From NCBI RefSeq assembly GCF_004366035.1, contig NZ_SOEE01000002.1:186001-250000 (forward strand): a stretch of DNA of 64,000 nucleotides, written 5' to 3'. A program made the translations under genes and the position numbers. Source of the DNA: Cytobacillus oceanisediminis. Its GTDB lineage: Bacteria > Bacillota > Bacilli > Bacillales > Cytobacillaceae. Within the stretch, counting starts at the first letter, position 1. Each line of letters begins with the position of its first letter. The notes beneath the pieces are model-generated. The model ran no database searches and was not told where the DNA came from. It saw nothing but the letters and a program-made list of their open reading frames with translations. Positions 1 to 64,000 of the stretch are shown here, piece after piece.

Positions 1-233
1 TCAAAATCGGAGAGCCTATAGCGTATCTAATAGCCCCGCCATTGGAAGCTGTTTATGGGCTTGACGCTGCTTTAAAGGCAGCGGATGTAGAAATGGTTAA
101 ATTTTTCGGGCCGCCTTCGGAAACCAACTTTGGCGGAGGGCTGCTGACCGGCTCCCAATCAGCCTGTCAGGCTGCAGCTGATGCTTTCCGGGATGCCATT
201 TTAGAAATTTCTCAAAATCCTATCAAGTATTAA
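1..233 (+). CDS. eutL: EutL-type BMC-T microcompartment shell protein, C-terminal part
   Basis: This is the 3' end of a gene that begins before the window; the frame is open from base 3. The visible 77 residues hold a GEPIAYLIAPP strand followed by LDAALKAADVE and KFFGPPSETNFGGGLLTG. This matches the C-terminal BMC domain of EutL, the tandem-domain trimeric shell protein of ethanolamine-type microcompartments. It would form a gated tile in the protein shell. It lies 35 bp before the aldehyde dehydrogenase start and is clearly in the same operon. Family assignment comes from motif recognition; the N-terminal domain is out of view. Confidence 0.85.
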   Translation, partial: KIGEPIAYLIAPPLEAVYGLDAALKAADVEMVKFFGPPSETNFGGGLLTGSQSACQAAADAFRDAILEISQNPIKY

Positions 234-268
234 AAGTTATGAACGATCCCGAAAGGAGTGTGGGAACC

Positions 269-1798
269 TTGCAATTTGATCATGATCTTCAATCCATGCA
301 GGAAATGAGGGATGCTGTAAAGCGGGCTAAAGAAGCCCAATTAAAGTATTTGGCCTTTACACAGCAGCAAGTGGACGAAATTGTCAAAAAAGCCGCTGAT
401 GCTGCATATGCCAAATCACTTGCCCTTGCCCAAATGGCAGTTGAGGAAACAGGGATGGGCATAGTCGAGCACAAAAAAATAAAAAACGAAGTCGGTTCCA
501 AGGCTGTTTATGAATCCATCAAAGATGAAATGACAGTAGGCATCATACATGAGGACCGTGTGAATAAAGTGACGGAAATTGCCTATCCATACGGTATCAT
601 TGCCGGCATTATTCCAACAACTAATCCTACTTCAACTGCCATTTTTAAAGCACTTATTGCTTTGAAAACAAGAAATGCTATTGTTGTGAGCCCTCATCCA
701 AGGGCAGTGAAATGCACAGTTGAAGCGCTAAAAATCGTCAATGAAGCAGCCATACTTGCTGGTGCACCTGAAGGATTGATTGGCTGGATCTCAAAGCCTT
801 CAATGGGTGCAACAAACGAATTAATGAAGCATCGCGATATCAATCTCATTTTAGCAACAGGCGGCGGCGGACTGGTCAGGGCTGCGTATAGCTCAGGCAA
901 GCCTGCATATGGAGTAGGGCCTGGAAATGTACCTTGCTATATTGAAAAAACCGCTAAAGTGGCACAGTCGGTGAAGATGATTGTTGACAGCAAATCCTTT
1001 GATAATGGAACGATTTGCGCTACAGAACAATCTATAGTTGTCGATCGCAACATCAAAGAAATGACAATGAGGGAACTCAGAAATAATGGGGCTTATCTCT
1101 TGGATAATCAAGAAAAAGCCGCTTTAGAAAAAGTCATTTCGCCTTCACCGGGAAAGCTGAATCCGGATATCGTCGGACAATGTGCTGTTAAAATCGCCTC
1201 CATGGCGGGAATCCAAGTCCCTGAAGATACTAGAGTTTTAATTGCTGAAGAAACTGGAGTAGGCAAAGACATACCATTTTCAATTGAAAAACTATCTCCG
1301 GTTTTTGCCCTTTATACAGCGGAAAGCTACCAGGAGGCAAAAGAAATCTGCCTGCAGCTCCTAAATTTGGGCGGAAGGGGGCATAGCCTCTCCATTCATA
1401 CGAATGATGATGCAGTGGCTAAGGATTTTGCCCTTGAAATGCCTGTTTCAAGAATGATGGTCAACACGCTGTCCTCGATTGGTGCTGTTGGGGCGACAAC
1501 CGGATTGATGCCTTCTCTGACTCTGGGATGCGGTTCATTCGGCGGCAACATTACCTCTGACAATGTGACAGCACGTCACCTGATCAATATTAAAAGAATG
1601 GCTTATGGTACGAAAGAAGTTACCATCCCCAAACCGGCATCATCATCTTCTATAGCTGAAAAAGAACAAGCCGGCAGCCGGGATGTTGATCATATTGTTA
1701 ATCAGGTTCTTCAGCAAGTATCGCCAGATGGCGAAGTGGATGCAAAGATGATTGCCGACATGGTCAATCAAGTGATGAAAAAATATCAAACTAACTAA
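269..1798 (+). CDS. BMC-associated CoA-acylating aldehyde dehydrogenase
   Basis: Predicted to oxidise an aldehyde with NAD+ and CoA to an acyl-CoA inside the microcompartment. The catalytic cysteine lies in FDNGTICATEQ, about residue 250. The C-terminal part (GCGSFGGNITSDNV, HLINIKRMAYG) looks more like the aldehyde dehydrogenase half of AdhE or sulfoacetaldehyde dehydrogenases than classical EutE. After residue 420 a Ser/Ala-rich linker leads to two short amphipathic helices (VDHIVNQVLQQV and IADMVNQVMKKY), a typical C-terminal encapsulation peptide. I prefer the TTG at 269, which has GAAAGGAG ten bases upstream. The frame also contains an ATG at 239, but it has no ribosome site. The true aldehyde depends on the lyase or dehydratase encoded before the window. 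Confidence 0.88.
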   Translation: MQFDHDLQSMQEMRDAVKRAKEAQLKYLAFTQQQVDEIVKKAADAAYAKSLALAQMAVEETGMGIVEHKKIKNEVGSKAVYESIKDEMTVGIIHEDRVNKVTEIAYPYGIIAGIIPTTNPTSTAIFKALIALKTRNAIVVSPHPRAVKCTVEALKIVNEAAILAGAPEGLIGWISKPSMGATNELMKHRDINLILATGGGGLVRAAYSSGKPAYGVGPGNVPCYIEKTAKVAQSVKMIVDSKSFDNGTICATEQSIVVDRNIKEMTMRELRNNGAYLLDNQEKAALEKVISPSPGKLNPDIVGQCAVKIASMAGIQVPEDTRVLIAEETGVGKDIPFSIEKLSPVFALYTAESYQEAKEICLQLLNLGGRGHSLSIHTNDDAVAKDFALEMPVSRMMVNTLSSIGAVGATTGLMPSLTLGCGSFGGNITSDNVTARHLINIKRMAYGTKEVTIPKPASSSSIAEKEQAGSRDVDHIVNQVLQQVSPDGEVDAKMIADMVNQVMKKYQTN

Positions 1799-1814
1799 TT
1801 AGGAGGAAATAAAA

Positions 1815-2108
1815 ATGGCTAGAGAATTAACTGCATTAGGAATGATTGAAACGAAAGGACTGGTTGCTTCAGTGGAAGCTGCTGACGCTATGGTGAAGGC
1901 TGCGAATGTTCATTTAGTTGGAAAGGTGCATGTAGGAGGCGGTATTGTAACAGTCCTTGTGCGTGGTGATGTAGGTGCTGTTAAAGCGGCAACTGATGCG
2001 GGAGCTGCAGCAGCACAGCGTGTTGGAGAATTGAAATCTGTTCATGTCATTCCTCGTCCTCATAACGAATTGGAGAGCATTCTTCCAAAAATTGATGCAG
2101 AGCTTTAA
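1815..2108 (+). CDS. BMC-H hexameric shell protein (PduA/EutM type)
   Basis: A 97-residue single BMC domain with the standard pattern [29 protein letters not shown], followed by [19 protein letters not shown] and a final HVIPRPH. It should assemble into the hexamers that tile the shell facets. Start ATG is preceded by TTAGGAGGAAAT. It lies 17 bp after the aldehyde dehydrogenase and 30 bp before pduL. The residue before the pore loop is typical, so nothing suggests a special cofactor. Whether it is called EutM or PduA cannot be settled by sequence alone. Confidence 0.93.
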
Positions 2109-2138
2109 AACAAGATTACTAAGTTAGGAGCTTAAATC

Positions 2139-2792
2139 ATGAACGAGCAAGCCATTCAATCGATTGTAGAGGAAATAGTCACAAGGCTAACTGGTTCCTC
2201 AGGAAAAGATCATTCAATTCCAATGGCTGTCTCTGCCCGGCACTGTCATTTAAGTCAAAGAGATTTGGAGATTCTTTTTGGATCAGGCTATCAGCTTACC
2301 AAAAAAGCCGATTTATCTCAGCCTGGCCAATTTGCTGCTAACGAAACGATAACCATCGCAGGACCAAGAGGAAGCCTTGAAAAAGTGCGCGTTCTTGGTC
2401 CTGCCCGCAATATAACCCAGGTAGAGGTCAGCCGTACAGATTCGATCAAACTGGGGTTGAACCCCCCGCTTCGCGAATCCGGGAATATAGAAGGATCTTC
2501 TCCTGTTACTCTGATAGGACCCAAGGGCAGCATTTATAAAAAAGAAGGTCTTATTATTGCACAGGCACACATTCATATGGCTCCGGAAGATGCTGAAACC
2601 TTTGGTGTGAAAAATGGGGAATACGTCAAAGTTGAGGCAGTGGGAGAACGTCCCATATCCTTTGGAAATGTGTTAATTAGAATCTCACCCCGGTATAGAC
2701 TTGAAATGCATATTGATACTGATGAAGCCAATGCAGGATTGATTACCGGAAAAACAGCAGGCAGGTTAGTAAGGCAAGAGGAAAGCATATGA
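2139..2792 (+). CDS. pduL: PduL-type phosphate acyltransferase
   Basis: Converts the acyl-CoA made by the neighbouring dehydrogenase to acyl phosphate, recycling CoA inside the compartment. The first 19 residues (MNEQAIQSIVEEIVTRLTG) form an amphipathic helix that fits an N-terminal encapsulation peptide. Two PduL repeats follow: VSARHCHLS near residue 32, with a zinc-binding His pair, and AQAHIHMAPEDA near residue 142, then a conserved DTDEANAG near 193. The length of 217 residues is normal. The stop overlaps the next start by 4 bp (ATGA), implying coupled translation. This is the non-Pta-type enzyme typical of Eut/Pdu compartments. Confidence 0.93.
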   Translation: MNEQAIQSIVEEIVTRLTGSSGKDHSIPMAVSARHCHLSQRDLEILFGSGYQLTKKADLSQPGQFAANETITIAGPRGSLEKVRVLGPARNITQVEVSRTDSIKLGLNPPLRESGNIEGSSPVTLIGPKGSIYKKEGLIIAQAHIHMAPEDAETFGVKNGEYVKVEAVGERPISFGNVLIRISPRYRLEMHIDTDEANAGLITGKTAGRLVRQEESI

Positions 2793-3463
2793 TTGACAGG
2801 CATGTAATTGAGCAAATAGTTGAAGAAGTAGTGAAAAATCTATTAGGTGCCAAATCTGCCTCAAATTCTAAAACAAAACATAATATCCTCGCAGTCGGAG
2901 ATTTAGGGAAAGTCGATAAAAATCTATTAGAAGTGTTAGAGGAAAACTGGAATGTCCTTCCTTATGACTTTAGGGAAGAAGCTGAGCTGCATACTGTAAT
3001 GAGGGTTATTTTTCTTGACGCTTCCCAGGACTTGTTTGTGAAAGGGGCACTGGGCATTTGTGATACACCGGAAAGCGAGCTTCTTTCAGCCTGTATTATT
3101 GATTATGTCCCTGTTACCTTAATTCCGAAAACGAAACTTTATAAAATTCTGAATGGAGAGAAAAAAACAAACGGGGAGTATTTTTCAAGTTTAATGGAGT
3201 ATAAGGAAAAGCTGTTAAAGTTTGGGGTTGAAATCAATAGCCTGCAGGATTTTGCAGCTCCAAAGCCTATCAGGGCAGATCAGCCAGACTCAAAGAAGCT
3301 GATTACCCAAAGAGATGTTCAAGAATGCAAAATGAATGAAATCCTCGCTGATAAACAGACCATTATAACACCTTTAGCACGTGATACAGCACGGGAATTG
3401 GGAAAAAGCATCATTGTAATGGATACAAAAGGGGCTGAAAACACATGGAAATGGGAATGGTAA
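2789..3463 (+). CDS. Microcompartment-associated protein of unknown function with encapsulation helix
   Basis: A 224-residue protein starting with MIDRHVIEQIVEEVVKNLLG, an amphipathic helix very like the one at the start of PduL, so it is probably cargo. The middle region has no motif I recognise. The C-terminal part (LITQRDVQECK, then TIITPLARDTARELG) resembles the small uncharacterised proteins found in ethanolamine operons of Gram-positive bacteria and the tail of EutQ/EutJ-like proteins. The start overlaps pduL by 4 bp, and the end overlaps eutN by 19 bp. Function is unknown; a structural or cofactor role inside the shell is only inference. Confidence 0.75.
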   Translation: MIDRHVIEQIVEEVVKNLLGAKSASNSKTKHNILAVGDLGKVDKNLLEVLEENWNVLPYDFREEAELHTVMRVIFLDASQDLFVKGALGICDTPESELLSACIIDYVPVTLIPKTKLYKILNGEKKTNGEYFSSLMEYKEKLLKFGVEINSLQDFAAPKPIRADQPDSKKLITQRDVQECKMNEILADKQTIITPLARDTARELGKSIIVMDTKGAENTWKWEW

Positions 3464-3717
3464 TCGGCAATGTATGGGCCACTAGAAAAGAGGATGATTT
3501 AACTGGCCTGAAATTTTTGGTTGTCGAGCCTCATGGTCTTTCAGCAGAAAAATCATTCGTCGCGGTTGACCGTATTGGGGCAGGGGTCGGTGATCAAGTT
3601 CTCGTTACGCGTGGAAGTTCGGCTTCTAATATGTCCGGGGATATAAGATTGCCAATTGATGCTTTGATTATTGGAATTATCGATTCTGTTGACGTTGAAA
3701 AGAAAGAGGTGAAATAG
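3445..3717 (+). CDS. eutN: BMC-P pentameric vertex protein (EutN/CcmL)
   Basis: A 90-residue EutN/CcmL protein with the family pattern MVIGNVWATRKEDDLTGLKFLVV, GAGVGDQVLVTRGSSA and a final DALIIGIIDSV. These pentamers cap the vertices of the polyhedral shell. The start lies within the end of the previous gene (19-bp overlap); ATG at 3445 and 3451 are both possible. The next gene begins 1 bp after the stop. Presence of hexamer, trimer and pentamer genes together means the operon can build a closed shell. Confidence 0.93.
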   Translation: MEMGMVIGNVWATRKEDDLTGLKFLVVEPHGLSAEKSFVAVDRIGAGVGDQVLVTRGSSASNMSGDIRLPIDALIIGIIDSVDVEKKEVK

Positions 3718-3718
3718 A

Positions 3719-4105
3719 ATGGCAAGAGCACTTGGCATGATTGAAACAAGAGGGCTGATAGGGTCCATTGAAGCAGCAGATGCCATGCTGAAAGCTGCCG
3801 ATGTTACACTGGTGAAGCAGGAAAAAGTGGACGCCGCCTTAGTAACGGTATTGGTTCAGGGGGATGTAAGTGCTGTTCAGGCTGCTGTTGATGCAGGTAA
3901 GGAAGCAGCAGCCAGAGTGGGTGAACTCGTGTCAGCTCATGTTATACCTCATCCTGATGAAGATATCAAGAAAGCTTTATTAGATGACAGGAAACCAAAG
4001 GAAATTAAAAAAGAAACAGCTCCTGAAGCACCCTCCGTAAAAAAGGGAGGAAGCAAAAAGAAACTGGTATCTTCGGCGGAGCTGGATCACGTTGAAGATA
4101 AATAG
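3719..4105 (+). CDS. BMC-H shell protein with charged C-terminal tail
   Basis: Residues 1-90 form a BMC-H domain (ALGMIETRGLIGSIEAADAMLKAADVTLV, TVLVQGDVSAVQAAVDAG, HVIPHPDE) that is a clear paralogue of the one at 1815. Residues 91-128 are a Lys-, Glu- and Ser-rich tail, including KKGGSKKKL, with no recognisable fold. Similar tails are seen in PduK/EutK-like shell proteins. The tail could face the cytosol or bind cargo; that is inference. The start is 1 bp after eutN, so the two are translated together. Confidence 0.9.
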   Translation: MARALGMIETRGLIGSIEAADAMLKAADVTLVKQEKVDAALVTVLVQGDVSAVQAAVDAGKEAAARVGELVSAHVIPHPDEDIKKALLDDRKPKEIKKETAPEAPSVKKGGSKKKLVSSAELDHVEDK

Positions 4106-4141
4106 AGTACTCCACTAGTATGATGAAATGGAGGAACAGCC

Positions 4142-5092
4142 ATGACTTTTAAGAGAAGAAAGATTGCCGTAATAGGGTCAGGCTTTACTGGTGCGACAGC
4201 AGCACTTATGCTGGCCCAAAAAGAATTGGGAGACATAATTTTAGTAGACATACCTTCACAGACGAACCCAACAAAAGGCAAGGCCCTTGATATGCTTGAA
4301 GCTGGACCGGTTCAGCGCTTCAATGCCAGCATAACCGGCACTTCAAGTTATGAAGACATACAAGATGCGGATTTAGTATTGATTACGGCAGGAATGCCAA
4401 GAAAACCCGGAATGAGCAGGGACGATCTAGTCGCTGTAAATGAGAAGATTATGATAGAAGTTTCTCAAAATATAAAAACATACGCCCCGGAAAGCTATAT
4501 CATTGTATTAAGTAATCCTGTCGATGCAATGACCTATGTCTGCTATAAAACAACTGGTTTTCCGAAAAATAGGGTAATCGGCCAATCGGGTGTATTGGAT
4601 ACAGCCCGATTTAATACGTTTGTGGCTCAAGAGCTGGGTGTCTCCATTGAAGATATTTCAGGTTTTGTGCTGGGCGGTCATGGAGATGATATGGTTCCGC
4701 TTGTCAGATATTCATATGCTGGCGGCATTCCGCTGGAGAAAATTCTCCCTGCCGACCGAATCGAAGCGATTGTGGAAAGAACCAGAAAAGGCGGAGGAGA
4801 AATTGTAAATCTGCTTGGCCAGGGAAGTGCCTATTATGCTCCAGCAGCTTCAATGGTTGAAATGGCTGAATCGATTCTGAAAGATAAAAAACGAATCCTG
4901 CCTTCAATTGCCTATTTAGAAGGTGAGTATGGATACAGTAACATCTATCTGGGAGTGCCTGCAATCCTGGGCGGAAATGGAATAGAAAGTGTCATTGAAA
5001 TTCCATTGACTGCCGATGAGAAAAAAGCACTGGATCAATCTGTTAAGTCTGTACAAAATGTAATGAGCATACTTGAAACAGCCAAAGCGTAA
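4142..5092 (+). CDS. mdh: Malate/lactate dehydrogenase family protein linked to the BMC operon
   Basis: A 316-residue NAD-dependent dehydrogenase very like Bacillus Mdh. It has a Rossmann motif [11 protein letters not shown], the substrate loop [16 protein letters not shown] with the arginines of malate dehydrogenase, [12 protein letters not shown], and the catalytic [10 protein letters not shown]. It begins 36 bp after the shell gene with TGGAGG before the ATG, and a strong terminator follows, so it closes the operon. A TCA-cycle Mdh normally sits with citZ and icd, so this is probably a second copy serving the compartment, for example to regenerate NAD+. No encapsulation helix is evident, so it may work outside the shell. 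Confidence 0.9.
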
Positions 5093-5102
5093 AAGGCAAT
5101 CG

Positions 5103-5152
5103 GGAAAGCTGACCTGTGAGGGAATTAATTCTTCTCATGAGTCAGCTTTTTT
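5103..5152 (+). terminator. Terminator of the BMC operon
   Basis: AAAGCTGAC (5105-5113) pairs with GTCAGCTTT (5141-5149), and the transcript continues into a run of T. It separates the microcompartment operon from the IDEAL-domain gene. Confidence 0.8.
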
Positions 5153-5239
5153 TGTATTTTGTTTAAACTGTTCACTAACCGGGTACATTGTATTTAACAA
5201 GCTTAGCAGCTGCTGACAAAATTTCCAGTAAATAATGAT

Positions 5240-5268
5240 TTGAATAATCTGAAAACTTCTGTTACAAT
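5240..5268 (+). promoter_or_regulatory. Likely sigma-A promoter of the IDEAL-domain gene
   Basis: TTGAAT (5240-5245), a 17-base spacer, then TACAAT (5263-5268), lie 28 bases before the start codon. Both boxes match the housekeeping consensus at five of six bases. Confidence 0.6.
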
Positions 5269-5296
5269 AGAAAAAAGGTCAAGGGGTTGATTTTAA

Positions 5297-5488
5297 ATGG
5301 AAAAACGTCTACTTAACTCGCCGCAACAGTCTGAGGAAAACGTCTCATTGTTAGCAGAACAAGTCCTGAATCAAGCTCTGATGGAATACCGAAAAGAAAA
5401 GCTTCGCGAAAAAATTGATGAAGCTCTCACTAGCCGAAACAAAGAAGAATTCATCCGCCTAACAGATGAATTAAAGAAGATTTCTTAG
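5297..5488 (+). CDS. IDEAL domain protein
   Basis: A 63-residue protein ending in a KLREKIDEALTSRNKEEFIRLTDELKKI segment that fits the IDEAL domain, a short helical module named for its sequence and found in many small Bacillus proteins (and at the end of ComK regulators and YpiB-like proteins). The N-terminal 25 residues are polar. The likely ribosome site is AAGGGG, nine bases before the ATG. It stands alone between its own promoter and terminator. Molecular role is unknown; the domain is thought to mediate protein contacts. Confidence 0.82.
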   Translation: MEKRLLNSPQQSEENVSLLAEQVLNQALMEYRKEKLREKIDEALTSRNKEEFIRLTDELKKIS

Positions 5489-5508
5489 AAAGCATAATTC
5501 ATAATGTA

Positions 5509-5546
5509 AAAAAGGCAGCCTGTTCGAAAGAATGGGGCTGCCTTTT
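5509..5546 (+). terminator. Terminator after the IDEAL-domain gene
   Basis: AAAGGCAGCC (5511-5520) pairs with GGCTGCCTTT (about 5536-5545) across a 15-base loop region, followed by TTG-rich sequence. Confidence 0.75.
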
Positions 5547-5643
5547 GTTGTTTAATATATTTTTATGAAAGTAGCAAATGAGTGCAAAAGTCCAAATTTA
5601 AATAATGAAATGCTTCAGCATAATCGCTTACAAAATCCAGACA

Positions 5644-6419
5644 GGATTAACGACGAAATCGAGGGCAGTAAGACGAAAATGGTAGTTAATCTGATGGATT
5701 AACGACGAAATCGAGTGCAGAAAGGCGAAAATGGTAGTTAATCGCATGGAATAACGGCGAAACTGAGTGCAGAAAGGCGAAAATGGTAGTTAATCTGATG
5801 GATTAACGACGAAATCGAGTGCAGAAAGGCGAAAATGGTAGTTAATCTGATGGATTAACGACGAAATTGAGTGCAGAAAGGCGAAAATGGTAGTTAATCG
5901 CATGGAATAACGACGAAATCGAGTGCAGAAAGGCGAAAATGGTAGTTAATCGCATGGATTAACGACGAAATTGAGTGCAGAAAGGCGAAAATGGTAGTTA
6001 ATTGCATGGATTAACGACGAAACTGAGGGCAGAAAGGCGAAAATGGTAGTTAATCTGATGGATTAACGACGAAATGGAGGGCAGAAAGGCGAAAATGGTA
6101 GTTAATCTGATGGATTAACGACGAAATGGAGGGCAGAAAGACGAAAATGGTAGTTAATCGCATGGATTAACAACGAAATCGAGTGCAGTAAGACGAAAAT
6201 GGTAGTTAATCGCATGGATTAACAACGAAATCGAGGGCAGAAAGACGAAAATGGTAGTTAATCGCATGGATTAACGACGAACTCGAGGGCAGAAAGGCGA
6301 AAATGGTAGTTAATCGCAGGATTAACGACGAAATCGAGGGCAGTAAGACGAAAATGGTAGTTAATCGCATGGATTAACGACGAAATTGAGGGCAGTAAAG
6401 CGAAAATGGTAGTTAATCA
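5644..6419. repeat. Fifteen tandem copies of a 52-bp noncoding repeat
   Basis: Units begin with GGATTAACGACGAA at 5644, 5696, 5748, 5800, 5852, 5904, 5956, 6008, 6060, 6112, 6164, 6216, 6268, 6319 and 6371. All are 52 bp except unit 13, which has lost one base. Each joint reads GTTAATC-N5-GATTAAC, a perfect 7-bp inverted repeat with a 5-base loop (GCATG or TGATG), so a row of 14 equal hairpins can form. The core carries GAGTGCAGAAAGGCGAAAATGG with a few substitutions. Since 52 is not a multiple of three and stops recur, it is not coding. Units vary by point changes shared between neighbours, suggesting repeated duplication. Confidence 0.95.
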
Positions 6420-6662
6420 ACACCTAAATAGAATACAGATAAAAATCCCGTCTTTATAACCGCTGTCAATCATCCAAAAATCAGGAATCCCCAAAAAACC
6501 ATCGTCATAACGGTATCACCATCCCAAAAGAAGAACCCAATTTATCACATGAAATTTTTTTCACACCACCAGCTGTTTCACCAAACTGTTCCAAGTCGTC
6601 CCAAAACGAAACACTGAAACACTCCTCTAACAAACAAACCTTTGTACAAAAGGCATTCAGCC

Positions 6663-6678
6663 TTGGCACGGAAATTGC
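6663..6678 (+). promoter_or_regulatory. Sigma-54 promoter of the aminotransferase unit
   Basis: TTGGCACGGAAATTGC matches the -24/-12 consensus TGGCAC-N5-TTGC perfectly (GG at 6665-6666, GC at 6677-6678). It lies 51 bases before the aminotransferase start. Half-sites GTTTCA (6575) and GAAAC (6608, 6616) lie 45-90 bases upstream and may bind the sigma-54 activator encoded at 8745. A near-palindrome CCTTTGTACAAAAGG (about 6629-6643) lies closer in. Confidence 0.88.
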
Positions 6679-6728
6679 ATCATAACTCATTAGCACGATA
6701 TAAACCAGAAACGATAGGGGAGGAAGCA

Positions 6729-7895
6729 ATGTTTGAAGAAAAATTGGATTTAAGATTACCGGGGCCAGTTCAGGTTCCGAAAGAAATACAGCGTGCCATG
6801 CTAAGAAGTTTCGATCATCCCATGATGGATTACCGGAATCCAGCCTTCCAGGATGTACTTCAGGAAACGACTGAAAAGTCCAAAATGATATTCCAGACTG
6901 AAAACCTGGTGATCCCTCTTACCTCAAGCGGAGCCTCCGCTCTTGAAACAGCTATTATTAATACGGTTGGTCCCAATGATACGATCATCCTTTGCGTAGT
7001 CGGCTATTTTGGTGAGTACCTTCAGGGAATTACAGACCATATCGGCTGCAAAACCGTCCGGGTTGATGCGGAATGGGGAAAGATTGCAGATCCTGAAGAT
7101 GTGAGAAAAGCATTAAAGGAAAATCCTGAGGCAAAAGCTGTTTTTGCGACACATTGTGAAACATCCACCTCTGCAATCAACAACATAAAAGAGATTGCAG
7201 CAGTTGTAAAAGAAACAGATGCCATATTCCTTGTTGATGCGGTCAGCTCGATTGTCGGAACACCCCTGTATATGGATGAATGGGGTATTGATATAGTTGC
7301 AACTGGAGGACAGAAAGCATTAATGCTGCCTCCCGGACTTGCATTGATAACCTTGAGTGAAAAAGCCTGGAATGCTGTAAATAATCATCAGTGTCCATCC
7401 TTTTATTTTGACCTTAAACTTTATAAAAAAGGACTGGAATCAGGAACTGGAACACCTTATACGCCAAATATATCACTTGTATGCGGACTGCTTGAGGCCT
7501 GCAATATGATAGAAAAAAGCGGAGGAATAGAAGCTGAATACAAAAGACATGCTGCACTTCGGGATATGACAAGGGCAGGGGTGAGGGCATTGGGTCTTGA
7601 TTTGCTGGTGGATGACTCGGCTGCCAGTCCAACCCTGACAGCCGTAAAATTAAATAATGCCGATGAATTCAGAAAGATGATGCGGGAAGAATTCCATATC
7701 GCATTGGGAGGCGGTCTTGGAAAGGTGAAGAATCAGATTTTGCGTCTCGGCCATATGGGGTATACGGATGCGGCAGATATGCTGAAGATGTTTGCTGCAA
7801 TGGAGCTTGCTTTAAAAAAGAGCGGATACGAAGTAGAGTTAGGTGCAGGAGTTTCCGCCGCACAGCGGCATTGGCTCGAAAATCCATTCTGCTAA
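6729..7895 (+). CDS. Class V aminotransferase (alanine/serine-glyoxylate type)
   Basis: A 388-residue PLP enzyme of the alanine-glyoxylate, serine-pyruvate and PucG group. The PLP lysine is in GGQKALMLPPGLA, about residue 196. VDAVSSIVG (Asp about 170) and SSGASALETAI are also family motifs. It probably transfers an amino group to glyoxylate or a related oxoacid; GlcD/GlcF in the same region could supply glyoxylate from glycolate. The start is the ATG at 6729 after AGGGGAGG. The longer open frame to 6642 runs through the sigma-54 promoter and is not coding. The exact donor and acceptor cannot be read from sequence. Confidence 0.87.
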   Translation: MFEEKLDLRLPGPVQVPKEIQRAMLRSFDHPMMDYRNPAFQDVLQETTEKSKMIFQTENLVIPLTSSGASALETAIINTVGPNDTIILCVVGYFGEYLQGITDHIGCKTVRVDAEWGKIADPEDVRKALKENPEAKAVFATHCETSTSAINNIKEIAAVVKETDAIFLVDAVSSIVGTPLYMDEWGIDIVATGGQKALMLPPGLALITLSEKAWNAVNNHQCPSFYFDLKLYKKGLESGTGTPYTPNISLVCGLLEACNMIEKSGGIEAEYKRHAALRDMTRAGVRALGLDLLVDDSAASPTLTAVKLNNADEFRKMMREEFHIALGGGLGKVKNQILRLGHMGYTDAADMLKMFAAMELALKKSGYEVELGAGVSAAQRHWLENPFC

Positions 7896-7923
7896 ATTTC
7901 TGGTCCTAAGGAGACGTGAGCGG

Positions 7924-8622
7924 GTGAATATATTTGAAAAACGACTCGCCGAACTGGCAAATCTCCCTTCAGTTATTCCAGGGGATCAGATCCAGGTGAC
8001 ACCAGATTTCCTATTCGTCAGCGGCCAAAATTCACTTAATGTTATCAAAGCATTTAACAGACAAGGTTACAAAAACGCAAAAAATCCAGCCAAGATTCTG
8101 TTTTCTCTTGGAGGTGCAGAAAATGAAGCCATCCGTAAGTTCTGTATAGGAAAAGGAATAAGACTAATAGATTGCGATTTGTCCCAATATTACCGTTCAG
8201 AGAATATTCCGATGAATGGAATGGTCATTGCAGGAATAGATGAGGATATTAAGGGTCTGGGAGGAAGGGGGGCCATTCCCATTGTTATTTCTCCGGATTC
8301 AATGGCGGCTTGCCTGGCAGCCGGATCATTTAGTATGTTCATACCTGAAACGACTTATATTGAAATCAACGGAGCTTTAACCGGAGAAGGAAACGGAAAA
8401 TGGCTCTGCACACATCTGCTGGACATTTTTGAAGACAGTTTAATAGGAAATGCAGTGATTATAGGAGGTACGGTTTTTGAACAGCTGAATGATGAGGACC
8501 TAAAGGATCTATCCTCTTTTTTTCAGCTCTCCGGCACAGCAGCGGGGATGTGTTCACCAGTGGGCCCGCTTGGCCAGGTTGAAAGCGTGATTAAAATAAA
8601 GGCAGAAACTATTCGGATCTAA
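7924..8622 (+). CDS. Half-length aconitase/LeuC-like protein lacking the iron-sulfur ligands
   Basis: A 232-residue protein starting at GTG 7924 (AAGGAGACG upstream). The order of segments follows the N-terminal half of LeuC/aconitase: FEKRLAELA, PGDQIQVTPDFLFV, an IRKFCIGKGIRLIDC segment, PMNGMVIAGIDED where real enzymes have GDSHT, then FIPETTYIEINGAL and a FQLSGTAAGMCSP end. The C-terminal half with the three Fe-S cysteines is absent, and nothing resembling it follows. So it is probably not a dehydratase itself. It may bind a carboxylate or act as a subunit. It lies 28 bp after the aminotransferase, which favours a maintained gene over a fragment. Confidence 0.6.
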   Translation: MNIFEKRLAELANLPSVIPGDQIQVTPDFLFVSGQNSLNVIKAFNRQGYKNAKNPAKILFSLGGAENEAIRKFCIGKGIRLIDCDLSQYYRSENIPMNGMVIAGIDEDIKGLGGRGAIPIVISPDSMAACLAAGSFSMFIPETTYIEINGALTGEGNGKWLCTHLLDIFEDSLIGNAVIIGGTVFEQLNDEDLKDLSSFFQLSGTAAGMCSPVGPLGQVESVIKIKAETIRI

Positions 8623-8671
8623 TTTATCAAACAAATAAACTGATTATTATGAAAACTTACCGAAATTTTCC

Positions 8672-8702
8672 TTGGCATCTGATAAGATTAACTTAATATA
8701 AT
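8672..8702 (+). promoter_or_regulatory. Possible weak promoter of the activator gene
   Basis: TTGGCA (8672-8677) and TATAAT (8697-8702) are separated by 19 bases, longer than ideal. It lies 43 bases before the regulator start and could provide basal expression independent of sigma-54. Confidence 0.35.
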
Positions 8703-8744
8703 AATAAAACTTGTCCAAGAGAAAAAGGAAAATGAGGTGAAGTG

Positions 8745-10643
8745 ATGTCCGAAATTGCCATTTTAACCCCCATTGACGCGCTGATACAGGTTTCAAAGGA
8801 AGCTGCGAAAAAAACAGGAGAAGATGTCGCGATAAGAAAAGTGAGCTTCCGAAATGCAATTGCAGCTGCTAAAGAATTTGAAAAATCCGGCACAGAAGTA
8901 ATCATCAGCAGAGGAACCCTGGGATTAAAGCTCATTGAGTCCGACCTTGGCATTCCCGTCGTGCAGATTCCCATAACTGGATATGACCTGCTCCGAACTA
9001 TTAAAGAAGCACAAAAACTCGGACAGAAGATTGGAATAGCCGACACCCGGGATGTTTTGCAGGGGATCCAAACAATTGAATCTGTGCTGGGTTTTTCGAT
9101 TGAAAAGCATAGCGTAATTGTGCCTGAGGAAGCTGAAGCAGCCGTCGAGGCTCTCAGCAAAAAAGAGATAGATGTCCTCATTGGCAAGAGTATTTTTACA
9201 AACAAAGTCAAAAATGATTCGATAAAAACAGTGATATTAACGTCTGGAGAGGAATCGGTCATCCAGGCCATTCTTGAAGCAAGAAGCCTGATTGAAGTAA
9301 GGCGCACAGAATTGAAACGAACCAAGGAACTCCAGGCCATTCTTGATTTTATTGCTGATGGGGTAATAGCTGTGGATGAACAAGGGATTATTACAGTATG
9401 CAATCCATCCGTTTACAGCATCCTAAACCTTCCCTATGATTCGGTTATCGGCAAGTCGATTGATGATATACTCGTTAATTCACAAATGAAAAAAGTTCTT
9501 TCGACTGGTAAGGAAGAACTGAACCGTATCCAGGATGCCAATGGTGTAAAAGTAGTTGCAAATCGAATACCCATCAGGCACGAGCAAAAGGTATTTGGGG
9601 CTGTCTGTACATTTCAGGAGGTTCATAGACTTCAGCAGCAGGAGCAGGAAATCCGCAAAAAGCTCCTTCATCGCGGTCATGTCACGAAATACAGTCTAAA
9701 TAATATTGTCGGGAAAAGCGAGATGTATCAAAAAGCGATCGAAAAGGTGAAGAAATACTCACAGGTGGATTCTACTGTTCTCCTAACGGGTGAAACGGGT
9801 GTGGGAAAAGAAGTATTCGCCCATTTAATCCATAGCTTCAGCAAGCGGACGGAAGGGCCATTCGTAGCAGTGAATTGTGCGGCCATCCCTGAAAACCTGC
9901 TGGAAAGCGAATTGTTCGGCTACGTCGAAGGAGCCTTTACGGGAGCGAAAAAGGGAGGAAAAACAGGATTATTTGAATTGGCTCATCAGGGAACCATCTT
10001 CCTTGATGAAATTGGCGAACTCGCTGAATCCTTACAGGCCCAGCTCCTTAGGGTTTTGCAGGAAGGGGAAGTGATGCGGATTGGGGATGAAAGAGTGATC
10101 CCCATTAATATTCGGGTCATCGCTGCCTCGAACCGTGACTTTGAGAATATGGTGGAAGATGGGAGCTTCCGGGCTGATTTGTATTATCGCCTTAATATCC
10201 TTGACATCCCAATTCCGTCTTTGCGTGAAAGGATACCTGATATTCCATTGTTATGCGATTTTTTCATAAAAGAATTGGAACCAGGCATTCGGAGAAATAT
10301 TAAGGGCTTCACTGCCGAAGCTATGAAAATTATGCAAAGCTATCATTGGCCGGGGAATATACGCCAGCTAAGGAACATTGTCGAAAGAGCGATGATTCTT
10401 TCCCCTGAGAATTTGATTGATTCAGAAACTGTTTTAGCTGCAGGCGGGAAAGACTTTTCCAAATTACATTTTATAAAACAACACAGCATTAATGAAGAAA
10501 TAGATGAAGAAACAAAGCTTCAAAACTATGAGAAAGAGTATATTCTGAACGTGCTGAAGCAAGTTAACGGCAATAAAACAGAAGCCGCAAAAATTCTTGG
10601 GATCGGCAGGACGACCCTCTGGCGAAAAATAAATAGTTTATAA
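8745..10643 (+). CDS. PrpR-type sigma-54-dependent transcriptional activator
   Basis: A 632-residue enhancer-binding protein. Residues 10-190 form a PrpR N-terminal sensory domain ([27 protein letters not shown] region). A PAS domain spans about 200-310. The AAA+ module spans about 330-570 with Walker A GETGVGKE and the sigma-54 contact loop [11 protein letters not shown] Fis-type helix-turn-helix ([16 protein letters not shown]) is at the end. PrpR_N proteins sense small metabolites such as 2-methylcitrate. Start ATG 8745 has GAGGTG upstream. It is embedded between the aminotransferase unit and glcD and is the natural activator of the sigma-54 promoters at 6663 and 13624. Confidence 0.9.
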
Positions 10644-10655
10644 GGAGGAGAAAGA

Positions 10656-12092
10656 ATGAATGAAACAATGACACCGCCTCCGCTGGATGATAATGTGATA
10701 ACCCGATTAAGAAATATCTTCGGAGACGACCGGCTATTAACCAATTGCACTGATATGATGACCTACTCCTATGATGCATCCTTTGAAACTCAGCTCCGTC
10801 CGAAACTGCCTCAAGTGGCCGTTATTGCGCTGTCAACTGAAGAGGTCAGTGAATGTGTCCGGCTGGCCAACGAATTTAAAATCCCATTATACCCGAGAGG
10901 GGCAGCCACCGGGCAAACAGGAGGAGCCGTCCCGGTTAAAGGCGGTATTATGCTGGATTTATCGAAAATGAATCGAATACTGGAGATTGATCACAGGAAT
11001 ATGCAGGCAGTGATTGAGCCGGGAGTCATCCAAAATGATTTAAATGAGGCTTTAAAGCCTTATGGACTAAGGTTTCCTCCTGACCCAGGAAGCGCAAATA
11101 TGTGCACTGTCGGAGGAATGGTTTCCAACAATTCAAGCGGACTGAGGGCAGTCAAATACGGTGTTACCCGCCATTATGTCCTGGGAATGGAAGTCGTACT
11201 CCCCACTGGTGACATCATTGTGACTGGCGGGGCAAAATCGAAGGCGCTTAAATCGGTTTCCGGCTACGACCTTGCACATTTAATGATCGGTTCAGAAGGC
11301 ACTCTTGGAATTGTAACGCGCCTTCGTCTAAAATTATTGCCGCTCCCTGTCACAAGAGGTATTGTACTATGCTCATTTGAAAGATTGGAAGATGCAGGAG
11401 AGGCGGTTAACGCTGTTTTTTCTTCAGGCCTGCAGCCTTCAGCCATCGAAATCATGGACTTTAATTGTACGAAGGCTGTCAACATGATGAAGCCTGAGCT
11501 GAATCTTCCTCTGGATAATGAAGCTATTCTTGTTTTTGAAGTGGATGGTGCCAAAGAGGAGGTAAGCTCCCAGGTGAACCGCCTCAGAAAGGTAGTTGAA
11601 AAATTCACGAATTATATAAAGTTCAGCGATGAGCCGGATGAGTGTGAAAAGCTCTGGCAGGCAAGGAAGCTTGTTGGTGCTGCTGTTGGACTATTGAAGC
11701 CTGGCGGTTTCCGGGTGTATGGCGGCGAAGACATCTGTGTGCCAATTTCAAGACTCCCTGAAACACTGCGGGAGATTCATAATATCTCAGAACGATATGG
11801 CATCATCTGCGGAATATACGGCCATGTTGGTGATGGAAATATGCATACCGGACCGGTAGTGAACATGAATAATGAAATGGAAATGGAAAATGTGCAGAAA
11901 ATGATCGACGATATTCATGAACTGGCAATTAAAATGGAGGGAACGACGACTGCTGAGCATGGAGTTGGAATTGTCCGTGCCAAATATATGGATGTAGAGC
12001 ATGGGCCTGCCATGGAAGTGATGCGAGCTATTAAAAGGACGCTCGATCCAAATAATATTTTAAATCCAGGCAAGATGGCATTGCCTAACTAG
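10656..12092 (+). CDS. glcD: FAD-linked 2-hydroxyacid oxidase subunit GlcD
   Basis: A 478-residue FAD enzyme with a PCMH-type FAD-binding domain (LYPRGAATGQTGGAVPVKGG; GGMVSNNSSGLRAVKYG) and a FAD-oxidase C domain ending GHVGDGNMH and EHGVGIVRAKY. It oxidises glycolate or D-lactate-type hydroxyacids to the 2-oxoacid. Only GlcD and GlcF are present, as in B. subtilis YsfC/YsfD, without a GlcE. It starts 12 bp after the sigma-54 activator with AAGGAGGAG. Electrons would pass through GlcF to the quinone pool. Together with the aminotransferase this suggests glycolate to glyoxylate to glycine, but other substrates are possible. Confidence 0.88.
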   Translation: MNETMTPPPLDDNVITRLRNIFGDDRLLTNCTDMMTYSYDASFETQLRPKLPQVAVIALSTEEVSECVRLANEFKIPLYPRGAATGQTGGAVPVKGGIMLDLSKMNRILEIDHRNMQAVIEPGVIQNDLNEALKPYGLRFPPDPGSANMCTVGGMVSNNSSGLRAVKYGVTRHYVLGMEVVLPTGDIIVTGGAKSKALKSVSGYDLAHLMIGSEGTLGIVTRLRLKLLPLPVTRGIVLCSFERLEDAGEAVNAVFSSGLQPSAIEIMDFNCTKAVNMMKPELNLPLDNEAILVFEVDGAKEEVSSQVNRLRKVVEKFTNYIKFSDEPDECEKLWQARKLVGAAVGLLKPGGFRVYGGEDICVPISRLPETLREIHNISERYGIICGIYGHVGDGNMHTGPVVNMNNEMEMENVQKMIDDIHELAIKMEGTTTAEHGVGIVRAKYMDVEHGPAMEVMRAIKRTLDPNNILNPGKMALPN

Positions 12093-12108
12093 GCAGGAGG
12101 TGAATGAA

Positions 12109-13443
12109 ATGAAATTGCTGACGGCGGAAGAATCCATGCAAACTTGTGTGCGCTGCGGTGCCTGCCGCAATGTTTGTCCTACATTAAATATCACAGGCAG
12201 GGAAGCTGATGGTCCCAGGGGCAGAGTATTGATGGCAAGAAGTCTGATCGAGGGCACTATCCCCGTAAATCAGGAAATCAAAGATCAGCTCGATCGCTGC
12301 CTGCTTTGCTCAGCCTGTGTGGATGCTTGCCCTATTGATGTACAGGTTCCTGATATCGTCATGCTCGCCAAGGAGCGAATAGCAGCAGCGGCTGAAGCAC
12401 CTGTACAAACGGATATTAAAAAAACTGCATATCCGGCAAGGACTTTTAAAGATTACTTCTTTGACCATGTTCTTGCCAACCAAAAAAGGCTTAATACTGT
12501 TGGCAATCTTCTGTGGTTTTATCAAAAAAGCGGGCTTCAGTATGTAACTAGAGGACTGGGCATTTTGAAATTCTTCCCAGAACAGATGAGGCAGATGGAA
12601 AGAATCACGCCTTCCATTTTGCCGCCTTCAGGGAGGAAACATCATCCTGAGTTTACTCCGAGGACTGATGAAGAAAAGGCAGCAAGGGGCCGGGTAGCCT
12701 TTTTCCATGGCTGTATTATGGATGTCATGTTCAGGGAAACAAACGATAATTCCATTAAATTGCTGTCGAAGACTGGATTTGATGTGGTAACCCCTAAAGC
12801 GCAGATGTGCTGTGGAGCACTCCACCATCATAGCGGAAAAAAAGACAGGGCCATTGAATTGGCCAAAGCGAATATACAGGCTTTTGAAGAAGCAAATGTG
12901 GATTATATTATTACCAATGCCGGAGGTTGCGGTGCTGCACTTGCGGAATATGCGGATTTATTCCGGGGGGATTACCATTGGCTGGAGAGGGCGAAAGCAT
13001 TCTCTGCCAAAATAAGGGATATCAGTGAGATCATATATGAAAAAGGAGAAATGCCTGTTACTGCCGGCAGAGGTGAAAGAGTGACCTATCAGCCTTCCTG
13101 CCATCTGCAATATGTAATGAAGGTGAAGGATGCTCCGGCTAAATTGGTGAAGGGAATTCCAAACTCGGAATATGTGGATCTTCCTGAAAAGAAATATTGC
13201 TGCGGGTCTGCAGGAATTTATAATTTATTGCAGCCAAATCTTGCTAATGAAATATTGGATAAGAAAATGTCCAGAGTCAAAGAAACTGAATCAGCTGTTC
13301 TAATAACAGCCAATCCAGGGTGTTACCTCCAAATGAAACTGGGGGTTTATCGTGAAGGAATGGAGGATCAGATAGAAACAAAGCATGTTGCCGACTATCT
13401 GATGGAGTCAATTGAAAGGGCAGAATCTGCAGGAAACCAATAA
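12109..13443 (+). CDS. glcF: Iron-sulfur subunit GlcF
   Basis: A 444-residue partner of GlcD. Two 4Fe-4S ferredoxin motifs are visible near the N terminus (CVRCGACRNVCP and CLLCSACVDACP). Two CCG domains follow (GCIMDVM with MCCGALHHHSG; SCHLQYV with YCCGSAGIYN), as in heterodisulfide-reductase-like subunits. It should carry electrons from the flavin to the membrane. Start ATG 12109 has GGAGG eight bases upstream; a GTG at 12100 overlaps that site and is unlikely. It follows glcD by 16 bp. Confidence 0.88.
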   Translation: MKLLTAEESMQTCVRCGACRNVCPTLNITGREADGPRGRVLMARSLIEGTIPVNQEIKDQLDRCLLCSACVDACPIDVQVPDIVMLAKERIAAAAEAPVQTDIKKTAYPARTFKDYFFDHVLANQKRLNTVGNLLWFYQKSGLQYVTRGLGILKFFPEQMRQMERITPSILPPSGRKHHPEFTPRTDEEKAARGRVAFFHGCIMDVMFRETNDNSIKLLSKTGFDVVTPKAQMCCGALHHHSGKKDRAIELAKANIQAFEEANVDYIITNAGGCGAALAEYADLFRGDYHWLERAKAFSAKIRDISEIIYEKGEMPVTAGRGERVTYQPSCHLQYVMKVKDAPAKLVKGIPNSEYVDLPEKKYCCGSAGIYNLLQPNLANEILDKKMSRVKETESAVLITANPGCYLQMKLGVYREGMEDQIETKHVADYLMESIERAESAGNQ

Positions 13444-13445
13444 AA

Positions 13446-13483
13446 GTTTCGAATTGAAACATATGCGTGGACAATTTGTTTCA
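13446..13483 (+). promoter_or_regulatory. Candidate upstream activator sites of the tctC promoter
   Basis: GTTTCGAATTGAAAC (13446-13460) is a perfect inverted repeat GTTTC-N5-GAAAC. A further GTTTCA lies at 13478-13483. The sites are 145-180 bases upstream of the sigma-54 promoter, the usual distance for enhancer-binding proteins. GTTTC/GAAAC half-sites also lie upstream of the other sigma-54 promoter in the window. Confidence 0.55.
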
Positions 13484-13565
13484 AAAGAGAACAAGCACAA
13501 CTAATAAGTGTATTGGAAGGAACTAAGAAATGAAATGCATTAAAAATCAGAATGTCCGATTAGAT

Positions 13566-13581
13566 TTGAAAACGCTTACGA
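13566..13581 (+). promoter_or_regulatory. Candidate cre site (CcpA)
   Basis: TTGAAAACGCTTACGA fits the catabolite-responsive element WTGNNARCGNWWWCAW with one mismatch. It lies between the activator sites and the sigma-54 promoter of tctC, where CcpA could block activation when preferred sugars are present. Confidence 0.5.
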
Positions 13582-13623
13582 TTTTGATGCCCGTCAAAAA
13601 AAATTAATCAAGTTTTTTGCTTT

Positions 13624-13640
13624 TCGGCACAAAAATTGCA
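13624..13640 (+). promoter_or_regulatory. Sigma-54 promoter of tctC
   Basis: TCGGCACAAAAATTGCA fits -24/-12 (GG at 13626-13627, GC at 13638-13639, correct 10-base gap). It lies about 165 bases before tctC, leaving a leader of about 150 bases. The remaining leader contains a GGGAGGTGACG stretch and no clear gene. Confidence 0.8.
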
Positions 13641-13804
13641 TTGAAGTTAAATGAAACTATCCATAAACAGGGAGGTGACGAAACTGTCTGGGGAATAGGT
13701 CCATTCCGGGATAAGTGCTATTCATTATAAGTTGTTTTAAGGAAATAACTATGCATTAAATTTACAGAAATTTAAAACTTTTCTTAATTTGGGGGAAAAT
13801 TAAC

Positions 13805-14794
13805 ATGAAATTAAAGAGGATTTCGATTTTGTCTCTTGCAATTGCATTGGTATTCTTTTTGCAGGCATGTAATTCTTCACCTCAGGAAGCAAGCTCGGAG
13901 GAAAAGAAAAGCACAGGCAATTATCCCGAGCGGCAGATTGAAATTATTGTTGGCTTTGGTGCGGGCGGCGGGAGTGACAATTTTGCAAGGGCCATTGCAA
14001 AAGAACTTAAAGATATTCTTGGTGTAAACATAAATGTTGTGAATATGCCTGGTGCGGCGGGGATCAATTCAGCTGACCATGTGGCTAGGCAGCCGGCTGA
14101 TGGCTATACCATCTGGTCGGCAACATCCAATCATCCCGTAAATATTGCAGCAGGTGTGGAAAAAAATGATTTGACCAAATTAACCTCTGTCGGAAGGGTG
14201 CAAAATGATACCATGACCCTCCAAGTAAAAAGCGATGGCAAGTTCAAGGATATTGATGATCTTATCGCAAAGGCTAAGGAAAAACCTGGTGAGATCACGA
14301 TAGGCGGTACAGGTTCAGCCGGCTTTGATGAACTGGTAGTCAGACAGTTTGAAAAATCTACTGGAACAAAGTTTAATTATATCTCATTTGAAGGTTCTGG
14401 AGAGATGACAGCAGCACTGCTCGGGGGACATATCGATGTCATTGCAGAGGAGCCAGGCCCATCGATTGCCCAGCTGGAAAGCGGAGATATTAAGATGCTG
14501 ATTGCCTTTACTGAAGAGAAAATGGAAGGCTTTGATGACGTCCCGATTTCAACTGAAATGGGGATAGATGTAACAGACGGCCAGGGCAGAGGCTTCATGG
14601 TCCACGCAGATACACCGCCTGAAATCATTTCAGCGCTTGAAAAAGCCCTTGAGGAAGCGAAAGATCGCCCGGACTATAAAGAGTATGAAAAAGCCAATTA
14701 CCTGCACCTTCGGGATGGCTGGCTAAATTCAGAAGAATATAATGCCGAATTTGAAAAACTAATCGACACTTACGGCTCTCTATTAAAAGAATGA
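13805..14794 (+). CDS. tctC: Tripartite tricarboxylate transporter substrate-binding lipoprotein TctC
   Basis: A 329-residue extracytoplasmic binding protein. A lipoprotein signal peptide ends in the lipobox LQAC with Cys22. The mature part has the TctC/Bug pattern YPERQIEIIVGFGAGGGSDNF, NMPGAAGINSADHVA and PADGYTIW. It captures a carboxylate for the TctA/TctB membrane subunits encoded at 18026-20074. It is read from the sigma-54 promoter at 13624 and followed by a terminator, so it is probably made in excess over the membrane parts. The ligand is unknown; di- and tricarboxylates are typical. Confidence 0.9.
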   Translation: MKLKRISILSLAIALVFFLQACNSSPQEASSEEKKSTGNYPERQIEIIVGFGAGGGSDNFARAIAKELKDILGVNINVVNMPGAAGINSADHVARQPADGYTIWSATSNHPVNIAAGVEKNDLTKLTSVGRVQNDTMTLQVKSDGKFKDIDDLIAKAKEKPGEITIGGTGSAGFDELVVRQFEKSTGTKFNYISFEGSGEMTAALLGGHIDVIAEEPGPSIAQLESGDIKMLIAFTEEKMEGFDDVPISTEMGIDVTDGQGRGFMVHADTPPEIISALEKALEEAKDRPDYKEYEKANYLHLRDGWLNSEEYNAEFEKLIDTYGSLLKE

Positions 14795-14804
14795 TTGAAT
14801 TAAA

Positions 14805-14833
14805 TAGGCGAAAGGCAGAAAATCTGCCTTTTT
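14805..14833 (+). terminator. Terminator after tctC
   Basis: AAAGGCAGA (14811-14819) pairs with TCTGCCTTT (14823-14831), followed by TT. This ends the tctC message before the GntR gene. Confidence 0.75.
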
Positions 14834-14945
14834 GCCTCCTGCAAGCTTCATGATAGATTTTCATAGGTTTGCTCGATAGGCTGCTGGAAAATTTTGTCGA
14901 AGGAAAACTAGTTTTATATATTCTTAAAAGCTTTTGTTCAGGTTA

Positions 14946-14975
14946 TTGACTGCCATTCAGACTGGCAGATATGAT
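14946..14975 (+). promoter_or_regulatory. Likely sigma-A promoter of the GntR gene
   Basis: TTGACT (14946-14951), an 18-base spacer, and TATGAT (14970-14975). The spacer holds the inverted repeat TGCCA-N7-TGGCA. A perfect Spo0A-like box TTTGTCGAA occurs upstream at 14893-14901, which may be chance. Confidence 0.5.
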
Positions 14976-14986
14976 CGCCCTAGAAG

Positions 14987-15003
14987 CTGTATCCAGGATA
15001 CAG
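14987..15003 (+). promoter_or_regulatory. Candidate GntR operator
   Basis: CTGTATCCAGGATACAG is a perfect 17-bp palindrome just after the predicted transcription start, followed at 15006 by ACACAGTATACAG. Its TGTATNNNNNATACA pattern suits a FadR/FCD-type GntR protein, probably the product of the next gene. Confidence 0.5.
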
Positions 15004-15064
15004 CACACAGTATACAGAAACAGGAAGAGATAATCATTTCTTCTGAAAAGGAGGATAGGCAAAA

Positions 15065-15718
15065 ATGGTGCAAGGCCTGAAATTTACGCAGCCGCTTTAT
15101 CAGCAAATCTATGACATTATAAAAAGATCCATTTTGTCAGGTCAATTAAAGCCTGGTGAGAAGGTCAATGTTTCCCATATTGCGGAAAAATATAATATAA
15201 GCCGGACCCCGTTAAGAGAAGCGTTGCGCCAGCTGCAAATAGAGGGACTGCTGGTTCAGGATCAGCTGGGGCTTGCTATTGTAAAACTGGATGAAACTGA
15301 TTTTAAGGATTTATACGAAACTCGCATTATGCTGGAGCCTCAAATAATAGGAATTGTTTTGAAAACGATTACAAAAGAGCAGCTGAATAGCATTGAAGAA
15401 ACTCTTGAAAAAGCTGAAGATGCCTTTTTGGAAGGAAACCATCTACATTTACTTGAATGGAATGCTAAGTTTCATGATCGGCTCTTGGAAGCAAGCCCAA
15501 ACAAGCGGGCAGTGCACTTGCTGCAGCAAGTACGTTCATTTCTTTTGCTATACCGGGCCAATATCCTAAAAAACAATGAGCATAATAGAGAAATTCTTAA
15601 GGAACATAGCCAAATCCTTCATGCTCTTAAAGCCCGGGACGAGATAGCTGTCTATCAATCCGCAGAAAATCATCTGCGCAACGATCTGGAGCGCGGAATG
15701 AATATGATCCGTGAATAA
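15065..15718 (+). CDS. GntR-family regulator, FadR/FCD subfamily
   Basis: A 217-residue regulator. Residues 10-75 form the winged helix (YQQIYDIIKRSILSGQLKPGEKV, ISRTPLREALRQLQIEGLL). Residues 85-215 form an all-helical FCD ligand domain with the metal-binding pattern of Asp/His residues (YETRIMLEP, WNAKFHDRLLEAS, EHSQILHAL). Such proteins usually repress catabolic genes until an organic acid binds. It stands directly before the CoA-transferase and transporter genes and probably controls them. AAAGGAGG precedes the ATG. Confidence 0.88.
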   Translation: MVQGLKFTQPLYQQIYDIIKRSILSGQLKPGEKVNVSHIAEKYNISRTPLREALRQLQIEGLLVQDQLGLAIVKLDETDFKDLYETRIMLEPQIIGIVLKTITKEQLNSIEETLEKAEDAFLEGNHLHLLEWNAKFHDRLLEASPNKRAVHLLQQVRSFLLLYRANILKNNEHNREILKEHSQILHALKARDEIAVYQSAENHLRNDLERGMNMIRE

Positions 15719-15722
15719 AAAA

Positions 15723-15757
15723 GGAGCATCTCCACTCGCCAAAATAGAAATGCTCCA
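15723..15757 (+). terminator. Weak hairpin after the GntR gene
   Basis: GGAGCAT (15723-15729) pairs with ATGCTCC (15750-15756) but no T-run follows. It may only partly end transcription before the CoA-transferase. Confidence 0.35.
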
Positions 15758-15875
15758 TCCTCATGAAAATCGAATTTATTATAACATGCACAGATTAGGA
15801 ATGTATAGAAATGAACAGCTGCCGGTCACTTCGGGCTCACTTCCGAGACAATATTTTCAAAATGGGGTGTTCTGA

Positions 15876-17096
15876 TTGGGACCATTACAAGGAATGAAAG
15901 TCCTTGATGCATCGCAAATCATGGCTGGTCCGTATTGCACTATGGTCCTTGCAGATCTCGGTGCGGAAGTCATGAAAGTAGAGAAAGTGAACGGCGGAGA
16001 CGATTCCCGCCAAATGGGCCCATATGTAAATGGGGAATCTACTTGCTTTTTTCAAATAAACCGAAATAAAAAAAGCATAGCATTAAACCTTAAAACCAAA
16101 GAAGGAAAAGAAATCTTCTATCAATTGGCTAAAGAAGCAGATGTTGTGGTTGAAAATTACCGACCGGGAGTAACAAAATCACTTGGCATAGACTATGAAA
16201 GCCTAAAGAAGATTAATCCTGGGTTAGTCTATTGTTCTATCTCAGGTTATGGCCAGACTGGCCCTTATTCTCATAAGGGCGGGTTCGATCTGGTAGCCCA
16301 GGGAATGACAGGGCTTATGAGCATGACAGGAGAAAAAGGAATGCGGCCGATGAAATCCGGCATTGCCGTTTACGATATCGGGGCAGGCATAACTGCAGCC
16401 TACTCGGTTTTGGCAGCTTTTATCCATAAGATGAAGACAGGGGAAGGACAGCATGTGGATATTGCCCTGGCTGAGATTGGACTTCCATGGTTTACGTGGG
16501 AGGCAGGGGCCTATTTTGCCGAAGGAACGATACCGGAAGCAACCGGCTGGAGGCACCGTGTGTCTGCTCCTTATCAGGCTGTTAAAACAAAATCAGGTTA
16601 TATGATGCTTGGATGTGCCAATCAAAGGACCTGGGAAAGATTTTGCGAGGACGTTGCCGGAAAGCCTGAATGGCTGGCGGATCCGCGCTATAAAACCAAT
16701 TTATTGAGAAACAAACATGTGAGTGAGCTGGAAGAAGATATTGAGGCTGTATTAATGCATCAAGATACCCAGCATTGGATTGATCTCTGTGAAAAAGCAG
16801 GAGTACCTGCGGGACCAATCAACAACTTTGCAGAGGCGGTTCAGGATCCGCATTATGAAGCCAGAGGCATGATTCAGGAAGTGGAGCATCCATTAATAGG
16901 AAAAATGAAGATGATTGGCATTCCTGCAAAATTTTCAAAAACTCCAGGTGAGGTGAAAACCCCCTCTCCTCTCTTCGGACAGGACACGATTGAAGTGTTG
17001 AATGGTTTGGGGTATGACGAAGATTCCATAAGAAATTTAACAAAGTCCGGGACTGTGAAGACCATGGATGAAAGGCCCATCCTGAATAAAAAATAG
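15876..17096 (+). CDS. Type III (CaiB/BaiF) CoA-transferase
   Basis: A 406-residue family III CoA-transferase. Motifs: LDASQIMAGPYCTMVLADLGAEVMKVE at the N terminus, NRNKKSIALNL, and the likely catalytic aspartate at about 167 in VYDIGAGITAA. It moves CoA from a donor such as succinyl-CoA to an organic acid, here perhaps the acid imported by the Tct system. The start is TTG 15876 with GGGGTG upstream; the MGPLQGMKVLD beginning is typical for the family. It is followed after 19 bp by an enoyl-CoA hydratase. The exact acid is unknown. Confidence 0.88.
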   Translation: MGPLQGMKVLDASQIMAGPYCTMVLADLGAEVMKVEKVNGGDDSRQMGPYVNGESTCFFQINRNKKSIALNLKTKEGKEIFYQLAKEADVVVENYRPGVTKSLGIDYESLKKINPGLVYCSISGYGQTGPYSHKGGFDLVAQGMTGLMSMTGEKGMRPMKSGIAVYDIGAGITAAYSVLAAFIHKMKTGEGQHVDIALAEIGLPWFTWEAGAYFAEGTIPEATGWRHRVSAPYQAVKTKSGYMMLGCANQRTWERFCEDVAGKPEWLADPRYKTNLLRNKHVSELEEDIEAVLMHQDTQHWIDLCEKAGVPAGPINNFAEAVQDPHYEARGMIQEVEHPLIGKMKMIGIPAKFSKTPGEVKTPSPLFGQDTIEVLNGLGYDEDSIRNLTKSGTVKTMDERPILNKK

Positions 17097-17115
17097 CAGA
17101 AAGGTCGTTAGCGAT

Positions 17116-17937
17116 ATGTCTAAGAATTTGGAAGCATTCAGCGGGGATAAGACGTACAGTGAACCGGTTTATCTTCAGGTTGAAGGAGATATTGCATTCA
17201 TATGCTTCAACCGGCCGGATAAAAGGAATGCCCTCAGTTATGAAATCTGGTTAAGGATTCCGCAGCTTATCGAGGAATGCGAAAATGATGCCAATGTAAA
17301 AGTAATCATTTTTAAAGGGACTGGATCTGCTGCTTTTTCGGCAGGCGCTGATATCAGCGAATTTAAGACGTTAAGGTATACCGCAGAAGGTGCTGAAAAG
17401 TATAACAAGGCAACGATGATAGCAGAAAAATCAATCATGGATGCATCAAAGCCAACGATTGCGATGATACAGGGTTTTTGTGTTGGCGGCGGATGTGAAA
17501 TTGCGGTTGCCTGTGATTTTAGATTCTCTGATGAACAGGGCAAGTTCGGCATTACTCCAGCAAAGCTTGGCCTAGTATACAATACACCGGGAACCAAAAA
17601 TGTTGTAGATCTTGTCGGCCCGGCGAAAGCCAAAGATATTCTTTACACAGGAAGGCTTCTGGATGCCGGGGAAGCGTATCAGATCGGTCTTATCGATCGT
17701 ATATATCCTGCAGGAGCCATTAAAGAAGAAACGGTCAGATATGCAGAGTTAATTTGCAGAAATGCCCAGCTGTCAGTCAGGGGTTCAAAAAAAATCATTA
17801 ATGAAGTGCTTGCCGGAGCCATTGAAGATTCACCTGAAACAGCCGAGCTTGTCATTGACTCGTTTCTTTCAGAGGATTATCGGGAAGGGGTGCGTTCATT
17901 TTTGGAAAAACGGAAGCCTGACTTTAAATATTCTTAA
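17116..17937 (+). CDS. Enoyl-CoA hydratase/isomerase family protein
   Basis: A 273-residue crotonase-fold protein. The CoA-binding and oxyanion-hole segments are FSAGADISEF (about residues 75-85) and IQGFCVGGGCEIAVACDFRF (about 117-137). Residues at the usual glutamate positions differ from classical hydratases (LGLVYNTPGTKNVV), so hydratase, isomerase or another crotonase activity are all possible. It follows the CoA-transferase by 19 bp, so it probably acts on the CoA ester made there. Confidence 0.85.
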   Translation: MSKNLEAFSGDKTYSEPVYLQVEGDIAFICFNRPDKRNALSYEIWLRIPQLIEECENDANVKVIIFKGTGSAAFSAGADISEFKTLRYTAEGAEKYNKATMIAEKSIMDASKPTIAMIQGFCVGGGCEIAVACDFRFSDEQGKFGITPAKLGLVYNTPGTKNVVDLVGPAKAKDILYTGRLLDAGEAYQIGLIDRIYPAGAIKEETVRYAELICRNAQLSVRGSKKIINEVLAGAIEDSPETAELVIDSFLSEDYREGVRSFLEKRKPDFKYS

Positions 17938-17962
17938 GTGGATGGGAAATGAATTGTGATTT

Positions 17963-18014
17963 AAATGGAAGGGAGGCTAACAGCCTCCTCCAATTTACTT
18001 ATTAAATTTTTTGG
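17963..18014 (+). terminator. Hairpin between enoyl-CoA hydratase and tctB
   Basis: GGAGGCT (17972-17978) pairs with AGCCTCC (17982-17988) over a 3-base loop; a loose T-rich stretch ending in TTTTTT follows by 18012. It may lower expression of tctB/tctA relative to the upstream genes. Confidence 0.45.
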
Positions 18015-18025
18015 GGGGATAAGAG

Positions 18026-18532
18026 ATGCAGCTGGAACGAAATCTTTCAATAATCATAATAGTCTTTTCGTCTTTTTTTCTGGTTTTGTCACTCCAGGTG
18101 GAAAATAGGACAGGGAATTTCATTTCTGCAGGAACATGGCCAGCAGCTTTAATGATCCTGATGCTAATTCTATCGGTTATCCTGCTGATGAGGGCTCTAA
18201 AGGTGAAGAATGTTCAGAATATAAAGGGAGATGACAATGATTCAGCAGATGCAGATAATGAAGATAAGCTCGTTCATCCGAAAAAGTTCTTCCTCTTGTT
18301 TGCTGTTCTTGCAATCTATATCTTTATTCTAGGTTATGTTGGTTTTATTGCTGCGACGATTCTGGGGATTTTTGTAATGGCGCTTTTGTTTGGAATGAAA
18401 AGCTATATTCGAGCTCTGCTGACAGGTACTCTGGCAACTGCCGGTTCTATCGTGCTGTTTCCTATTTTATTGAATTTGCCTTTCCCGCGGGGAACCGGGA
18501 TTTTTTATTCACTTAGCTTGCTGTTTTATTAA
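18026..18532 (+). CDS. tctB: Tripartite tricarboxylate transporter small membrane subunit TctB
   Basis: A 168-residue membrane protein with four hydrophobic segments: two before and two after a central acidic loop (DDNDSADADNEDK, about residues 70-84). This is the expected layout of TctB. It pairs with TctA, which begins 21 bp downstream. RBS GGGGGGAT is close to the ATG. Confidence 0.85.
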   Translation: MQLERNLSIIIIVFSSFFLVLSLQVENRTGNFISAGTWPAALMILMLILSVILLMRALKVKNVQNIKGDDNDSADADNEDKLVHPKKFFLLFAVLAIYIFILGYVGFIAATILGIFVMALLFGMKSYIRALLTGTLATAGSIVLFPILLNLPFPRGTGIFYSLSLLFY

Positions 18533-18553
18533 TAGCCAACTTTAATAAAAGAG

Positions 18554-20074
18554 GTGAACTTAATGATAGAAGGACTTTTAGGCGGTTTTGGCAATCTTTT
18601 TCAGCCTTTTAATTTTTTCATTCTTATGGTCGGTGTCCTGCTTGGTTTCATTGGAGGAGGGATTCCGGGTATAAGCGGAACCATGCTGGTCATTATTCTT
18701 CTTCCTGTCAGTTATGCAATGGATCCGGCTGCAGCCTTTTTGCTGCTGACCTCCATTTATGCCACATCTGTTTTTTCAGGGTCCATAAGCGCTATTCTGT
18801 TTAGAACCCCAGGCACACCGGAAGCGGTGGCAACCGTTTTCGACGGGTATCCCATGGCCAAGAAGGGTGAAGGGGGGAAAGCCCTCGGAATTTCCATCTT
18901 CAGTTCTGCCACAGGGGGTGTCTTTGGAACGCTGGTATTAATCTTTTTGACGCCGCTGCTCGCCTCTTTTGCTCTAAGATTTTCGTCCCCGGAGTATTTT
19001 GCATTGGCACTAATGGGACTGACTGTAGTGGCTTCCTTGAGTGCAGGCAATCTGGTTAAGGGATTCATCGGTGTTTCCTTCGGATTGTTTATTGCCACTA
19101 TTGGCATCGATACAATGACCGGTGTGCCAAGATTCACCTTCGGATCAGGCCAGTTAATGTCGGGCATTGACTTCATCCCTGTTCTGATTGGATTATTCGC
19201 TATATCAGAGGTGCTGAGAAGAGTCCAGCAGGTCCACAAGGTGAATGCAAAGCAAAAGGTGAGTTCCGAACTTCCAAACTGGAATGTCATGAAACGGATA
19301 TCTGGCGTCATTGGACGTTCTTCTTTATTAGGTGTGTTTATTGGAATCCTTCCGGGAATAGGTGCAACTACTGCTGCCATGCTCAGCTACAGTGAAGCTG
19401 CACGGTGGTCAAAAAGATCAAAAGAATTTGGAACTGGAATTCCAGAAGGGGTTGCTGCACCCGAATCTGCCAATAATGCCGCCGCAATGGGTGCCATGGT
19501 TCCTTTGCTTTCCCTGGGAATTCCGGGAAGCGCGACAACTGCCATATTGCTCGGCGCCTTTATACTTCATGGAATCCAGCCGGGACCTTTGATGTTTTCA
19601 ACACAGGGTTCACTTATCTATACCATCCTGATTGGGCTGCTTGTTGCAAACTTGCTGATCTTACTCATTGCCAAACCGTTTATTTCGGTATTCTCTAAGA
19701 TTTTGCAAGTGCCCTACACGATCATTGGACCACTCATCGTTCTCTTTTGTATTGTTGGCACATTCGCAGTCAGGAATTCGATTTTTGATGTGGCAATGAT
19801 GCTGGTATTCGGGATTATCGGCTACTATCTGGAAAACGCCAAATTCCCGCTGGCCCCCATCGTGCTTGGCGTTGTGCTCGGTCCCATTGCTGAAGACCAG
19901 TTCAGAAGGGCTATGCAAATGTCAAACAATGATATTTCCATCTTCTTCACACGGCCGATTGCCTTAACCTTCATCATTCTATCAATCATCAGTATTTTGT
20001 ATCCGCTGATTAATAAGTGGATTAAGAAGCGTAAAAACGATGCGAGCGGTACAGATCAAACTGTGGCTTCATAA
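18554..20074 (+). CDS. tctA: Tripartite tricarboxylate transporter large membrane subunit TctA
   Basis: A 506-residue integral membrane permease with about 11-12 hydrophobic helices and TctA motifs: GGGIPGISGTML, FRTPGTPEAVATVFDGYPMAKKGEGGKALG, GILPGIGATTAAMLSYSEA and VPLLSLGIPGSATTAILLGAF. It moves the TctC-delivered acid across the membrane with a cation gradient. In most bacteria the order is tctC-tctB-tctA; here tctC is separated by the regulator, CoA-transferase and hydratase genes. Confidence 0.92.
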   Translation: MNLMIEGLLGGFGNLFQPFNFFILMVGVLLGFIGGGIPGISGTMLVIILLPVSYAMDPAAAFLLLTSIYATSVFSGSISAILFRTPGTPEAVATVFDGYPMAKKGEGGKALGISIFSSATGGVFGTLVLIFLTPLLASFALRFSSPEYFALALMGLTVVASLSAGNLVKGFIGVSFGLFIATIGIDTMTGVPRFTFGSGQLMSGIDFIPVLIGLFAISEVLRRVQQVHKVNAKQKVSSELPNWNVMKRISGVIGRSSLLGVFIGILPGIGATTAAMLSYSEAARWSKRSKEFGTGIPEGVAAPESANNAAAMGAMVPLLSLGIPGSATTAILLGAFILHGIQPGPLMFSTQGSLIYTILIGLLVANLLILLIAKPFISVFSKILQVPYTIIGPLIVLFCIVGTFAVRNSIFDVAMMLVFGIIGYYLENAKFPLAPIVLGVVLGPIAEDQFRRAMQMSNNDISIFFTRPIALTFIILSIISILYPLINKWIKKRKNDASGTDQTVAS

Positions 20075-20092
20075 GAAGGAGGCGTTCCGGAA

Positions 20093-20635
20093 ATGATCTT
20101 TGATTTTGAAGGACTGAAGCCAGACGTTCATGAAACCGTCTATTTGGCACCTAACACCTATATCATCGGCAATGTAAAACTGGAAGCTAATGTATCCATT
20201 TGGTTCAATTCTGTGCTGCGCGGGGACAATGATTCCATCAGAATCGGAAGGGGCACCAATATACAGGAGGGAACGATGATTCATGTTGATGAAGGTTACC
20301 CTGTCAGCATTGGACAGAATGTCACAATCGGACATAATTGTGTGATTCATGGCTGTACCATTGAAGATGGTGCCCTGATCGGCATGGGAGCGATTATACT
20401 TAACGGTGCCATCATTAAGAATGGTGCAGTGATTGCGGCAGGAGCAGTAGTAGGGGAAAACAAAGTGATTGAGAAAAGCATCCTTGCTGCCGGCGTACCT
20501 GCAAAAGCGTTAAAGCCGGTAAAGGAAGAACTGCAGGAGCGTATCCTGGCAGGTGCAGAATTTTATCAAAAAAACGCTGTAAAGTTTCGCCGGGCTGGTA
20601 TTGCTTCTGGGATGATTGATGCAGAAAATAAGTAA
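20093..20635 (+). CDS. Gamma-carbonic anhydrase-like left-handed beta-helix protein
   Basis: A 180-residue hexapeptide-repeat protein of the YrdA/PaaY/CaiE group. The gamma-CA pattern is SIWFNSVLRGDNDSIRIGRGTNIQEGTMIHVDEG, then IGHNCVIHGCTIEDGALIGMGA, with the three zinc histidines in MIHVD, IGHN and IHGC. Members near CoA-transferases (CaiE, PaaY) often act as thioesterases or help maintain CoA enzymes. It follows tctA by 18 bp with AAGGAGG and probably ends the operon. Confidence 0.87.
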   Translation: MIFDFEGLKPDVHETVYLAPNTYIIGNVKLEANVSIWFNSVLRGDNDSIRIGRGTNIQEGTMIHVDEGYPVSIGQNVTIGHNCVIHGCTIEDGALIGMGAIILNGAIIKNGAVIAAGAVVGENKVIEKSILAAGVPAKALKPVKEELQERILAGAEFYQKNAVKFRRAGIASGMIDAENK

Positions 20636-20647
20636 TTTTTAAAAGGA

Positions 20648-20715
20648 TGAGCTGAGACACAGGATTTCCAGCAGGTGCTATGGAAGTCTTTACTGTCATC
20701 AGCTCTATTTATTTT
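20648..20715 (+). terminator. Possible terminator after the gamma-CA gene
   Basis: GAGCTGA near 20649 can pair with TCAGCTC near 20699, followed by TATTTATTTT. The loop is long (about 43 bases), so the call is weak. Confidence 0.4.
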
Positions 20716-20753
20716 AAATTGTTCCGTTATAAAAAGATCGAAGGAGGATAAGA

Positions 20754-21584
20754 ATGAGTCACGTGAATAGCAGCAGTATTATTTCACTGGATGAGATAAG
20801 CTGGAAAAGAAATGGAAAGAAGATACTGAACAACGTTTCATGGAACGTCAGAAAAGGAGAACATTGGGCCTTATTAGGCTTGAATGGATCAGGGAAAACA
20901 ACGATTCTGCAGATGATTACAGGCTATCTGTGGCCTAATGGCGGGCAAGTTTCAGTATTAGGCAATCTTTATGGCAAGACAAATATACCAGAGCTTAGAA
21001 AATCCATTGGCTGGGTAAGCACATCCCTGGATGATAAATTTCAATTCCGTCCATCGGAAACCGCCCTTGAAATTGTCTTAAGCGGGAGATTTGCCTCTAT
21101 AGGCCTTTATCAAGAAATAACACAGCAGGAATTGGAAAAAGCAAAGGATTTAATGCTGGAGTTCAATATTAGCCATGTCCAGAATCAAAATCTCACATCC
21201 CTCTCACAGGGTGAAAAACGAAAAGCGATGATTGCAAGATCCTTAATGGCTTCACCAAGGCTGCTTATTCTCGATGAACCATGCAATGGGCTTGATATCT
21301 ATTCGCAGGAAGAATTGCTTCGCTCGATTGAAAAAATGGCTGCTCATCCCGATGGTCCCACGATTATTTATGTTACCCATCATATTGAGGAAATTGTTCC
21401 TTCGATAACCCATGCCATGCTGCTGAAGGAAGGAAACGTCATTTCACAAGGCATAAAAAGAGAAACTTTGACAGATTCGCTCCTTGAAGAAACATTCCGT
21501 GTACCAATAACAGTAGATTGGGAAAATGGGCGTCCTTGGGTACGGGTAAAAGATGTATCTCAGTTTACCGAGGCTGGATACTGA
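20754..21584 (+). CDS. ABC transporter ATP-binding protein (YlmA-like)
   Basis: A 276-residue single ATPase domain: Walker A GLNGSGKTT, signature LSQGEKRK, Walker B LLILDEPCNGLD, and an H-loop histidine in VTHHIEEI. It resembles B. subtilis YlmA and ModF-type ATPases. No permease gene lies next to it, so it is either an orphan energiser or a non-transport ABC protein. AAGGAGG stands before the ATG. Confidence 0.88.
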   Translation: MSHVNSSSIISLDEISWKRNGKKILNNVSWNVRKGEHWALLGLNGSGKTTILQMITGYLWPNGGQVSVLGNLYGKTNIPELRKSIGWVSTSLDDKFQFRPSETALEIVLSGRFASIGLYQEITQQELEKAKDLMLEFNISHVQNQNLTSLSQGEKRKAMIARSLMASPRLLILDEPCNGLDIYSQEELLRSIEKMAAHPDGPTIIYVTHHIEEIVPSITHAMLLKEGNVISQGIKRETLTDSLLEETFRVPITVDWENGRPWVRVKDVSQFTEAGY

Positions 21585-21683
21585 TGAAACCTATTTGCCT
21601 GGCAGAATGGCAAACGGTTGATTTTTGCCAAATTGTCCTTCATTATATGAAGGTATCTTATACATAAAAATGGAGGAATAGAA

Positions 21684-22670
21684 TTGGTTCGTTTCGGTAT
21701 AGTTGGCACTAATTGGATTACAGAAAGATTTTTAAAAGCGGCTCTGCAGGTTGAAGATTTTCAGCTGACAGCTGTTTATTCGCGAACAGAAGAAAAAGCA
21801 AAAGAATTTGCAGGCAAATATGCTGTGGAGAGGACCTTTACTGATTTAAAGGAGATGGCCGCAAGCGGCGAAATTGACGCAGTCTATATTGCGAGCCCGA
21901 ATTCCCTGCATGCTGGGCAGGCCACCCTTTTTATGAATAATAATGTTCATGTTTTATGCGAAAAGCCGATTGCTTCGAATACAAAGGAACTTAAATCTTT
22001 GATAGCTGCGGCAAGGAAAAACAATGTTCTTCTAATGGAAGCCTTAAAGTCAACCTTTATGCCTAATTTTTTGGCTGTAAAAGAAAATCTTCATAAAATC
22101 GGACAGGTGCGCAGGTATTTTGCAAGCTACTGCCAATACTCTTCCCGTTATGATGCATACAGGCAGGGAACCGTGCTGAATGCATTCAATCCGGATTTTT
22201 CGAATGGTTCACTAATGGATATCGGGATTTACTGTGTGTATCCGCTTGTGGCTTTATTCGGTAAACCAGAGGAGATTAAAGCAGCAGGCTATATGCTGGA
22301 ATCCGGAGTCGATGGAGAAGGAAGCATGGTCCTTAAATACCCTGACATGGATGCGGTCATCATGTACAGTAAAATAGCCGATTCCAGTCTGCCCTCAGAA
22401 ATTCAAGGGGAAGAGGGAAATATCGTTATAGATAGAATAAGTGCACCTGAAAAAGTTGAATTGCATTATCGGAGCGGAGAGAGGGAAGACCTCACTCAGG
22501 ACCAATTAAGTGATTCTATGTATTACGAAGCCAAAGAATTCATCCGTTTGGTTCAGGCTGGAAAGACTGAATCTGATATCAACTCCTACGCTAACTCGAT
22601 GATAACAATGGAGATCATTGAAGAAGCTCGGAGGCAAATTGGTGTAGTCTACCCGGCAGATCGAAATTAA
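21684..22670 (+). CDS. Gfo/Idh/MocA family oxidoreductase
   Basis: A 328-residue NAD(P)-dependent oxidoreductase. The N-terminal Rossmann fold has GIVGTNWITERF, and the family motif VLCEKPIASN follows at about residue 95. The C-terminal domain holds MDIGIYCVYPLVALFG. Substrates are usually sugars or cyclitols. Start is TTG 21684 with TGGAGG upstream; no ATG fits. It is monocistronic, followed by a terminator. Confidence 0.88.
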   Translation: MVRFGIVGTNWITERFLKAALQVEDFQLTAVYSRTEEKAKEFAGKYAVERTFTDLKEMAASGEIDAVYIASPNSLHAGQATLFMNNNVHVLCEKPIASNTKELKSLIAAARKNNVLLMEALKSTFMPNFLAVKENLHKIGQVRRYFASYCQYSSRYDAYRQGTVLNAFNPDFSNGSLMDIGIYCVYPLVALFGKPEEIKAAGYMLESGVDGEGSMVLKYPDMDAVIMYSKIADSSLPSEIQGEEGNIVIDRISAPEKVELHYRSGEREDLTQDQLSDSMYYEAKEFIRLVQAGKTESDINSYANSMITMEIIEEARRQIGVVYPADRN

Positions 22671-22678
22671 TAGCAAGG

Positions 22679-22708
22679 ACCGGACATTCTATTGTTCGGT
22701 TTTTTTTT
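22679..22708 (+). terminator. Terminator after the Gfo/Idh/MocA gene
   Basis: ACCGGAC pairs with GTTCGGT (one G-T pair) and eight or more T follow. Confidence 0.8.
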
Positions 22709-22935
22709 AGTTCTTTTTACTCAGAACAAAAAGGGATTTTTTGGGAACTACACTCTCAACTGGTAAAATTGGATCAAATTTACACATTATTTCGTCATTA
22801 AACTACTCTTTTTATACTTATTTCGCTATTCGAAATTTGTCAAAAGAATAGGCATCATACTCTATTATCACTATTACATTTGTTTACTAGAATTAGAGGT
22901 GAAAGAAAAACTATTAATGTGGGGGGATGAATTTT

Positions 22936-24000
22936 ATGACGATTAAAAAGAAAGTTCTATCTGTATCATTATCTGGTTTAATGGCTTTGGGTGCAGTTAC
23001 CGCTGTGGGCATGCCTGCAGGTGCTGTTGGGAATGGGCCGAGTACGGGAAATGGGTCCATTCAGACTTCAATTCTGCATACCTACGATAGTTTAACAGAA
23101 TATTTAAAAACGCAGGATGCCAAGCAGGAAGCCATGCAGCTTGAAGTGATTGGGCAGTCTGTAAAAGGCCGTGATATTTACATGGCAAAATACATATCCA
23201 ATCCTGAAAATCCGACCATTCTTTTTCTGACTCAGCAGCACGGGAATGAGCAGCTGACAACCGAAGGTGCGCTGGAGTTTATTAAGCACCTGGGCACCGG
23301 CAAGACAAGCGGGGTTCTTAAAGACGTCAATATACTTGTGATACCTATGCTTAACGCGGATGGAGCAATGGGAGATGTGAACTTCTCACTTGACGATTAT
23401 CTTGCCGATGGCGATCGCCATTTAACCCGCTATAATGCAAACCGTGTGGATTTGAATCGTGAACATGATAAAGAAACAGTCCAAATGGAGCCGGAGGCCC
23501 GTGCTCTTCATGAAAATGTATTCCAAAAATACAATATCGATTATATGATCGATCTTCATCATCAGGGTACTTTAAGTGAAACAGAAGGAAAGCTGGTATC
23601 GGGATCCATTCTTTATCCAACCAACAGCAATGTAAAGCCTGAGGTACTTGAAAAGTCCAAAAAACTGGGTTCAGTTGTGTTTAATGCACTTCACCATACA
23701 GGCTGGGGCCATATTGGAAAATATGTCGGCGGAACAGGTGAAAACATTGGCCGAAACGGCGCTGCTGTCCGTTACGACATTTCTACCCTGCTTTTTGAAA
23801 TGCGCGGAATGTCCGACCACAACTATGAGCCTTATGCTCTTGGACAAAAGAGCAACGGTTATCTTATCAAGCAAACCATCACGACACTCGATGCGACAGT
23901 AAAAGCCATAGCAGATGGTTCAATCAATTCTGCTGACACAAGCTTCTGGGATACTTTGCCTGAACAGACAACAAGACAAAACGAAGAAGCTGATGAGTAA
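22936..24000 (+). CDS. Secreted M14 family zinc carboxypeptidase
   Basis: A 354-residue exported peptidase. Residues 1-30 form a signal peptide (Lys-rich start, hydrophobic stretch SVSLSGLMALGAVTAVG, likely cleavage after AGA). Zinc ligands are His102 and Glu105 in QQHGNEQ and a histidine at about 208 in IDLHHQG. The catalytic glutamate is about 288 in LLFEMRG. NANRVDLNRE carries the substrate-carboxylate arginine. Start ATG 22936 lies after GGGGGG; an ATG at 22927 is too close to that site. The substrate (peptide or cell-wall peptide) is unknown. Confidence 0.87.
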   Translation: MTIKKKVLSVSLSGLMALGAVTAVGMPAGAVGNGPSTGNGSIQTSILHTYDSLTEYLKTQDAKQEAMQLEVIGQSVKGRDIYMAKYISNPENPTILFLTQQHGNEQLTTEGALEFIKHLGTGKTSGVLKDVNILVIPMLNADGAMGDVNFSLDDYLADGDRHLTRYNANRVDLNREHDKETVQMEPEARALHENVFQKYNIDYMIDLHHQGTLSETEGKLVSGSILYPTNSNVKPEVLEKSKKLGSVVFNALHHTGWGHIGKYVGGTGENIGRNGAAVRYDISTLLFEMRGMSDHNYEPYALGQKSNGYLIKQTITTLDATVKAIADGSINSADTSFWDTLPEQTTRQNEEADE

Positions 24001-24009
24001 AAAATGATG

Positions 24010-24040
24010 CACCCCCGGCCATTGCCGGGGGTGTTTTTTT
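24010..24040 (+). terminator. Strong terminator after the carboxypeptidase
   Basis: CACCCCCGGC (24010-24019) pairs with GCCGGGGGTG (24024-24033) over a 4-base loop, followed by seven T. Confidence 0.92.
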
Positions 24041-24101
24041 GTTGTAATAAGTGAAGAAAAGCCCATTTATCAGATTTTTAAAAATTTATTTAAATAAGTT
24101 G

Positions 24102-24129
24102 TTGACAATTCCTATGGGTATGGTAGGAT
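24102..24129 (+). promoter_or_regulatory. Promoter of the sulfate assimilation operon
   Basis: TTGACA (24102-24107), 16 bases, then TAGGAT (24124-24129). The spacer starts ATTCCTATGGG. An ATTCCTA stretch also lies upstream of the siroheme genes near 28095, so it may be part of a cysteine-regulator site. No S-box riboswitch core is visible in this leader. Confidence 0.55.
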
Positions 24130-24201
24130 TAATCTCAACATCACTAAAAATAAACTTATAAACTTATAATTTCCTAGGCTAAAAAAAGGAGGCGAGCCTC
24201 A

Positions 24202-24360
24202 CTGAAACAGGCTGACTGGGAAGAGTTATCTGCTCACTTGAAGCAGATGCTCGGAAGCATTAAATTCGGATCGATCACATTGGTCGTCCAGGATGGCAAA
24301 GTCATACAACTTGAGAAGAACGAAAAGGTTCGTCTTCAACCAAATAAGCGCGCTGACTAG
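24202..24360 (+). CDS. YezD-like DUF2292 small protein with CTG start
   Basis: A 52-residue protein, LKQADWEELSAHLKQMLGSI followed by KFGSITLVVQDGKVIQLEKNEKVRL. This is the DUF2292/YezD pattern often found first in cysteine or sulfate assimilation operons. There is no ATG, GTG or TTG between the upstream in-frame stop and residue 12. AAAGGAGG lies eight bases before CTG 24202, so a rare CTG start is likely; TTG 24238 would leave a truncated product without ribosome site. A hairpin-T run directly follows, before cysH. Function is unknown. Confidence 0.75.
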   Translation: MKQADWEELSAHLKQMLGSIKFGSITLVVQDGKVIQLEKNEKVRLQPNKRAD

Positions 24361-24369
24361 ACAAACTAG

Positions 24370-24421
24370 AGGCGGTTTTTCCACCTGAAGGATTTTTTCA
24401 GGAGGGAAGACTGCCTTTTTT
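24370..24421 (+). terminator. Intrinsic terminator or attenuator between yezD and cysH
   Basis: An outer stem GGCGGTTTTTCC (24371-24382) pairs with GGGAAGACTGCC (24404-24415), an inner stem CCTGAA pairs with TTCAGG, and six T follow. It stands inside the operon, so part of the messages should stop after the YezD-like gene. Confidence 0.75.
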
Positions 24422-24464
24422 GGTTGAGAAAAAATTTTGAAGAAAGTGAAAGGAGTACTGCAAG

Positions 24465-25181
24465 ATGAGCACTGCAGTGACATATGAAAATTGGAATCAG
24501 ATCTCTGATGCATTCCCATTTGATGATAAATTAAAAGGCGCCCGCGATGTATTGGAATGGGCCTATACAAATTACCCTGACGACAAGATTGTCTATGCAT
24601 CGAGTTTCGGGGCGGAAGCCATTGTGCTGATTGACTTAATCCAGGAAATCAAACCTGATGCGCATATTGTCTTTTTGGACACCGGGCTTCACTTCCTTGA
24701 AACCTATGAAGTGATTGATAAAATCGAGGCTCGTTTCCCTTCGCTTCGGATTGAACGGAAAGAGCCGAAGCTGACACTGGACCAGCAGGCTGCAGAATAT
24801 GGTTCGGCACTTTGGAAAAGGGAGCCCAATTCATGCTGCCAGATCCGCAAAGTGATTCCATTAAGAGAAGCATTAACACCAAAGCAGGCCTGGATTTCTG
24901 GCCTTCGGCGGGAGCAATCGCCGACAAGAGTGAATACTCAATTCCTTAACAGGGATGAAAAGTTCAAGAATATCAAAATCTGCCCGCTGATTCACTGGAC
25001 ATGGGATGAAGTTTGGGCCTATATCAGGGAGAAAGACCTGCCATACAACACCCTGCATGACAATGGATATCCAAGCATCGGCTGTTTTCCCTGTACACAG
25101 GCAGTCGATGAAAATGGCGATTCCCGTGCCGGACGATGGTCTGGGATTGGCAAAACGGAATGTGGCCTTCACACCAGCTAG
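24465..25181 (+). CDS. cysH: Phosphoadenylyl/adenylyl sulfate reductase
   Basis: A 238-residue thiol-dependent reductase that turns (P)APS to sulfite. Cys124-Cys125 (SCCQIRK) and Cys207/Cys210 (GCFPC) are the 4Fe-4S ligands of the bacterial APS/PAPS group. The catalytic cysteine is Cys233 in KTECGLH at the C terminus. The nucleotide loop is ASSFGAEAIVL. AAAGGAG precedes the ATG. It leads the cysH-cysP-sat-cysC order known from B. subtilis. Confidence 0.95.
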   Translation: MSTAVTYENWNQISDAFPFDDKLKGARDVLEWAYTNYPDDKIVYASSFGAEAIVLIDLIQEIKPDAHIVFLDTGLHFLETYEVIDKIEARFPSLRIERKEPKLTLDQQAAEYGSALWKREPNSCCQIRKVIPLREALTPKQAWISGLRREQSPTRVNTQFLNRDEKFKNIKICPLIHWTWDEVWAYIREKDLPYNTLHDNGYPSIGCFPCTQAVDENGDSRAGRWSGIGKTECGLHTS

Positions 25182-25196
25182 AGGGAGGATGATACC

Positions 25197-26261
25197 ATGC
25201 TTACGATTATAGCGGTCACAGTCGGTTTATTTTTCGCCATGAATATCGGGGCAAGCGGAGCAGCAGCATCCATGGGGATCGCGTATGGTTCCGGTGTCCT
25301 AAAAAACCGCATATTAGCTCTTGTTCTTTGCGGATTGGCCGTTTTCTTCGGAGCATGGCTTGGCGGAGGAGAAGTGGTAAAAACAATGGGAAGCGGTATT
25401 GTTCCGAAAGAGACCTTTACAGTTGCCATCGCGCTGATTGTGATTACATCTGCCGCATTATCGCTGTTTCTGGCAAATGTTTTCGGCATTCCGCTGTCTA
25501 CCAGTGAGGTAACCGTCGGTTCTGTTGTCGGTGCCGGAATCGTCTACCAATCCGTATTTGCCGGTAAGCTTATCTGGATCGTCATGTTCTGGCTGATTAC
25601 TCCATTTGCCGCCTTTTTAATTGCCATAGCGGCAGCCGCTTTTTTAAAGAGAAACTTTATACAGAACCTGATAAAAAAGCCTAAGGCTGCTCCGATTTTA
25701 GCCATACTCGTCATTTTTATGGGCGTGTTTGAAGCATTCTCTGCAGGGATGAATAATGTTGCAAATGCAGTCGGTCCGCTAGTTGGTGCAGGCATTATGA
25801 GCACAGGCAGCGGAATCTTCTGGGGCGGGCTGTTTGTCGCTTTAGGAGCCATTCTACTGGGGAAAAATGTCCTTGAAACGAATGGCAAAAAGATTACAAA
25901 AATCCGTCTTGAAGAAGGCTGTGTCATTTCAGGAACAGGAGCAGGAATTGTTACAATCGCTTCCGTTTTTGGAATACCTGTCCCTTTAACGCAAATCACC
26001 ACTTCCTCCATCATCGGAATCGGATTTGTAAAGCAGGGACGATCAGTTTTCAAGAAGGACATCGTTGTTCAGCTATTAGTCGTATGGGTTGTTTCGCCAG
26101 TATTATCAATGGTCCTATCCTATACGCTCATCCAGCTGCTCATTGAACAAAATGTATATCCGGTGATCGCAATGGCCGGTGTGCTAATCTCCGTATTTGG
26201 AGTGAAATTCTTAATGAATCAGGCACCAGCTGCTGCAAGGCCGATAACTGAAAAAAAGTAA
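25197..26261 (+). CDS. cysP: Sulfate permease CysP (PiT family)
   Basis: A 354-residue membrane protein of the inorganic phosphate transporter (PiT) family with about 10-11 hydrophobic segments. Duplicated motifs are MNIGASGAAASMGIAYGSGVL in the first half and FSAGMNNVANAVGPLVGAG in the second. In Bacillus the member between cysH and sat is the sulfate importer. It starts 15 bp after cysH with GGGAGGATG upstream. Confidence 0.9.
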   Translation: MLTIIAVTVGLFFAMNIGASGAAASMGIAYGSGVLKNRILALVLCGLAVFFGAWLGGGEVVKTMGSGIVPKETFTVAIALIVITSAALSLFLANVFGIPLSTSEVTVGSVVGAGIVYQSVFAGKLIWIVMFWLITPFAAFLIAIAAAAFLKRNFIQNLIKKPKAAPILAILVIFMGVFEAFSAGMNNVANAVGPLVGAGIMSTGSGIFWGGLFVALGAILLGKNVLETNGKKITKIRLEEGCVISGTGAGIVTIASVFGIPVPLTQITTSSIIGIGFVKQGRSVFKKDIVVQLLVVWVVSPVLSMVLSYTLIQLLIEQNVYPVIAMAGVLISVFGVKFLMNQAPAAARPITEKK

Positions 26262-26287
26262 ATCAGAAAAAGAAAGGTTGATGAAAA

Positions 26288-27433
26288 ATGGCTCTGCCGA
26301 AACCTCATGGAGGAAAATTAATTCAAAGCTATAATCCAAATTATGACCTGACAGGAATTGAAAAAGAAATTTTAATAGATGCCATAGCACTGAGTGATCT
26401 GGAGCTTATAGGTGTTGGCTTATTCAGTCCTCTGACAGGTTTCCTTGGAAAAGCAGACTATGAATCTGTTGTTGAAAAAATGAGATTAGCAGACGGAACC
26501 ATTTGGTCCATTCCGGTTACATTGCCGGTTTCAGAGGAGAAAGCCAGAGAGCTTACGGCCGGAGAAAAGTTTAAGCTGGTTAACGAAGGTGAAGTGTACG
26601 GAGTCATCACTGTATCAGAATGGTATGAGCCTGATTTAAGCAGGGAAGCTAGCGAAGTCTATAAGACCGAAGAGCTGGCACACCCAGGAGTGAAAAGGCT
26701 TTTTGAACGCGGTCCGGTTTATGCTGCCGGCGAGGTAACGCTGATTAAAAAACCTGGTAAAGGCGTGGCAGAGGATGTATGGTTTGAGCCTAAAGAAACA
26801 AGGGCGCTGTTTGAAGAAAAAGGCTGGAAAACAGTGGTTGGCTTCCAGACAAGGAACCCTGTACACCGGGCACACGAATACATTCAAAAAGCTGCTTTGG
26901 AAACGGTGGATGGGCTGTTTTTGAACCCGCTTGTGGGTGAAACAAAATCAGATGATATCCCTGCTGATGTCCGTCTGAAAAGCTACCGCGTTCTTCTGGA
27001 AAATTACTATCCAAAAGAGCGTACACAGCTGGCTGTCTATCCCGCAGCAATGAGATATGCGGGGCCGCGTGAAGCAATCTTCCATGCCATTGCAAGGAAA
27101 AACTTCGGCTGCACACACTTCATCGTCGGAAGAGACCATGCAGGTGTCGGCAATTATTATGGCACATATGATGCGCAGCATATTTTCAGCCATTTTACAG
27201 AAGAAGAGCTTGGCATCAAACCGCTGTTCTTTGAGCACAGCTTTTACTGCAATAAGTGCGAAGGCATGGCATCTGATAAAACTTGCCCTCACAGCAAAGA
27301 AGACCGCGTCATTCTATCCGGCACAAAGGTAAGGGAAATGCTCCGGAACGGGGAGCTGCCGCCTTCCACTTTCAGCCGCAAAGAGGTAGTCGAAGTGTTA
27401 ATTGAAGGCATGAGAGAAAAAGAAACGGTTTAA
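26288..27433 (+). CDS. sat: Sulfate adenylyltransferase
   Basis: A 381-residue monofunctional ATP sulfurylase making APS from sulfate and ATP. The active-site [12 protein letters not shown] (about residues 195-206) holds the HXXH motif. [17 protein letters not shown] follows near 280. [16 protein letters not shown] segment gives a cysteine zinc site typical of this class. Length is normal. It lies between cysP and cysC. Confidence 0.96.
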
Positions 27434-27445
27434 GGGGCGGTTATA

Positions 27446-28045
27446 ATGACAAAGGCAACAAATATCACCTGGCATGACGCTGCAATTACAAAGGAAGATA
27501 GACGGGCACAGAACGGCCATGGAAGTGTGGTCCTTTGGTTTACCGGCCTATCAGGCTCAGGCAAATCAACCATTGCAAATGCTGTATCCCACGAACTGTT
27601 TCGCCAGGGCATCAATGAATATGTACTGGACGGCGACAATGTCAGACACGGCTTAAATAAAGATCTTGGCTTTTCAGAAGCAGACAGAAATGAAAATATC
27701 AGGCGCATTGGGGAAGTTGCAAAGCTGTTTGTGGACAGCGGGAAGATTGTCACAACTGCCTTTATCTCTCCATTCCGGTCGGACAGAGAAACGGTTAGGG
27801 CGCTGTTTGAAGAAGGAGAATTTATTGAAGTCTTCATCGACTGTCCGCTCGAAGAATGTGAACGGCGGGATCCAAAGAAATTATATGCCAAAGCCCGGCG
27901 CGGGGAAATTAAAGATTTTACAGGAATCGATTCCCCGTATGAAGCACCAGAAAACCCAGAAATCACGGTTCGATCTGACCAGTATACAGTAGATGAAGCA
28001 GTCGGGCAGATATTAACACATTTGCGTGAAAAGAATATCCTATAA
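27446..28045 (+). CDS. cysC: Adenylyl-sulfate kinase
   Basis: A 199-residue APS kinase that phosphorylates APS to PAPS. P-loop [11 protein letters not shown] at about residue 32, then [35 protein letters not shown] and a lid with [25 protein letters not shown]. It begins 12 bp after sat and ends at a terminator, which separates it from the siroheme genes. Confidence 0.95.
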
Positions 28046-28050
28046 AAAAC

Positions 28051-28084
28051 CGGGAGTCTCTTTTTAATAGGAGACTCCTTTTCT
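28051..28084 (+). terminator. Terminator after cysC
   Basis: GGAGTCTC (28053-28060) pairs with GAGACTCC (28071-28078), followed by TTTT. Confidence 0.8.
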
Positions 28085-28207
28085 GAAAAAATAATTCCTA
28101 CTATTTCACCCTGAAAAATGGTATTATAGAAAACAATTAGATTATTAGCTTAGGAAAAGCGTTAAAATGCATATATTAAAAGGCATTACAGAAAGGCGGT
28201 CATGAGA

Positions 28208-28984
28208 ATGACGGGAAAAGTTTTTTTAGTAGGTGCCGGCCCGGGAGATCCGGAACTTATGACTGTTAAAGGAATACGCTGCCTGCAGGAGGCAGATGTC
28301 GTTCTATATGATCGTCTCGTGAACCGGGAACTGTTAAATCATGCAAAAAAAGAAGCACAGCTGGTGTATTGCGGCAAGCTTCCCAATCATCACGTCATGA
28401 AGCAGGAAACCATTAATCATTTGCTTGTGAAATATGCAAAAAAAGGTTTGCAGGTTTGCCGGCTAAAAGGCGGCGATCCATTTGTTTTCGGCAGGGGCGG
28501 GGAAGAGGCAGAGGAGTGTGCCAATAATGATGTGCCATTTGAAATAGTGCCTGGAGTCACTGCAGGAATCGCGGCATCTGCTTATGCTGGGATCCCTGTA
28601 ACACACCGTACCTTAAGCAAAAGCTTTGCTTTTGTCACCGGACATCAAGCCGGAAACCAAGAAGCCGAACACCAGTGGGCCCACCTTGCACATGCAGTTG
28701 ACACGATTTGTGTGTATATGGGTGTTTCCCACTTGCCTAATATTGTGAAAAATCTCATTCATAATGGAAAATCCACTCAAACACCAATCGCTCTCATACA
28801 CTGGGGAACTCTTTCAGAACAGCGGACAGTTACGGGCACGCTTGCTAATATTGAGAACAAAGTGAAAGAAGCTAAAATTTCGAATCCAAGCATGATTGTC
28901 ATTGGGGAAGTTGTAAAAATGCATCACAAAATTAACTGGTTCGAAGAGGAAATTGCGCCTCATCTGCCTGTGGTGCATGGTTAG
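28208..28984 (+). CDS. ylnD: Uroporphyrinogen-III C-methyltransferase (YlnD)
   Basis: A 258-residue SAM-dependent methyltransferase making precorrin-2, the first step to siroheme for sulfite reductase. Motifs are VGAGPGDPELMTVKG, VLYDRLV, VCRLKGGDPFVFGRGGEEAE and PGVTAGIAASAYAGIPVTHR. I prefer the ATG at 28208, with GGCGG eight bases upstream; 28202 is in frame but crowded. Although it follows cysC, a terminator lies between, and a TATTAT box near 28120 may give a separate promoter. Confidence 0.93.
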   Translation: MTGKVFLVGAGPGDPELMTVKGIRCLQEADVVLYDRLVNRELLNHAKKEAQLVYCGKLPNHHVMKQETINHLLVKYAKKGLQVCRLKGGDPFVFGRGGEEAEECANNDVPFEIVPGVTAGIAASAYAGIPVTHRTLSKSFAFVTGHQAGNQEAEHQWAHLAHAVDTICVYMGVSHLPNIVKNLIHNGKSTQTPIALIHWGTLSEQRTVTGTLANIENKVKEAKISNPSMIVIGEVVKMHHKINWFEEEIAPHLPVVHG

Positions 28985-29034
28985 ATTACAATTAAGCAGA
29001 ATGAAGGAAGTCCATCAAGGAAAGGAGCCGCCAA

Positions 29035-29787
29035 ATGAAAGCTGTCCTATACATCTGCCATGGCACACGTTCTAAAAAAGGCGCTGCCGAAGCAACTCTT
29101 TTTATACGGAGTGTCATGAAAAAGGTAGACGCTCCTATACAAAAGCTTTGTTTCCTTGAATTAACAGAGCCAGACATTGAGACTGGATTTGAATACTGTG
29201 TTCATGAGGGAGCAGCAGAAATTGTGATTGTTCCTCTATTTTTGCTGGCAGCGGGTCATATAAAGCAGGATATCCCTGAAGCGGTTGCCCCTTTAATAAA
29301 AAAGTATCCTGCCATACCTGTAAGGATGGCGGATCCGTTTGGAGTCCAGGACAGCATTCTTGACGCAATTGCAGAGCTTGCGGCAAATGAAGCACAGCCA
29401 ATCTCTTCAACTGATTCGCTTTTAATTGTGGGAAGAGGAAGCAGTGACCCTTCAATTCTTAAATCCTTTGACTCAATCAAAGGGGGAATCAGCCGGCGGC
29501 TTGGTATAAGGAATGTGCAAGTCTGCTATTTGGCAGCTGCTGCGCCGTCCTTCAGGGCTGGACTTGATTCCATTTGCAATGAGGCCAGCGGGAGGGTCAT
29601 CGTAATTCCTTATCTATTATTCTCGGGGCTTTTACTAAGTGAGGTAGTAAGAGAGGTCAATAAGAAAATAAAAGCAGGATTCTCTGTGAACCTAACTGAT
29701 ACATTAGGAAAACATGTGGCCATCCAGAATCTAGTCGCTGAAAAAGCGAATGGAGAGGTGAATGTGAATGCAGCCGTTATTCATTAA
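29035..29787 (+). CDS. ylnE: Sirohydrochlorin ferrochelatase family protein (YlnE)
   Basis: A 250-residue CbiX/SirB-type chelatase that inserts Fe2+ in siroheme synthesis. The N-terminal CHGTRSKKGAAEA, VPLFLLAAGHIKQDIPEA and second-half LIVGRGSSDP and IPYLLFSGLL give the duplicated CbiX fold. It sits between ylnD and ylnF and overlaps ylnF by 20 bp, so the two are coupled. Confidence 0.9.
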   Translation: MKAVLYICHGTRSKKGAAEATLFIRSVMKKVDAPIQKLCFLELTEPDIETGFEYCVHEGAAEIVIVPLFLLAAGHIKQDIPEAVAPLIKKYPAIPVRMADPFGVQDSILDAIAELAANEAQPISSTDSLLIVGRGSSDPSILKSFDSIKGGISRRLGIRNVQVCYLAAAAPSFRAGLDSICNEASGRVIVIPYLLFSGLLLSEVVREVNKKIKAGFSVNLTDTLGKHVAIQNLVAEKANGEVNVNAAVIH

Positions 29788-30376
29788 TTTAACTAACAAG
29801 AAGATCGTTATTGCAGGCGGCGGCAGAATTGCCTTTCGAAAAGCAAAAACCCTTGATGGAGAACAGGCCCATATCACTTTGATTGCTCCTGATTTTACTG
29901 ACGATATCATTCGTCTTGCCCATCAAAGAGGATATGAGCTCATTCAGCGGGAAGCACAGCCTGAGGATTTTAAAGATGCTTTTTTATCGATTCTGGCCAC
30001 AAATATTCGTGAAACCAACCAGCAGCTGGCGAAGTCGCTTGATTTATATCAGCTTGTCTGTGTTGTCGATGAAGCAGGAGAAGGAAATGCAATCTTTCCG
30101 GCAGCTGTAAGGCGCGGACCGCTGCAAATCGCTGTCACCTCGAATGGCGCAAGCCCCAAGCTGACGCGAATGCTAAAAAAACAGCTGGATGAACAGTTTG
30201 ATGAAAGCTGGACGGGATATTCAGAATTTCTGGCAAAATGCCGTGAATATATTAAAAAACTTTCTATCCATTCAGCTGAGAAAAATGAGCTACTAGCCGA
30301 ATTGCTGGATGACCGCTATCGCCTGTCTGAGGATGAGCGGGAAAGTAAATGGGCATATTTGTCCTCGTTAAAATAA
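29768..30376 (+). CDS. ylnF: Precorrin-2 dehydrogenase (YlnF)
   Basis: A 202-residue SirC/Met8p-like NAD-dependent dehydrogenase. FINLTNKKIVIAGGGRIAFRKAKTL is the Rossmann nucleotide site. The siroheme-synthase pattern NAIFPAAVRRGPLQIAVTSNGASPKLTRMLKKQLD follows. It converts precorrin-2 to sirohydrochlorin for YlnE. Its start lies within ylnE, and a terminator follows. Confidence 0.92.
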   Translation: MQPLFINLTNKKIVIAGGGRIAFRKAKTLDGEQAHITLIAPDFTDDIIRLAHQRGYELIQREAQPEDFKDAFLSILATNIRETNQQLAKSLDLYQLVCVVDEAGEGNAIFPAAVRRGPLQIAVTSNGASPKLTRMLKKQLDEQFDESWTGYSEFLAKCREYIKKLSIHSAEKNELLAELLDDRYRLSEDERESKWAYLSSLK

Positions 30377-30389
30377 TCAACTCCTTCAG

Positions 30390-30413
30390 CCGTGTCCTGG
30401 CACACGGTTTTTT
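30390..30413 (+). terminator. Terminator after ylnF
   Basis: CCGTGT pairs with ACACGG over CCTGGC, followed by six T. Confidence 0.85.
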
Positions 30414-30427
30414 ATTTTGTTTATTTA

Positions 30428-30435
30428 TTGTGCAA
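30428..30435 (+). promoter_or_regulatory. Half-site TTGTGCAA upstream of cdaR
   Basis: TTGTGCAA is one arm of the 20-bp palindrome found after cdaR (31584-31603). Its place 49 bases before the cdaR start suggests autoregulation. Confidence 0.4.
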
Positions 30436-30484
30436 ATCTACTATGGTACATTGATAGTAACGAAGCAGGAAGGCGGCGGGGAAT

Positions 30485-31585
30485 GTGCATTTTTTATCTT
30501 ATGAACTCGCTCAGGGAATAGTGGAGCGGACAATGAAAATCCTGAACAAAAACATAAATGTTATGAACGAAGAAGGCGTTATTATCGGTTCAGGTGAAAA
30601 GGAAAGGATCAATCAGGTTCATGATGGAGCTCTGCTGGTCCTTAAAAAAGGTGAAAGTGTGGAGATTGATGAAAGAAGTGCCGCAGAGCTTAAAGGGGCC
30701 AAGCCTGGAATCAATCTGCCCATCCGTTTTCATAATCAAATTATTGGTGTAGTAGGTATAACGGGGGAACCCGAGCAAATCAGGAATTTCGCAGAGCTTG
30801 TTAAAATGGCAGCAGAACTGGTTTTGGAGCAATCGTTTCTTTTGGAGAGAGTACAATGGAAGCAGCGGCTCCAAAGTGAGATAGTGAATCTCTTAATTTC
30901 TGAAGAACCAATAAATGAAGCATGGTTAGAAGAGAGGGCCGGCTTCCTGGGGTATGACATGAAAATCCCGAGAACTGTGATTGTGGTCAAGCTGCACGAA
31001 GACCTCGGAACCAAGAATCAAAAACTTATCAATGACATCCACTTTGAATTGGGAAAACAGGATTTAACAGGGGTTACGTTCAATAATGAAATTGTCATAT
31101 TAAAAGCAGGAGAGCCCACAGAACAAATCGTTGCATTAAAAAGGATTGCCGGCCTTTCAAAGAGGCAAGCGGCAGTTGCTATTGGAAAGAGATCGGAGAA
31201 CATAAGCGGCTTGAACTCCTCCTATCGGCATGCGCAGCAGCTGACTGTCCTTGGCCCAAAGATTCATCGTGACGCAGATTATTACAGTTATGAAACGTAC
31301 TGGCTGGAAATTATGCTATCCATGCTCGCCCAAAAGGAAGAACTTACATTTTCTTTCTATGACCGGCTCCTTGTTCAGGATAAAAAAGGGGAACTGGCAC
31401 ATACGCTTGATGTTTTCATAAATGAAGGGGGAGATCTTGGCAAAATAGCGGATCACCTATTTATCCACCGTAATACCCTTAGATACCGACTGGATAAGAT
31501 AACAGAACTTACTGGAAAAGATCCCCGTAATGTGAAGATGCTATTCGAACTTTACGTGGCAAAATTAGTAAACGACTTACAGTAA
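30485..31585 (+). CDS. cdaR: CdaR/SdaR-type sugar diacid regulator
   Basis: A 366-residue transcription factor. Residues 1-135 form the diacid-binding domain (LAQGIVERTMKILNKNINVM, GVIIGSGEKERINQVHDGA, GINLPIRFHNQIIGVVGITGEPEQIRNFAELV), closely matching E. coli CdaR. A PucR-type helix-turn-helix follows at the end (LFIHRNTLRYRLDKITELTGKDPRN). CdaR activates uptake and catabolism of glycerate and glucarate/galactarate. GTG start with GGCGGGG upstream. The next genes, a GntP permease and glycerate kinase, are classic targets. Confidence 0.92.
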   Translation: MHFLSYELAQGIVERTMKILNKNINVMNEEGVIIGSGEKERINQVHDGALLVLKKGESVEIDERSAAELKGAKPGINLPIRFHNQIIGVVGITGEPEQIRNFAELVKMAAELVLEQSFLLERVQWKQRLQSEIVNLLISEEPINEAWLEERAGFLGYDMKIPRTVIVVKLHEDLGTKNQKLINDIHFELGKQDLTGVTFNNEIVILKAGEPTEQIVALKRIAGLSKRQAAVAIGKRSENISGLNSSYRHAQQLTVLGPKIHRDADYYSYETYWLEIMLSMLAQKEELTFSFYDRLLVQDKKGELAHTLDVFINEGGDLGKIADHLFIHRNTLRYRLDKITELTGKDPRNVKMLFELYVAKLVNDLQ

Positions 31586-31603
31586 TTGTGCAATTGCACA
31601 ATT
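31584..31603. promoter_or_regulatory. Perfect 20-bp palindrome, candidate CdaR operator
   Basis: AATTGTGCAATTGCACAATT is fully self-complementary and starts at the cdaR stop codon, about 100 bases before gntP. One arm recurs upstream of cdaR. It lacks a T-run, so it is more likely a protein site than a terminator. Confidence 0.65.
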
Positions 31604-31654
31604 AACAGAGAGATCTATTCGTTTTTTTCATCATCATTCACGATGTAATATAAA

Positions 31655-31670
31655 AGGCAAACGCTTACAA
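31655..31670 (+). promoter_or_regulatory. Candidate cre site before the GntP permease
   Basis: AGGCAAACGCTTACAA matches the CcpA consensus with one mismatch. It overlaps the end of a possible -10 region (TAATATAAA at about 31647) and would put glycerate uptake under catabolite repression. Confidence 0.5.
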
Positions 31671-31706
31671 TAGATTCATAACTAAATCATCTTGGGAGGG
31701 CTAAAT

Positions 31707-32975
31707 GTGGATGTAACTGTAAGCGCTTTAGGAGCAATAACAGCCTTAGTCATTGCCATATTATTAATCTTGAAAAAAGTTCCGCCGGCTTATGGAATGG
31801 TAGCAGGTGCCTTAATAGGCGGCTTAGTCGGAGGAGCAGATATTGCAAGCACTGTTAATTTAATGATGGAGGGAGCAAAAGGCATCATACCGGCGGTGCT
31901 CAGAATTCTGGCTGCCGGCATATTGGCAGGTGTCCTGATTGAATCTGGCGCAGCTTCCTCGATTGCTGAAACAATAGTAAAAAAACTGGGAGAAACCCGG
32001 GCGCTTCTAGCATTAGCTGTGGCAACAATGATCCTGACAACGGTCGGTGTATTTGTTGATGTGGCAGTCATTACCGTATCACCTATTGCCTTAGCTATCG
32101 CGAAACGGGCAAAACTTTCCAAAACTGCTATTTTGCTGGCGATGATTGGCGGAGGGAAAGCAGGGAATATCATGTCACCTAATCCAAATGCCATTGCAGC
32201 ATCTGACGCATTCGGTGTTCCGCTTACTTCAGTTATGGCTGCTGGAGTCATCCCGGCCTTATTCGGACTTGCTGTTACGTATTTCATAGCAAAGAAACTT
32301 GTAAATAAGGGTTCAGCTATCTCAGATGGCGAACTGGAAGTGAACAGCCATACAAAGCTTCCATTATTTATAACTGCTATGATTGCGCCGCTGATTACCA
32401 TTATTTTATTGGCGCTTCGCCCATTATTTGATATTAATATTGATCCGATGGTGGCACTTCCAGCCGGGGGAATTATCGGGGCCGTCGCGATGAAGAAGAC
32501 AAGGAAAATCAATGAGTATGCTATTTCCGGCTTAAATAAAATGTCAGGCGTTGCCATTATGCTTCTTGGAACAGGAACCCTGGCTGGAATCATAGCAAAC
32601 TCAAGCTTAAAAGATGTGATCATTAATGGATTAACCTCATCAGGTCTTCCAGCCTATCTGCTGGCCCCTGTCTCTGGTATTTTTATGTCAGCTGCTACAG
32701 CATCCACAACTGCAGGCACTGCAGTGGCAAGCGGTGTGTTTGGCAGTACAATTTTAGGATTGGGAGTATCAGCGCTTGCAGGCGCTGCCATGATCCATGC
32801 CGGAGCAACCGTACTGGATCATTTGCCGCACGGAAGCTTTTTCCACGCAACGGCAGGAAGTGTCAATATGGATATTAAAGAACGCTTGAAGCTGATGCCA
32901 TATGAATCGCTTATCGGTTTAACTCTTGCAGTCATTTCTACACTTATATTTGGAGTCTTTAAGCTTTTTGGCTAA
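31707..32975 (+). CDS. GntP-family permease (likely glycerate transporter)
   Basis: A 422-residue membrane protein of the gluconate:H+ symporter family with about 12 hydrophobic segments. Motifs are KVPPAYGMVAGALIGGLVGG, AAGILAGVLIESGAASSIAETIVKKLGE, GGGKAGNIMSPNPNAIA and MIHAGATVLDHLPHGSFFHATAGSV. The position between cdaR and glycerate kinase points to glycerate uptake. GTG start at 31707 with GGGAGGG upstream; an in-frame TTG at 31692 overlaps that site. Confidence 0.87.
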   Translation: MDVTVSALGAITALVIAILLILKKVPPAYGMVAGALIGGLVGGADIASTVNLMMEGAKGIIPAVLRILAAGILAGVLIESGAASSIAETIVKKLGETRALLALAVATMILTTVGVFVDVAVITVSPIALAIAKRAKLSKTAILLAMIGGGKAGNIMSPNPNAIAASDAFGVPLTSVMAAGVIPALFGLAVTYFIAKKLVNKGSAISDGELEVNSHTKLPLFITAMIAPLITIILLALRPLFDINIDPMVALPAGGIIGAVAMKKTRKINEYAISGLNKMSGVAIMLLGTGTLAGIIANSSLKDVIINGLTSSGLPAYLLAPVSGIFMSAATASTTAGTAVASGVFGSTILGLGVSALAGAAMIHAGATVLDHLPHGSFFHATAGSVNMDIKERLKLMPYESLIGLTLAVISTLIFGVFKLFG

Positions 32976-32996
32976 TAGAAAGGGAGAGGATCAAAT

Positions 32997-34136
32997 ATGA
33001 AAATTGTGATTGCCCCTGATTCATTTAAGGAAAGTTTATCAGCACTTGAGGCTGCGAATGCCATTGAAAGAGGTTTTAAATGTATTTTCCCCGAAGCAGA
33101 TTATAAAAAAATGCCGATGGCTGACGGCGGAGAGGGAACAGTTCAATCGCTTGTGGATGCAACGGAAGGCTCGATCATAGGGCGAACTGTTACAGGACCG
33201 CTCGGGGAACCAGTTATGGCATTCTTTGGATTAATGGGGGATGGAAAGACAGCAGTCATTGAAATGGCAGCTGCTTCAGGCTTGCATTTGGTTCCTTCAG
33301 AAAAACGAAACCCCTTAATCACTTCAACCAGGGGAACAGGAGAGTTAATCGCAGCCGCATTGGACATAGGAGTCCAGCACATTATTATTGGAATTGGCGG
33401 AAGTGCTACAAATGATGCAGGAGCAGGGATGATTCAAGCCTTAGGCGGTAAACTTCTTGACAAAACCGGCAGTGAAATCGGACAAGGCGGAGGGTCGCTT
33501 GCGCAGCTGGCAGCAATAGACATGTCAGGTCTTGATTCAAGACTTGGAAATGTTCACATTGAAGTCGCCTGTGACGTTGATAACCCATTGACCGGTCCAA
33601 AAGGAGCCTCTGCGATCTTTGGCCCTCAAAAAGGAGCGACACCAGAAATGGTACAGCTGCTGGATCAGAATTTAGGGCATTTCGCAGATTTGGTCGAAAA
33701 TGCCCTCGGCAAACCGTTCCGCCATATTGAGGGGGCAGGCGCTGCCGGAGGAATAGGCGGAAGTCTCCTTGCCCTTTTAAATGCCGACTTAAAAAAAGGG
33801 ATTGAAATCGTCCTTCATGCCGTAGACTTTGAAAATGAGGTAAAGGATGCGGACCTTGTCATTACTGGAGAAGGAAAAATTGACAGCCAAACCATATATG
33901 GAAAAACGCCTATTGGTGTGGCTAGAGCAGCTAAGAAACATGGGATACCGGTAATCGGTCTTGCAGGTTCTTTATCAGACGACAGCGATATTGTGCATGA
34001 ACACGGTATTGATGCTCTATTCAGCATTGTCCCAGGTGTTGTAACTCTACCGGAAGCTTTGGGGAAGGCAGCAATATATATGGAAAGAACAGCGAGGAAC
34101 ATTGCTGCCAGTATGAAAATGAGTGGGTCAATATAA
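32997..34136 (+). CDS. glxK: Glycerate kinase
   Basis: A 379-residue GckA/GlxK-type glycerate kinase with MKIVIAPDSFKESLSALEAANAIERGF at the N terminus, PMADGGEGTVQSLV, and GIGGSATNDAGAGMIQALGG in the middle; VITGEGKIDSQTIYGKTPIGVA stands near the end. It phosphorylates glycerate to 2- or 3-phosphoglycerate for glycolysis. It follows the permease by 21 bp and ends at a terminator, so the unit is a complete glycerate route. Confidence 0.94.
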   Translation: MKIVIAPDSFKESLSALEAANAIERGFKCIFPEADYKKMPMADGGEGTVQSLVDATEGSIIGRTVTGPLGEPVMAFFGLMGDGKTAVIEMAAASGLHLVPSEKRNPLITSTRGTGELIAAALDIGVQHIIIGIGGSATNDAGAGMIQALGGKLLDKTGSEIGQGGGSLAQLAAIDMSGLDSRLGNVHIEVACDVDNPLTGPKGASAIFGPQKGATPEMVQLLDQNLGHFADLVENALGKPFRHIEGAGAAGGIGGSLLALLNADLKKGIEIVLHAVDFENEVKDADLVITGEGKIDSQTIYGKTPIGVARAAKKHGIPVIGLAGSLSDDSDIVHEHGIDALFSIVPGVVTLPEALGKAAIYMERTARNIAASMKMSGSI

Positions 34137-34138
34137 TG

Positions 34139-34166
34139 AGAGGCTGCATTATGCGGCTTCTTTTTT
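34139..34166 (+). terminator. Terminator after glycerate kinase
   Basis: GAGGCTGC and GCGGCTTC pair around ATTAT with G-T pairs, followed by six T. Confidence 0.7.
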
Positions 34167-34262
34167 ATAGCTTTAATTCGAGTTGTCATCCATAGCAAAA
34201 AGAGGCTTATCCGCCCCAAATATCGAATATGGTAAAGGATTACTTAAATGGAGGCCAATCAA

Positions 34263-35240
34263 ATGAAAGCAATTGCAGTAACACAATACGGTAACCCGGA
34301 CGTATTGACTTACACAGAAATGGAAATTCCAAAAATAAAGCAGGATCAAGTATTAATTAAAGTGGAAAAAGCAAGCGTCAATTTTGCGGATGTGAAAGCG
34401 AGAATTGGACAGGGAGGAACTGGCCTATTCCCGTTTATTCCCGGTCTTGATGCAGCAGGAGTAGTAGTGGAAATTGGGAGTGAAATTACAAATTTTAATA
34501 TTGGTGATCGCGTTACAGCGTTCCCTTCTGAAGGATCTTATGGTGAGTACGCTGCAGCCGATGAAAACCTGACATTTGCAGTGCCGGAGGAAGTTGAGTT
34601 GGATATAGCTGCAGCATCCCTGACTGTTTCTTTTTTATCTTATAAATTGCTTGCAGATATTGGAGGAATCCAAAATGGGGAAACCGTTCTGGTTCATTCA
34701 GCAGCTGGCGGGGTAGGCACTACTGCAGTCCAAATGGCAAAGATATTAGGAGCAGGTCTTGTTATTGGAACTGTTGGCAGTGAAATGAAAGTCCCTGCTG
34801 CTTTGGAAGCAGGTTCTGATCATGTCATTGTATACGAACAGAATGATTTTATAGAAAAGGTAGCTGAAATAACCGGCGGAAAAGGTGCGGATATTATCCT
34901 GGATTCCCTTGCCGGAAGCATAACGCAGAAAAGTTTCCGTTGTCTGGCTGACTATGGCCGGCTAATCCAATTCGGCAATTCGAGCGGTGAACCCGGAATC
35001 ATTAAATCGAATGACCTGCATAAGAGCTGCCGTTCGGCTTTAGGCTACAGTCTCGGCACAACAAGAAAGAAGCGTCCGGAATCACTCAGGGAAACAGCAC
35101 AAAAAGTCATGCAGTTCTTAAAAGAAAAGAAACTGAACATTAGAATTGGGCACAGGTTTCCTTTGGAAGAAGCAGCAGAAGCTCATAAGCTGATCGAAAG
35201 CAGGATGAGTACCGGGAAAATATTATTGGATATACGTTAA
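34263..35240 (+). CDS. Zinc-free quinone oxidoreductase-like MDR protein
   Basis: A 325-residue medium-chain dehydrogenase/reductase of the quinone oxidoreductase group. The NADPH-binding loop is VHSAAGGVGTTAVQMAKILGA. GERVTAFPSEGSYGEYAAA-like sequence stands before it, and no structural-zinc cysteine cluster is present. It probably reduces quinones or enones with NADPH. ATG 34263 follows TGGAGG; the in-frame ATG 34248 overlaps that site. Monocistronic. Confidence 0.87.
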   Translation: MKAIAVTQYGNPDVLTYTEMEIPKIKQDQVLIKVEKASVNFADVKARIGQGGTGLFPFIPGLDAAGVVVEIGSEITNFNIGDRVTAFPSEGSYGEYAAADENLTFAVPEEVELDIAAASLTVSFLSYKLLADIGGIQNGETVLVHSAAGGVGTTAVQMAKILGAGLVIGTVGSEMKVPAALEAGSDHVIVYEQNDFIEKVAEITGGKGADIILDSLAGSITQKSFRCLADYGRLIQFGNSSGEPGIIKSNDLHKSCRSALGYSLGTTRKKRPESLRETAQKVMQFLKEKKLNIRIGHRFPLEEAAEAHKLIESRMSTGKILLDIR

Positions 35241-35265
35241 TAATATTATGTTAATAAAATTGAAA

Positions 35266-35303
35266 GGAAATTGAAAAGGGCCTCAAACCCCTTTCAATTT
35301 CCC
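35266..35303. terminator. Shared terminator between convergent genes
   Basis: GGAAATTGAAAAGGG pairs with CCCCTTTCAATTTCC over a 7-base loop. On the minus strand a T-rich run follows, so it mainly ends the DUF1646 message; its stem includes the last codons of that gene. Confidence 0.7.
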
Positions 35304-36316
35304 GTTACCAAAATCAGCACAAAATATCCAATCATCGTGATTAACCCAAAAGGAACACCGAATACTGCCCACTCTTTACTCGTAATCTGCAGTTTACCCG
35401 CAGCAATAATATTGGGAATATTCCCTGGAATAAGCATACCTCCGCTGATCAGCAGTCCAAGGAGGATGGATTGAACCGTAAAATGGTCCATTGATGGGCT
35501 TATTTCTGCAGCTGCAAGTGTTGCATTGTCCAGTACAGCAGAAATCATATTAATCCAATATAATAAAAGTGGATTTAACCCTATTAAAAAGTGGTTGATT
35601 AACGGTTCAAAACCGGCCCCAAGCATCGTCAGGCCCATGACAAAGAAATATATTTTCAAAGCCCTGACAAAAATTTCTTCATAGTTTTCACTGTCAGGTT
35701 TTTTAGTAAAGGATGCTTTCCCGGAAACAGGAGGCTTAACAGCAAGTGCGGCCATTATTCCGAAAAATAGCAGGGCAATGGTGATTTGCGGTCCAACCAA
35801 TTCCATCAAAAAGAAGAAGTCTTCTTTCATTTTACTGATTGCAATGGTGGAAAGCGGCTCGCCAATCGGCGTCAATGCTGCACCCAGTCCAATCGAAAAA
35901 CAGGCTAGTACTGTCAGCCTGATTTCAGAGCTTCTGTCCAGCCGAAGGGCACTGACGACCAATACAAGAACTAACGCAGCGATAATAGCTGTAATCACAC
36001 TTGAAATTAACCCAAGAAAAATGACAATCAAAGCTGCAAATAAACGAAAAGGCATAATCCGGCTTACGGATAGGATGCTTCTTTCCAAATATGCCTGAAA
36101 CCATTTAAACAGCAGTCCAGCAAAAAAGACAGCAAGAGTAATTTTTACAGGTTCCTGTGCTGCTTTTACAAAAAGTCCGCCATTCAGAACTCCGCTTGCC
36201 AGTGCAGCTGAAAGCCCCATTACAAATAAAAACATCTCCAGATTTTTTTCTACGAACTCGGAAAGAAAAGGCATGACAAGAACAATAATGAAAATAACCA
36301 CCAACAAATAAATCAT
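35294..36316 (-). CDS. DUF1646 family membrane transporter-like protein
   Basis: A 340-residue protein with about ten hydrophobic segments. The two halves each carry helical-hairpin motifs resembling NhaD/ArsB-type ion transporters: GLGAALTPIGEPLSTIAISKM in the first half and SAVLDNATLAAAEISP, GGMLIPGNIPNIIAAGKL in the second. This is the DUF1646 pattern, thought to be a cation or anion antiporter. GGAGCAGG stands before the ATG. The ion is unknown. Confidence 0.8.
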   Translation of the reverse strand: MIYLLVVIFIIVLVMPFLSEFVEKNLEMFLFVMGLSAALASGVLNGGLFVKAAQEPVKITLAVFFAGLLFKWFQAYLERSILSVSRIMPFRLFAALIVIFLGLISSVITAIIAALVLVLVVSALRLDRSSEIRLTVLACFSIGLGAALTPIGEPLSTIAISKMKEDFFFLMELVGPQITIALLFFGIMAALAVKPPVSGKASFTKKPDSENYEEIFVRALKIYFFVMGLTMLGAGFEPLINHFLIGLNPLLLYWINMISAVLDNATLAAAEISPSMDHFTVQSILLGLLISGGMLIPGNIPNIIAAGKLQITSKEWAVFGVPFGLITMIGYFVLILVTGN

Positions 36317-36399
36317 AAATCCTGCTCCATTTGGTTATTTTCCAAGTTAAACACAAGGAATACTACATGCTTATGCTGTGAATCGGACAAACTTGCCAT

Positions 36400-36430
36400 A
36401 AAAAATCCCTGCAGGAGACCCGCAGGGATT
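36400..36430 (-). terminator. Terminator of the 54-residue small ORF
   Basis: On the minus strand AATCCCTGC pairs with GCAGGGATT over nine bases and a TTTTT run follows. It sits 6 bp after the stop of the small ORF at 36436. Confidence 0.75.
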
Positions 36431-36435
36431 GTCAT

Positions 36436-36600
36436 TTAATTATAGTCATTTAATACTGTTCCAGAAAGATCAAATTCAGGTTCATTGCTTTTTATGGCAT
36501 TTGTGTCAGCAGGAGTTGTACCGGCAGGCTGTATTTCGTCAACAGCAGGTGATGTTAGAGGGGATAAACTGCACTCTTTCTTTGCTTGATTGTCCAACAA
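36436..36600 (-). CDS. Unrecognised 54-residue small protein
   Basis: Read from TTG 36600, with AAAGGAG nine bases upstream, the product begins LLDNQAKKECSLSPLTSP and ends EPEFDLSGTVLNDYN. It is polar, Pro/Thr/Asp-rich, and has no membrane segment or signal peptide. The first two codons are both TTG. A good terminator follows 6 bp after the stop, and the gene is divergent from an MFS exporter (36848). These controls make it more credible than a chance frame. A secreted or modified peptide precursor is possible but not shown; I recognise no family. Confidence 0.5.
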   Translation of the reverse strand: MLDNQAKKECSLSPLTSPAVDEIQPAGTTPADTNAIKSNEPEFDLSGTVLNDYN

Positions 36601-36847
36601 ATGAATCAACTCCTTTATAGTATTTGTTATTTACATTCCTATTTAATTGTTATATTCAAACATGTAATTTATGGAAGTTGTTTTAGTAAGGTATTTTTAT
36701 GTTATCCCAAAAAAGAAAATATATTTACAAAGCAGCATTTATTATTTTTCGATTATTCTATCCTTTGAGCTTAATCTATTTGGTATGTTAAGATGTTATT
36801 TTATAAAAATTTTAAAGAACAGCTTGATACTAGAGAGGAAGTTCAGC

Positions 36848-38008
36848 TTGGATAAACGCATCTATTTATTAGCAATCATATCGTTTGTTGTTGGAATGGT
36901 GGAATTGATTATAGGCGGGCTGCTGGATCTTGTAGCTTCAGATCTTGGTGTCAGTTTGGGGCAGGCAGGTCTGTTAATTACAGTTTTCTCGCTCGCCTTT
37001 GCTATTGCCGCGCCCGTCCTGCTTACGCTTACGGTTAAAATGGAACGCAGCCGTTTAATGATGATATCATTGGCTGTATTTTTGGCCGGTAATATTGTTG
37101 CCGTATTTAGCCCGCTTTACAGTGTATTATTAGTTGGCAGAGTTTTAGCGGCAGCAAGCGGCTCGCTGCTTATCGCATTATGTATGACAATGGCATCCTA
37201 CATCGTCACGGAAGAATATCGTGCACGTGCCATCGGCATCGTCTTTATGGGGATCAGTGCCTCCCTTGTGCTGGGTGTGCCCATTGGATTAATGCTTGGA
37301 AATGTTTTTGGCTGGCGCGCTCCGTTTGTACTCATATCTGTACTGACAGTCATATCAATAGCAGGCGTTTATTTCTTTATGGGAAAAGTTGCTCCAAAGC
37401 CCGCTGTTCCTATAGGCATCCAGCTAAAAACCCTGAAAAGCCGCAAAATTGCTCTAACACAGATAACATCGTTCCTGTTAATGACTGGCCATTTAACTTT
37501 TTACGGTTATCTTACTCCATTCCTCAAGATTAAAATGGGGCTTGACGGCAGCTGGGTCAGCATTGTTTACCTGATTTTCGGAATTGCAGCTGTCATCGGA
37601 GGAGGAATCGGCGGTCTCCTGGCTGACCGTTTTGGTGCAAAATCTGTCATTTTGACTCTTCTTGCCATGTTTGGGATTACCCTTTTCTCATTGCCGTTCG
37701 CCGCTTTTTCTCTGCCCGTTTTCCTGATCACCGTAGTCATTTGGAGTATGCTCAGCTGGGCGGTCACACCAGCCATACACAGCTATTTAATTGAAGTGAC
37801 ACCGGAAACTTCTGATATCCAGCAAACATTGAACAATTCAGCAGTTCACATGGGAATGGCATTTGGCAGCATGATCGGCGGCATCATGATCGAGACCACC
37901 TCAGTAGAATATAATGCACCAGCAGGGAGTGTTTTTATTATTATTGCTTTTGGCACTGCAGTTTTGTCCATGGCTAAAAAAGAGAGAAGGACTGCTGCAG
38001 CTGAATAG
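36848..38008 (+). CDS. MFS transporter (DHA1-type exporter)
   Basis: A 386-residue major facilitator with about 12 transmembrane helices, beginning MDKRIYLLAIISFVVGMVELIIGG. VGRVLAAASGSLLIAL and RARAIGIVFMGISASLVLGVPIG fit motif regions of drug:H+ antiporter (AraJ/YdhP-like) proteins; GGGIGGLLADRFGAK is the central loop motif. The start is TTG 36848 after AGAGGAAG; the frame is open to 36671, but that extension is rich in isoleucine, lysine and tyrosine and has no ribosome site. The substrate is unknown. Confidence 0.85.
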   Translation: MDKRIYLLAIISFVVGMVELIIGGLLDLVASDLGVSLGQAGLLITVFSLAFAIAAPVLLTLTVKMERSRLMMISLAVFLAGNIVAVFSPLYSVLLVGRVLAAASGSLLIALCMTMASYIVTEEYRARAIGIVFMGISASLVLGVPIGLMLGNVFGWRAPFVLISVLTVISIAGVYFFMGKVAPKPAVPIGIQLKTLKSRKIALTQITSFLLMTGHLTFYGYLTPFLKIKMGLDGSWVSIVYLIFGIAAVIGGGIGGLLADRFGAKSVILTLLAMFGITLFSLPFAAFSLPVFLITVVIWSMLSWAVTPAIHSYLIEVTPETSDIQQTLNNSAVHMGMAFGSMIGGIMIETTSVEYNAPAGSVFIIIAFGTAVLSMAKKERRTAAAE

Positions 38009-38014
38009 ATTTTT

Positions 38015-38045
38015 AATGCCAGCTTCTTGGAAGGCTGGCATTTCT
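38015..38045 (+). terminator. Terminator after the MFS gene
   Basis: AATGCCAGC (38015-38023) pairs with GCTGGCATT (38034-38042); the T-run is short. Confidence 0.6.
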
Positions 38046-38225
38046 ATTTGCTGAAAGATGACAAACTATTTAAATTATTTTAAAAATAATCCTACGAAAT
38101 ATATTGATATATTTTCCTTTCATCCACTATAATCAAATTGTCAGGTGGTAAAAGAAGATATTTGAGGAGGAATTTGTAAATTGTTTTTTTATAATAATAA
38201 ATGATAGAAAAAGGGGTTCCGTCTC

Positions 38226-39479
38226 ATGAGTCAACTTAGCTATATGCTCCGTACTTTAATTGTCATTATCCCTACTGTATTGATCATAAGCGTTGCAGTT
38301 TGCGTTGGTAACGGATTGAAAGGAAGTGCGTTTTGGATCACCATTGCTTTTATTGTGATTCTCGGTTCGCTTGCCGGAATATTATCAGCATTTATGAACT
38401 ACCGAAAGTTTATTGCACCCATCGGCAAAATTAATGCCTTTATCGATGAACTCGCAGATGGAAATATGTCCACAAGACTTGACGAAAAATCAGTAGGACA
38501 GCTGGGTTCGATTGCTTCAGCTCTGAATCATACTGCATCTGCCTGGCAGGAAGTGCTGAATAAAGTGGTTTTGGCTTCGAACGAAGTCACACAATATGCA
38601 CAGCAGCTGTCATCAGGTGCCCAGCAGACAAATATGGCAACAAGCCACATTGCTGACGTCATTGAAGAAGTAGCAGCAGGTGCCGATAATCAGGTCAAGG
38701 GAGTCGGAACTGCCTCCAATGTCATCATGCAGATGTCCGAAAGCCTGACACAGGCTGCGGCAAACTCAGAACAGGTTACAGAGCAAATCAACGATTCACT
38801 GGAAAAAGCAAATCATGGTTCTGCATCCATTTCAACAGCAGGATGCCAAATGAACTCTATTCATGTGAATGTGCAGGATTTATCCAAAGTGGTAAAAGGC
38901 CTTGGCCAGCGTTCGCAGGAGATCGGAAAGATTATCGAAGTAATTACAGGCATTGCCGCTCAAACAAATCTTCTGGCATTAAATGCTGCCATTGAAGCGG
39001 CCCGTGCAGGAGAGCAGGGAAAAGGCTTTGCCGTTGTAGCAAACGAGGTTAGAAACCTCGCTGAAAAATCTGCAGAATCCACCCTGCAAATCAGCCAGCT
39101 GATATCAAAAATCCAGGAAGAAACCACTCAGGTTGTCCAGACAATGGATACGGTTAATCATGAAGTAACCGAAGGAATGGAAGTTATGAAGGATGCAGGC
39201 GAATCTTTCAAACAAATCCAGCAGTCTGTCAGCACAGTGACGAATCAAATGGAGGAAGTCGCTTCAGCCATTCAGCAAATGTCTGTCGGTTCGCAGCAAA
39301 TGGTTCAATCCATGGACGAGATATCCCATGTGGCAAATGAATCTGCCATGGGTACACAAAGTGTACTGGCTTCAACGGAAGAACAGGCTGCATCAATGGA
39401 GGAAATATCACTCTCTGCTGACCAGCTTACGAGCATGGCAGAGGATTTGAAAGGGTTAATCAGCAGATTTAAACTGTAG
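38226..39479 (+). CDS. Methyl-accepting chemotaxis protein without extracellular sensor
   Basis: A 417-residue chemoreceptor. Two hydrophobic helices (about residues 8-29 and 34-56) are separated by only a few residues, so there is no outside ligand domain. A HAMP domain follows (about 57-110). The signalling domain has the hairpin tip [50 protein letters not shown], the CheA/CheW contact region. It should couple membrane or cytoplasmic cues to chemotaxis. AAAGGGG is near the start. Monocistronic with a strong terminator. Confidence 0.92.
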
Positions 39480-39482
39480 TAA

Positions 39483-39516
39483 AAAAGAGTTCAGGTGAAA
39501 ACCTGAACTCTTTTAT
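39483..39516 (+). terminator. Terminator after the chemoreceptor gene
   Basis: AAGAGTTCAGGT pairs with ACCTGAACTCTT over a GAAA tetraloop, followed by TT. Confidence 0.85.
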
Positions 39517-39574
39517 AAGTTTGAAGGGGATTCAACCACTCAAAAGACTGATAAAAGGAGAGGAGTGATTTAAT

Positions 39575-40528
39575 TTGATAAAAAAAGAAAGAAAGGTATC
39601 CGATTTTATAACAAAACTTGAAGCATTATTAAGGCGCATGCCTGAAATGGAGCCGGGGAGGGACAGGGCAGTATCTGAATTGAACAAACGCAGAGCCGGA
39701 TATTTAGGGGAACAAAAGCTGGATTATTATTTGAGTTTTTTGGACGAAAAGGAGTGTTGGATTTACCATAGCCTCCGGCTTTCAAATGGAAGTCAATTTT
39801 TCCAGATAGATACCTTGCTCCTAACGAAATCATTCGCCATGATCCTTGAGGTGAAAAACTGGAACGGAACCATCATCTTTGAACCCGAATTCCACCAGGT
39901 TATACGAATCCATAACGATAAGGAGGAAGCTTTCCACGACCCGATTTCCCAGGCTGAACACCAAAGCCGGCAATTAAAAAAGTGGCTGGCTGCAAATGGT
40001 TTCCCGGATATCCCCATAGAATTTCCCGTCATTATCAGCAGTCATTCCACCATCATCAAATCTCCTTCTAAACAAACCTCAAAAAAAGTTATGCATGCCC
40101 ACCGATTATTAAGTAACCTTAATTCCATTAAAAAATATAATTCTATTGAAAGATTAAATGAAAAACAAATAAAAAAAATAAGTCATACACTTTTGTAAAA
40201 ACATATCGAGCATGAAATTGATATAATGAAATATTTAAAAATAAATCCAGATACATTACTTACTGGTGTACATTGTCCCAAATGTGGTTCACTGCCAATG
40301 ATTTACCATTGGGGACAGTGGAGATGTCCAGTATGTAAAACCACTTCTGATACGGCACATCATCAAGCAGTAGTGGATTATTTTTATCTGATTAAACCGT
40401 CTATTACAAATGCTGAATTTCGCAGGTTTACCCATTTAGCATCTGTTTTTTCTGCCTCAAGATTACTTGGCCAGATGAATCTTCAGCAAGGTGGTGAAAA
40501 GAAGAATAGGTATTATATAAAACCTTGA
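39575..40528 (+). pseudogene. NERD-domain/zinc-ribbon protein interrupted by an in-frame stop
   Basis: The first 207 codons encode a NERD (nuclease-related) domain: RAGYLGEQKLDYYLSF, FFQIDTLLLTKSFAMILEVKNWNG and PISQAEHQSRQLKKWL. A TAA at 40196-40198 ends it. The same frame continues without further stop through KHIEHEIDIMKYLKI into a zinc ribbon (CPKCGSLP then WRCPVCK) and a helical tail. NERD proteins of Bacillaceae usually carry this ribbon on the same chain, and the phase is unchanged, so one base change probably created the stop. The ribbon part could be restarted at ATG 40226, but no ribosome site is visible. The start is TTG 39575 after AGGAG. Confidence 0.8.
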
Positions 40529-40537
40529 TACTAATTG

Positions 40538-40662
40538 TGAACTTTGAAAATAAAAACATTAAACTTGCAAATAAATATAAAAATTTTGCAAATAAAAACA
40601 CCAAACTAGCAAACAAATCTAAAATTCAGCAAACAAATCAGTAAAACCAGCAAATAAATTTT
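40538..40662. repeat. Six degenerate 21-bp tandem repeats
   Basis: A-rich units with core AGCAAAYAAATNNAAAA (examples TTGCAAATAAATATAAAA, TAGCAAACAAATCTAAAA, CAGCAAATAAATTTTTAC) follow one another at about 20-22 bp. The stretch lies between the broken NERD gene and the HMGL terminator and codes for nothing that I can see. Confidence 0.6.
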
Positions 40663-40693
40663 TACGACGACCATTTACGGCCGCTACAGCACA

Positions 40694-40722
40694 AAAAAAG
40701 CCACCTCCCTAGATGGCTTTTC
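40694..40722 (-). terminator. Terminator of the GntR-HMGL operon
   Basis: On the minus strand AAAAGCCA pairs with TGGCTTTT around a 12-base loop, and the T-run continues to seven T. Confidence 0.8.
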
Positions 40723-40728
40723 CCGCAA

Positions 40729-41613
40729 TTAAGCTATTCCAGCCTTCATCAACATTCCATCCAGCGGCCGTTCCATCACTGTTTCCATCCACTTTGCTGT
40801 TTCCAGTACAGCAGGAAGGTCTGTCCCCGTATTCACACCCATGCCGTGGAACATATTGATCATATCTTCTGTACAAACATTTCCGACTGCTTTCGGAGCA
40901 AATGGACAACCGCCAAGTCCGGCGATGGAGGAATCAAAACGGCGGACACCCGCCTGATATCCCGCCAAAACATTTGCCAGTCCCAAACCGCGTGTGTTAT
41001 GGAAATGGAGGCCAAGCGAAAGTTCCTTTCCAAAGGCATCAAAAAATGACTCTACTATTTTTTGGACCTGAGTGGGATTGGCCATACCCGTTGTATCAGC
41101 CAGGGTGATTTCCGAACAGCCGGCTTCCATAAATCGCTCTGCCACTTTAAGCACGTTTTCGAAAGGAACATTACCTTCAAAAGGGCAGCCGAATGCAGTT
41201 CCTAGTACCCCAGCCACACCTTTTCCTGATGCAGCTCCTTCTTTAATCACTAAAGTGAGCTCACCAACAGCCTGCTCAACAGTCCTTTTTACATTCCGTA
41301 AATTGAATGAATCACTTGTTGTTGTAACTACATGAAGAAAATCCACATCGGTCTTGAGTGCGCGATCAAGACCAGAGCGGCTTAAAACCAGTCCGCCGAA
41401 CCGGACGCCATTTCTTTTAGGAAGCGATTTCAAAACTTGCTCTGCATCAGCCATGGGAGGAACAACCTTTGGATTGACAAAAGATACAGCTTCTATATTG
41501 CGGATGCCGGAGTCAATTAATCTAGTAATCAATTCAACTTTTGTTTCGGTTTGAACAATTTTAGACTCATTTTGCAAACCATCACGCGGACCAACTTCAC
41601 AAATTTCAATCAT
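40729..41613 (-). CDS. HMG-CoA lyase family protein
   Basis: A 294-residue TIM-barrel C-C lyase. Motifs are EVGPRDGLQNE at the N terminus (divalent metal and catalytic Arg/Asp), the GCPFEGNVPFE region, ADTTGMANP, HFHNTRGLGLAN and the loop GLGGCPFAPKAVGNVCTEDM with the catalytic cysteine. It cleaves 3-hydroxy-3-methylglutaryl-CoA or a related 3-hydroxyacyl-CoA such as citramalyl-CoA. The start overlaps the GntR stop by 4 bp (ATGA), so regulator and lyase are one operon. The CoA-transferase and LeuCD-type hydratase diverge from the same promoter region. Confidence 0.9.
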   Translation of the reverse strand: MIEICEVGPRDGLQNESKIVQTETKVELITRLIDSGIRNIEAVSFVNPKVVPPMADAEQVLKSLPKRNGVRFGGLVLSRSGLDRALKTDVDFLHVVTTTSDSFNLRNVKRTVEQAVGELTLVIKEGAASGKGVAGVLGTAFGCPFEGNVPFENVLKVAERFMEAGCSEITLADTTGMANPTQVQKIVESFFDAFGKELSLGLHFHNTRGLGLANVLAGYQAGVRRFDSSIAGLGGCPFAPKAVGNVCTEDMINMFHGMGVNTGTDLPAVLETAKWMETVMERPLDGMLMKAGIA

Positions 41614-42281
41614 TTTACTTCCTCCTTCAGCAGATGAATATTTTTAATTTGCTCCAGGTGTTTCAAAACATGATCACGGCCTTGATAAATATGCTCATGC
41701 ATAGCAATGCGGGCTCGTTCTGGCTCACTATTTTTAATAGCTTCCAAAATGGTTTTATGTACCTCAAGGGATTGTTTAAGCTGAAAGCTGTTATACCAAT
41801 AGAAGGACCTGAACACGATTGGAACTACGACAACCTTTGATATGTGGAAATGAATATGCTCATTTTTTGAAGCATTCACTATCGTTTCATGAAACTTCTG
41901 GTTTACCTGAACAATATCTTTCAGGCTTTCCATATCAGATTCCACATACCGGCTAATGGCTTCTTCATATAAAATATTGGCTTTTTCCATTTCCAGCAGG
42001 TCATTTTCTGACCTGTGGATCGCCGCCTGACTGGCAGCGTACCCTTCCAGAAGAGTTCGCAGGTCATAGATTTGCCTTATATCATCTTTTGTAAAATGCC
42101 TTACGCTGACACCGCGCTTTAATGGAATAACGAGGCCTTCTGCTTCAAGCTGTTTAATTGCCTCTCTAATAGGAGTGCGGCTAAGATTCATCTCTTTAGC
42201 TAATGATTCCTCAGCAAGCCGCATGCCAGGGACAAATTTCCCTTCAATAATCGCATCTCTAATAAATTCGTATGCATCCAT
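41610..42281 (-). CDS. GntR-family regulator, FadR/FCD subfamily
   Basis: A 223-residue repressor. The winged helix spans residues 1-70 (YEFIRDAIIEGKFVPGMRLAEESLAKEMNLSRTPIREAIKQLEAEGLV). The FCD domain with metal-binding pattern (DLRTLLEGYAA, VNQKFHETIVNAS, VHKTILEAI, HEHI) fills the rest. It stands between the two divergent units, and TTGTATACAA palindromes around both promoters are its likely operators. It probably shuts the island down until the CoA-pathway acid is present. Confidence 0.9.
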   Translation of the reverse strand: MDAYEFIRDAIIEGKFVPGMRLAEESLAKEMNLSRTPIREAIKQLEAEGLVIPLKRGVSVRHFTKDDIRQIYDLRTLLEGYAASQAAIHRSENDLLEMEKANILYEEAISRYVESDMESLKDIVQVNQKFHETIVNASKNEHIHFHISKVVVVPIVFRSFYWYNSFQLKQSLEVHKTILEAIKNSEPERARIAMHEHIYQGRDHVLKHLEQIKNIHLLKEEVK

Positions 42282-42299
42282 AACAACACCTCAACTGTA

Positions 42300-42309
42300 T
42301 TGTATACAA
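42300..42309. promoter_or_regulatory. GntR operator candidate 1 (TTGTATACAA)
   Basis: A perfect 10-bp palindrome 19 bases upstream of the GntR start, well placed for autoregulation. Confidence 0.65.
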
Positions 42310-42407
42310 ACAGTAATAATATTACAACAAATATTCTGAATATTTATAACAGGACATGATCGCATAAGGGTTTCTTATGAAATTTCAGAAAAATTATGAA
42401 ATTTACA

Positions 42408-42445
42408 TTGACTTATTGTATACAAACAATTAAATTTGTATACAA
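42408..42445 (+). promoter_or_regulatory. Promoter with two GntR operator candidates
   Basis: TTGACT (42408-42413) and TAAATT (42431-42436) at 17 bases form a likely promoter of the CoA-transferase operon. TTGTATACAA occurs at 42416-42425, in the spacer, and again at 42436-42445, exactly 20 bp apart, so two dimers would lie on the same face of the DNA and cover the promoter. Confidence 0.7.
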
Positions 42446-42500
42446 GATTAAGAAAATTAAAATTTAACAACACATTCAAGAAATTACAGGAGGGAAATCC

Positions 42501-43703
42501 ATGTCAGAAAAACAGCTTCCACTGGAAGATATCAGAGTCATCGAGCTTGGCACGCTTCTAGCGGGCCCATTCTCCGGACGGCTTTTAGGCGACTTTGGTG
42601 CGGAAATCATTAAGGTCGAGCCTCCGGGTAAATCCGACCCCATGAGAAATTGGGGGAAATCAAAAGATGGGATAGGGCTTTGGTGGCCTATTCAATCGCG
42701 GAATAAAAAATCGATTTCATTAAACCTTAGGGAGGAGGAAGGACAGCAGGTTTTAAGGGAGCTTATTAAAGAAGCAGATGTTGTCATTGAGAATTTCCGC
42801 CCAGGTACAATGGAAAAATGGAATTTGTCCTATGAAGCACTTTCCGAAATCAACCCTAAATTAATCATGGTGCGGACTTCGGGCTATGGCCAGACTGGAC
42901 CTTATAAGCATCGTGCAGGATTCGGAAGCGTTGGTGAAGCAATGGGCGGGCTTAGAAATGTAACCGGTTTCCCCGACAGACCGCCATCAAGAATTGGTGT
43001 ATCAATGGGTGATACTTTAGCTGCACTTTTTGCTACAATTGGCTGCCTGGTTGCATTACACGAGAGGGAGCGCTCCGGAAAGGGACAGGTTGTCGATACG
43101 GCTCTCTATGAATCTGTTTTCTCCGTGATGGAAAGCATTATTCCGGATTATCTCTTAGCCGGATACATAAGGGAAAGGATGGGCAATATCCTGCCAGGTG
43201 TAGCACCATCCAACATTTACTTCACACAGGACAAAACTTACATCGTTATAGGAGCCAATGCAGATGGAGTATTCCGCAGGTTATGCGAGGCCATGGAACA
43301 GCCGGAATTGGCAGATGACTCAAGGTTCGCGACTCACCATGCAAGAGGAGAAAACATGAAGCTTCTTGACTCCATGATTGAAGAATGGACAAAGACTCTC
43401 CCCGCTAAAGAAGCGCTTAAAATTCTGGAAGATAAGGGAGTTCCATCAGGGCTCATTTATACGGCTAAAGATATTCTGGAAGATCCTCATTATAAGGAAC
43501 GTGACATGATTATTAAAGTAGATCATCCGCAGCTGGGAGAATTCCCGATGCCTGGCATTGTGCCAAAATTAAGCAGGACACCAGGGGAAGTGAAGCATGC
43601 CGGCCCGGAAGAAATGGGCAAGCATAATCATGCAGTATACACAGGCCTTCTTGGGTTCAATGAAGAGAGATTAGAAGAATTGAAGAAAAATAATATCATT
43701 TAG
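42501..43703 (+). CDS. Type III (CaiB/BaiF) CoA-transferase
   Basis: A 400-residue family III CoA-transferase, distinct from the one at 15876. RVIELGTLLAGPFSGRLLGDFGAEIIKVEPP and RNKKSISLNL are the family signature; the catalytic aspartate is about 171 in VSMGDTLAAL. AGGAGGG precedes the ATG. It heads an operon with LeuC/LeuD-type hydratase subunits and transporters. With the divergent lyase it suggests hydration, activation to the CoA ester, then C-C cleavage of a branched di- or hydroxydicarboxylic acid. Confidence 0.9.
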   Translation: MSEKQLPLEDIRVIELGTLLAGPFSGRLLGDFGAEIIKVEPPGKSDPMRNWGKSKDGIGLWWPIQSRNKKSISLNLREEEGQQVLRELIKEADVVIENFRPGTMEKWNLSYEALSEINPKLIMVRTSGYGQTGPYKHRAGFGSVGEAMGGLRNVTGFPDRPPSRIGVSMGDTLAALFATIGCLVALHERERSGKGQVVDTALYESVFSVMESIIPDYLLAGYIRERMGNILPGVAPSNIYFTQDKTYIVIGANADGVFRRLCEAMEQPELADDSRFATHHARGENMKLLDSMIEEWTKTLPAKEALKILEDKGVPSGLIYTAKDILEDPHYKERDMIIKVDHPQLGEFPMPGIVPKLSRTPGEVKHAGPEEMGKHNHAVYTGLLGFNEERLEELKKNNII

Positions 43704-43715
43704 GAGGGCTTCAGA

Positions 43716-45143
43716 ATGGGGCGGACCTTATATGAGAAAATCTGGGAAAAACATGCAGTCGTGGAGGTACAGAATCAGCCTTCCCTTTTGTATATTGATC
43801 TTCATTTAGTACATGAGGTCACATCACCACAGGCATTTGAAGGCTTAAGAATCAAGAATCGCAAAGTGAGAAGGCCGGATCTGACTGTGGCTACCATGGA
43901 TCACAGCATTCCAACAACCGACCGTTCTCTTCCTTTTAAAGACCAAGTAGCCAAAAAGCAAGTTGACGCTCTGGCAAAAAACTGCAGGGAGTTTGGCATA
44001 CAGCTTTTTGACCTGGATAGCCGAAATCAGGGAATTGTACACGTCATTGCCCCGGAGCTTGGGTTAACACAGCCCGGGATGACCATCGTCTGCGGTGACA
44101 GCCATACCTCTACACATGGAGCTTTCGGGGCACTTGCCTTTGGCATTGGCACAAGTGAAGTAGAACATGTCCTTGCCACTCAGACATTAAAGCAATTTAA
44201 ATCCAAAACATTAGCGATTAATATACACGGCACTTTGCCGCAAGGAACTACTGCCAAAGATCTGATACTTTCAATCATTGGAAAGTATGGCCATGATTTT
44301 GCTACTGGTTTTGTTGTGGAGTATCGTGGTGAAGCGATTCGTAATTTAACAATGGAAGAGCGAATGACCATATGTAATATGAGCATTGAAATGGGAGCAA
44401 GGGCAGGACTGATTCAGCCAGACGAAAAAACCTTCAATTATTTGAAAGGGAAACAAGCAGTACCTGATGGAATGGAGTGGGAAGAGGCTCTTGCAGAATG
44501 GAAGAAATATTATACTGACGAAGATGCCGAATTTGATCTGACTGCTGACTTTAATGCAGCTGAAATAATCCCGCAGGTTACCTGGGGGACAAATCCGGGC
44601 CAAGTAGCAGGAATTACAGAAGTTATACCGCTAATGGAAGATTTGCCTGCAAGTCAAATAGGACCAGCTAAAAAAGCATTAAAGTACATGGGCCTTCAGC
44701 CAGGAGCACCTATCACAGAAATAGGTATCAATAAAGTGTTTATCGGCTCCTGTACAAACAGCCGAATAGAAGATCTTAGAAAAGCGGCAAAAATCGTAAA
44801 CGGTTACAAAGTTGCTGAACATGTGGAAGCTCTCGTAGTTCCTGGTTCACAGCTCGTAAAAATGCTGGCAGAAGCTGAAGGTCTTGACCAAATTTTTATC
44901 AGCGCCGGTTTTCAATGGAGAGAAGCAGGATGCAGCATGTGCCTCGGTATGAATGAGGATTTGGTTCTTCCGGAAGAACGCTGTGCATCAACCTCCAACA
45001 GGAATTTTGAAGGCAGGCAGGGAAGAAATGCGAGAACCCATTTGGTCAGTCCTGAAATGGCAGCCGCAGCAGCGATTGCCGGCCGTTTTATAGATGTAAG
45101 GGAGTGGCCTGTTAAGTATAACAAGGAGGTCGGTGTACAATGA
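43716..45143 (+). CDS. leuC: Isopropylmalate dehydratase-type large subunit (LeuC-like)
   Basis: A 475-residue aconitase-superfamily subunit. Fe-S ligands are Cys346 ([13 protein letters not shown]), Cys406 and Cys409 ([10 protein letters not shown]); [10 protein letters not shown] and [30 protein letters not shown] are typical for LeuC. Leucine biosynthesis genes (leuA, leuB, ilv) are absent here, so this is probably a catabolic paralogue, hydrating or isomerising a substrate such as citraconate/citramalate. It lies 12 bp after the CoA-transferase and overlaps the small subunit by 4 bp. Confidence 0.88.
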
Positions 45144-45745
45144 AGTCTCTTACCGGATTTACAGGCATAGTTGCTCCGCTTGATGCAGCAAATGTCGACA
45201 CAGATGCCATCATTCCAAAACAGTTTTTAAAAAGAATTGAAAGGACTGGATTTGGCGAATTCCTCTTCTACGAATGGCGATACGAAAATGGGGTGGAAAA
45301 ACCAGATTTCATTCTAAATCGAGAGCCCTACCGGCATGCACCCATTTTGCTGGCAAGGAAAAACTTTGGCTGCGGTTCATCCAGAGAGCATGCACCCTGG
45401 GCGCTTGGTGAATATGGGATTAAAGTGATCCTGGCACCCTCATTCGCTGATATTTTCTATAATAATTGTTTTAAAAATGGCATCCTGCCAGTTGCCTTGC
45501 CTGAAAAGGATATTGAAGTTTTATTTCAAAAAAGCAATGAATCACCTGGTTATCAGCTGAGGGTAGATTTAGAGAATCAAAGAATTGAAGACTCTTTCGG
45601 ATATATGGCCGAATTCGATATCGTTTCTTATCGAAAAGACCAGCTGTTAAAAGGGCTGGACGAAATCGGAGCAACCCTTCAATCAGCTGAATTAATAGAC
45701 TCCTTTGAATCGGCACATAAGATTTTCTATAAGCTGGAGATGTAA
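45140..45745 (+). CDS. leuD: Isopropylmalate dehydratase-type small subunit (LeuD-like)
   Basis: A 201-residue swivel-domain subunit with [31 protein letters not shown] and [43 protein letters not shown]. It completes the active site with the large subunit. Length and motifs equal those of bona fide LeuD. The start codon overlaps the large-subunit stop (ATGA). Confidence 0.9.
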
Positions 45746-45770
45746 ATTTCAGTAAAAGGGAGGAAGCCAT

Positions 45771-46031
45771 ATGGAAAACAGAACGATAAAAGAACCTATT
45801 CGAAAAAAATGGATTTGGATAGTCCTCGCCATCATAACACTTGGCGTTGTACCCTGGTATTTCCCGGATGCAGCATCAGAGCCCTATATTCTCGGGTTTC
45901 CGTTATGGGCATTTATCTCGGCAGTTTTTTCCATTATCATGTGCGGATATTTAAGCTGGCTTTGTGTGAATGAGTGGAATATCGTGGAGGACCAGGAAGA
46001 AGCCGAAAAAGCAAAGGGGGATAAATCATGA
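45771..46031 (+). CDS. DUF3311 small membrane protein
   Basis: An 86-residue protein with two membrane helices (about residues 13-30 and 42-65) and a charged C-terminal tail (DQEEAEKAKGDKS). DUF3311 proteins commonly precede sodium/solute symporters of the PanF-like group, as in B. subtilis YhjC-YhjB. It overlaps the symporter start by 4 bp and probably is an accessory subunit. Confidence 0.85.
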   Translation: MENRTIKEPIRKKWIWIVLAIITLGVVPWYFPDAASEPYILGFPLWAFISAVFSIIMCGYLSWLCVNEWNIVEDQEEAEKAKGDKS

Positions 46032-47536
46032 ATGATTTAGCATTTGCAGGCACAGATGGGATCATTATTTTATCAGCCTTTGCCATAATCATGCTGTTAA
46101 TCGGATACTTTTCGGGCAGAGGTGAGAAAAACCTTCATCACACTCTTTCAGGGTACTACCTTGCCGGAAGGAATCTCGGTTTTATCGCACTCTTTTTCAC
46201 CCTATATGCGACTCAATATAGCGGGAATACCATTGTCGGATATGCACCAACAGCATATAGAACAGGTTTCTCCTGGATTCAGTCCATTTCATTTATGACA
46301 ATCATTATCGGAATCTATTTACTGTTTGCACCAAGGTTATATGTCATTGCAAAGAAAAGAAACTTTGTTACACCTACTGACTGGATCGATCACCGCTTTA
46401 AATCGAAAGCAGTCACACTGCTTAGCATTTTTCTTATGCTTTGGGGGCTTGGAAACTATCTTTTAGAACAGCTTGTCGCAATCGGCCAGGCTGTATCAGG
46501 GATGACAGGCGGCACGATCCCATACCAAATAGCTGTTATCGTCTTTGTAGCTGTTATGCTTGCCTATGAGTGGATGGGCGGTATGAAGGCAGTTGCTTTT
46601 ACGGATGTTATGCAAGGCATTGTTCTCATGATTGGAATTATTGTCTTCCTCATCGGCGGCTTGTATCTTGTCGGAGGGAATTTCTCTGATGTTACAAGGT
46701 ATGTAGCAGAACTGGAGCCCGCTAAAACGGCAGTTCCTCCAATGGAAGTGAATATCAATTGGCTGAGTATGCTCCTGCTTGTTGGACTGGGAGCAAGTAT
46801 TTATCCGCACGCTGTTCAAAGAATATATTCTGCGCAAAGCGAAAAAACACTGAAAAAGTCATTTGCCCGCATGGCATGGATGCCGCCAATTACAACAGGG
46901 CTTGTATTTATGGTGGGCATTATTGGAATTATGCTTTTTCCGGGACTGGATAAGACGGGTTCTGAACAGCTCGTCGGTCTGATGGCCAATGAGATTGCAG
47001 CTATTAATCCATTTTATTACTGGATTATGATCATCTTCTTTGGCGGGATTGTAGCTGCCATTATATCTACAGCCGACTCCGTTCTGCTTAGCTTTTCATC
47101 TATGCTTTCAAATGACGTATATGGAAAATTCATCAATCCAAAGGCATCTGAACATAAGAAGGTCATGGTTGGGAAAATATGCGGAATCATTGCCATCATC
47201 ATTCTCCTGTGGATTGCCTGGAACCCTCCGGGAACGCTTTATGAAATTTTCGTCTTGAAATTCGAATTGCTTGTTCAGGTATTCCCTGCTTTTGTACTGG
47301 GTTTATATTGGAAGCGCTTATCAGGAAAGGCTGTCTTCTGGGGGATGCTTGCAGGCGCTATATTAGCAGGAGTGCTTACGCTTACAGGCTATAAAACCAT
47401 CTATGGAATTCACGGCGGAGTCATGGGGTTAGGACTGAACTTCTTTATCTGTATTGCTGGATCTCTATTAGCTCCAGCTGTTTCAAAGAGCAAAGGTCTG
47501 GAGGAAGATTTGACTGCAATCAATTTAAAGGCATAA
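46028..47536 (+). CDS. Sodium:solute symporter (SSS family)
   Basis: A 502-residue membrane transporter with about 13 helices. GYYLAGRNLGFIALFFTLYATQYSGNTIVGYAPTAYRTG is the SSS core with the unwound first helix; ADSVLLSFSSMLSNDVYGKFINPKASEHKKVMVGKI is the conserved sodium-site region. In this operon it is the likely importer of the organic acid processed by the hydratase, CoA-transferase and lyase. Confidence 0.9.
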   Translation: MNDLAFAGTDGIIILSAFAIIMLLIGYFSGRGEKNLHHTLSGYYLAGRNLGFIALFFTLYATQYSGNTIVGYAPTAYRTGFSWIQSISFMTIIIGIYLLFAPRLYVIAKKRNFVTPTDWIDHRFKSKAVTLLSIFLMLWGLGNYLLEQLVAIGQAVSGMTGGTIPYQIAVIVFVAVMLAYEWMGGMKAVAFTDVMQGIVLMIGIIVFLIGGLYLVGGNFSDVTRYVAELEPAKTAVPPMEVNINWLSMLLLVGLGASIYPHAVQRIYSAQSEKTLKKSFARMAWMPPITTGLVFMVGIIGIMLFPGLDKTGSEQLVGLMANEIAAINPFYYWIMIIFFGGIVAAIISTADSVLLSFSSMLSNDVYGKFINPKASEHKKVMVGKICGIIAIIILLWIAWNPPGTLYEIFVLKFELLVQVFPAFVLGLYWKRLSGKAVFWGMLAGAILAGVLTLTGYKTIYGIHGGVMGLGLNFFICIAGSLLAPAVSKSKGLEEDLTAINLKA

Positions 47537-47561
47537 AAGCCAAAAAAAGAGATGATTAATT

Positions 47562-48809
47562 ATGAGTAATTCACTGGCAGAAAAGCAATTTGCCATCAAT
47601 GAAAATCCATGGAAAATGCTATTATTTCTTCTGCTGGCACAGCTGATGGTAGCATTTGTTGGCAGAAGCATTGGACCGCTGGGAGTATTAATCGGGGAGG
47701 ATCTTTCTTTGACCAAGTCGCAAATCGGCATGCTCCCCGCGGCTCTCTTTTTGGGCCAGGCTATCATTTCAGTTCCAGCCGGATTTCTGACTGACCTTGC
47801 AGGATCCCGTAAATTATTGGTTCTGGCGTCGGCTTTAATGGGGCTAGGATTTCTGTTCATGACTTTACTTCATGATTTCTGGCTTGTCCTGTTATTGATT
47901 GTTATCGGCGGAATTGGGTATGGATCCATGCACCCGATCACAAATAGAGGCATCATTTATTGGTTCCCGCTCAAACAGCGGGGAACCGCAATGGGAATAA
48001 AACAAACCGGCATCACAGCAGGATCTGCTCTGGCCAGTTTGATACTGCTTCCGCTTAGTGTAACTTTTGGCTGGAGATTTGTACTTCTTACGGCTTGCCT
48101 TCTTTTATTGGCGGGGGGATTTGTTTCGTATCATTTTTACCGGGATCCGCCTGAACTGGAACATGCGAAGGGCAGCAGAATGAGTCTGCTCCAATTTTAT
48201 AGATCGATGTTTAAAATGTTTAAAAATAAAGCTTTGATGCTGATAAGCTTTAGTGCTCTTGGTTTAAATGGTACACAAATGTGCTTAAATACGTATATTG
48301 TTTTATTTGCCTATGAACAGTTGAATATTTCAATCTTTTTATCAGGTATTCTCCTGGTTATATCTGAAATATCCGGAACCATTGGCAGGGTTGCCTGGGG
48401 AATCATAAGCGACAGGCTTTTTGAAGGAAAGCGTGTTGTAATTCTTATGATTATTACCATTATTACTGCATTGGCCAGTACCTCAGCTGCTGTCATTACT
48501 TCAGCCCCATTTTGGGTAATGGCTCCCATTACAGCTCTGTTTGGATTTGCAGCTTCAGGCTTCAATGGCATCTGGATGAATCTTGCAAGTGAATTGGTGC
48601 CGAAAGAACAAGCTGGCATCTCAAGCGGGATCAGTATCACACTGGGATCAGCTGGAGCCATTATCATTCCGCCCTTGTTCGGTTTAATCGTGGATAAGAC
48701 TGGTCAATTTTCTTCCGGGTGGTTTTTAATCACAGGCATGATGTTTATTGTTTTTACTTTACTTACAACATTATCGATTATGAATAAAAAGAATAACTTT
48801 GTTATTTAA
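47562..48809 (+). CDS. MFS transporter
   Basis: A 415-residue major facilitator with about 12 helices. FVGRSIGPLGVLIGEDLSLTKSQIGMLPAALFLGQAI and GIGYGSMHPITNRGIIYWFPLKQRGTAMGIKQTGITAGSALASLILLPLSVTFGW are typical of organic-anion/nitrate-type MFS members. It follows the SSS gene by 25 bp and may import a second substrate or export a product. No clear ribosome site beyond AGAGATG. Confidence 0.87.
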   Translation: MSNSLAEKQFAINENPWKMLLFLLLAQLMVAFVGRSIGPLGVLIGEDLSLTKSQIGMLPAALFLGQAIISVPAGFLTDLAGSRKLLVLASALMGLGFLFMTLLHDFWLVLLLIVIGGIGYGSMHPITNRGIIYWFPLKQRGTAMGIKQTGITAGSALASLILLPLSVTFGWRFVLLTACLLLLAGGFVSYHFYRDPPELEHAKGSRMSLLQFYRSMFKMFKNKALMLISFSALGLNGTQMCLNTYIVLFAYEQLNISIFLSGILLVISEISGTIGRVAWGIISDRLFEGKRVVILMIITIITALASTSAAVITSAPFWVMAPITALFGFAASGFNGIWMNLASELVPKEQAGISSGISITLGSAGAIIIPPLFGLIVDKTGQFSSGWFLITGMMFIVFTLLTTLSIMNKKNNFVI

Positions 48810-48829
48810 ACGTGGAAGGAGTGATCCGT

Positions 48830-49426
48830 TTGGAATTTAATCCCTCGGAACTTGGAGAAAAAGAAGTGTACAAGTTATTAACCGGATCTGTCGTCCCAAG
48901 GCCGATTGCCTGGGTTTCCACGGTATCTGAGGAAGGCGGCCAGAATCTCGCACCTTTCAGTTTTTTCACTGTTGCTTCAAGGAATCCTCCCATGCTCTGT
49001 ATTTCAATTGGACCTGGGGTTGGCGACAGGGAAGGAACAGAAAAAGATACATTGGTCAATATTCGGGAGACAAAAGAGTTTGTCATCAATGTGGTTCCTG
49101 CCCCATTGGGAAACCAAATGCAAAAAAGTGCAGAGAATCTCCCTAGTGAGGCTGATGAGTTTAAAGCGGCAGGGCTTTCCGCTGCTGAAAGTCGTATGGT
49201 TGCCCCGAAGAGGGTAAAAGAAGCACCAATCCATATGGAATGCAAGCTGGAACAAATTATTAATCTAGGAAGCGATCATCTTATTATTGGGAGAATGGTA
49301 CATTATCATATTGACGATGATTACTACCTCGGTAATTATAAAGTGAACTTAGAAAAACTGCAGCCGCTCGGAAGGCTGGCAGGAAACTATAGTGAAAGCA
49401 GTGAATTCTTTAAGCTGCCAAGATAA
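48830..49426 (+). CDS. Flavin reductase-like domain protein
   Basis: A 198-residue FMN-binding split-barrel protein (flavoredoxin/DIM6-NTAB group). LLTGSVVPRPIAWVSTVSEEGGQNLAPFSFFTVASRNPPMLCISIG is the FMN-binding signature; TKEFVINVVP and an LGGDH-like segment (LGSDHLIIGRM) follow. It may supply reduced flavin to an oxygenase, but none is in view. The start is TTG 48830 with AAGGAG eight bases upstream; GTGs at 48812 and 48821 overlap that site. It closes the operon before a terminator. Confidence 0.85.
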   Translation: MEFNPSELGEKEVYKLLTGSVVPRPIAWVSTVSEEGGQNLAPFSFFTVASRNPPMLCISIGPGVGDREGTEKDTLVNIRETKEFVINVVPAPLGNQMQKSAENLPSEADEFKAAGLSAAESRMVAPKRVKEAPIHMECKLEQIINLGSDHLIIGRMVHYHIDDDYYLGNYKVNLEKLQPLGRLAGNYSESSEFFKLPR

Positions 49427-49434
49427 TTATTCAA

Positions 49435-49464
49435 ATGCCGGACCTTATGGCCGGCGTTTTTTTT
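49435..49464 (+). terminator. Terminator of the CoA-transferase operon
   Basis: GCCGG (49437-49441) pairs with CCGGC (49451-49455), followed by eight T. Confidence 0.8.
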
Positions 49465-49549
49465 GCAATGAGAGTAGACCTATTGATGTATTTCCGCCAG
49501 CCAAGATGATAATATAACCTTAAAACCTTGTCCCATTTGGAGGTATTCC

Positions 49550-50920
49550 ATGGAAAACTACGCAGATCTCATTCAAAAACAAAGAAATTTCTTCACCCAG
49601 GGTAAAACAAAGGATGTCTCATTCCGAACGGAAGCGCTCGGCAAGCTGCGTTCGGTCATTAAGGAGCATGAGCAGGAATTGATGGATGCGTTAAAGGCAG
49701 ATCTCAATAAATGTGAGTTCGATGCGTACTTGACGGAGATTGGAATACTCCTGGAGGAAATCCGTTTTACCTTGAAGCATTTAAAAAAATGGGCCAAACC
49801 CAGAAAAGTGAAGTCTTCCATAGCACAATTCGGTTCGAAAAGCTGGATATACCCTGAACCATATGGAGTTGCGCTAATCATAGCGCCATGGAATTATCCA
49901 TTCCAGCTGGCGATTGCACCGCTGATCGGAGCGATAGCCGCAGGGAATTGCGCAATCCTGAAGCCATCGGAATTAACGCCGCAGACTTCGGCATTACTTT
50001 CAAAAATGATCAGCAAACATTTCCCACAAGAATATATTTCAGTTGTTGAAGGCGATGCAGAAACAAGCACAGCCCTATTAAATGAAAAGGCCGATTATAT
50101 TTTCTTCACAGGCAGTGTCCCTGTTGGAAAAATCATCATGGAAGCAGCATCCAGGCACCTTACTCCCGTTACCCTTGAATTAGGAGGGAAGAGCCCTTGC
50201 ATCGTGCATGATGATGCAAATTTGAAGCTTGCTGCGAAGAGAATTGCCTGGGGAAAATATATTAATGCCGGCCAAACTTGTGTGGCTCCAGATTATATTT
50301 ATGTTCACAGCAGGATTAAAGATGAATTCCTGAAAGAATTAAAACAGGCAATTCAGGAGCTTTATGGAGAAAACCCGATTGCATCCGGCCAATTCACGCG
50401 AATCGTCAGTGAGAAACACTTCAGCCGTCTCACCAAATTTTTAACCAATGGGACTACTGTTCACGGGGGAAGGCATGATTTGAGCTCTCTCACCATAGAA
50501 CCAACTGTACTTGGTAATATTAAATGGGCTGATGAAGTCATGCAGGATGAAATATTTGGACCAATTCTGCCAGTGCTGGAATTTGATAACTTGTCCGGGA
50601 TGATTGCAGAGGTTACAGCACAGCCTAAGCCTTTAGCGCTATATATCTTCACAGAAAGTGAGGGTGTCCAAACCCATATTCTAAGCAGCATTTCATTTGG
50701 AGGAGGATGCATTAATGATACAGTTTATCATCTTAGTTCACCGTATCTGCCCTTCGGGGGAGTAGGGGAGAGCGGAATTGGAGCTTACCATGGCAAGGGA
50801 AGCTTTGATGTGTTTTCACATGAAAAAAGCATACTGAAGCAAACCACCAGATTCGATTTGCCATTCCGATATCCTACTACAAAAGATGCATTGAAAAAAG
50901 TGAAGCTTTTTATAAAATAA
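49550..50920 (+). CDS. Aldehyde dehydrogenase (class 3 type, YwdH-like)
   Basis: A 456-residue NAD(P)-dependent aldehyde dehydrogenase of the short class 3/fatty aldehyde group. PWNYPFQLAIAPLIGAIAAGNCAILKPSE, FFTGSVPVGKIIMEAA, LELGGKSPCIV and NAGQTCVAPDYI with the catalytic cysteine are all present. The length matches YwdH/AldA-like enzymes. TTGGAGG stands before the ATG. It is monocistronic with its own terminator. Confidence 0.92.
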   Translation: MENYADLIQKQRNFFTQGKTKDVSFRTEALGKLRSVIKEHEQELMDALKADLNKCEFDAYLTEIGILLEEIRFTLKHLKKWAKPRKVKSSIAQFGSKSWIYPEPYGVALIIAPWNYPFQLAIAPLIGAIAAGNCAILKPSELTPQTSALLSKMISKHFPQEYISVVEGDAETSTALLNEKADYIFFTGSVPVGKIIMEAASRHLTPVTLELGGKSPCIVHDDANLKLAAKRIAWGKYINAGQTCVAPDYIYVHSRIKDEFLKELKQAIQELYGENPIASGQFTRIVSEKHFSRLTKFLTNGTTVHGGRHDLSSLTIEPTVLGNIKWADEVMQDEIFGPILPVLEFDNLSGMIAEVTAQPKPLALYIFTESEGVQTHILSSISFGGGCINDTVYHLSSPYLPFGGVGESGIGAYHGKGSFDVFSHEKSILKQTTRFDLPFRYPTTKDALKKVKLFIK

Positions 50921-50945
50921 CCGTCTTCTTGCAAGGCGGTTTTTC
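50920..50945. terminator. Shared terminator between aldehyde dehydrogenase and the SpoIIS locus
   Basis: ACCGTCTT and AAGGCGGT pair (one G-T) with a T-run on the plus strand. It borders the minus-strand small ORF stop at 50945. Confidence 0.65.
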
Positions 50946-51088
50946 TATGCATTATTTTTCGGAGGTTTGAGCCCCTTGTTTAAATCCTGTATGGCTGCCT
51001 CTGTTTTTTTTGACAGGTTTTTGGTATATGGTGATACCGAGAATGTGGGGAAGTTAATATTTTTCACTTTCTTGGTCAGTTTTTTCAT
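50945..51088 (-). CDS. Second SpoIIS antitoxin-like small protein (SpoIISC-like)
   Basis: A 47-residue basic protein, MKKLTKKVKNINFPTFSVSP followed by YTKNLSKKTEAAIQDLNKGL. FSVSPYT lines up with FEVSPHT of the SpoIISB-like protein at 51182, and both end in a Lys-rich helix. AAAAAGGG lies 11 bases before the ATG, and TATAAT (minus strand, near 51118) could give it its own promoter. B. subtilis has SpoIISC as a further antitoxin after SpoIISB; I assign this by order and motif. Confidence 0.7.
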   Translation of the reverse strand: MKKLTKKVKNINFPTFSVSPYTKNLSKKTEAAIQDLNKGLKPPKNNA

Positions 51089-51181
51089 TGAAATCAGCCC
51101 TTTTTATCTTTATTATATGTCCCCTTCAATTGAACATGAATAGGGCGCGGAAGAAATTTCCTCCCACGCCATATAGTATGC

Positions 51182-51304
51182 TCAAGCCTTTGTATTGGTA
51201 TAAACGCTTATTAATCTTTTGTTCTTTTTTAATATCCTTTCAGTGTGGGGACTTACTTCAAATCCCGGCAGGCTGATCCGGGATTTTTTTTTGAGCGTTT
51301 TCAT
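51182..51304 (-). CDS. spoIISB: SpoIISB-like antitoxin
   Basis: A 40-residue protein, MKTLKKKSRISLPGFEVSPH followed by TERILKKNKRLISVYTNTKA. VSPHTxRIxKxNxRLIxxYxxxKA matches the C-terminal two-thirds of B. subtilis SpoIISB (56 residues) nearly position by position. SpoIISB neutralises the membrane toxin by wrapping round the SpoIISA cytosolic domain. It begins 37 bp after spoIISA, so toxin and antitoxin share a message. No strong ribosome site is visible. Confidence 0.85.
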   Translation of the reverse strand: MKTLKKKSRISLPGFEVSPHTERILKKNKRLISVYTNTKA

Positions 51305-51341
51305 GGTGTTTTTAGATTGTATCTCATGTAACTTTGTTTTT

Positions 51342-52106
51342 TTATCCGCTGGATCCTTCATGTTCTTCGTCCTCCTGTTCGGCAGGGAGCATTAGATCGT
51401 ATATTGAAATGAGAGAAGTGAAAAGCAAATAGTCGAATTCTGTAACAAATTGATCGGAGGTAAGTTTAATTACATAGTCATCTTCAAGAATGGAAAAAGG
51501 TATCAGCGCCAGCTTTTCTTCAGCATCGTAATAAACTTCCCTGCGGTCCAGACGGCTATGAATTAAAGCTTTATCGGTGTAGTGCTCAAGGAGATAGTCC
51601 TTTTCCTCCTCTGTTGTGTATTTGCATAAGGATACCTTCATATCCACTTTTTCCGCAAAGTCTGCCAGAAGTTTTTCAATGCCGGCAAGATACGCTTCCT
51701 TGTTTCCATAATAAATGTCTATGGGCTCATTTTTCAATAAATACTGAAACGATTTAAGCTTATTCATGTGTGAGTTCAGCAAATCACTGTTTTCTTCGAG
51801 CAATTCCCTTGTGTCTGTTGCCAATTCATTATTACCAACTCTTTTAAGATAAGATCCGAGGAAAACAAAGGCATCCACCAGGGCAAATATAATCGCGACA
51901 ATGAGGTAGTTCTGCCAGTCAGTAAAAATGGATTCTGGTTTGTTGGTCCAATATATAACTGCACCGAGCACAAAAAGGATATACCAGGTTTTCCTAATGA
52001 CAGGCATTCTTTCTTTTACTTTCTTTTCCCACAGCCAGACAGAAATAACATAAAAACCGAGACAAGCGACAATGAACCACACTGCAACCTTGAAGAATAT
52101 CAGCAA
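51342..52106 (-). CDS. spoIISA: SpoIISA membrane toxin
   Basis: A 254-residue protein resembling B. subtilis SpoIISA (248 residues) along its length. Three membrane helices are in residues 1-90 (VWFIVACLGFYVISVW; TWYILFVLGAVIYWT; LIVAIIFALVDAFVFLGSYLKRV). A cytosolic GAF-like domain follows (NEPIDIYYGNKEAYLAGIEKLL, VKLTSDQFVTEFDYLLFTSLISIYDLMLP). SpoIISA kills by damaging the membrane, notably during sporulation, unless bound by SpoIISB. I choose TTG 52106 as start: GAGG lies eight bases upstream and the beginning aligns with the B. subtilis protein; GTG 52124 lacks a ribosome site. Confidence 0.92.
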   Translation of the reverse strand: MLIFFKVAVWFIVACLGFYVISVWLWEKKVKERMPVIRKTWYILFVLGAVIYWTNKPESIFTDWQNYLIVAIIFALVDAFVFLGSYLKRVGNNELATDTRELLEENSDLLNSHMNKLKSFQYLLKNEPIDIYYGNKEAYLAGIEKLLADFAEKVDMKVSLCKYTTEEEKDYLLEHYTDKALIHSRLDRREVYYDAEEKLALIPFSILEDDYVIKLTSDQFVTEFDYLLFTSLISIYDLMLPAEQEDEEHEGSSG

Positions 52107-52124
52107 AAAAATCGCCTCGTCCAC

Positions 52125-52439
52125 CAGAATATTTAGTTTGAATATTTGCTTAATTTATAAATTTATTATAACAGAAAATATGACAATAATTTGAAGATTT
52201 TTGAAGCTGAAGGAAAATATGAGGAAATACCTACATTTGGATTCAATGAGCCAATAAGTGCAATATCCTTCACCGCAGCTGCTGTTTTTTTGCAAAGAAT
52301 GAAAAATTGATTAATTGTCCTACTATACTTGTCCATTCAAAGTCATCACTCTCAACATATATAAATAGTAAGTCAAAAGAAAGCAAGCTAATGGTATAAG
52401 AAGCTTGTTTGACACTGGCTGAATAATATTTTATAAGGA
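52125..52439. other. Intergenic region between spoIISA and a spore-surface gene
   Basis: It holds the divergent promoters. TATAAT (minus strand, near 52163) may serve spoIISA. CATATATAA near 52358 resembles a sigma-K or sigma-E -10 box for the gene at 52449. AAGCAAGCT and AGCTTGTTT near 52382-52412 form an inverted repeat of unknown role. No gene is visible. Confidence 0.4.
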
Positions 52440-52448
52440 GTGCAAAAT

Positions 52449-53171
52449 ATGAGAAAAAACAACGGTTGCGGCTGCGGAAAAGGGCATTCTTCCGGAAAAT
52501 GTCCAGCTATGCCAGCTTGCGATACAGCAAAATCACATGATCATTTTTGTGAAGTTACAGGTCCTGTTGTAAGGGGTACTGAAGTTGAAACAGTTATCGG
52601 ACAAGTACCTATCCAAGCTCTTACTGAATCCGAAATTCATCTTCCAGATTATGCATCAGATATTAAAGTGATCAGAAAAAATATCTTTCTTACTCAATGT
52701 GAAGCGGTTCCTTTCCGCCCAGCAACAGGCACTACTACTAATATTGTAAAAGTGTTTGTAGAAGGATTTATTCATAAAAATATTCAATATGTTGAGGATT
52801 GCGATGGTTATGTTAAAGACTATATGGTAAACGTTCCATTCAAGTGCTTTACACGTGTTACTTTGCCAGCTCCCATTCCAGTACCTGCCTTAAGCTCCAA
52901 GAATAGCGATAACCGCGAGATCAGGGAATTGGCTAAAGACGGAATGGGTGCTGACCGCTGCACCTTTGGGTCCAATACTTTTGAAAACTTGAATGAGCCT
53001 ATTCACTGTAAATTAGTCAGCTGGAATTTAACAGAAGCTAACTTCTTGAAGAACTTTGATAAATGGGGCAGATTCAACAAGTTAACTGAAAAAGATGACA
53101 TTAACCTTGTTATCAGATTAACACAGACTCAATTTACTCCAGCTACCGGATTGCTTCCAGAAGAAGAGTAA
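52449..53171 (+). CDS. CsxC-like spore surface protein with SPOCS-type core
   Basis: A 240-residue protein. The Cys/Gly-rich N terminus (NGCGCGKGHSSGKC) is followed by a core at about residues 45-125: VIGQVPIQALTESEIHL, KVIRKNIFLTQCEAVPF and KVFVEGFIHKNIQYVEDC. The LTQC and GF-[IV]-[RH]KNIQY motifs recur in the proteins at 55529 and 56531. Such proteins are found in spore coat/exosporium layers (CsxC and DUF3794-like families). The start is ATG 52449 with AAGGAG eight bases upstream. It is the only member on the plus strand. Confidence 0.75.
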   Translation: MRKNNGCGCGKGHSSGKCPAMPACDTAKSHDHFCEVTGPVVRGTEVETVIGQVPIQALTESEIHLPDYASDIKVIRKNIFLTQCEAVPFRPATGTTTNIVKVFVEGFIHKNIQYVEDCDGYVKDYMVNVPFKCFTRVTLPAPIPVPALSSKNSDNREIRELAKDGMGADRCTFGSNTFENLNEPIHCKLVSWNLTEANFLKNFDKWGRFNKLTEKDDINLVIRLTQTQFTPATGLLPEEE

Positions 53172-53184
53172 TAATTCATGCTGT

Positions 53185-53214
53185 AAAAAAGGTGCCGTTC
53201 CGGTGCCTTTTTTT
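53185..53214 (+). terminator. Terminator after the CsxC-like gene
   Basis: AAAGGTGCCG pairs with CGGTGCCTTT (two G-T pairs), followed by TTTT. Confidence 0.75.
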
Positions 53215-53284
53215 CATATGTCCTGAAATCAGCAGTGTTGATCATTAATAATTTTTTAAAAAATAATATTTAAAAGGTTATCCA

Positions 53285-53323
53285 AAGAAAAAACAGGAGG
53301 GGCACTTTTGAAGCTGCCCTCCT
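53285..53323 (-). terminator. Terminator of the acidic 680-residue protein gene
   Basis: On the minus strand AGGAGGGCA pairs with TGCCCCTCCT over about ten bases and TGTTTTTT follows, directly after the stop codon. Confidence 0.75.
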
Positions 53324-55366
53324 TTAAATCTGTACATATTGCTCCTGCAGAAAATCAATGGATAAAACTGCTTTCCCCTGTATTTCCAAACCTTCATTCT
53401 CCATTACAGTGCTATACCAGAGAACATGGATCGAATTAAGTTTGCAGGTGATTTCCTCCGAAAATTGCTGAGAGTATTCGAAATGTTGATCCAGGGCATT
53501 TTCATTCAGGAACATAAACTCATTTTTACATGATGATTGCGGCAAATCAGGCGGACATACCCATTCAAGTTCAACTGATTTTTCTATTGAGATTGGAATC
53601 CTTACGTTTTTCAACTGCTGATCAGCAGTGAACATCGTATCAGCTATGAGCACTCCTTTAACAAATACGGAAGGTGATGGAAAAAGAGCCTTACAGCTTA
53701 GTGAATCCACTTGCCATTCCACTTTAGTTATGTGCATAGCCTTACAGTTTATTGGAAAGCAATCAAAGATTTGAATCGCCATATCTGTTTTGCCTACTAA
53801 AACAGGCAGTTTTACTATTGGTCCATTGCTTCGGGACTCCCTATAACATAGTGTTTGCTGTTCGTTGACTAAAATACAGCTGCTGGAAGAGGATTCCTCT
53901 AATTGATGATTAAACTTCATATCACTAGACGTTTCTTCCGATATGGATTCGGATATACTTTCAATTTCGGTTGTTAGAGAGGGGGGCTCTTCCGATTCAG
54001 AATTTGGAGCTTCATTGAATGTAATATCTTGAAGCATCGCCGAAAAGTGTTCAAGCAATGAAGATACTTTATCATATTTCTCTTCATCATCATCTGCAGA
54101 TTCGGAGCTTTCACTTTCACTGGCTAAGAAAAACTCATCATCTGATACTTCAAAGAACAAATGATTGCTGTCTGATGATTCTTCCATCAAAGCCAAAAAT
54201 TTCTCCTGCAGCGGGATGGTGTCTTCGGCCTGCATATCGAGCAAGCTGCATGCTTCTTTCAAAAGACGGGAGAATTCTCCTTCATAACTGGATGATTCTT
54301 CACTTAAGTTTGACTGCCATTCCTTCATGGGTCTATCACACGATGATTCCTCTAATGGATGTGCTTCATCTGGTTCGGATGACTCAGCTTCACAGTTTAC
54401 GCTAACATATCTTGTATGATGATAGGAGGAAGATTCACTTCGGTTATTAGAGGAATCTAACAGGAGTGCAAATACTTGGTCCTGGTGATAGAGATAGTTA
54501 GCAGACTCATCATCTGAAGAAGAAGACTCCTCCAGCATTCCTGCAAATTCTTCCTCTAATGAATTCGCAGATTCCAAAAACAATGAAGATTTCATGGCAG
54601 GGGTGTTGTCTTCCGCTCCATCCTCTTCATTGAACACTTCTGCTTCCGACACAATTGAGTAATCACTTTGGGATTCTGCAGTTTGGATGGTCTTGGATGT
54701 ATCTGCAATATCGTGGTTCTCAAGCAAGCGTATAAATTCCTCTGTCAGATCCAGTTCTTCTTCAAAAGTTATCGCTTTAATCGAATTTTCATTATCTAAA
54801 GATGGTCCAATTTCCTTGTCAATCTGAACCATTTCATGTGAAAGGTCATCAGCTGGAATTGTCTCGGCAAGTAAAAGGTGTTTATCTTCTCTCATACTGG
54901 ATTTACTTTCGCTTAACAAGATCCTATTGTTAGAATATTTGCTGGGTAATGAAGGGGACCAGCTCAGCATAGGAGAAAAGGGCGTCAGCATTTCTTTCAG
55001 GTTTTTTGGCAATACTATGCTATTTGCCTTGGACGTATGGGAATTACCTTTAGCAGGCACAACATTCTCCTCAGGAGTCTCCTTATCAGCTGCTTTTTCT
55101 GGCTGTACACTCGTTTTAATTATTTGACGCGCTTCCACTGCTGGAGGCGGTAAAATTAATGGAAATGATTTAGTTTTTTTTCCGGAAATAGACCTGCCAG
55201 TATCTTTTTGATTTTCTTCTGAGTCCAATTTATTATCTGGTTCTGCTGATTTTGGGCTTTTTGAATCATTCCCCGTATAAAAGAATAATTGCTGCTGTTC
55301 CATTGGATTATCTGAGTCTTTATCGATACGATAAATCCGGTTATAGGTACTTCTCATATCACTCAT
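53324..55366 (-). CDS. Large acidic Ser/Glu-rich spore-surface-like protein
   Basis: A 680-residue protein. Residues 1-160 are polar and Lys/Ser/Pro-rich. Residues 200-500 are very acidic with many ESSS runs and six copies of a hydrophobic FxxLLxxSS-like element (near residues 211, 274, 299, 365, 390 and 441). Residues 517-680 form a core like that of its neighbours (VKLPVLVGKTDMAI, ITKVEWQVDSLSCKAL, SVFVKGVL). I infer a spore-surface scaffold. Start is uncertain: ATG 55366 has no good ribosome site, whereas AAGGAGGGG lies about 45 bases upstream in an open frame without a normal start codon. Confidence 0.7.
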   Translation of the reverse strand: MSDMRSTYNRIYRIDKDSDNPMEQQQLFFYTGNDSKSPKSAEPDNKLDSEENQKDTGRSISGKKTKSFPLILPPPAVEARQIIKTSVQPEKAADKETPEENVVPAKGNSHTSKANSIVLPKNLKEMLTPFSPMLSWSPSLPSKYSNNRILLSESKSSMREDKHLLLAETIPADDLSHEMVQIDKEIGPSLDNENSIKAITFEEELDLTEEFIRLLENHDIADTSKTIQTAESQSDYSIVSEAEVFNEEDGAEDNTPAMKSSLFLESANSLEEEFAGMLEESSSSDDESANYLYHQDQVFALLLDSSNNRSESSSYHHTRYVSVNCEAESSEPDEAHPLEESSCDRPMKEWQSNLSEESSSYEGEFSRLLKEACSLLDMQAEDTIPLQEKFLALMEESSDSNHLFFEVSDDEFFLASESESSESADDDEEKYDKVSSLLEHFSAMLQDITFNEAPNSESEEPPSLTTEIESISESISEETSSDMKFNHQLEESSSSSCILVNEQQTLCYRESRSNGPIVKLPVLVGKTDMAIQIFDCFPINCKAMHITKVEWQVDSLSCKALFPSPSVFVKGVLIADTMFTADQQLKNVRIPISIEKSVELEWVCPPDLPQSSCKNEFMFLNENALDQHFEYSQQFSEEITCKLNSIHVLWYSTVMENEGLEIQGKAVLSIDFLQEQYVQI

Positions 55367-55528
55367 ACGCTTAGGAAGGTGCTGCCATTCTAGAGCATCC
55401 TCACCGGTCCCCTCCTTACATTAAATCTTAAAAGCTATTTCTATAAATGGTATAGCTTTTCAAATATATAAAACTGAAGGCTTTTGACGACACACTATTT
55501 AATTATTAATTTGGTGCAAATTGGAGGT

Positions 55529-56305
55529 CTATTCACAGTCAAAGCAATCTTCGTGATCATTTGTAGTAGAAGATACACGAATCTGCTGTTTTTGCAGGAC
55601 TTTAATGACCAGGTCTAAAACCATTTTTTCCTCCACTTTTGTAAAGACGCCTTCCCCGATCGGTGACCGGTTAGGCAGTGGACGGCGGTCAATTGCTTCA
55701 TCCCATTCTATTATTCTGCTGGAAATCAGTTCACAAAAGGGCAATTCATTATAGTGCTGTACGCTTTTCTGATGAAATTGTGAAAGATCACTCGACTGCA
55801 TTTCATCTTTCTCAGGATATCCGCGAGGCATTGGTTTTGATACAAGAAAATCAAATTCGTGGCGGTGGTTGGTTTCCGGCATTACCGGACAAGTCAAGAA
55901 TTTTTTAATTTCAGTCACACATTGAAAAGGTACATCAACTGTATAGGAATGAATATCTGAAGCAATACTTTTATCGGTATGCTTCTCGATATCAGGGCAA
56001 GGACTGGCGTATTGAATATTCTTGCGGATAAACCCTTTAACAAATAATTGGTCAGTGGGCAATAGAAGCCTGCACTGTGTTAATTTCACAGTTTTTTTAA
56101 TGTCCTTAATCTCAAGGACAGGTTCGGGAAATGTAATCAAGGCATTCACATGAACTTTAAGTGAGAGTTCTGCCAAAACTACAGGAACCTTTGCAGTAAT
56201 CTTTCCAATGCTTACATGCGGATGGTGGAAGGTGCTCTCACACTCACAGTTTTGAGCTGAAATCTGGCATTCTGCTTGATCTCGATCTTTATGTTCTTCT
56301 GACAT
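55529..56305 (-). CDS. CsxC-like spore surface protein
   Basis: A 258-residue protein. After a Cys/His-containing N terminus, the core reads KVPVVLAELSLKVHVNALITFPEPVLEIKDIKKTVKLTQCRLLL and LFVKGFIRKNIQYASPC. A long C-terminal part with LPFCELISSRIIEWDEA, RRPLPNRSPIGEGVFTKVEEKMVLDLVIKVLQKQQIRV follows and is shared with the gene at 56531. Start is ATG 56305 after AGGAGGAG; the frame is open to 56401 but that extension has no ribosome site. Probably a coat or exosporium protein. Confidence 0.75.
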   Translation of the reverse strand: MSEEHKDRDQAECQISAQNCECESTFHHPHVSIGKITAKVPVVLAELSLKVHVNALITFPEPVLEIKDIKKTVKLTQCRLLLPTDQLFVKGFIRKNIQYASPCPDIEKHTDKSIASDIHSYTVDVPFQCVTEIKKFLTCPVMPETNHRHEFDFLVSKPMPRGYPEKDEMQSSDLSQFHQKSVQHYNELPFCELISSRIIEWDEAIDRRPLPNRSPIGEGVFTKVEEKMVLDLVIKVLQKQQIRVSSTTNDHEDCFDCE

Positions 56306-56477
56306 ATGGGCTCCTCCTGAAATCATGATAATCACATCATATGCATGATAAACGACTATGTTTGGGCGTATACCTATTAAATGACAGAGACTCAAAAACA
56401 AAAATAGGCAAGGGAATATTGTAGGTGAATGTCATTTTATTGAACTGTGAATATCATGCTAATATGGAAATCCTCAT

Positions 56478-56520
56478 AAAAAAAACAGGACCTATTCCCA
56501 TGAGAAAATAGGTCCTGCTC
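56478..56520 (-). terminator. Strong terminator after the gene at 56531
   Basis: On the minus strand CAGGACCTATT pairs with AATAGGTCCTG and eight or nine T follow. It separates the two minus-strand CsxC-like genes, so each is its own unit. Confidence 0.9.
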
Positions 56521-56530
56521 TTTCATTCAA

Positions 56531-57298
56531 TTATAGAGCTGCCACTCGAACTTGCTGTTTTTGAAGAACTTTTACTGTAAATTGAAGGAACATTTTTTCG
56601 GAGATACTTTCAAATGTTCCTTCTCCCCAATTGGCGTGGTGGTCGAACGGCTTTCGATCAAGAGCCTCGTCCCATTCCGTGATATTGCTTGAAATCAGCT
56701 CGCAAAATGGCATCTCATTGTAGAACTGGCTGCTATTCTGGTGGAATTGGGAAAGGTCGCTGGATAGGAAATGGTCTTTTTCTGGGAAGCCACGTCCAAG
56801 CTCCTGCTGTCTGAAGAAATCAAATTCTGCACGCGCGTTCAAGAAAGGAAGCTGTGGTGTTCTGTCAAAATCAGCTTCTGCAATTTCCACTACACATTCA
56901 AAAGGTACATCAGTTGTCAATGAACGCATTTCAGAGTTCACACATACTCCTGAATTATAGCAAGGAGCTGCGTATTGAATATTCTTGCGTACAAACCCTT
57001 TTATGAAAAGATGGTAAGAGCCTGCCACAAATGGATCGCTGCCTGCAGCAACCCCTGGAAGAAGAAGTTTACATTGGACAATTTGTACTCTTTTCTTAAT
57101 ATCTTTGATTTCTAATACCGGCTCTGGGAATGTGATTTTGGCAGCCAGGTTTGTCCTGACATTCAAAACGGCAAGTTCTACAGGTACTTTAATAATAGCT
57201 TCGCCTGCCGGAGCAATTGGCGCAGCTCCTGGGGAGTAGTTACACTCTCCAACATTAGCAGACACGTTAATATCTACGCATTTATTTTCTTTTTTCAA
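56531..57298 (-). CDS. CsxC-like spore surface protein
   Basis: A 255-residue close paralogue of the protein at 55529: PVELAVLNVRTNLAAKITFPEPVLEIKDIKKRVQIVQCKLLL, HLFIKGFVRKNIQYAAPC, MPFCELISSNITEWDEALDRKPFDHHANWGEGTF and the same KVLQKQQVRV ending. They differ mainly in the N terminus and the loop at residues 75-90. TTG start at 57298 has AAGGAGGAA upstream. A CATAATATA box lies about 34 bases before the start, suggesting late mother-cell expression. Confidence 0.77.
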   Translation of the reverse strand: MKKENKCVDINVSANVGECNYSPGAAPIAPAGEAIIKVPVELAVLNVRTNLAAKITFPEPVLEIKDIKKRVQIVQCKLLLPGVAAGSDPFVAGSYHLFIKGFVRKNIQYAAPCYNSGVCVNSEMRSLTTDVPFECVVEIAEADFDRTPQLPFLNARAEFDFFRQQELGRGFPEKDHFLSSDLSQFHQNSSQFYNEMPFCELISSNITEWDEALDRKPFDHHANWGEGTFESISEKMFLQFTVKVLQKQQVRVAAL

Positions 57299-57331
57299 TG
57301 TTGTTCCTCCTTATTAATAATTACTTCAAGA

Positions 57332-57340
57332 TATATTATG
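57332..57340 (-). promoter_or_regulatory. Possible sigma-K -10 box
   Basis: CATAATATA fits the CATANNNTA pattern of sigma-K promoters. The -35 AC element is not at a clean distance, so this is tentative. Confidence 0.35.
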
Positions 57341-57535
57341 CATTTCAGCAGTTGAATGCATTGGACAAACATGGAAATTTCTCTGGATGATACAATGGCG
57401 GATAAAGCGCAGCTGTAAGCAGCTGGGTTTTTCTTTATTTCCGCTGATAGTCGAAGGCTGAGATAAAATTTAAATATGTACGGGCACAATTGGACTTCTA
57501 TCACGCATAAGATTCAAAAGGAGGAGTGAGGAGAA

Positions 57536-58723
57536 ATGGATAGACACAATTTTCTTGCTGTAGATATCGGAAACAGCTGGTATAAGGCATTAGCTTCTGA
57601 AAATGGTATTCTGTCAGAATATCAGATTCCAAATGCTATTGCTCTTTTTGATGCAGAATTTTACGAAAAGCCATACGATGATGATGATATAGTGTTTGAA
57701 GATAATTTAATTGTGGAGGTAAAGAGCCAGGCCGTTGTGGATAGAAGGGAAATATTCTATATCGGAAAAGGAGCGGCTAAACAGCGGGACGTAAGCCTGA
57801 CTGCATTTAATAACCAGAAAGTTGATGAAGACAGAACTTATTTGCTGCTGTTTGGCCTGGCAGGCTATCATTCAGTACTTCAGCATCCGGAAGAAACAGA
57901 AATCACTTATTCCATTGATCAATTAGCTGTTTCTCTTCCGACAACACAGTATAAAGAAAGAAAAACTCGCCTAAAAGACAAACTGGCTGGAACACATACG
58001 ATCATCTTTCATAAAGTTCCCGGCCTTTCTGAGCCAAAAGAGTTAACCGTTAAAGTCATAATCAATGATGTCATTGTAGGTGCAGAAGGTGCTTGTGCCT
58101 ATTTGGGGTTAACAAGAGATCAGGAAACCTTGGGCATCAAGGATGAAGAACTTGTAAAAGAATCACAAAAAGGGATTATCATCGGCGACCTTGGGGGAGA
58201 CTCAGTCGACTTTGTCGGAATAAAAAATAATAAGCCTGTCGCATCTGTAGAGGGCGAGCCTTTCGGGATCAATCAGTTTCTTGATCACATCATTCAAAGG
58301 GTGAGTAAAAAGGAAATGTACCGATTTGACTCCCGTGCCGAACTGGAGGAAAAGTTGGCAGAAGGACCCTCAGGGTGGTATGTCGAGCCTTTCGCAGGGG
58401 TCAGAAAGGATATCAGCAAATACATTTTGCCACAGCTGAAGTCAATGGCAATTAAATACCTGGAGCATTTTGATCGGGTGAGGAGCAGTTCATCAGAGAT
58501 TAAAGGAGCTGTCCGTTATATTGCTGTTGGAGGAGCAGCCAAACTCGCCCAAAAGCAAATTCAGGAAGCTGCAGCAAAATGGTCGGATAGAGGAAGGCCA
58601 ATTGAATTAACGTTTCCTGAAAATATGGAGAAATTAAATGTCCTTGGTCTTATGATTCTGGCAAAAATGAATCAGCTTAAAAGAGATAAAGGAAGTAATC
58701 ATATTATGACAACCAAAGGTTAA
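57536..58723 (+). CDS. ParM/StbA-like actin family protein
   Basis: A 395-residue actin-fold ATPase. Phosphate-1 loop AVDIGNSWYKAL, phosphate-2 loop IIGDLGGDSVDFVGI and adenosine loop YIAVGGAAKLA are visible. It resembles plasmid-segregation actins (ParM, Alp7A) that form filaments. The gene here lies among spore-surface genes and is followed 2 bp later by a small protein in the usual ParR/Alp7R place. I find no array of direct repeats (parC-like) in the 230 bp upstream. AAAGGAGGAG precedes the ATG. It may serve a chromosomal or sporulation role; that is inference. Confidence 0.82.
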   Translation: MDRHNFLAVDIGNSWYKALASENGILSEYQIPNAIALFDAEFYEKPYDDDDIVFEDNLIVEVKSQAVVDRREIFYIGKGAAKQRDVSLTAFNNQKVDEDRTYLLLFGLAGYHSVLQHPEETEITYSIDQLAVSLPTTQYKERKTRLKDKLAGTHTIIFHKVPGLSEPKELTVKVIINDVIVGAEGACAYLGLTRDQETLGIKDEELVKESQKGIIIGDLGGDSVDFVGIKNNKPVASVEGEPFGINQFLDHIIQRVSKKEMYRFDSRAELEEKLAEGPSGWYVEPFAGVRKDISKYILPQLKSMAIKYLEHFDRVRSSSSEIKGAVRYIAVGGAAKLAQKQIQEAAAKWSDRGRPIELTFPENMEKLNVLGLMILAKMNQLKRDKGSNHIMTTKG

Positions 58724-58725
58724 GG

Positions 58726-59100
58726 ATGATGGAAATGTTCAGAACCTATACCGACTATGTTAATAAGACCGCATTAACAATCCCAGATCAGTTCATTGAT
58801 GTCAAAACTGGGGCATCTGTAAAAGTCTCAAAGAAGATAGAGGAACAAGTCGACTATCATTCCAATAATAATACGCTGATCCATTTAGTTCTATCAGCTT
58901 TAAACAGTTATCTCCATCCCCAAAATATGAACAGCGATATCATACTTGCAGAAATTCATGAAATTAAGAAAATGATGCAATCAGGCTATGTTCCAGTCCA
59001 GGCGCCAGCATTTAAAGAGAAGAAGCTTCTTCATGAGACAATTCCAGATGAGGTTGATATAAAAGACGTAGAGGATGTGCTGGAGGCTTTTGGAGGCTAA
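58726..59100 (+). CDS. Small partner of the ParM-like actin
   Basis: A 124-residue protein of no family I recognise. The first half includes FIDVKTGASVKVSKKIEEQVDYHSNNNTLIHLVLSALNSYL, largely helical; the end is acidic (DEVDIKDVEDVLEAFGG). Its size and its place right after the actin-like gene suggest an adaptor or regulator like ParR/Alp7R. The start is ATG 58726 with AAGGATG overlapping the previous stop; a further ATG is at 58735. A strong terminator follows. Confidence 0.6.
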   Translation: MMEMFRTYTDYVNKTALTIPDQFIDVKTGASVKVSKKIEEQVDYHSNNNTLIHLVLSALNSYLHPQNMNSDIILAEIHEIKKMMQSGYVPVQAPAFKEKKLLHETIPDEVDIKDVEDVLEAFGG

Positions 59101-59114
59101 TCTGCTAATAATGC

Positions 59115-59152
59115 AAAAAAGGTGCACCATGCCAGAATGGTGCACCTTTTTT
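59115..59152. terminator. Strong bidirectional terminator
   Basis: GGTGCACCAT (59121-59130) pairs with ATGGTGCACC (59137-59146); A-run before and T-run after let it work for both strands, ending the actin operon and the CotY/Z-like gene. Confidence 0.92.
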
Positions 59153-59227
59153 ACTTGGCTATTCATAATGTTTAAAATCGGCGAATCATTTAGCAAAGCC
59201 CATAATACAATCAGGAATAGTAAAATT

Positions 59228-59833
59228 CTATAAGCGGACGGCAGGCAGACAGGTTACAGCACAAAAACAGGAAAGATCCACATTTATGCATATACCTGTA
59301 GGAATGAGATCCTCTACGTTTTCACAATCGATTTGGCTGCAAGGTGAACAACAATCTTTTGTATGTGATTTAAATGGGTCTTTAGAAGATTTACATTGCT
59401 TGAAAGTCAACAATTCCAATACAGCGCATTTGCCGTCAAATTCTTTTATTCTAAAAATGAATGATGTTATACAAGCAAATTTCTTTTCCTTGGAATGATG
59501 AGTGAATGTGGTCACACCTGTGGCTTTAAATGGTTCACAGCTTCCGCAATATAAAAGGAAAGGAATTGTATTTTTTTTTGGTTTCTTATTTCCTCCCATT
59601 AGATCATCAATGGATTCCCGGCACGAACTCCTGCATTCATCTTCTGAACCTGCTTTTTTCTGTGCTCTAAAAATAGCCTCCAAAACCTCTTCAACACAAT
59701 TTTCATAGAAGTTTTTCCGGTGTTTACCTTCTTCACAGTCTGGTTTTATCTGGCATTCACAGTCGCAATCATGCTCATGGCAAAAATCATGCCTCTCAAA
59801 CTCTTTATTGTTTTTCTTCCCGCACAAACCCAT
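59228..59833 (-). CDS. CotY/CotZ-type cysteine-rich spore coat protein
   Basis: A 201-residue protein with about 20 cysteines. The family pattern is CVEEVLEAIFRAQKKA, CRSSCRESIDDLMG, NTIPFLLYCGSCEPFKATG, the FACITSFIFRIKEFDGKCAVLELLTF segment and a final ICINVDLSCFCAVTCLPAVRL. CotY and CotZ are disulfide-linked proteins of the coat crust or exosporium basal layer. GGGGAG stands before ATG 59833. The N terminus has an added His/Cys-rich stretch (HDFCHEHDCDCECQIK) not usual in CotZ. Confidence 0.87.
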   Translation of the reverse strand: MGLCGKKNNKEFERHDFCHEHDCDCECQIKPDCEEGKHRKNFYENCVEEVLEAIFRAQKKAGSEDECRSSCRESIDDLMGGNKKPKKNTIPFLLYCGSCEPFKATGVTTFTHHSKEKKFACITSFIFRIKEFDGKCAVLELLTFKQCKSSKDPFKSHTKDCCSPCSQIDCENVEDLIPTGICINVDLSCFCAVTCLPAVRL

Positions 59834-59990
59834 GATTTTTCACTCCCCAAAAATTAGTTCCACCATTAGCATACGGCTGCACCTAAGTTTTTGAATGAGA
59901 ATGTCGCCTATTAAAATACAATTTTTTATGATTCCAGTTACGGAAAGCATTATTGCTTGGTCATATGCACAAGCCATTTCTGCTGTTAAA

Positions 59991-59999
59991 CATACAATA
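59991..59999 (+). promoter_or_regulatory. Possible sigma-K -10 box of the amidase gene
   Basis: CATACAATA fits CATANNNTA. It lies about 98 bases before the amidase start. A matching -35 AC is not at the ideal spacing. Confidence 0.35.
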
Positions 60000-60096
60000 T
60001 TACAAGCAAGTACTTGCTGTGTTAAATTGATTTATAATGAACTGGGAAGCTCCAAACTTTGAAATATAAGACTTAAATAATAAAGGAGTGAGGACC

Positions 60097-61470
60097 ATGA
60101 AGCTATATTTAGACCCTGGACACGGAGGTACTGATCCAGGCGCTCAGGGAAACGGAATAAGAGAGAAAGATATTGCGCTTGATATTGCAAAAAATATAAA
60201 AAATATCCTATTGGCCAGCTATCAAGATATAGAAGTTAAAATGAGCCGTGAAAATGATACGACTAAAAGTTTGAGCCAAAGAACATCTGAAGCCAATAGC
60301 TGGGCGGCTGATTTTTACCTCTCCATACACTGTAATGCCGCGAATGGCGCAGCGAGGGGATATGAAGATTTTATTCATAACAGCCTTGGCAGCACTTCCC
60401 AAACAGCCAGCTATCAGAATATTATCCATGCTGAAGTCACTAAACTGAATCAGCTCATCGATAGAGGTAAGAAGAAAGCTGACTTTCATGTACTGCGTGA
60501 ATCAGCCATGCCAGCCCTATTAACAGAAAATGGCTTTATTGATAATTCAGCAGATGCCGCTTTAATGAAAGATCCGCTGTGGAGACAAAGAGTGGCACAG
60601 GGACATGTTAATGGAATTGCTAATGCCTTTAGCCTTAAAGCGAAACCGGCTGTACCGCCGCAGCCGCCAAAACCAGTCGACCCCAGTAATCTATACAGAG
60701 TGATTGCCGGTTCTTTTACAAATAGAAAAAATGCGGAGGAAAGGGCTGCAGCTATAAAAAATGAAAGCATCGAATCGGTTATAGCCACTGCTGAAATTTC
60801 AGGCACGGTCTGGTACAGGGTACAGGCCGGTGCTTTCAGTACGAAGGAAAATGCAGAAAAACAATTGGAAATTGTGAAGAAAGCAGGAATAACAGATGCC
60901 TATATACTGTCAGACGCTCCGCCGACAGTGCCTTCTGAACCCAAAGGTTATTCCATTCTGGGAGTAACCCATTTGTCACCAGAGCATATGAATCAATATG
61001 CAAAACAGGTAAACCCGAATGCTGCCAATTTAGGATCATTCTATTCTGCTATCGGTGAATATTATGGCATCAGAGGGGATATCGCTTTTGCACAGGCCAT
61101 GCATGAAACCAACTTTCTCCGATTTACTGGTGATGTTAAACCTGGCCAGAATAATTTTGCAGGAATCGGCGCAACAGGGAATGGTGCGGCAGGAGCAAGC
61201 TTTTCCACACAGGAGGAAGGCGTTTTGGCACATATTCAGCATTTATATGCCTATTCTTCCACACAGTCGCTGCCTTCTAAATATCCACTGGCGGATCCGC
61301 GTTTCAGCCTTGTGAAAAGAGGTTCGGCAAAGCAATGGAAGGAACTGAATGGCAAATGGGCTGTACCTGGAACTAATTATGCTGAATCTATCACGAACAT
61401 CTACAAAAACATGGTCAGATTTTCTGAACGGAAACTACAAGCTGTTTTGAAGGATGTAGAAAGCAGCTAA
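60097..61470 (+). CDS. N-acetylmuramoyl-L-alanine amidase with SPOR and glucosaminidase domains
   Basis: A 457-residue peptidoglycan hydrolase. Residues 1-175 are an Amidase_3 domain: LDPGHGGTDPGAQGNG (zinc His), an MSREND segment, SIHCNAA (zinc His) and LLTENGFIDN (catalytic Glu). A SPOR domain with RVIAGSFTNRKNAEERAAAIK and VQAGAFSTKENAEKQLEIVKKAG covers about 200-275. A glucosaminidase domain with AQAMHETNFLRFTG and NNFAGIGATG fills 290-450. There is no signal peptide, as in mother-cell lysis enzyme CwlC, so release may need lysis. ATG 60097 has AAAGGAG nine bases upstream; GTG 60088 overlaps it. Confidence 0.9.
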   Translation: MKLYLDPGHGGTDPGAQGNGIREKDIALDIAKNIKNILLASYQDIEVKMSRENDTTKSLSQRTSEANSWAADFYLSIHCNAANGAARGYEDFIHNSLGSTSQTASYQNIIHAEVTKLNQLIDRGKKKADFHVLRESAMPALLTENGFIDNSADAALMKDPLWRQRVAQGHVNGIANAFSLKAKPAVPPQPPKPVDPSNLYRVIAGSFTNRKNAEERAAAIKNESIESVIATAEISGTVWYRVQAGAFSTKENAEKQLEIVKKAGITDAYILSDAPPTVPSEPKGYSILGVTHLSPEHMNQYAKQVNPNAANLGSFYSAIGEYYGIRGDIAFAQAMHETNFLRFTGDVKPGQNNFAGIGATGNGAAGASFSTQEEGVLAHIQHLYAYSSTQSLPSKYPLADPRFSLVKRGSAKQWKELNGKWAVPGTNYAESITNIYKNMVRFSERKLQAVLKDVESS

Positions 61471-61472
61471 TG

Positions 61473-61506
61473 AAAAAAAAGCGGACATGAGGGTGTCCGC
61501 TTTTTT
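61473..61506. terminator. Bidirectional terminator
   Basis: AAAAGCGGACA pairs with TGTCCGCTTTT over TGAGGG, flanked by A and T runs. It serves the amidase gene and the convergent hemolysin III gene. Confidence 0.9.
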
Positions 61507-61515
61507 AACTATCTA

Positions 61516-62163
61516 TCAAATCACATACATGAACACACAAAGAAAGTGTGCCATGCTTCCCATCATAATGAAAATATGAAAAATCTCATGAAAACCCAAA
61601 TGTTTGAACTCCAGGAATTTTGGTTTAATCGCATAAATCACTCCGCCAATTGTGTATAGGATGCCCCCAAGCAAAAGAAGCATTACACCAGAGTAACTTA
61701 GAGACTCAGAAAGAGGCGAAAAAGCGAAAACAATAATCCATCCCATTGCAATATATAAGGCTGTTGATAGCCAGCGCGGGCAGCTGAACCAGATCATTTT
61801 AAACAGAATCCCTGATAAAGCAACACCAGAAACAATGGAAAATAGAACCCATCCGGTCACACCGTTTAAAGTAATAAGGCAAAAAGGTGTATAGGAACCT
61901 GCAATCAATACATAAATCATGGAATGATCAAGCTTTCTTAAAAAGGCAATGACTTTATCTTTAGCTATCACCATATGATAGGCAGCTGATGCAGAATAGA
62001 GCAGCATCAAACTAATTCCAAAAATAGCAACAGCAGTAATGGCAAGCGGTGAAGATGTCGTCAGTGAGGCTTTGATAACCATGGCAAGCAATCCGGCAAA
62101 GGATAAAATGGCTCCTGCTAAATGGGTCAGTCCATTTATGGGCTCTCGGATGTATGAATTCAT
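61516..62163 (-). CDS. Hemolysin III/TrhA family membrane protein
   Basis: A 215-residue member of the PAQR-like HlyIII family with seven hydrophobic helices. MNSYIREPINGLTHLAGAILSFAG at the start, SAAYHMV, LDHSMIYVLIAGSYTPFCLI and HEIFHIFIMMGSMAHFLCV carry the His/Asp/Ser metal-site residues. In Bacillus such proteins (YplQ/TrhA) are linked to membrane lipid homeostasis rather than haemolysis. AGGAGGAG precedes ATG 62163. Confidence 0.92.
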   Translation of the reverse strand: MNSYIREPINGLTHLAGAILSFAGLLAMVIKASLTTSSPLAITAVAIFGISLMLLYSASAAYHMVIAKDKVIAFLRKLDHSMIYVLIAGSYTPFCLITLNGVTGWVLFSIVSGVALSGILFKMIWFSCPRWLSTALYIAMGWIIVFAFSPLSESLSYSGVMLLLLGGILYTIGGVIYAIKPKFLEFKHLGFHEIFHIFIMMGSMAHFLCVFMYVI

Positions 62164-62306
62164 AATATCTCCTCCTAATATTCTTTTATGTAGTTTTAAT
62201 AACTACTTAATATAATATATACAAAACATCATCTAGTCAATATTTACAACTTACGCTTTTTTAAGTAGAATTTATATAATAACAGGGGAGGATTTGATGA
62301 ATAAAT

Positions 62307-62873
62307 ATGGAAATGGAAAAACTCATTGCGGATAATCAACTTAAATTGGAAGATATGCCGCAGATCGATTTATATATGGATCAGGTGATCCAGCTATTTG
62401 AAAATACTTTTGGCAGCACGACGAGAAACGAAGAGGAAAAAGTGCTGACTAAGACAATGATAAATAACTATGCAAAAGGGAAATTGTTTTTTCCTGTCAA
62501 AAATAAAAAATATTCAAAGGAGCACCTTATTTTAATTGCTTTCATTTATCAGCTTAAAGGAGCTCTCTCCATAAACGATATTAAAAGCCTATTAAATGGC
62601 GTCAACACCCGAACAGCAGAAGGAAATATGGATCTGGACCATTTTTATCAGCTATACCTCGATTTAACTAAACTTAATGTCGATGCTTTTATGAATGATC
62701 TGGAAAATCAGGCAGCCAGGGCAGCAGAGGAAGCAAAAGAGCTTAATGAGGATCAGCCAGCTGAGCTTGAAAAAGTCCTGCTGGCTACTTCACTGGTTCA
62801 CATGAGCAACTTATACCGAAAAGCAGCTGAACGCATTGTAGACGATGTAAAAAATGGAGCGGATCAAAAATAG
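62307..62873 (+). CDS. DUF1836 family protein
   Basis: A 188-residue cytosolic protein. LEDMPQIDLYMDQVIQLFENTFG, EKVLTKTMINNYAKGKLFFPVKNKKYSKEHLILIAFIYQLKGALSINDIKSLL is the DUF1836 pattern, which looks like a MerR-type DNA-binding module. The acidic helical second half may dimerise. GGGGAGG lies 15 bases before ATG 62307, rather far; ATG 62313 is also possible. A regulatory role is inferred from the fold only. Confidence 0.8.
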   Translation: MEMEKLIADNQLKLEDMPQIDLYMDQVIQLFENTFGSTTRNEEEKVLTKTMINNYAKGKLFFPVKNKKYSKEHLILIAFIYQLKGALSINDIKSLLNGVNTRTAEGNMDLDHFYQLYLDLTKLNVDAFMNDLENQAARAAEEAKELNEDQPAELEKVLLATSLVHMSNLYRKAAERIVDDVKNGADQK

Positions 62874-63033
62874 GAAGGCGGGAAAATCCATCAAGAATAG
62901 AGAGAAACGAAAACCAGGGCTGCTGCGTGAGCTTTTGAATGAATTCCTGGATTCCATTGTGATCTCATTACTTATTCGGATCGTACTGTGGATTCCGAGG
63001 GTAATTTTCATCTTCTTTAAAAATTTGTTTTAA
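62854..63033 (+). CDS. Possible 59-residue small membrane protein
   Basis: This frame encodes MERIKNRKAGKSIKNREKRK followed by PGLLRELLNEFLDSIVISLL and IRIVLWIPRVIFIFFKNLF. The basic start and one long hydrophobic stretch (about residues 34-57) suit a single-pass membrane peptide. It overlaps the DUF1836 gene by 20 bp, as coupled genes often do. The ribosome site is poor at ATG 62854; GGAAGGCGGG at 62873 is inside the frame. The composition looks coding, but translation is not certain. Confidence 0.5.
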   Translation: MERIKNRKAGKSIKNREKRKPGLLRELLNEFLDSIVISLLIRIVLWIPRVIFIFFKNLF

Positions 63034-63044
63034 TAATAAGCAAT

Positions 63045-63142
63045 TGGTTCGGACAGGAGAAAACGACATGACGCCCATAGAGTCCGAACCAGTTTCGTCT
63101 TCGAACAGAAAAAGGAGATACTCCCGTGCCAGAGTCCGAACC
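63045..63142. repeat. GTCCGAACC inverted and direct repeats
   Basis: TGGTTCGGAC (63045-63054) and GTCCGAACCA (63082-63091) form a perfect 10-bp inverted repeat with a 27-base gap. GTCCGAACC returns at 63134-63142 with CTGACACC after it. The stretch between the small ORF and uppP holds no gene. It may be a dispersed element or a protein site. Confidence 0.5.
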
Positions 63143-63171
63143 TGACACCACTTTGGACAATAAACCAAAAC

Positions 63172-63207
63172 AAAACCTGGGCTGCAAAGGCCCAGGTTCA
63201 TTTTTTA
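63172..63207. terminator. Bidirectional terminator next to uppP
   Basis: AACCTGGGC (63174-63182) pairs with GCCCAGGTT (63190-63198), with a T-run on the plus strand and TTGTTTTG on the minus strand. Confidence 0.85.
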
Positions 63208-64000
63208 AAGAAATATGAAATATATAACCCCTGCAAGTACAATTCTGTAAATGGCAAAAGGAATAAGTTTAACTTTATTGATCATCTTCAAAAAGAAGCG
63301 GATCGAAATCAAGGCAAAAACAAATGCACTGATGAAGCCTGCAATAAAGAAAGGCAGTGCATCGACTGAAAAGTACTCGAGATTTTTTATTAAGGATAGA
63401 AAACTCGCGCCAGCCATGATGGGTACAGCCATGATAAAAGTAAAATCAGCTGCAGCACGGTGTGACAGGCCAAGCAGCACGCCGCCTGAAATGGTTGAAC
63501 CTGAACGTGAGAACCCGGGCCAAAGTGAGAAGCACTGAATCAATCCAATAGATAAAGCCTGTTTATAGGTGATTTGATCAACTGAAACTGTTTTCGGGTC
63601 TTTGCCTCCAAAAATATCAGCAAAAATCATCAGAAATGCACCAATAACCAAACCAATCAGTACCGTCTCAGTTGAAAACAGGTGTTCATCAATATAATCC
63701 TCAAATAAAACACCAAGAATCCCGGCAGGAATTAACCCGACAATCACTTGAGACAATTTCAGACGGCTCTGTTTTTCTTCTGAGTTTTTATTCCTCCCTC
63801 CAAGACCGAGCATTTCAATGAACCGTTCCTTAAAAATGATCACAACCGCTAAGATGGAACCGAGCTGAATGACAACTTTAAAGGTATTAGCTTCATATTT
63901 TGACAAAAACTCTTTTGTATTGAGCCACATATCATCCACAATAATCATATGTCCAGTAGACGACACTGGAGCAAACTCCGTCATTCCTTCTACAAATCCC
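63205..64000 (-). CDS. uppP: Undecaprenyl-diphosphatase, cut by the window edge
   Basis: The 3' part (about 264 residues) of a BacA/UppP integral membrane phosphatase that recycles undecaprenyl pyrophosphate for cell-wall synthesis. EGMTEFAPVSSTGHMIIVDDM, near the true N terminus, and WPGFSRSGSTISGGVLLGLSHRAAADFTFIMAVPIMAGA hold the two catalytic motifs (Glu and Ser/Arg). About seven hydrophobic helices are visible. The first roughly 15 codons lie beyond base 64000. Confidence 0.93.
   Translation of the reverse strand, partial: GFVEGMTEFAPVSSTGHMIIVDDMWLNTKEFLSKYEANTFKVVIQLGSILAVVIIFKERFIEMLGLGGRNKNSEEKQSRLKLSQVIVGLIPAGILGVLFEDYIDEHLFSTETVLIGLVIGAFLMIFADIFGGKDPKTVSVDQITYKQALSIGLIQCFSLWPGFSRSGSTISGGVLLGLSHRAAADFTFIMAVPIMAGASFLSLIKNLEYFSVDALPFFIAGFISAFVFALISIRFFLKMINKVKLIPFAIYRIVLAGVIYFIFL

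Follow-up and report, generated by a model that had tools for sequence, protein, structure and literature searches.

In the aconitase superfamily, the usual form is an iron-sulphur enzyme of three or four domains. IRP1/IRP2-type aconitase homologues, which have a regulatory role, are a precedent for the use of the aconitase fold in regulation. Aconitase X (AcnX), which belongs to the same superfamily as the protein described here, differs from it in keeping all four domains and the cluster (PMC8184944). A two-domain form that is under selection and has neither the cluster nor the catalytic residues would be unusual in this superfamily, and no description of a half-length aconitase was found in the literature searched.

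The window that we analyzed, a 64,000-nucleotide stretch of Cytobacillus oceanisediminis DNA, contains a gene at 7924..8622 (+) for a 232-residue protein that corresponds to domains 1 and 2 of a LeuC-like large subunit. The gene has a GTG start, preceded in the sequence by an AAGGAG ribosome-binding site (7908..7913, +), and begins 28 bp after the stop codon of an aminotransferase gene. An upstream start at 7843, as in a longer listed frame, was rejected because relatives start M-N-x-x-E at 7924, as LeuC does. With its own start and translation signal, and its end before the cysteine domain, the gene is free-standing, as the preliminary description had claimed, and our analyses confirmed that its product is domains 1 and 2 of an isopropylmalate isomerase (IPMI)/homoaconitase-type large subunit.

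Residues 1–209 of the half protein matched residues 1–221 of the 411-position NCBIfam model TIGR02086 (E 1.8e-8), at 33.5 bits, which does not reach the curated cut-off of 410 bits for this IPMI_arch family. A phmmer comparison with the IPMI large subunit 4nqy gave E 3.8e-5, a profile of the half family matched the Methanocaldococcus jannaschii IPMI large subunit at E 5.6e-20, and hhalign against the nearest full-length relative gave a probability of 99.7 (E 8.8e-27). The window copy had no match in a Pfam search at E<=1, while 13 of 15 half-family members matched Pfam Aconitase at that threshold (best 3.3e-7). Judging from these profile comparisons, the aconitase kinship of the half protein is real and well above chance level. 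An AlphaFold2 model built from 21 sequences had a mean pLDDT of 92.2 and a pTM of 0.87, and 229 of its 232 residues superposed on 4nqy (M. jannaschii IPMI large subunit) with a Z of 22.4 and an rmsd of 2.3. Other solved structures also matched, with Z of 21.2 for homoaconitase and 19.1 for residues 36–320 of mitochondrial aconitase. The most divergent copy (G1049, ~31% identity), modeled from half forms only to serve as a control, gave a pLDDT of 89.9 and a Z of 22.8 on 4nqy. Because the model, the structural matches and the half-only control agree, the half protein is predicted to be a complete domain 1+2 unit, with two alpha/beta domains set as in aconitase and IPMI. The aconitase fold is thus upheld with high confidence, and an absence of structural similarity to it is excluded.

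To compare residues, 16 half copies were aligned with 28 full-length relatives; active-site positions follow mitochondrial aconitase numbering. The halves end just before the CTNGR...PGCGPC domain (domain 3), and therefore all three cysteine ligands of the [4Fe-4S] cluster (equivalents of C358, C421 and C424) are missing from 16 of 16 halves, while they are present in 28 of 28 full-length relatives. This bears out the earlier statement that the cluster ligands are lacking. Catalytic residues within the half have also changed. The equivalents of D100, H101, H147, S166, H167 and N258 were replaced or deleted, apart from single chance-like matches; the E262 equivalent was retained in five of 16 halves, and most copies have an acidic residue at the D165 position. 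No half copy has the complete set (D100, H101, H147, D165-S166-H167, N258 and E262). The preliminary description also noted GIDED in place of the motif, where GADSHT would be expected; this holds for the window copy but not as a fixed feature, as the position varies among relatives. Since almost every active-site residue tested is lost, the alignment speaks against aconitase-like chemistry, and the half protein is probably a pseudoenzyme, that is, a non-catalytic homologue.

We considered whether an active dehydratase might be rebuilt with domain 3 (and LeuD) coming in trans from a separately encoded protein, as the fold comes to a clean end close to where domains 2 and 3 meet. The C-terminal half of the nearest full-length relative, used as a query against the same genome, matched no orphan C-terminal half there, only full-length LeuC-/AcnA-size frames and, by chance, the weak and unrelated L121. 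No LeuD small-subunit gene was noted in this operon at any locus that was read. As the residues lost include catalytic ones inside the half itself, such a split enzyme is very improbable.

The 16 intact halves form a single clade (100/99). Their nearest full-length relatives are LeuC-like proteins of ~390 aa from other Bacillota genomes that have GADGHV where GADSHT stands and all three cysteines (G442, G368, G321, G158, G431 and G927); no LeuD gene was adjacent at the loci examined. P124 is present in all 16 halves and in seven of seven proteins of the GADGHV group (including G231), and in none of the 21 other full-length proteins. At each of the five GADGHV loci that were read (G442, G368, G321, G158 and G927) a PrpR-type activator is nearby (42–44% identity), accompanied by GlcD (52% identity) in G321 and by a class-V aminotransferase (33% identity) in G442. 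GADGHV loci L046 (8911–10092), L055 (9042–10289), L113 (9229–10401), L114 (9257–10441) and L115 (8769–9989) have a PrpR-type activator and permeases, and four of them have 2-oxoacid oxidoreductase-like genes. As the tree of halves and full-length proteins has no root, and the halves sit on a long branch, the proposal that the half derives from the GADGHV clade draws mainly on P124 and gene context, which suggest such an origin. No description of LeuD-less GADGHV proteins was found in the literature searched; the clade represents a second unstudied branch, and may point to the ancestral function.

The genes around the half are all on the forward strand. Directly upstream is a class-V aminotransferase of the serine/alanine-glyoxylate, BhcA-like type (6729..7895), and downstream are an activator with PrpR_N, PAS and sigma-54 activator regions (8745..10643), which is the presumed operon regulator, a GlcD-type FAD 2-hydroxyacid dehydrogenase (10656..12092) and its GlcF-type iron-sulphur partner (12100..13443). 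These are followed by a TctC-like solute-binding protein of a tripartite carboxylate transporter (13805..14794; assigned by eye and context, with no family-model match), a GntR-type regulator (15065..15718; named by eye), a CaiB-type CoA-transferase (15876..17096), an enoyl-CoA hydratase family protein (17116..17937) and TctB- and TctA-like membrane proteins (18026..20074; named by eye). The matches of the aminotransferase and GlcD (serine/alanine-glyoxylate, BhcA-like, glycolate/D-lactate) suggest only 2-hydroxy/2-oxo acid chemistry, and the pathway probably serves to import and metabolize a 2-hydroxy/2-oxo carboxylate.

A sigma-54 (-24/-12) promoter, TTGGCACGGAAATTGCA (6663..6679, +), is located 66 bp 5' of the aminotransferase start and is conserved at all 19 syntenic loci. 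In each of these, including G605 and G1049, the form TTGGCAY-N5-TTGCW occurs 60–70 bp 5' of the aminotransferase start; for a looser 16-base sigma-54 pattern, 0.29 matches would be expected in the window. A second sigma-54 site is present 5' of the TctC-like gene in some genomes, and no inverted-repeat activator sites were found 5' of the sigma-54 promoter at the settings used. We infer that the half gene is co-transcribed with the aminotransferase from the sigma-54 promoter, and that the aminotransferase-half operon is under sigma-54/PrpR control.

The label of catabolic operon given earlier fits these genes but does not extend to the microcompartment genes upstream, which form a separate module. 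That the half operon is part of the microcompartment was ruled out, as the aminotransferase operon is located elsewhere in three genomes. Positions 239–5092 (also L019, L020, L047, L049 and L050) are the end of an ethanolamine-type microcompartment operon with an acylating aldehyde dehydrogenase, shell proteins, PduL and, as its last gene, a malate-dehydrogenase-family gene; eutB/eutC/eutL-like genes, identified by eye, lie 5' of it in relatives. A 52-bp tandem repeat of 14.9 copies (93% matches; 5644–6418) lies in the stretch that separates the malate-dehydrogenase-like gene from the aminotransferase promoter. In genus g305 (L092–L096) a TauE/SafE-like exporter is just 5' of the operon, and ComA-like (phosphosulfolactate synthase), CysH, Sat and CysC genes are nearby; a sulfolactate link considered on the basis of these last four was rejected, as they are not conserved as part of the operon. 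Elsewhere in the window, a full-length LeuC/LeuD pair at 43716–45745 has a CaiB-type CoA-transferase and an HMG-CoA-lyase-like gene as neighbors, and is possibly a catabolic paralogue not involved in leucine biosynthesis. A Ser/Glu-rich low-complexity protein of 680 aa (53324–55366, reverse strand) is encoded among spore-coat-like proteins.

The gene order aminotransferase-half-PrpR-GlcD-GlcF is shared by 18 genomes, which represent three genera in two families. Among the 193 genomes of the family that were searched, 18 have the orthologous aminotransferase operon, and 17 of those carry the half gene, 12 of them from the genus of the window and five from genus g305. G1049, from another family, has the same gene order with the half, and a TRAP-like transporter downstream. 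A scan of genome contigs gave six loci, all in the firmus/oceanisediminis group or in records with the same operon, the profile search covered genomes within the phylum, and no plasmid copies were found at E 1e-3. Sixteen of the 18 copies are intact. The G012 copy has a frameshift at a T7 homopolymer run, while the G035 copy is broken by frameshifts, as are many neighboring genes, which suggests an assembly error. In G605 the order is aminotransferase-PrpR-GlcD-GlcF, with PrpR coming directly after the aminotransferase; a PrpR+GlcD tree places G1049 outside G605 (90/90), and loss of the half gene in G605 is therefore favored. The G605 PrpR is more diverged than that of G1049, which is not so for AT5, GlcD and GlcF, a single weak hint of a link between the half and PrpR. 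The expectation that the gene would be retained in syntenic loci of other bacteria was borne out by the 18 genomes that carry it, and a local pseudogene or frameshift is ruled out by the stop-free ORF and its 16 intact orthologues.

Pairwise dN/dS between intact copies was 0.17–0.36, and 0.47 against the frameshifted G012 copy, compared to mostly 0.02–0.13 for the operon neighbors; these values were computed by the simple NG86 method, with saturation in some of the dS estimates. The half gene is constrained, yet ~five times more loosely than its neighbors. Within the genus, dN/dS was 0.19 at residues 99–150, 0.16 at 171–226 and 0.61 at 61–98, and 400 neutral simulations yielded no stop-free ORF at d of at least 0.3. 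The half is also the fastest evolving of the operon genes compared, with 29–41% identity across genera against 85–89% for the aminotransferase. By these estimates, the half gene is maintained by selection, though loosely. A slowly decaying relic, in which a full-length enzyme that had become useless was shortened to its N-terminal half and has since been weakly constrained, with no distinct role, would account for the fivefold higher dN/dS, the absence of the gene from G605, where the operon tree suggests loss, and the G012 frameshift. Full-length relatives do exist, but simple decay from them disagrees with the 16 intact copies across three genera and two families and with dN/dS well below 1, at ~0.16–0.19 in the core and tail. 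Newly fixed half-specific invariants (e.g., G214, G217, Q218 and K224), the compact and confidently predicted fold, and the G035 breaks being shared with many neighboring genes also count against a relic, which we consider possible but rather unlikely.

Conservation specific to the halves is densest in a tail, S211-x2-G-P-x-G-Q-V-E-S-x-I-K (S211, G214, P215, G217, Q218, V219, E220, S221, I223, K224 and K226), with P27, S33, E147 and D171-S172-L173-x-G175 located N-terminal to it. These invariant or near-invariant residues, and the position of the gene beside an aminotransferase and a hydroxyacid dehydrogenase, would fit a new cluster-independent enzyme (e.g., a lyase, isomerase or racemase) with a site formed from S33, E147, D171-S172-L173-x-G175 and S211...Q218. 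However, few invariant catalytic-type side chains are left (E5, E147, S211, Q218 and K224), an enzyme would not usually evolve this fast when its pathway partner stays at 85–89% identity, and the G605 operon persists with no half gene. A new enzyme of this type is an improbable explanation.

We hypothesize, with a probability of about 0.5, that a single truncation gave rise to a cluster-less pseudoenzyme that is co-expressed with the aminotransferase and binds a ligand in an accessory or regulatory capacity. Its ancestor would have been a LeuC-like protein, akin to the LeuD-less GADGHV clade, whose C-terminal half (domain 3, with the cluster) was lost, leaving a stable two-domain lobe capable of neither [4Fe-4S] cluster binding nor aconitase chemistry. 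The gene would be transcribed with the aminotransferase from the sigma-54 promoter, and the product of the PrpR-type activator gene directly downstream would presumably drive this promoter. The half protein would most likely have an accessory, non-catalytic role: as a partner of PrpR or the aminotransferase that binds a metabolite, it would adjust how the 2-hydroxy/2-oxo acid of the operon is used. The non-catalytic role is read from the lost active-site residues, and ligand binding and the choice of partner from context. The accessory reading is supported by the fold, the loss of ligands and active site, the single clade, retention, constraint, and co-occurrence with PrpR and the promoter; counting against it, a new active site would be an equally good explanation for the newly invariant tail. 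As the half evolves fastest of the genes compared and the G605 operon has no copy, its contribution may be small. More tentatively, the domain 1–2 lobe may have been recruited as a new intracellular carboxylate sensor working with the PrpR-type activator or the aminotransferase; alternatively, it may have evolved a new active site and work as an enzyme that needs no cluster. The half protein, PrpR, one sigma-54 promoter and the aminotransferase make up a small, testable system.

In comparison to known systems, the half protein most resembles the archaeal-type IPMI/homoaconitase large subunit (TIGR02086; MJ0499, PDB 4nqy), with which it shares the domain 1–2 fold across its whole length, an MNIIEK-type N-terminal start, conserved glycines and the P141 motif. 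Unlike that protein, it has no domain 3, cluster cysteines, catalytic residues or adjacent LeuD, and scores far below the family cut-off. The GADGHV proteins share P124 and a nearby PrpR-type activator with the half, along with GlcD in one locus and the aminotransferase in one, but are full length (~390 aa) with the three cysteines and the D100, H101, H147 and E262 equivalents kept. The large subunits of G261, G102 and G294, which are among the best-scoring full-length matches with a LeuD neighbor, differ from the half in having the GADSHT and cluster motifs intact; their loci presumably resemble 2,3-dimethylmalate dehydratase/nicotinate-fermentation clusters, based on the set of neighboring genes. 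Aconitase X (PDB 7cnp/7cnr) is a more distant match to the half model (Z ~7.9, against ~22 for IPMI), the half being without domains 3 and 4. IRP1/IRP2-type homologues are multi-domain, whereas the half protein has two domains only; if our hypothesis is true, the N-terminal lobe is a stable module able to take a new job.
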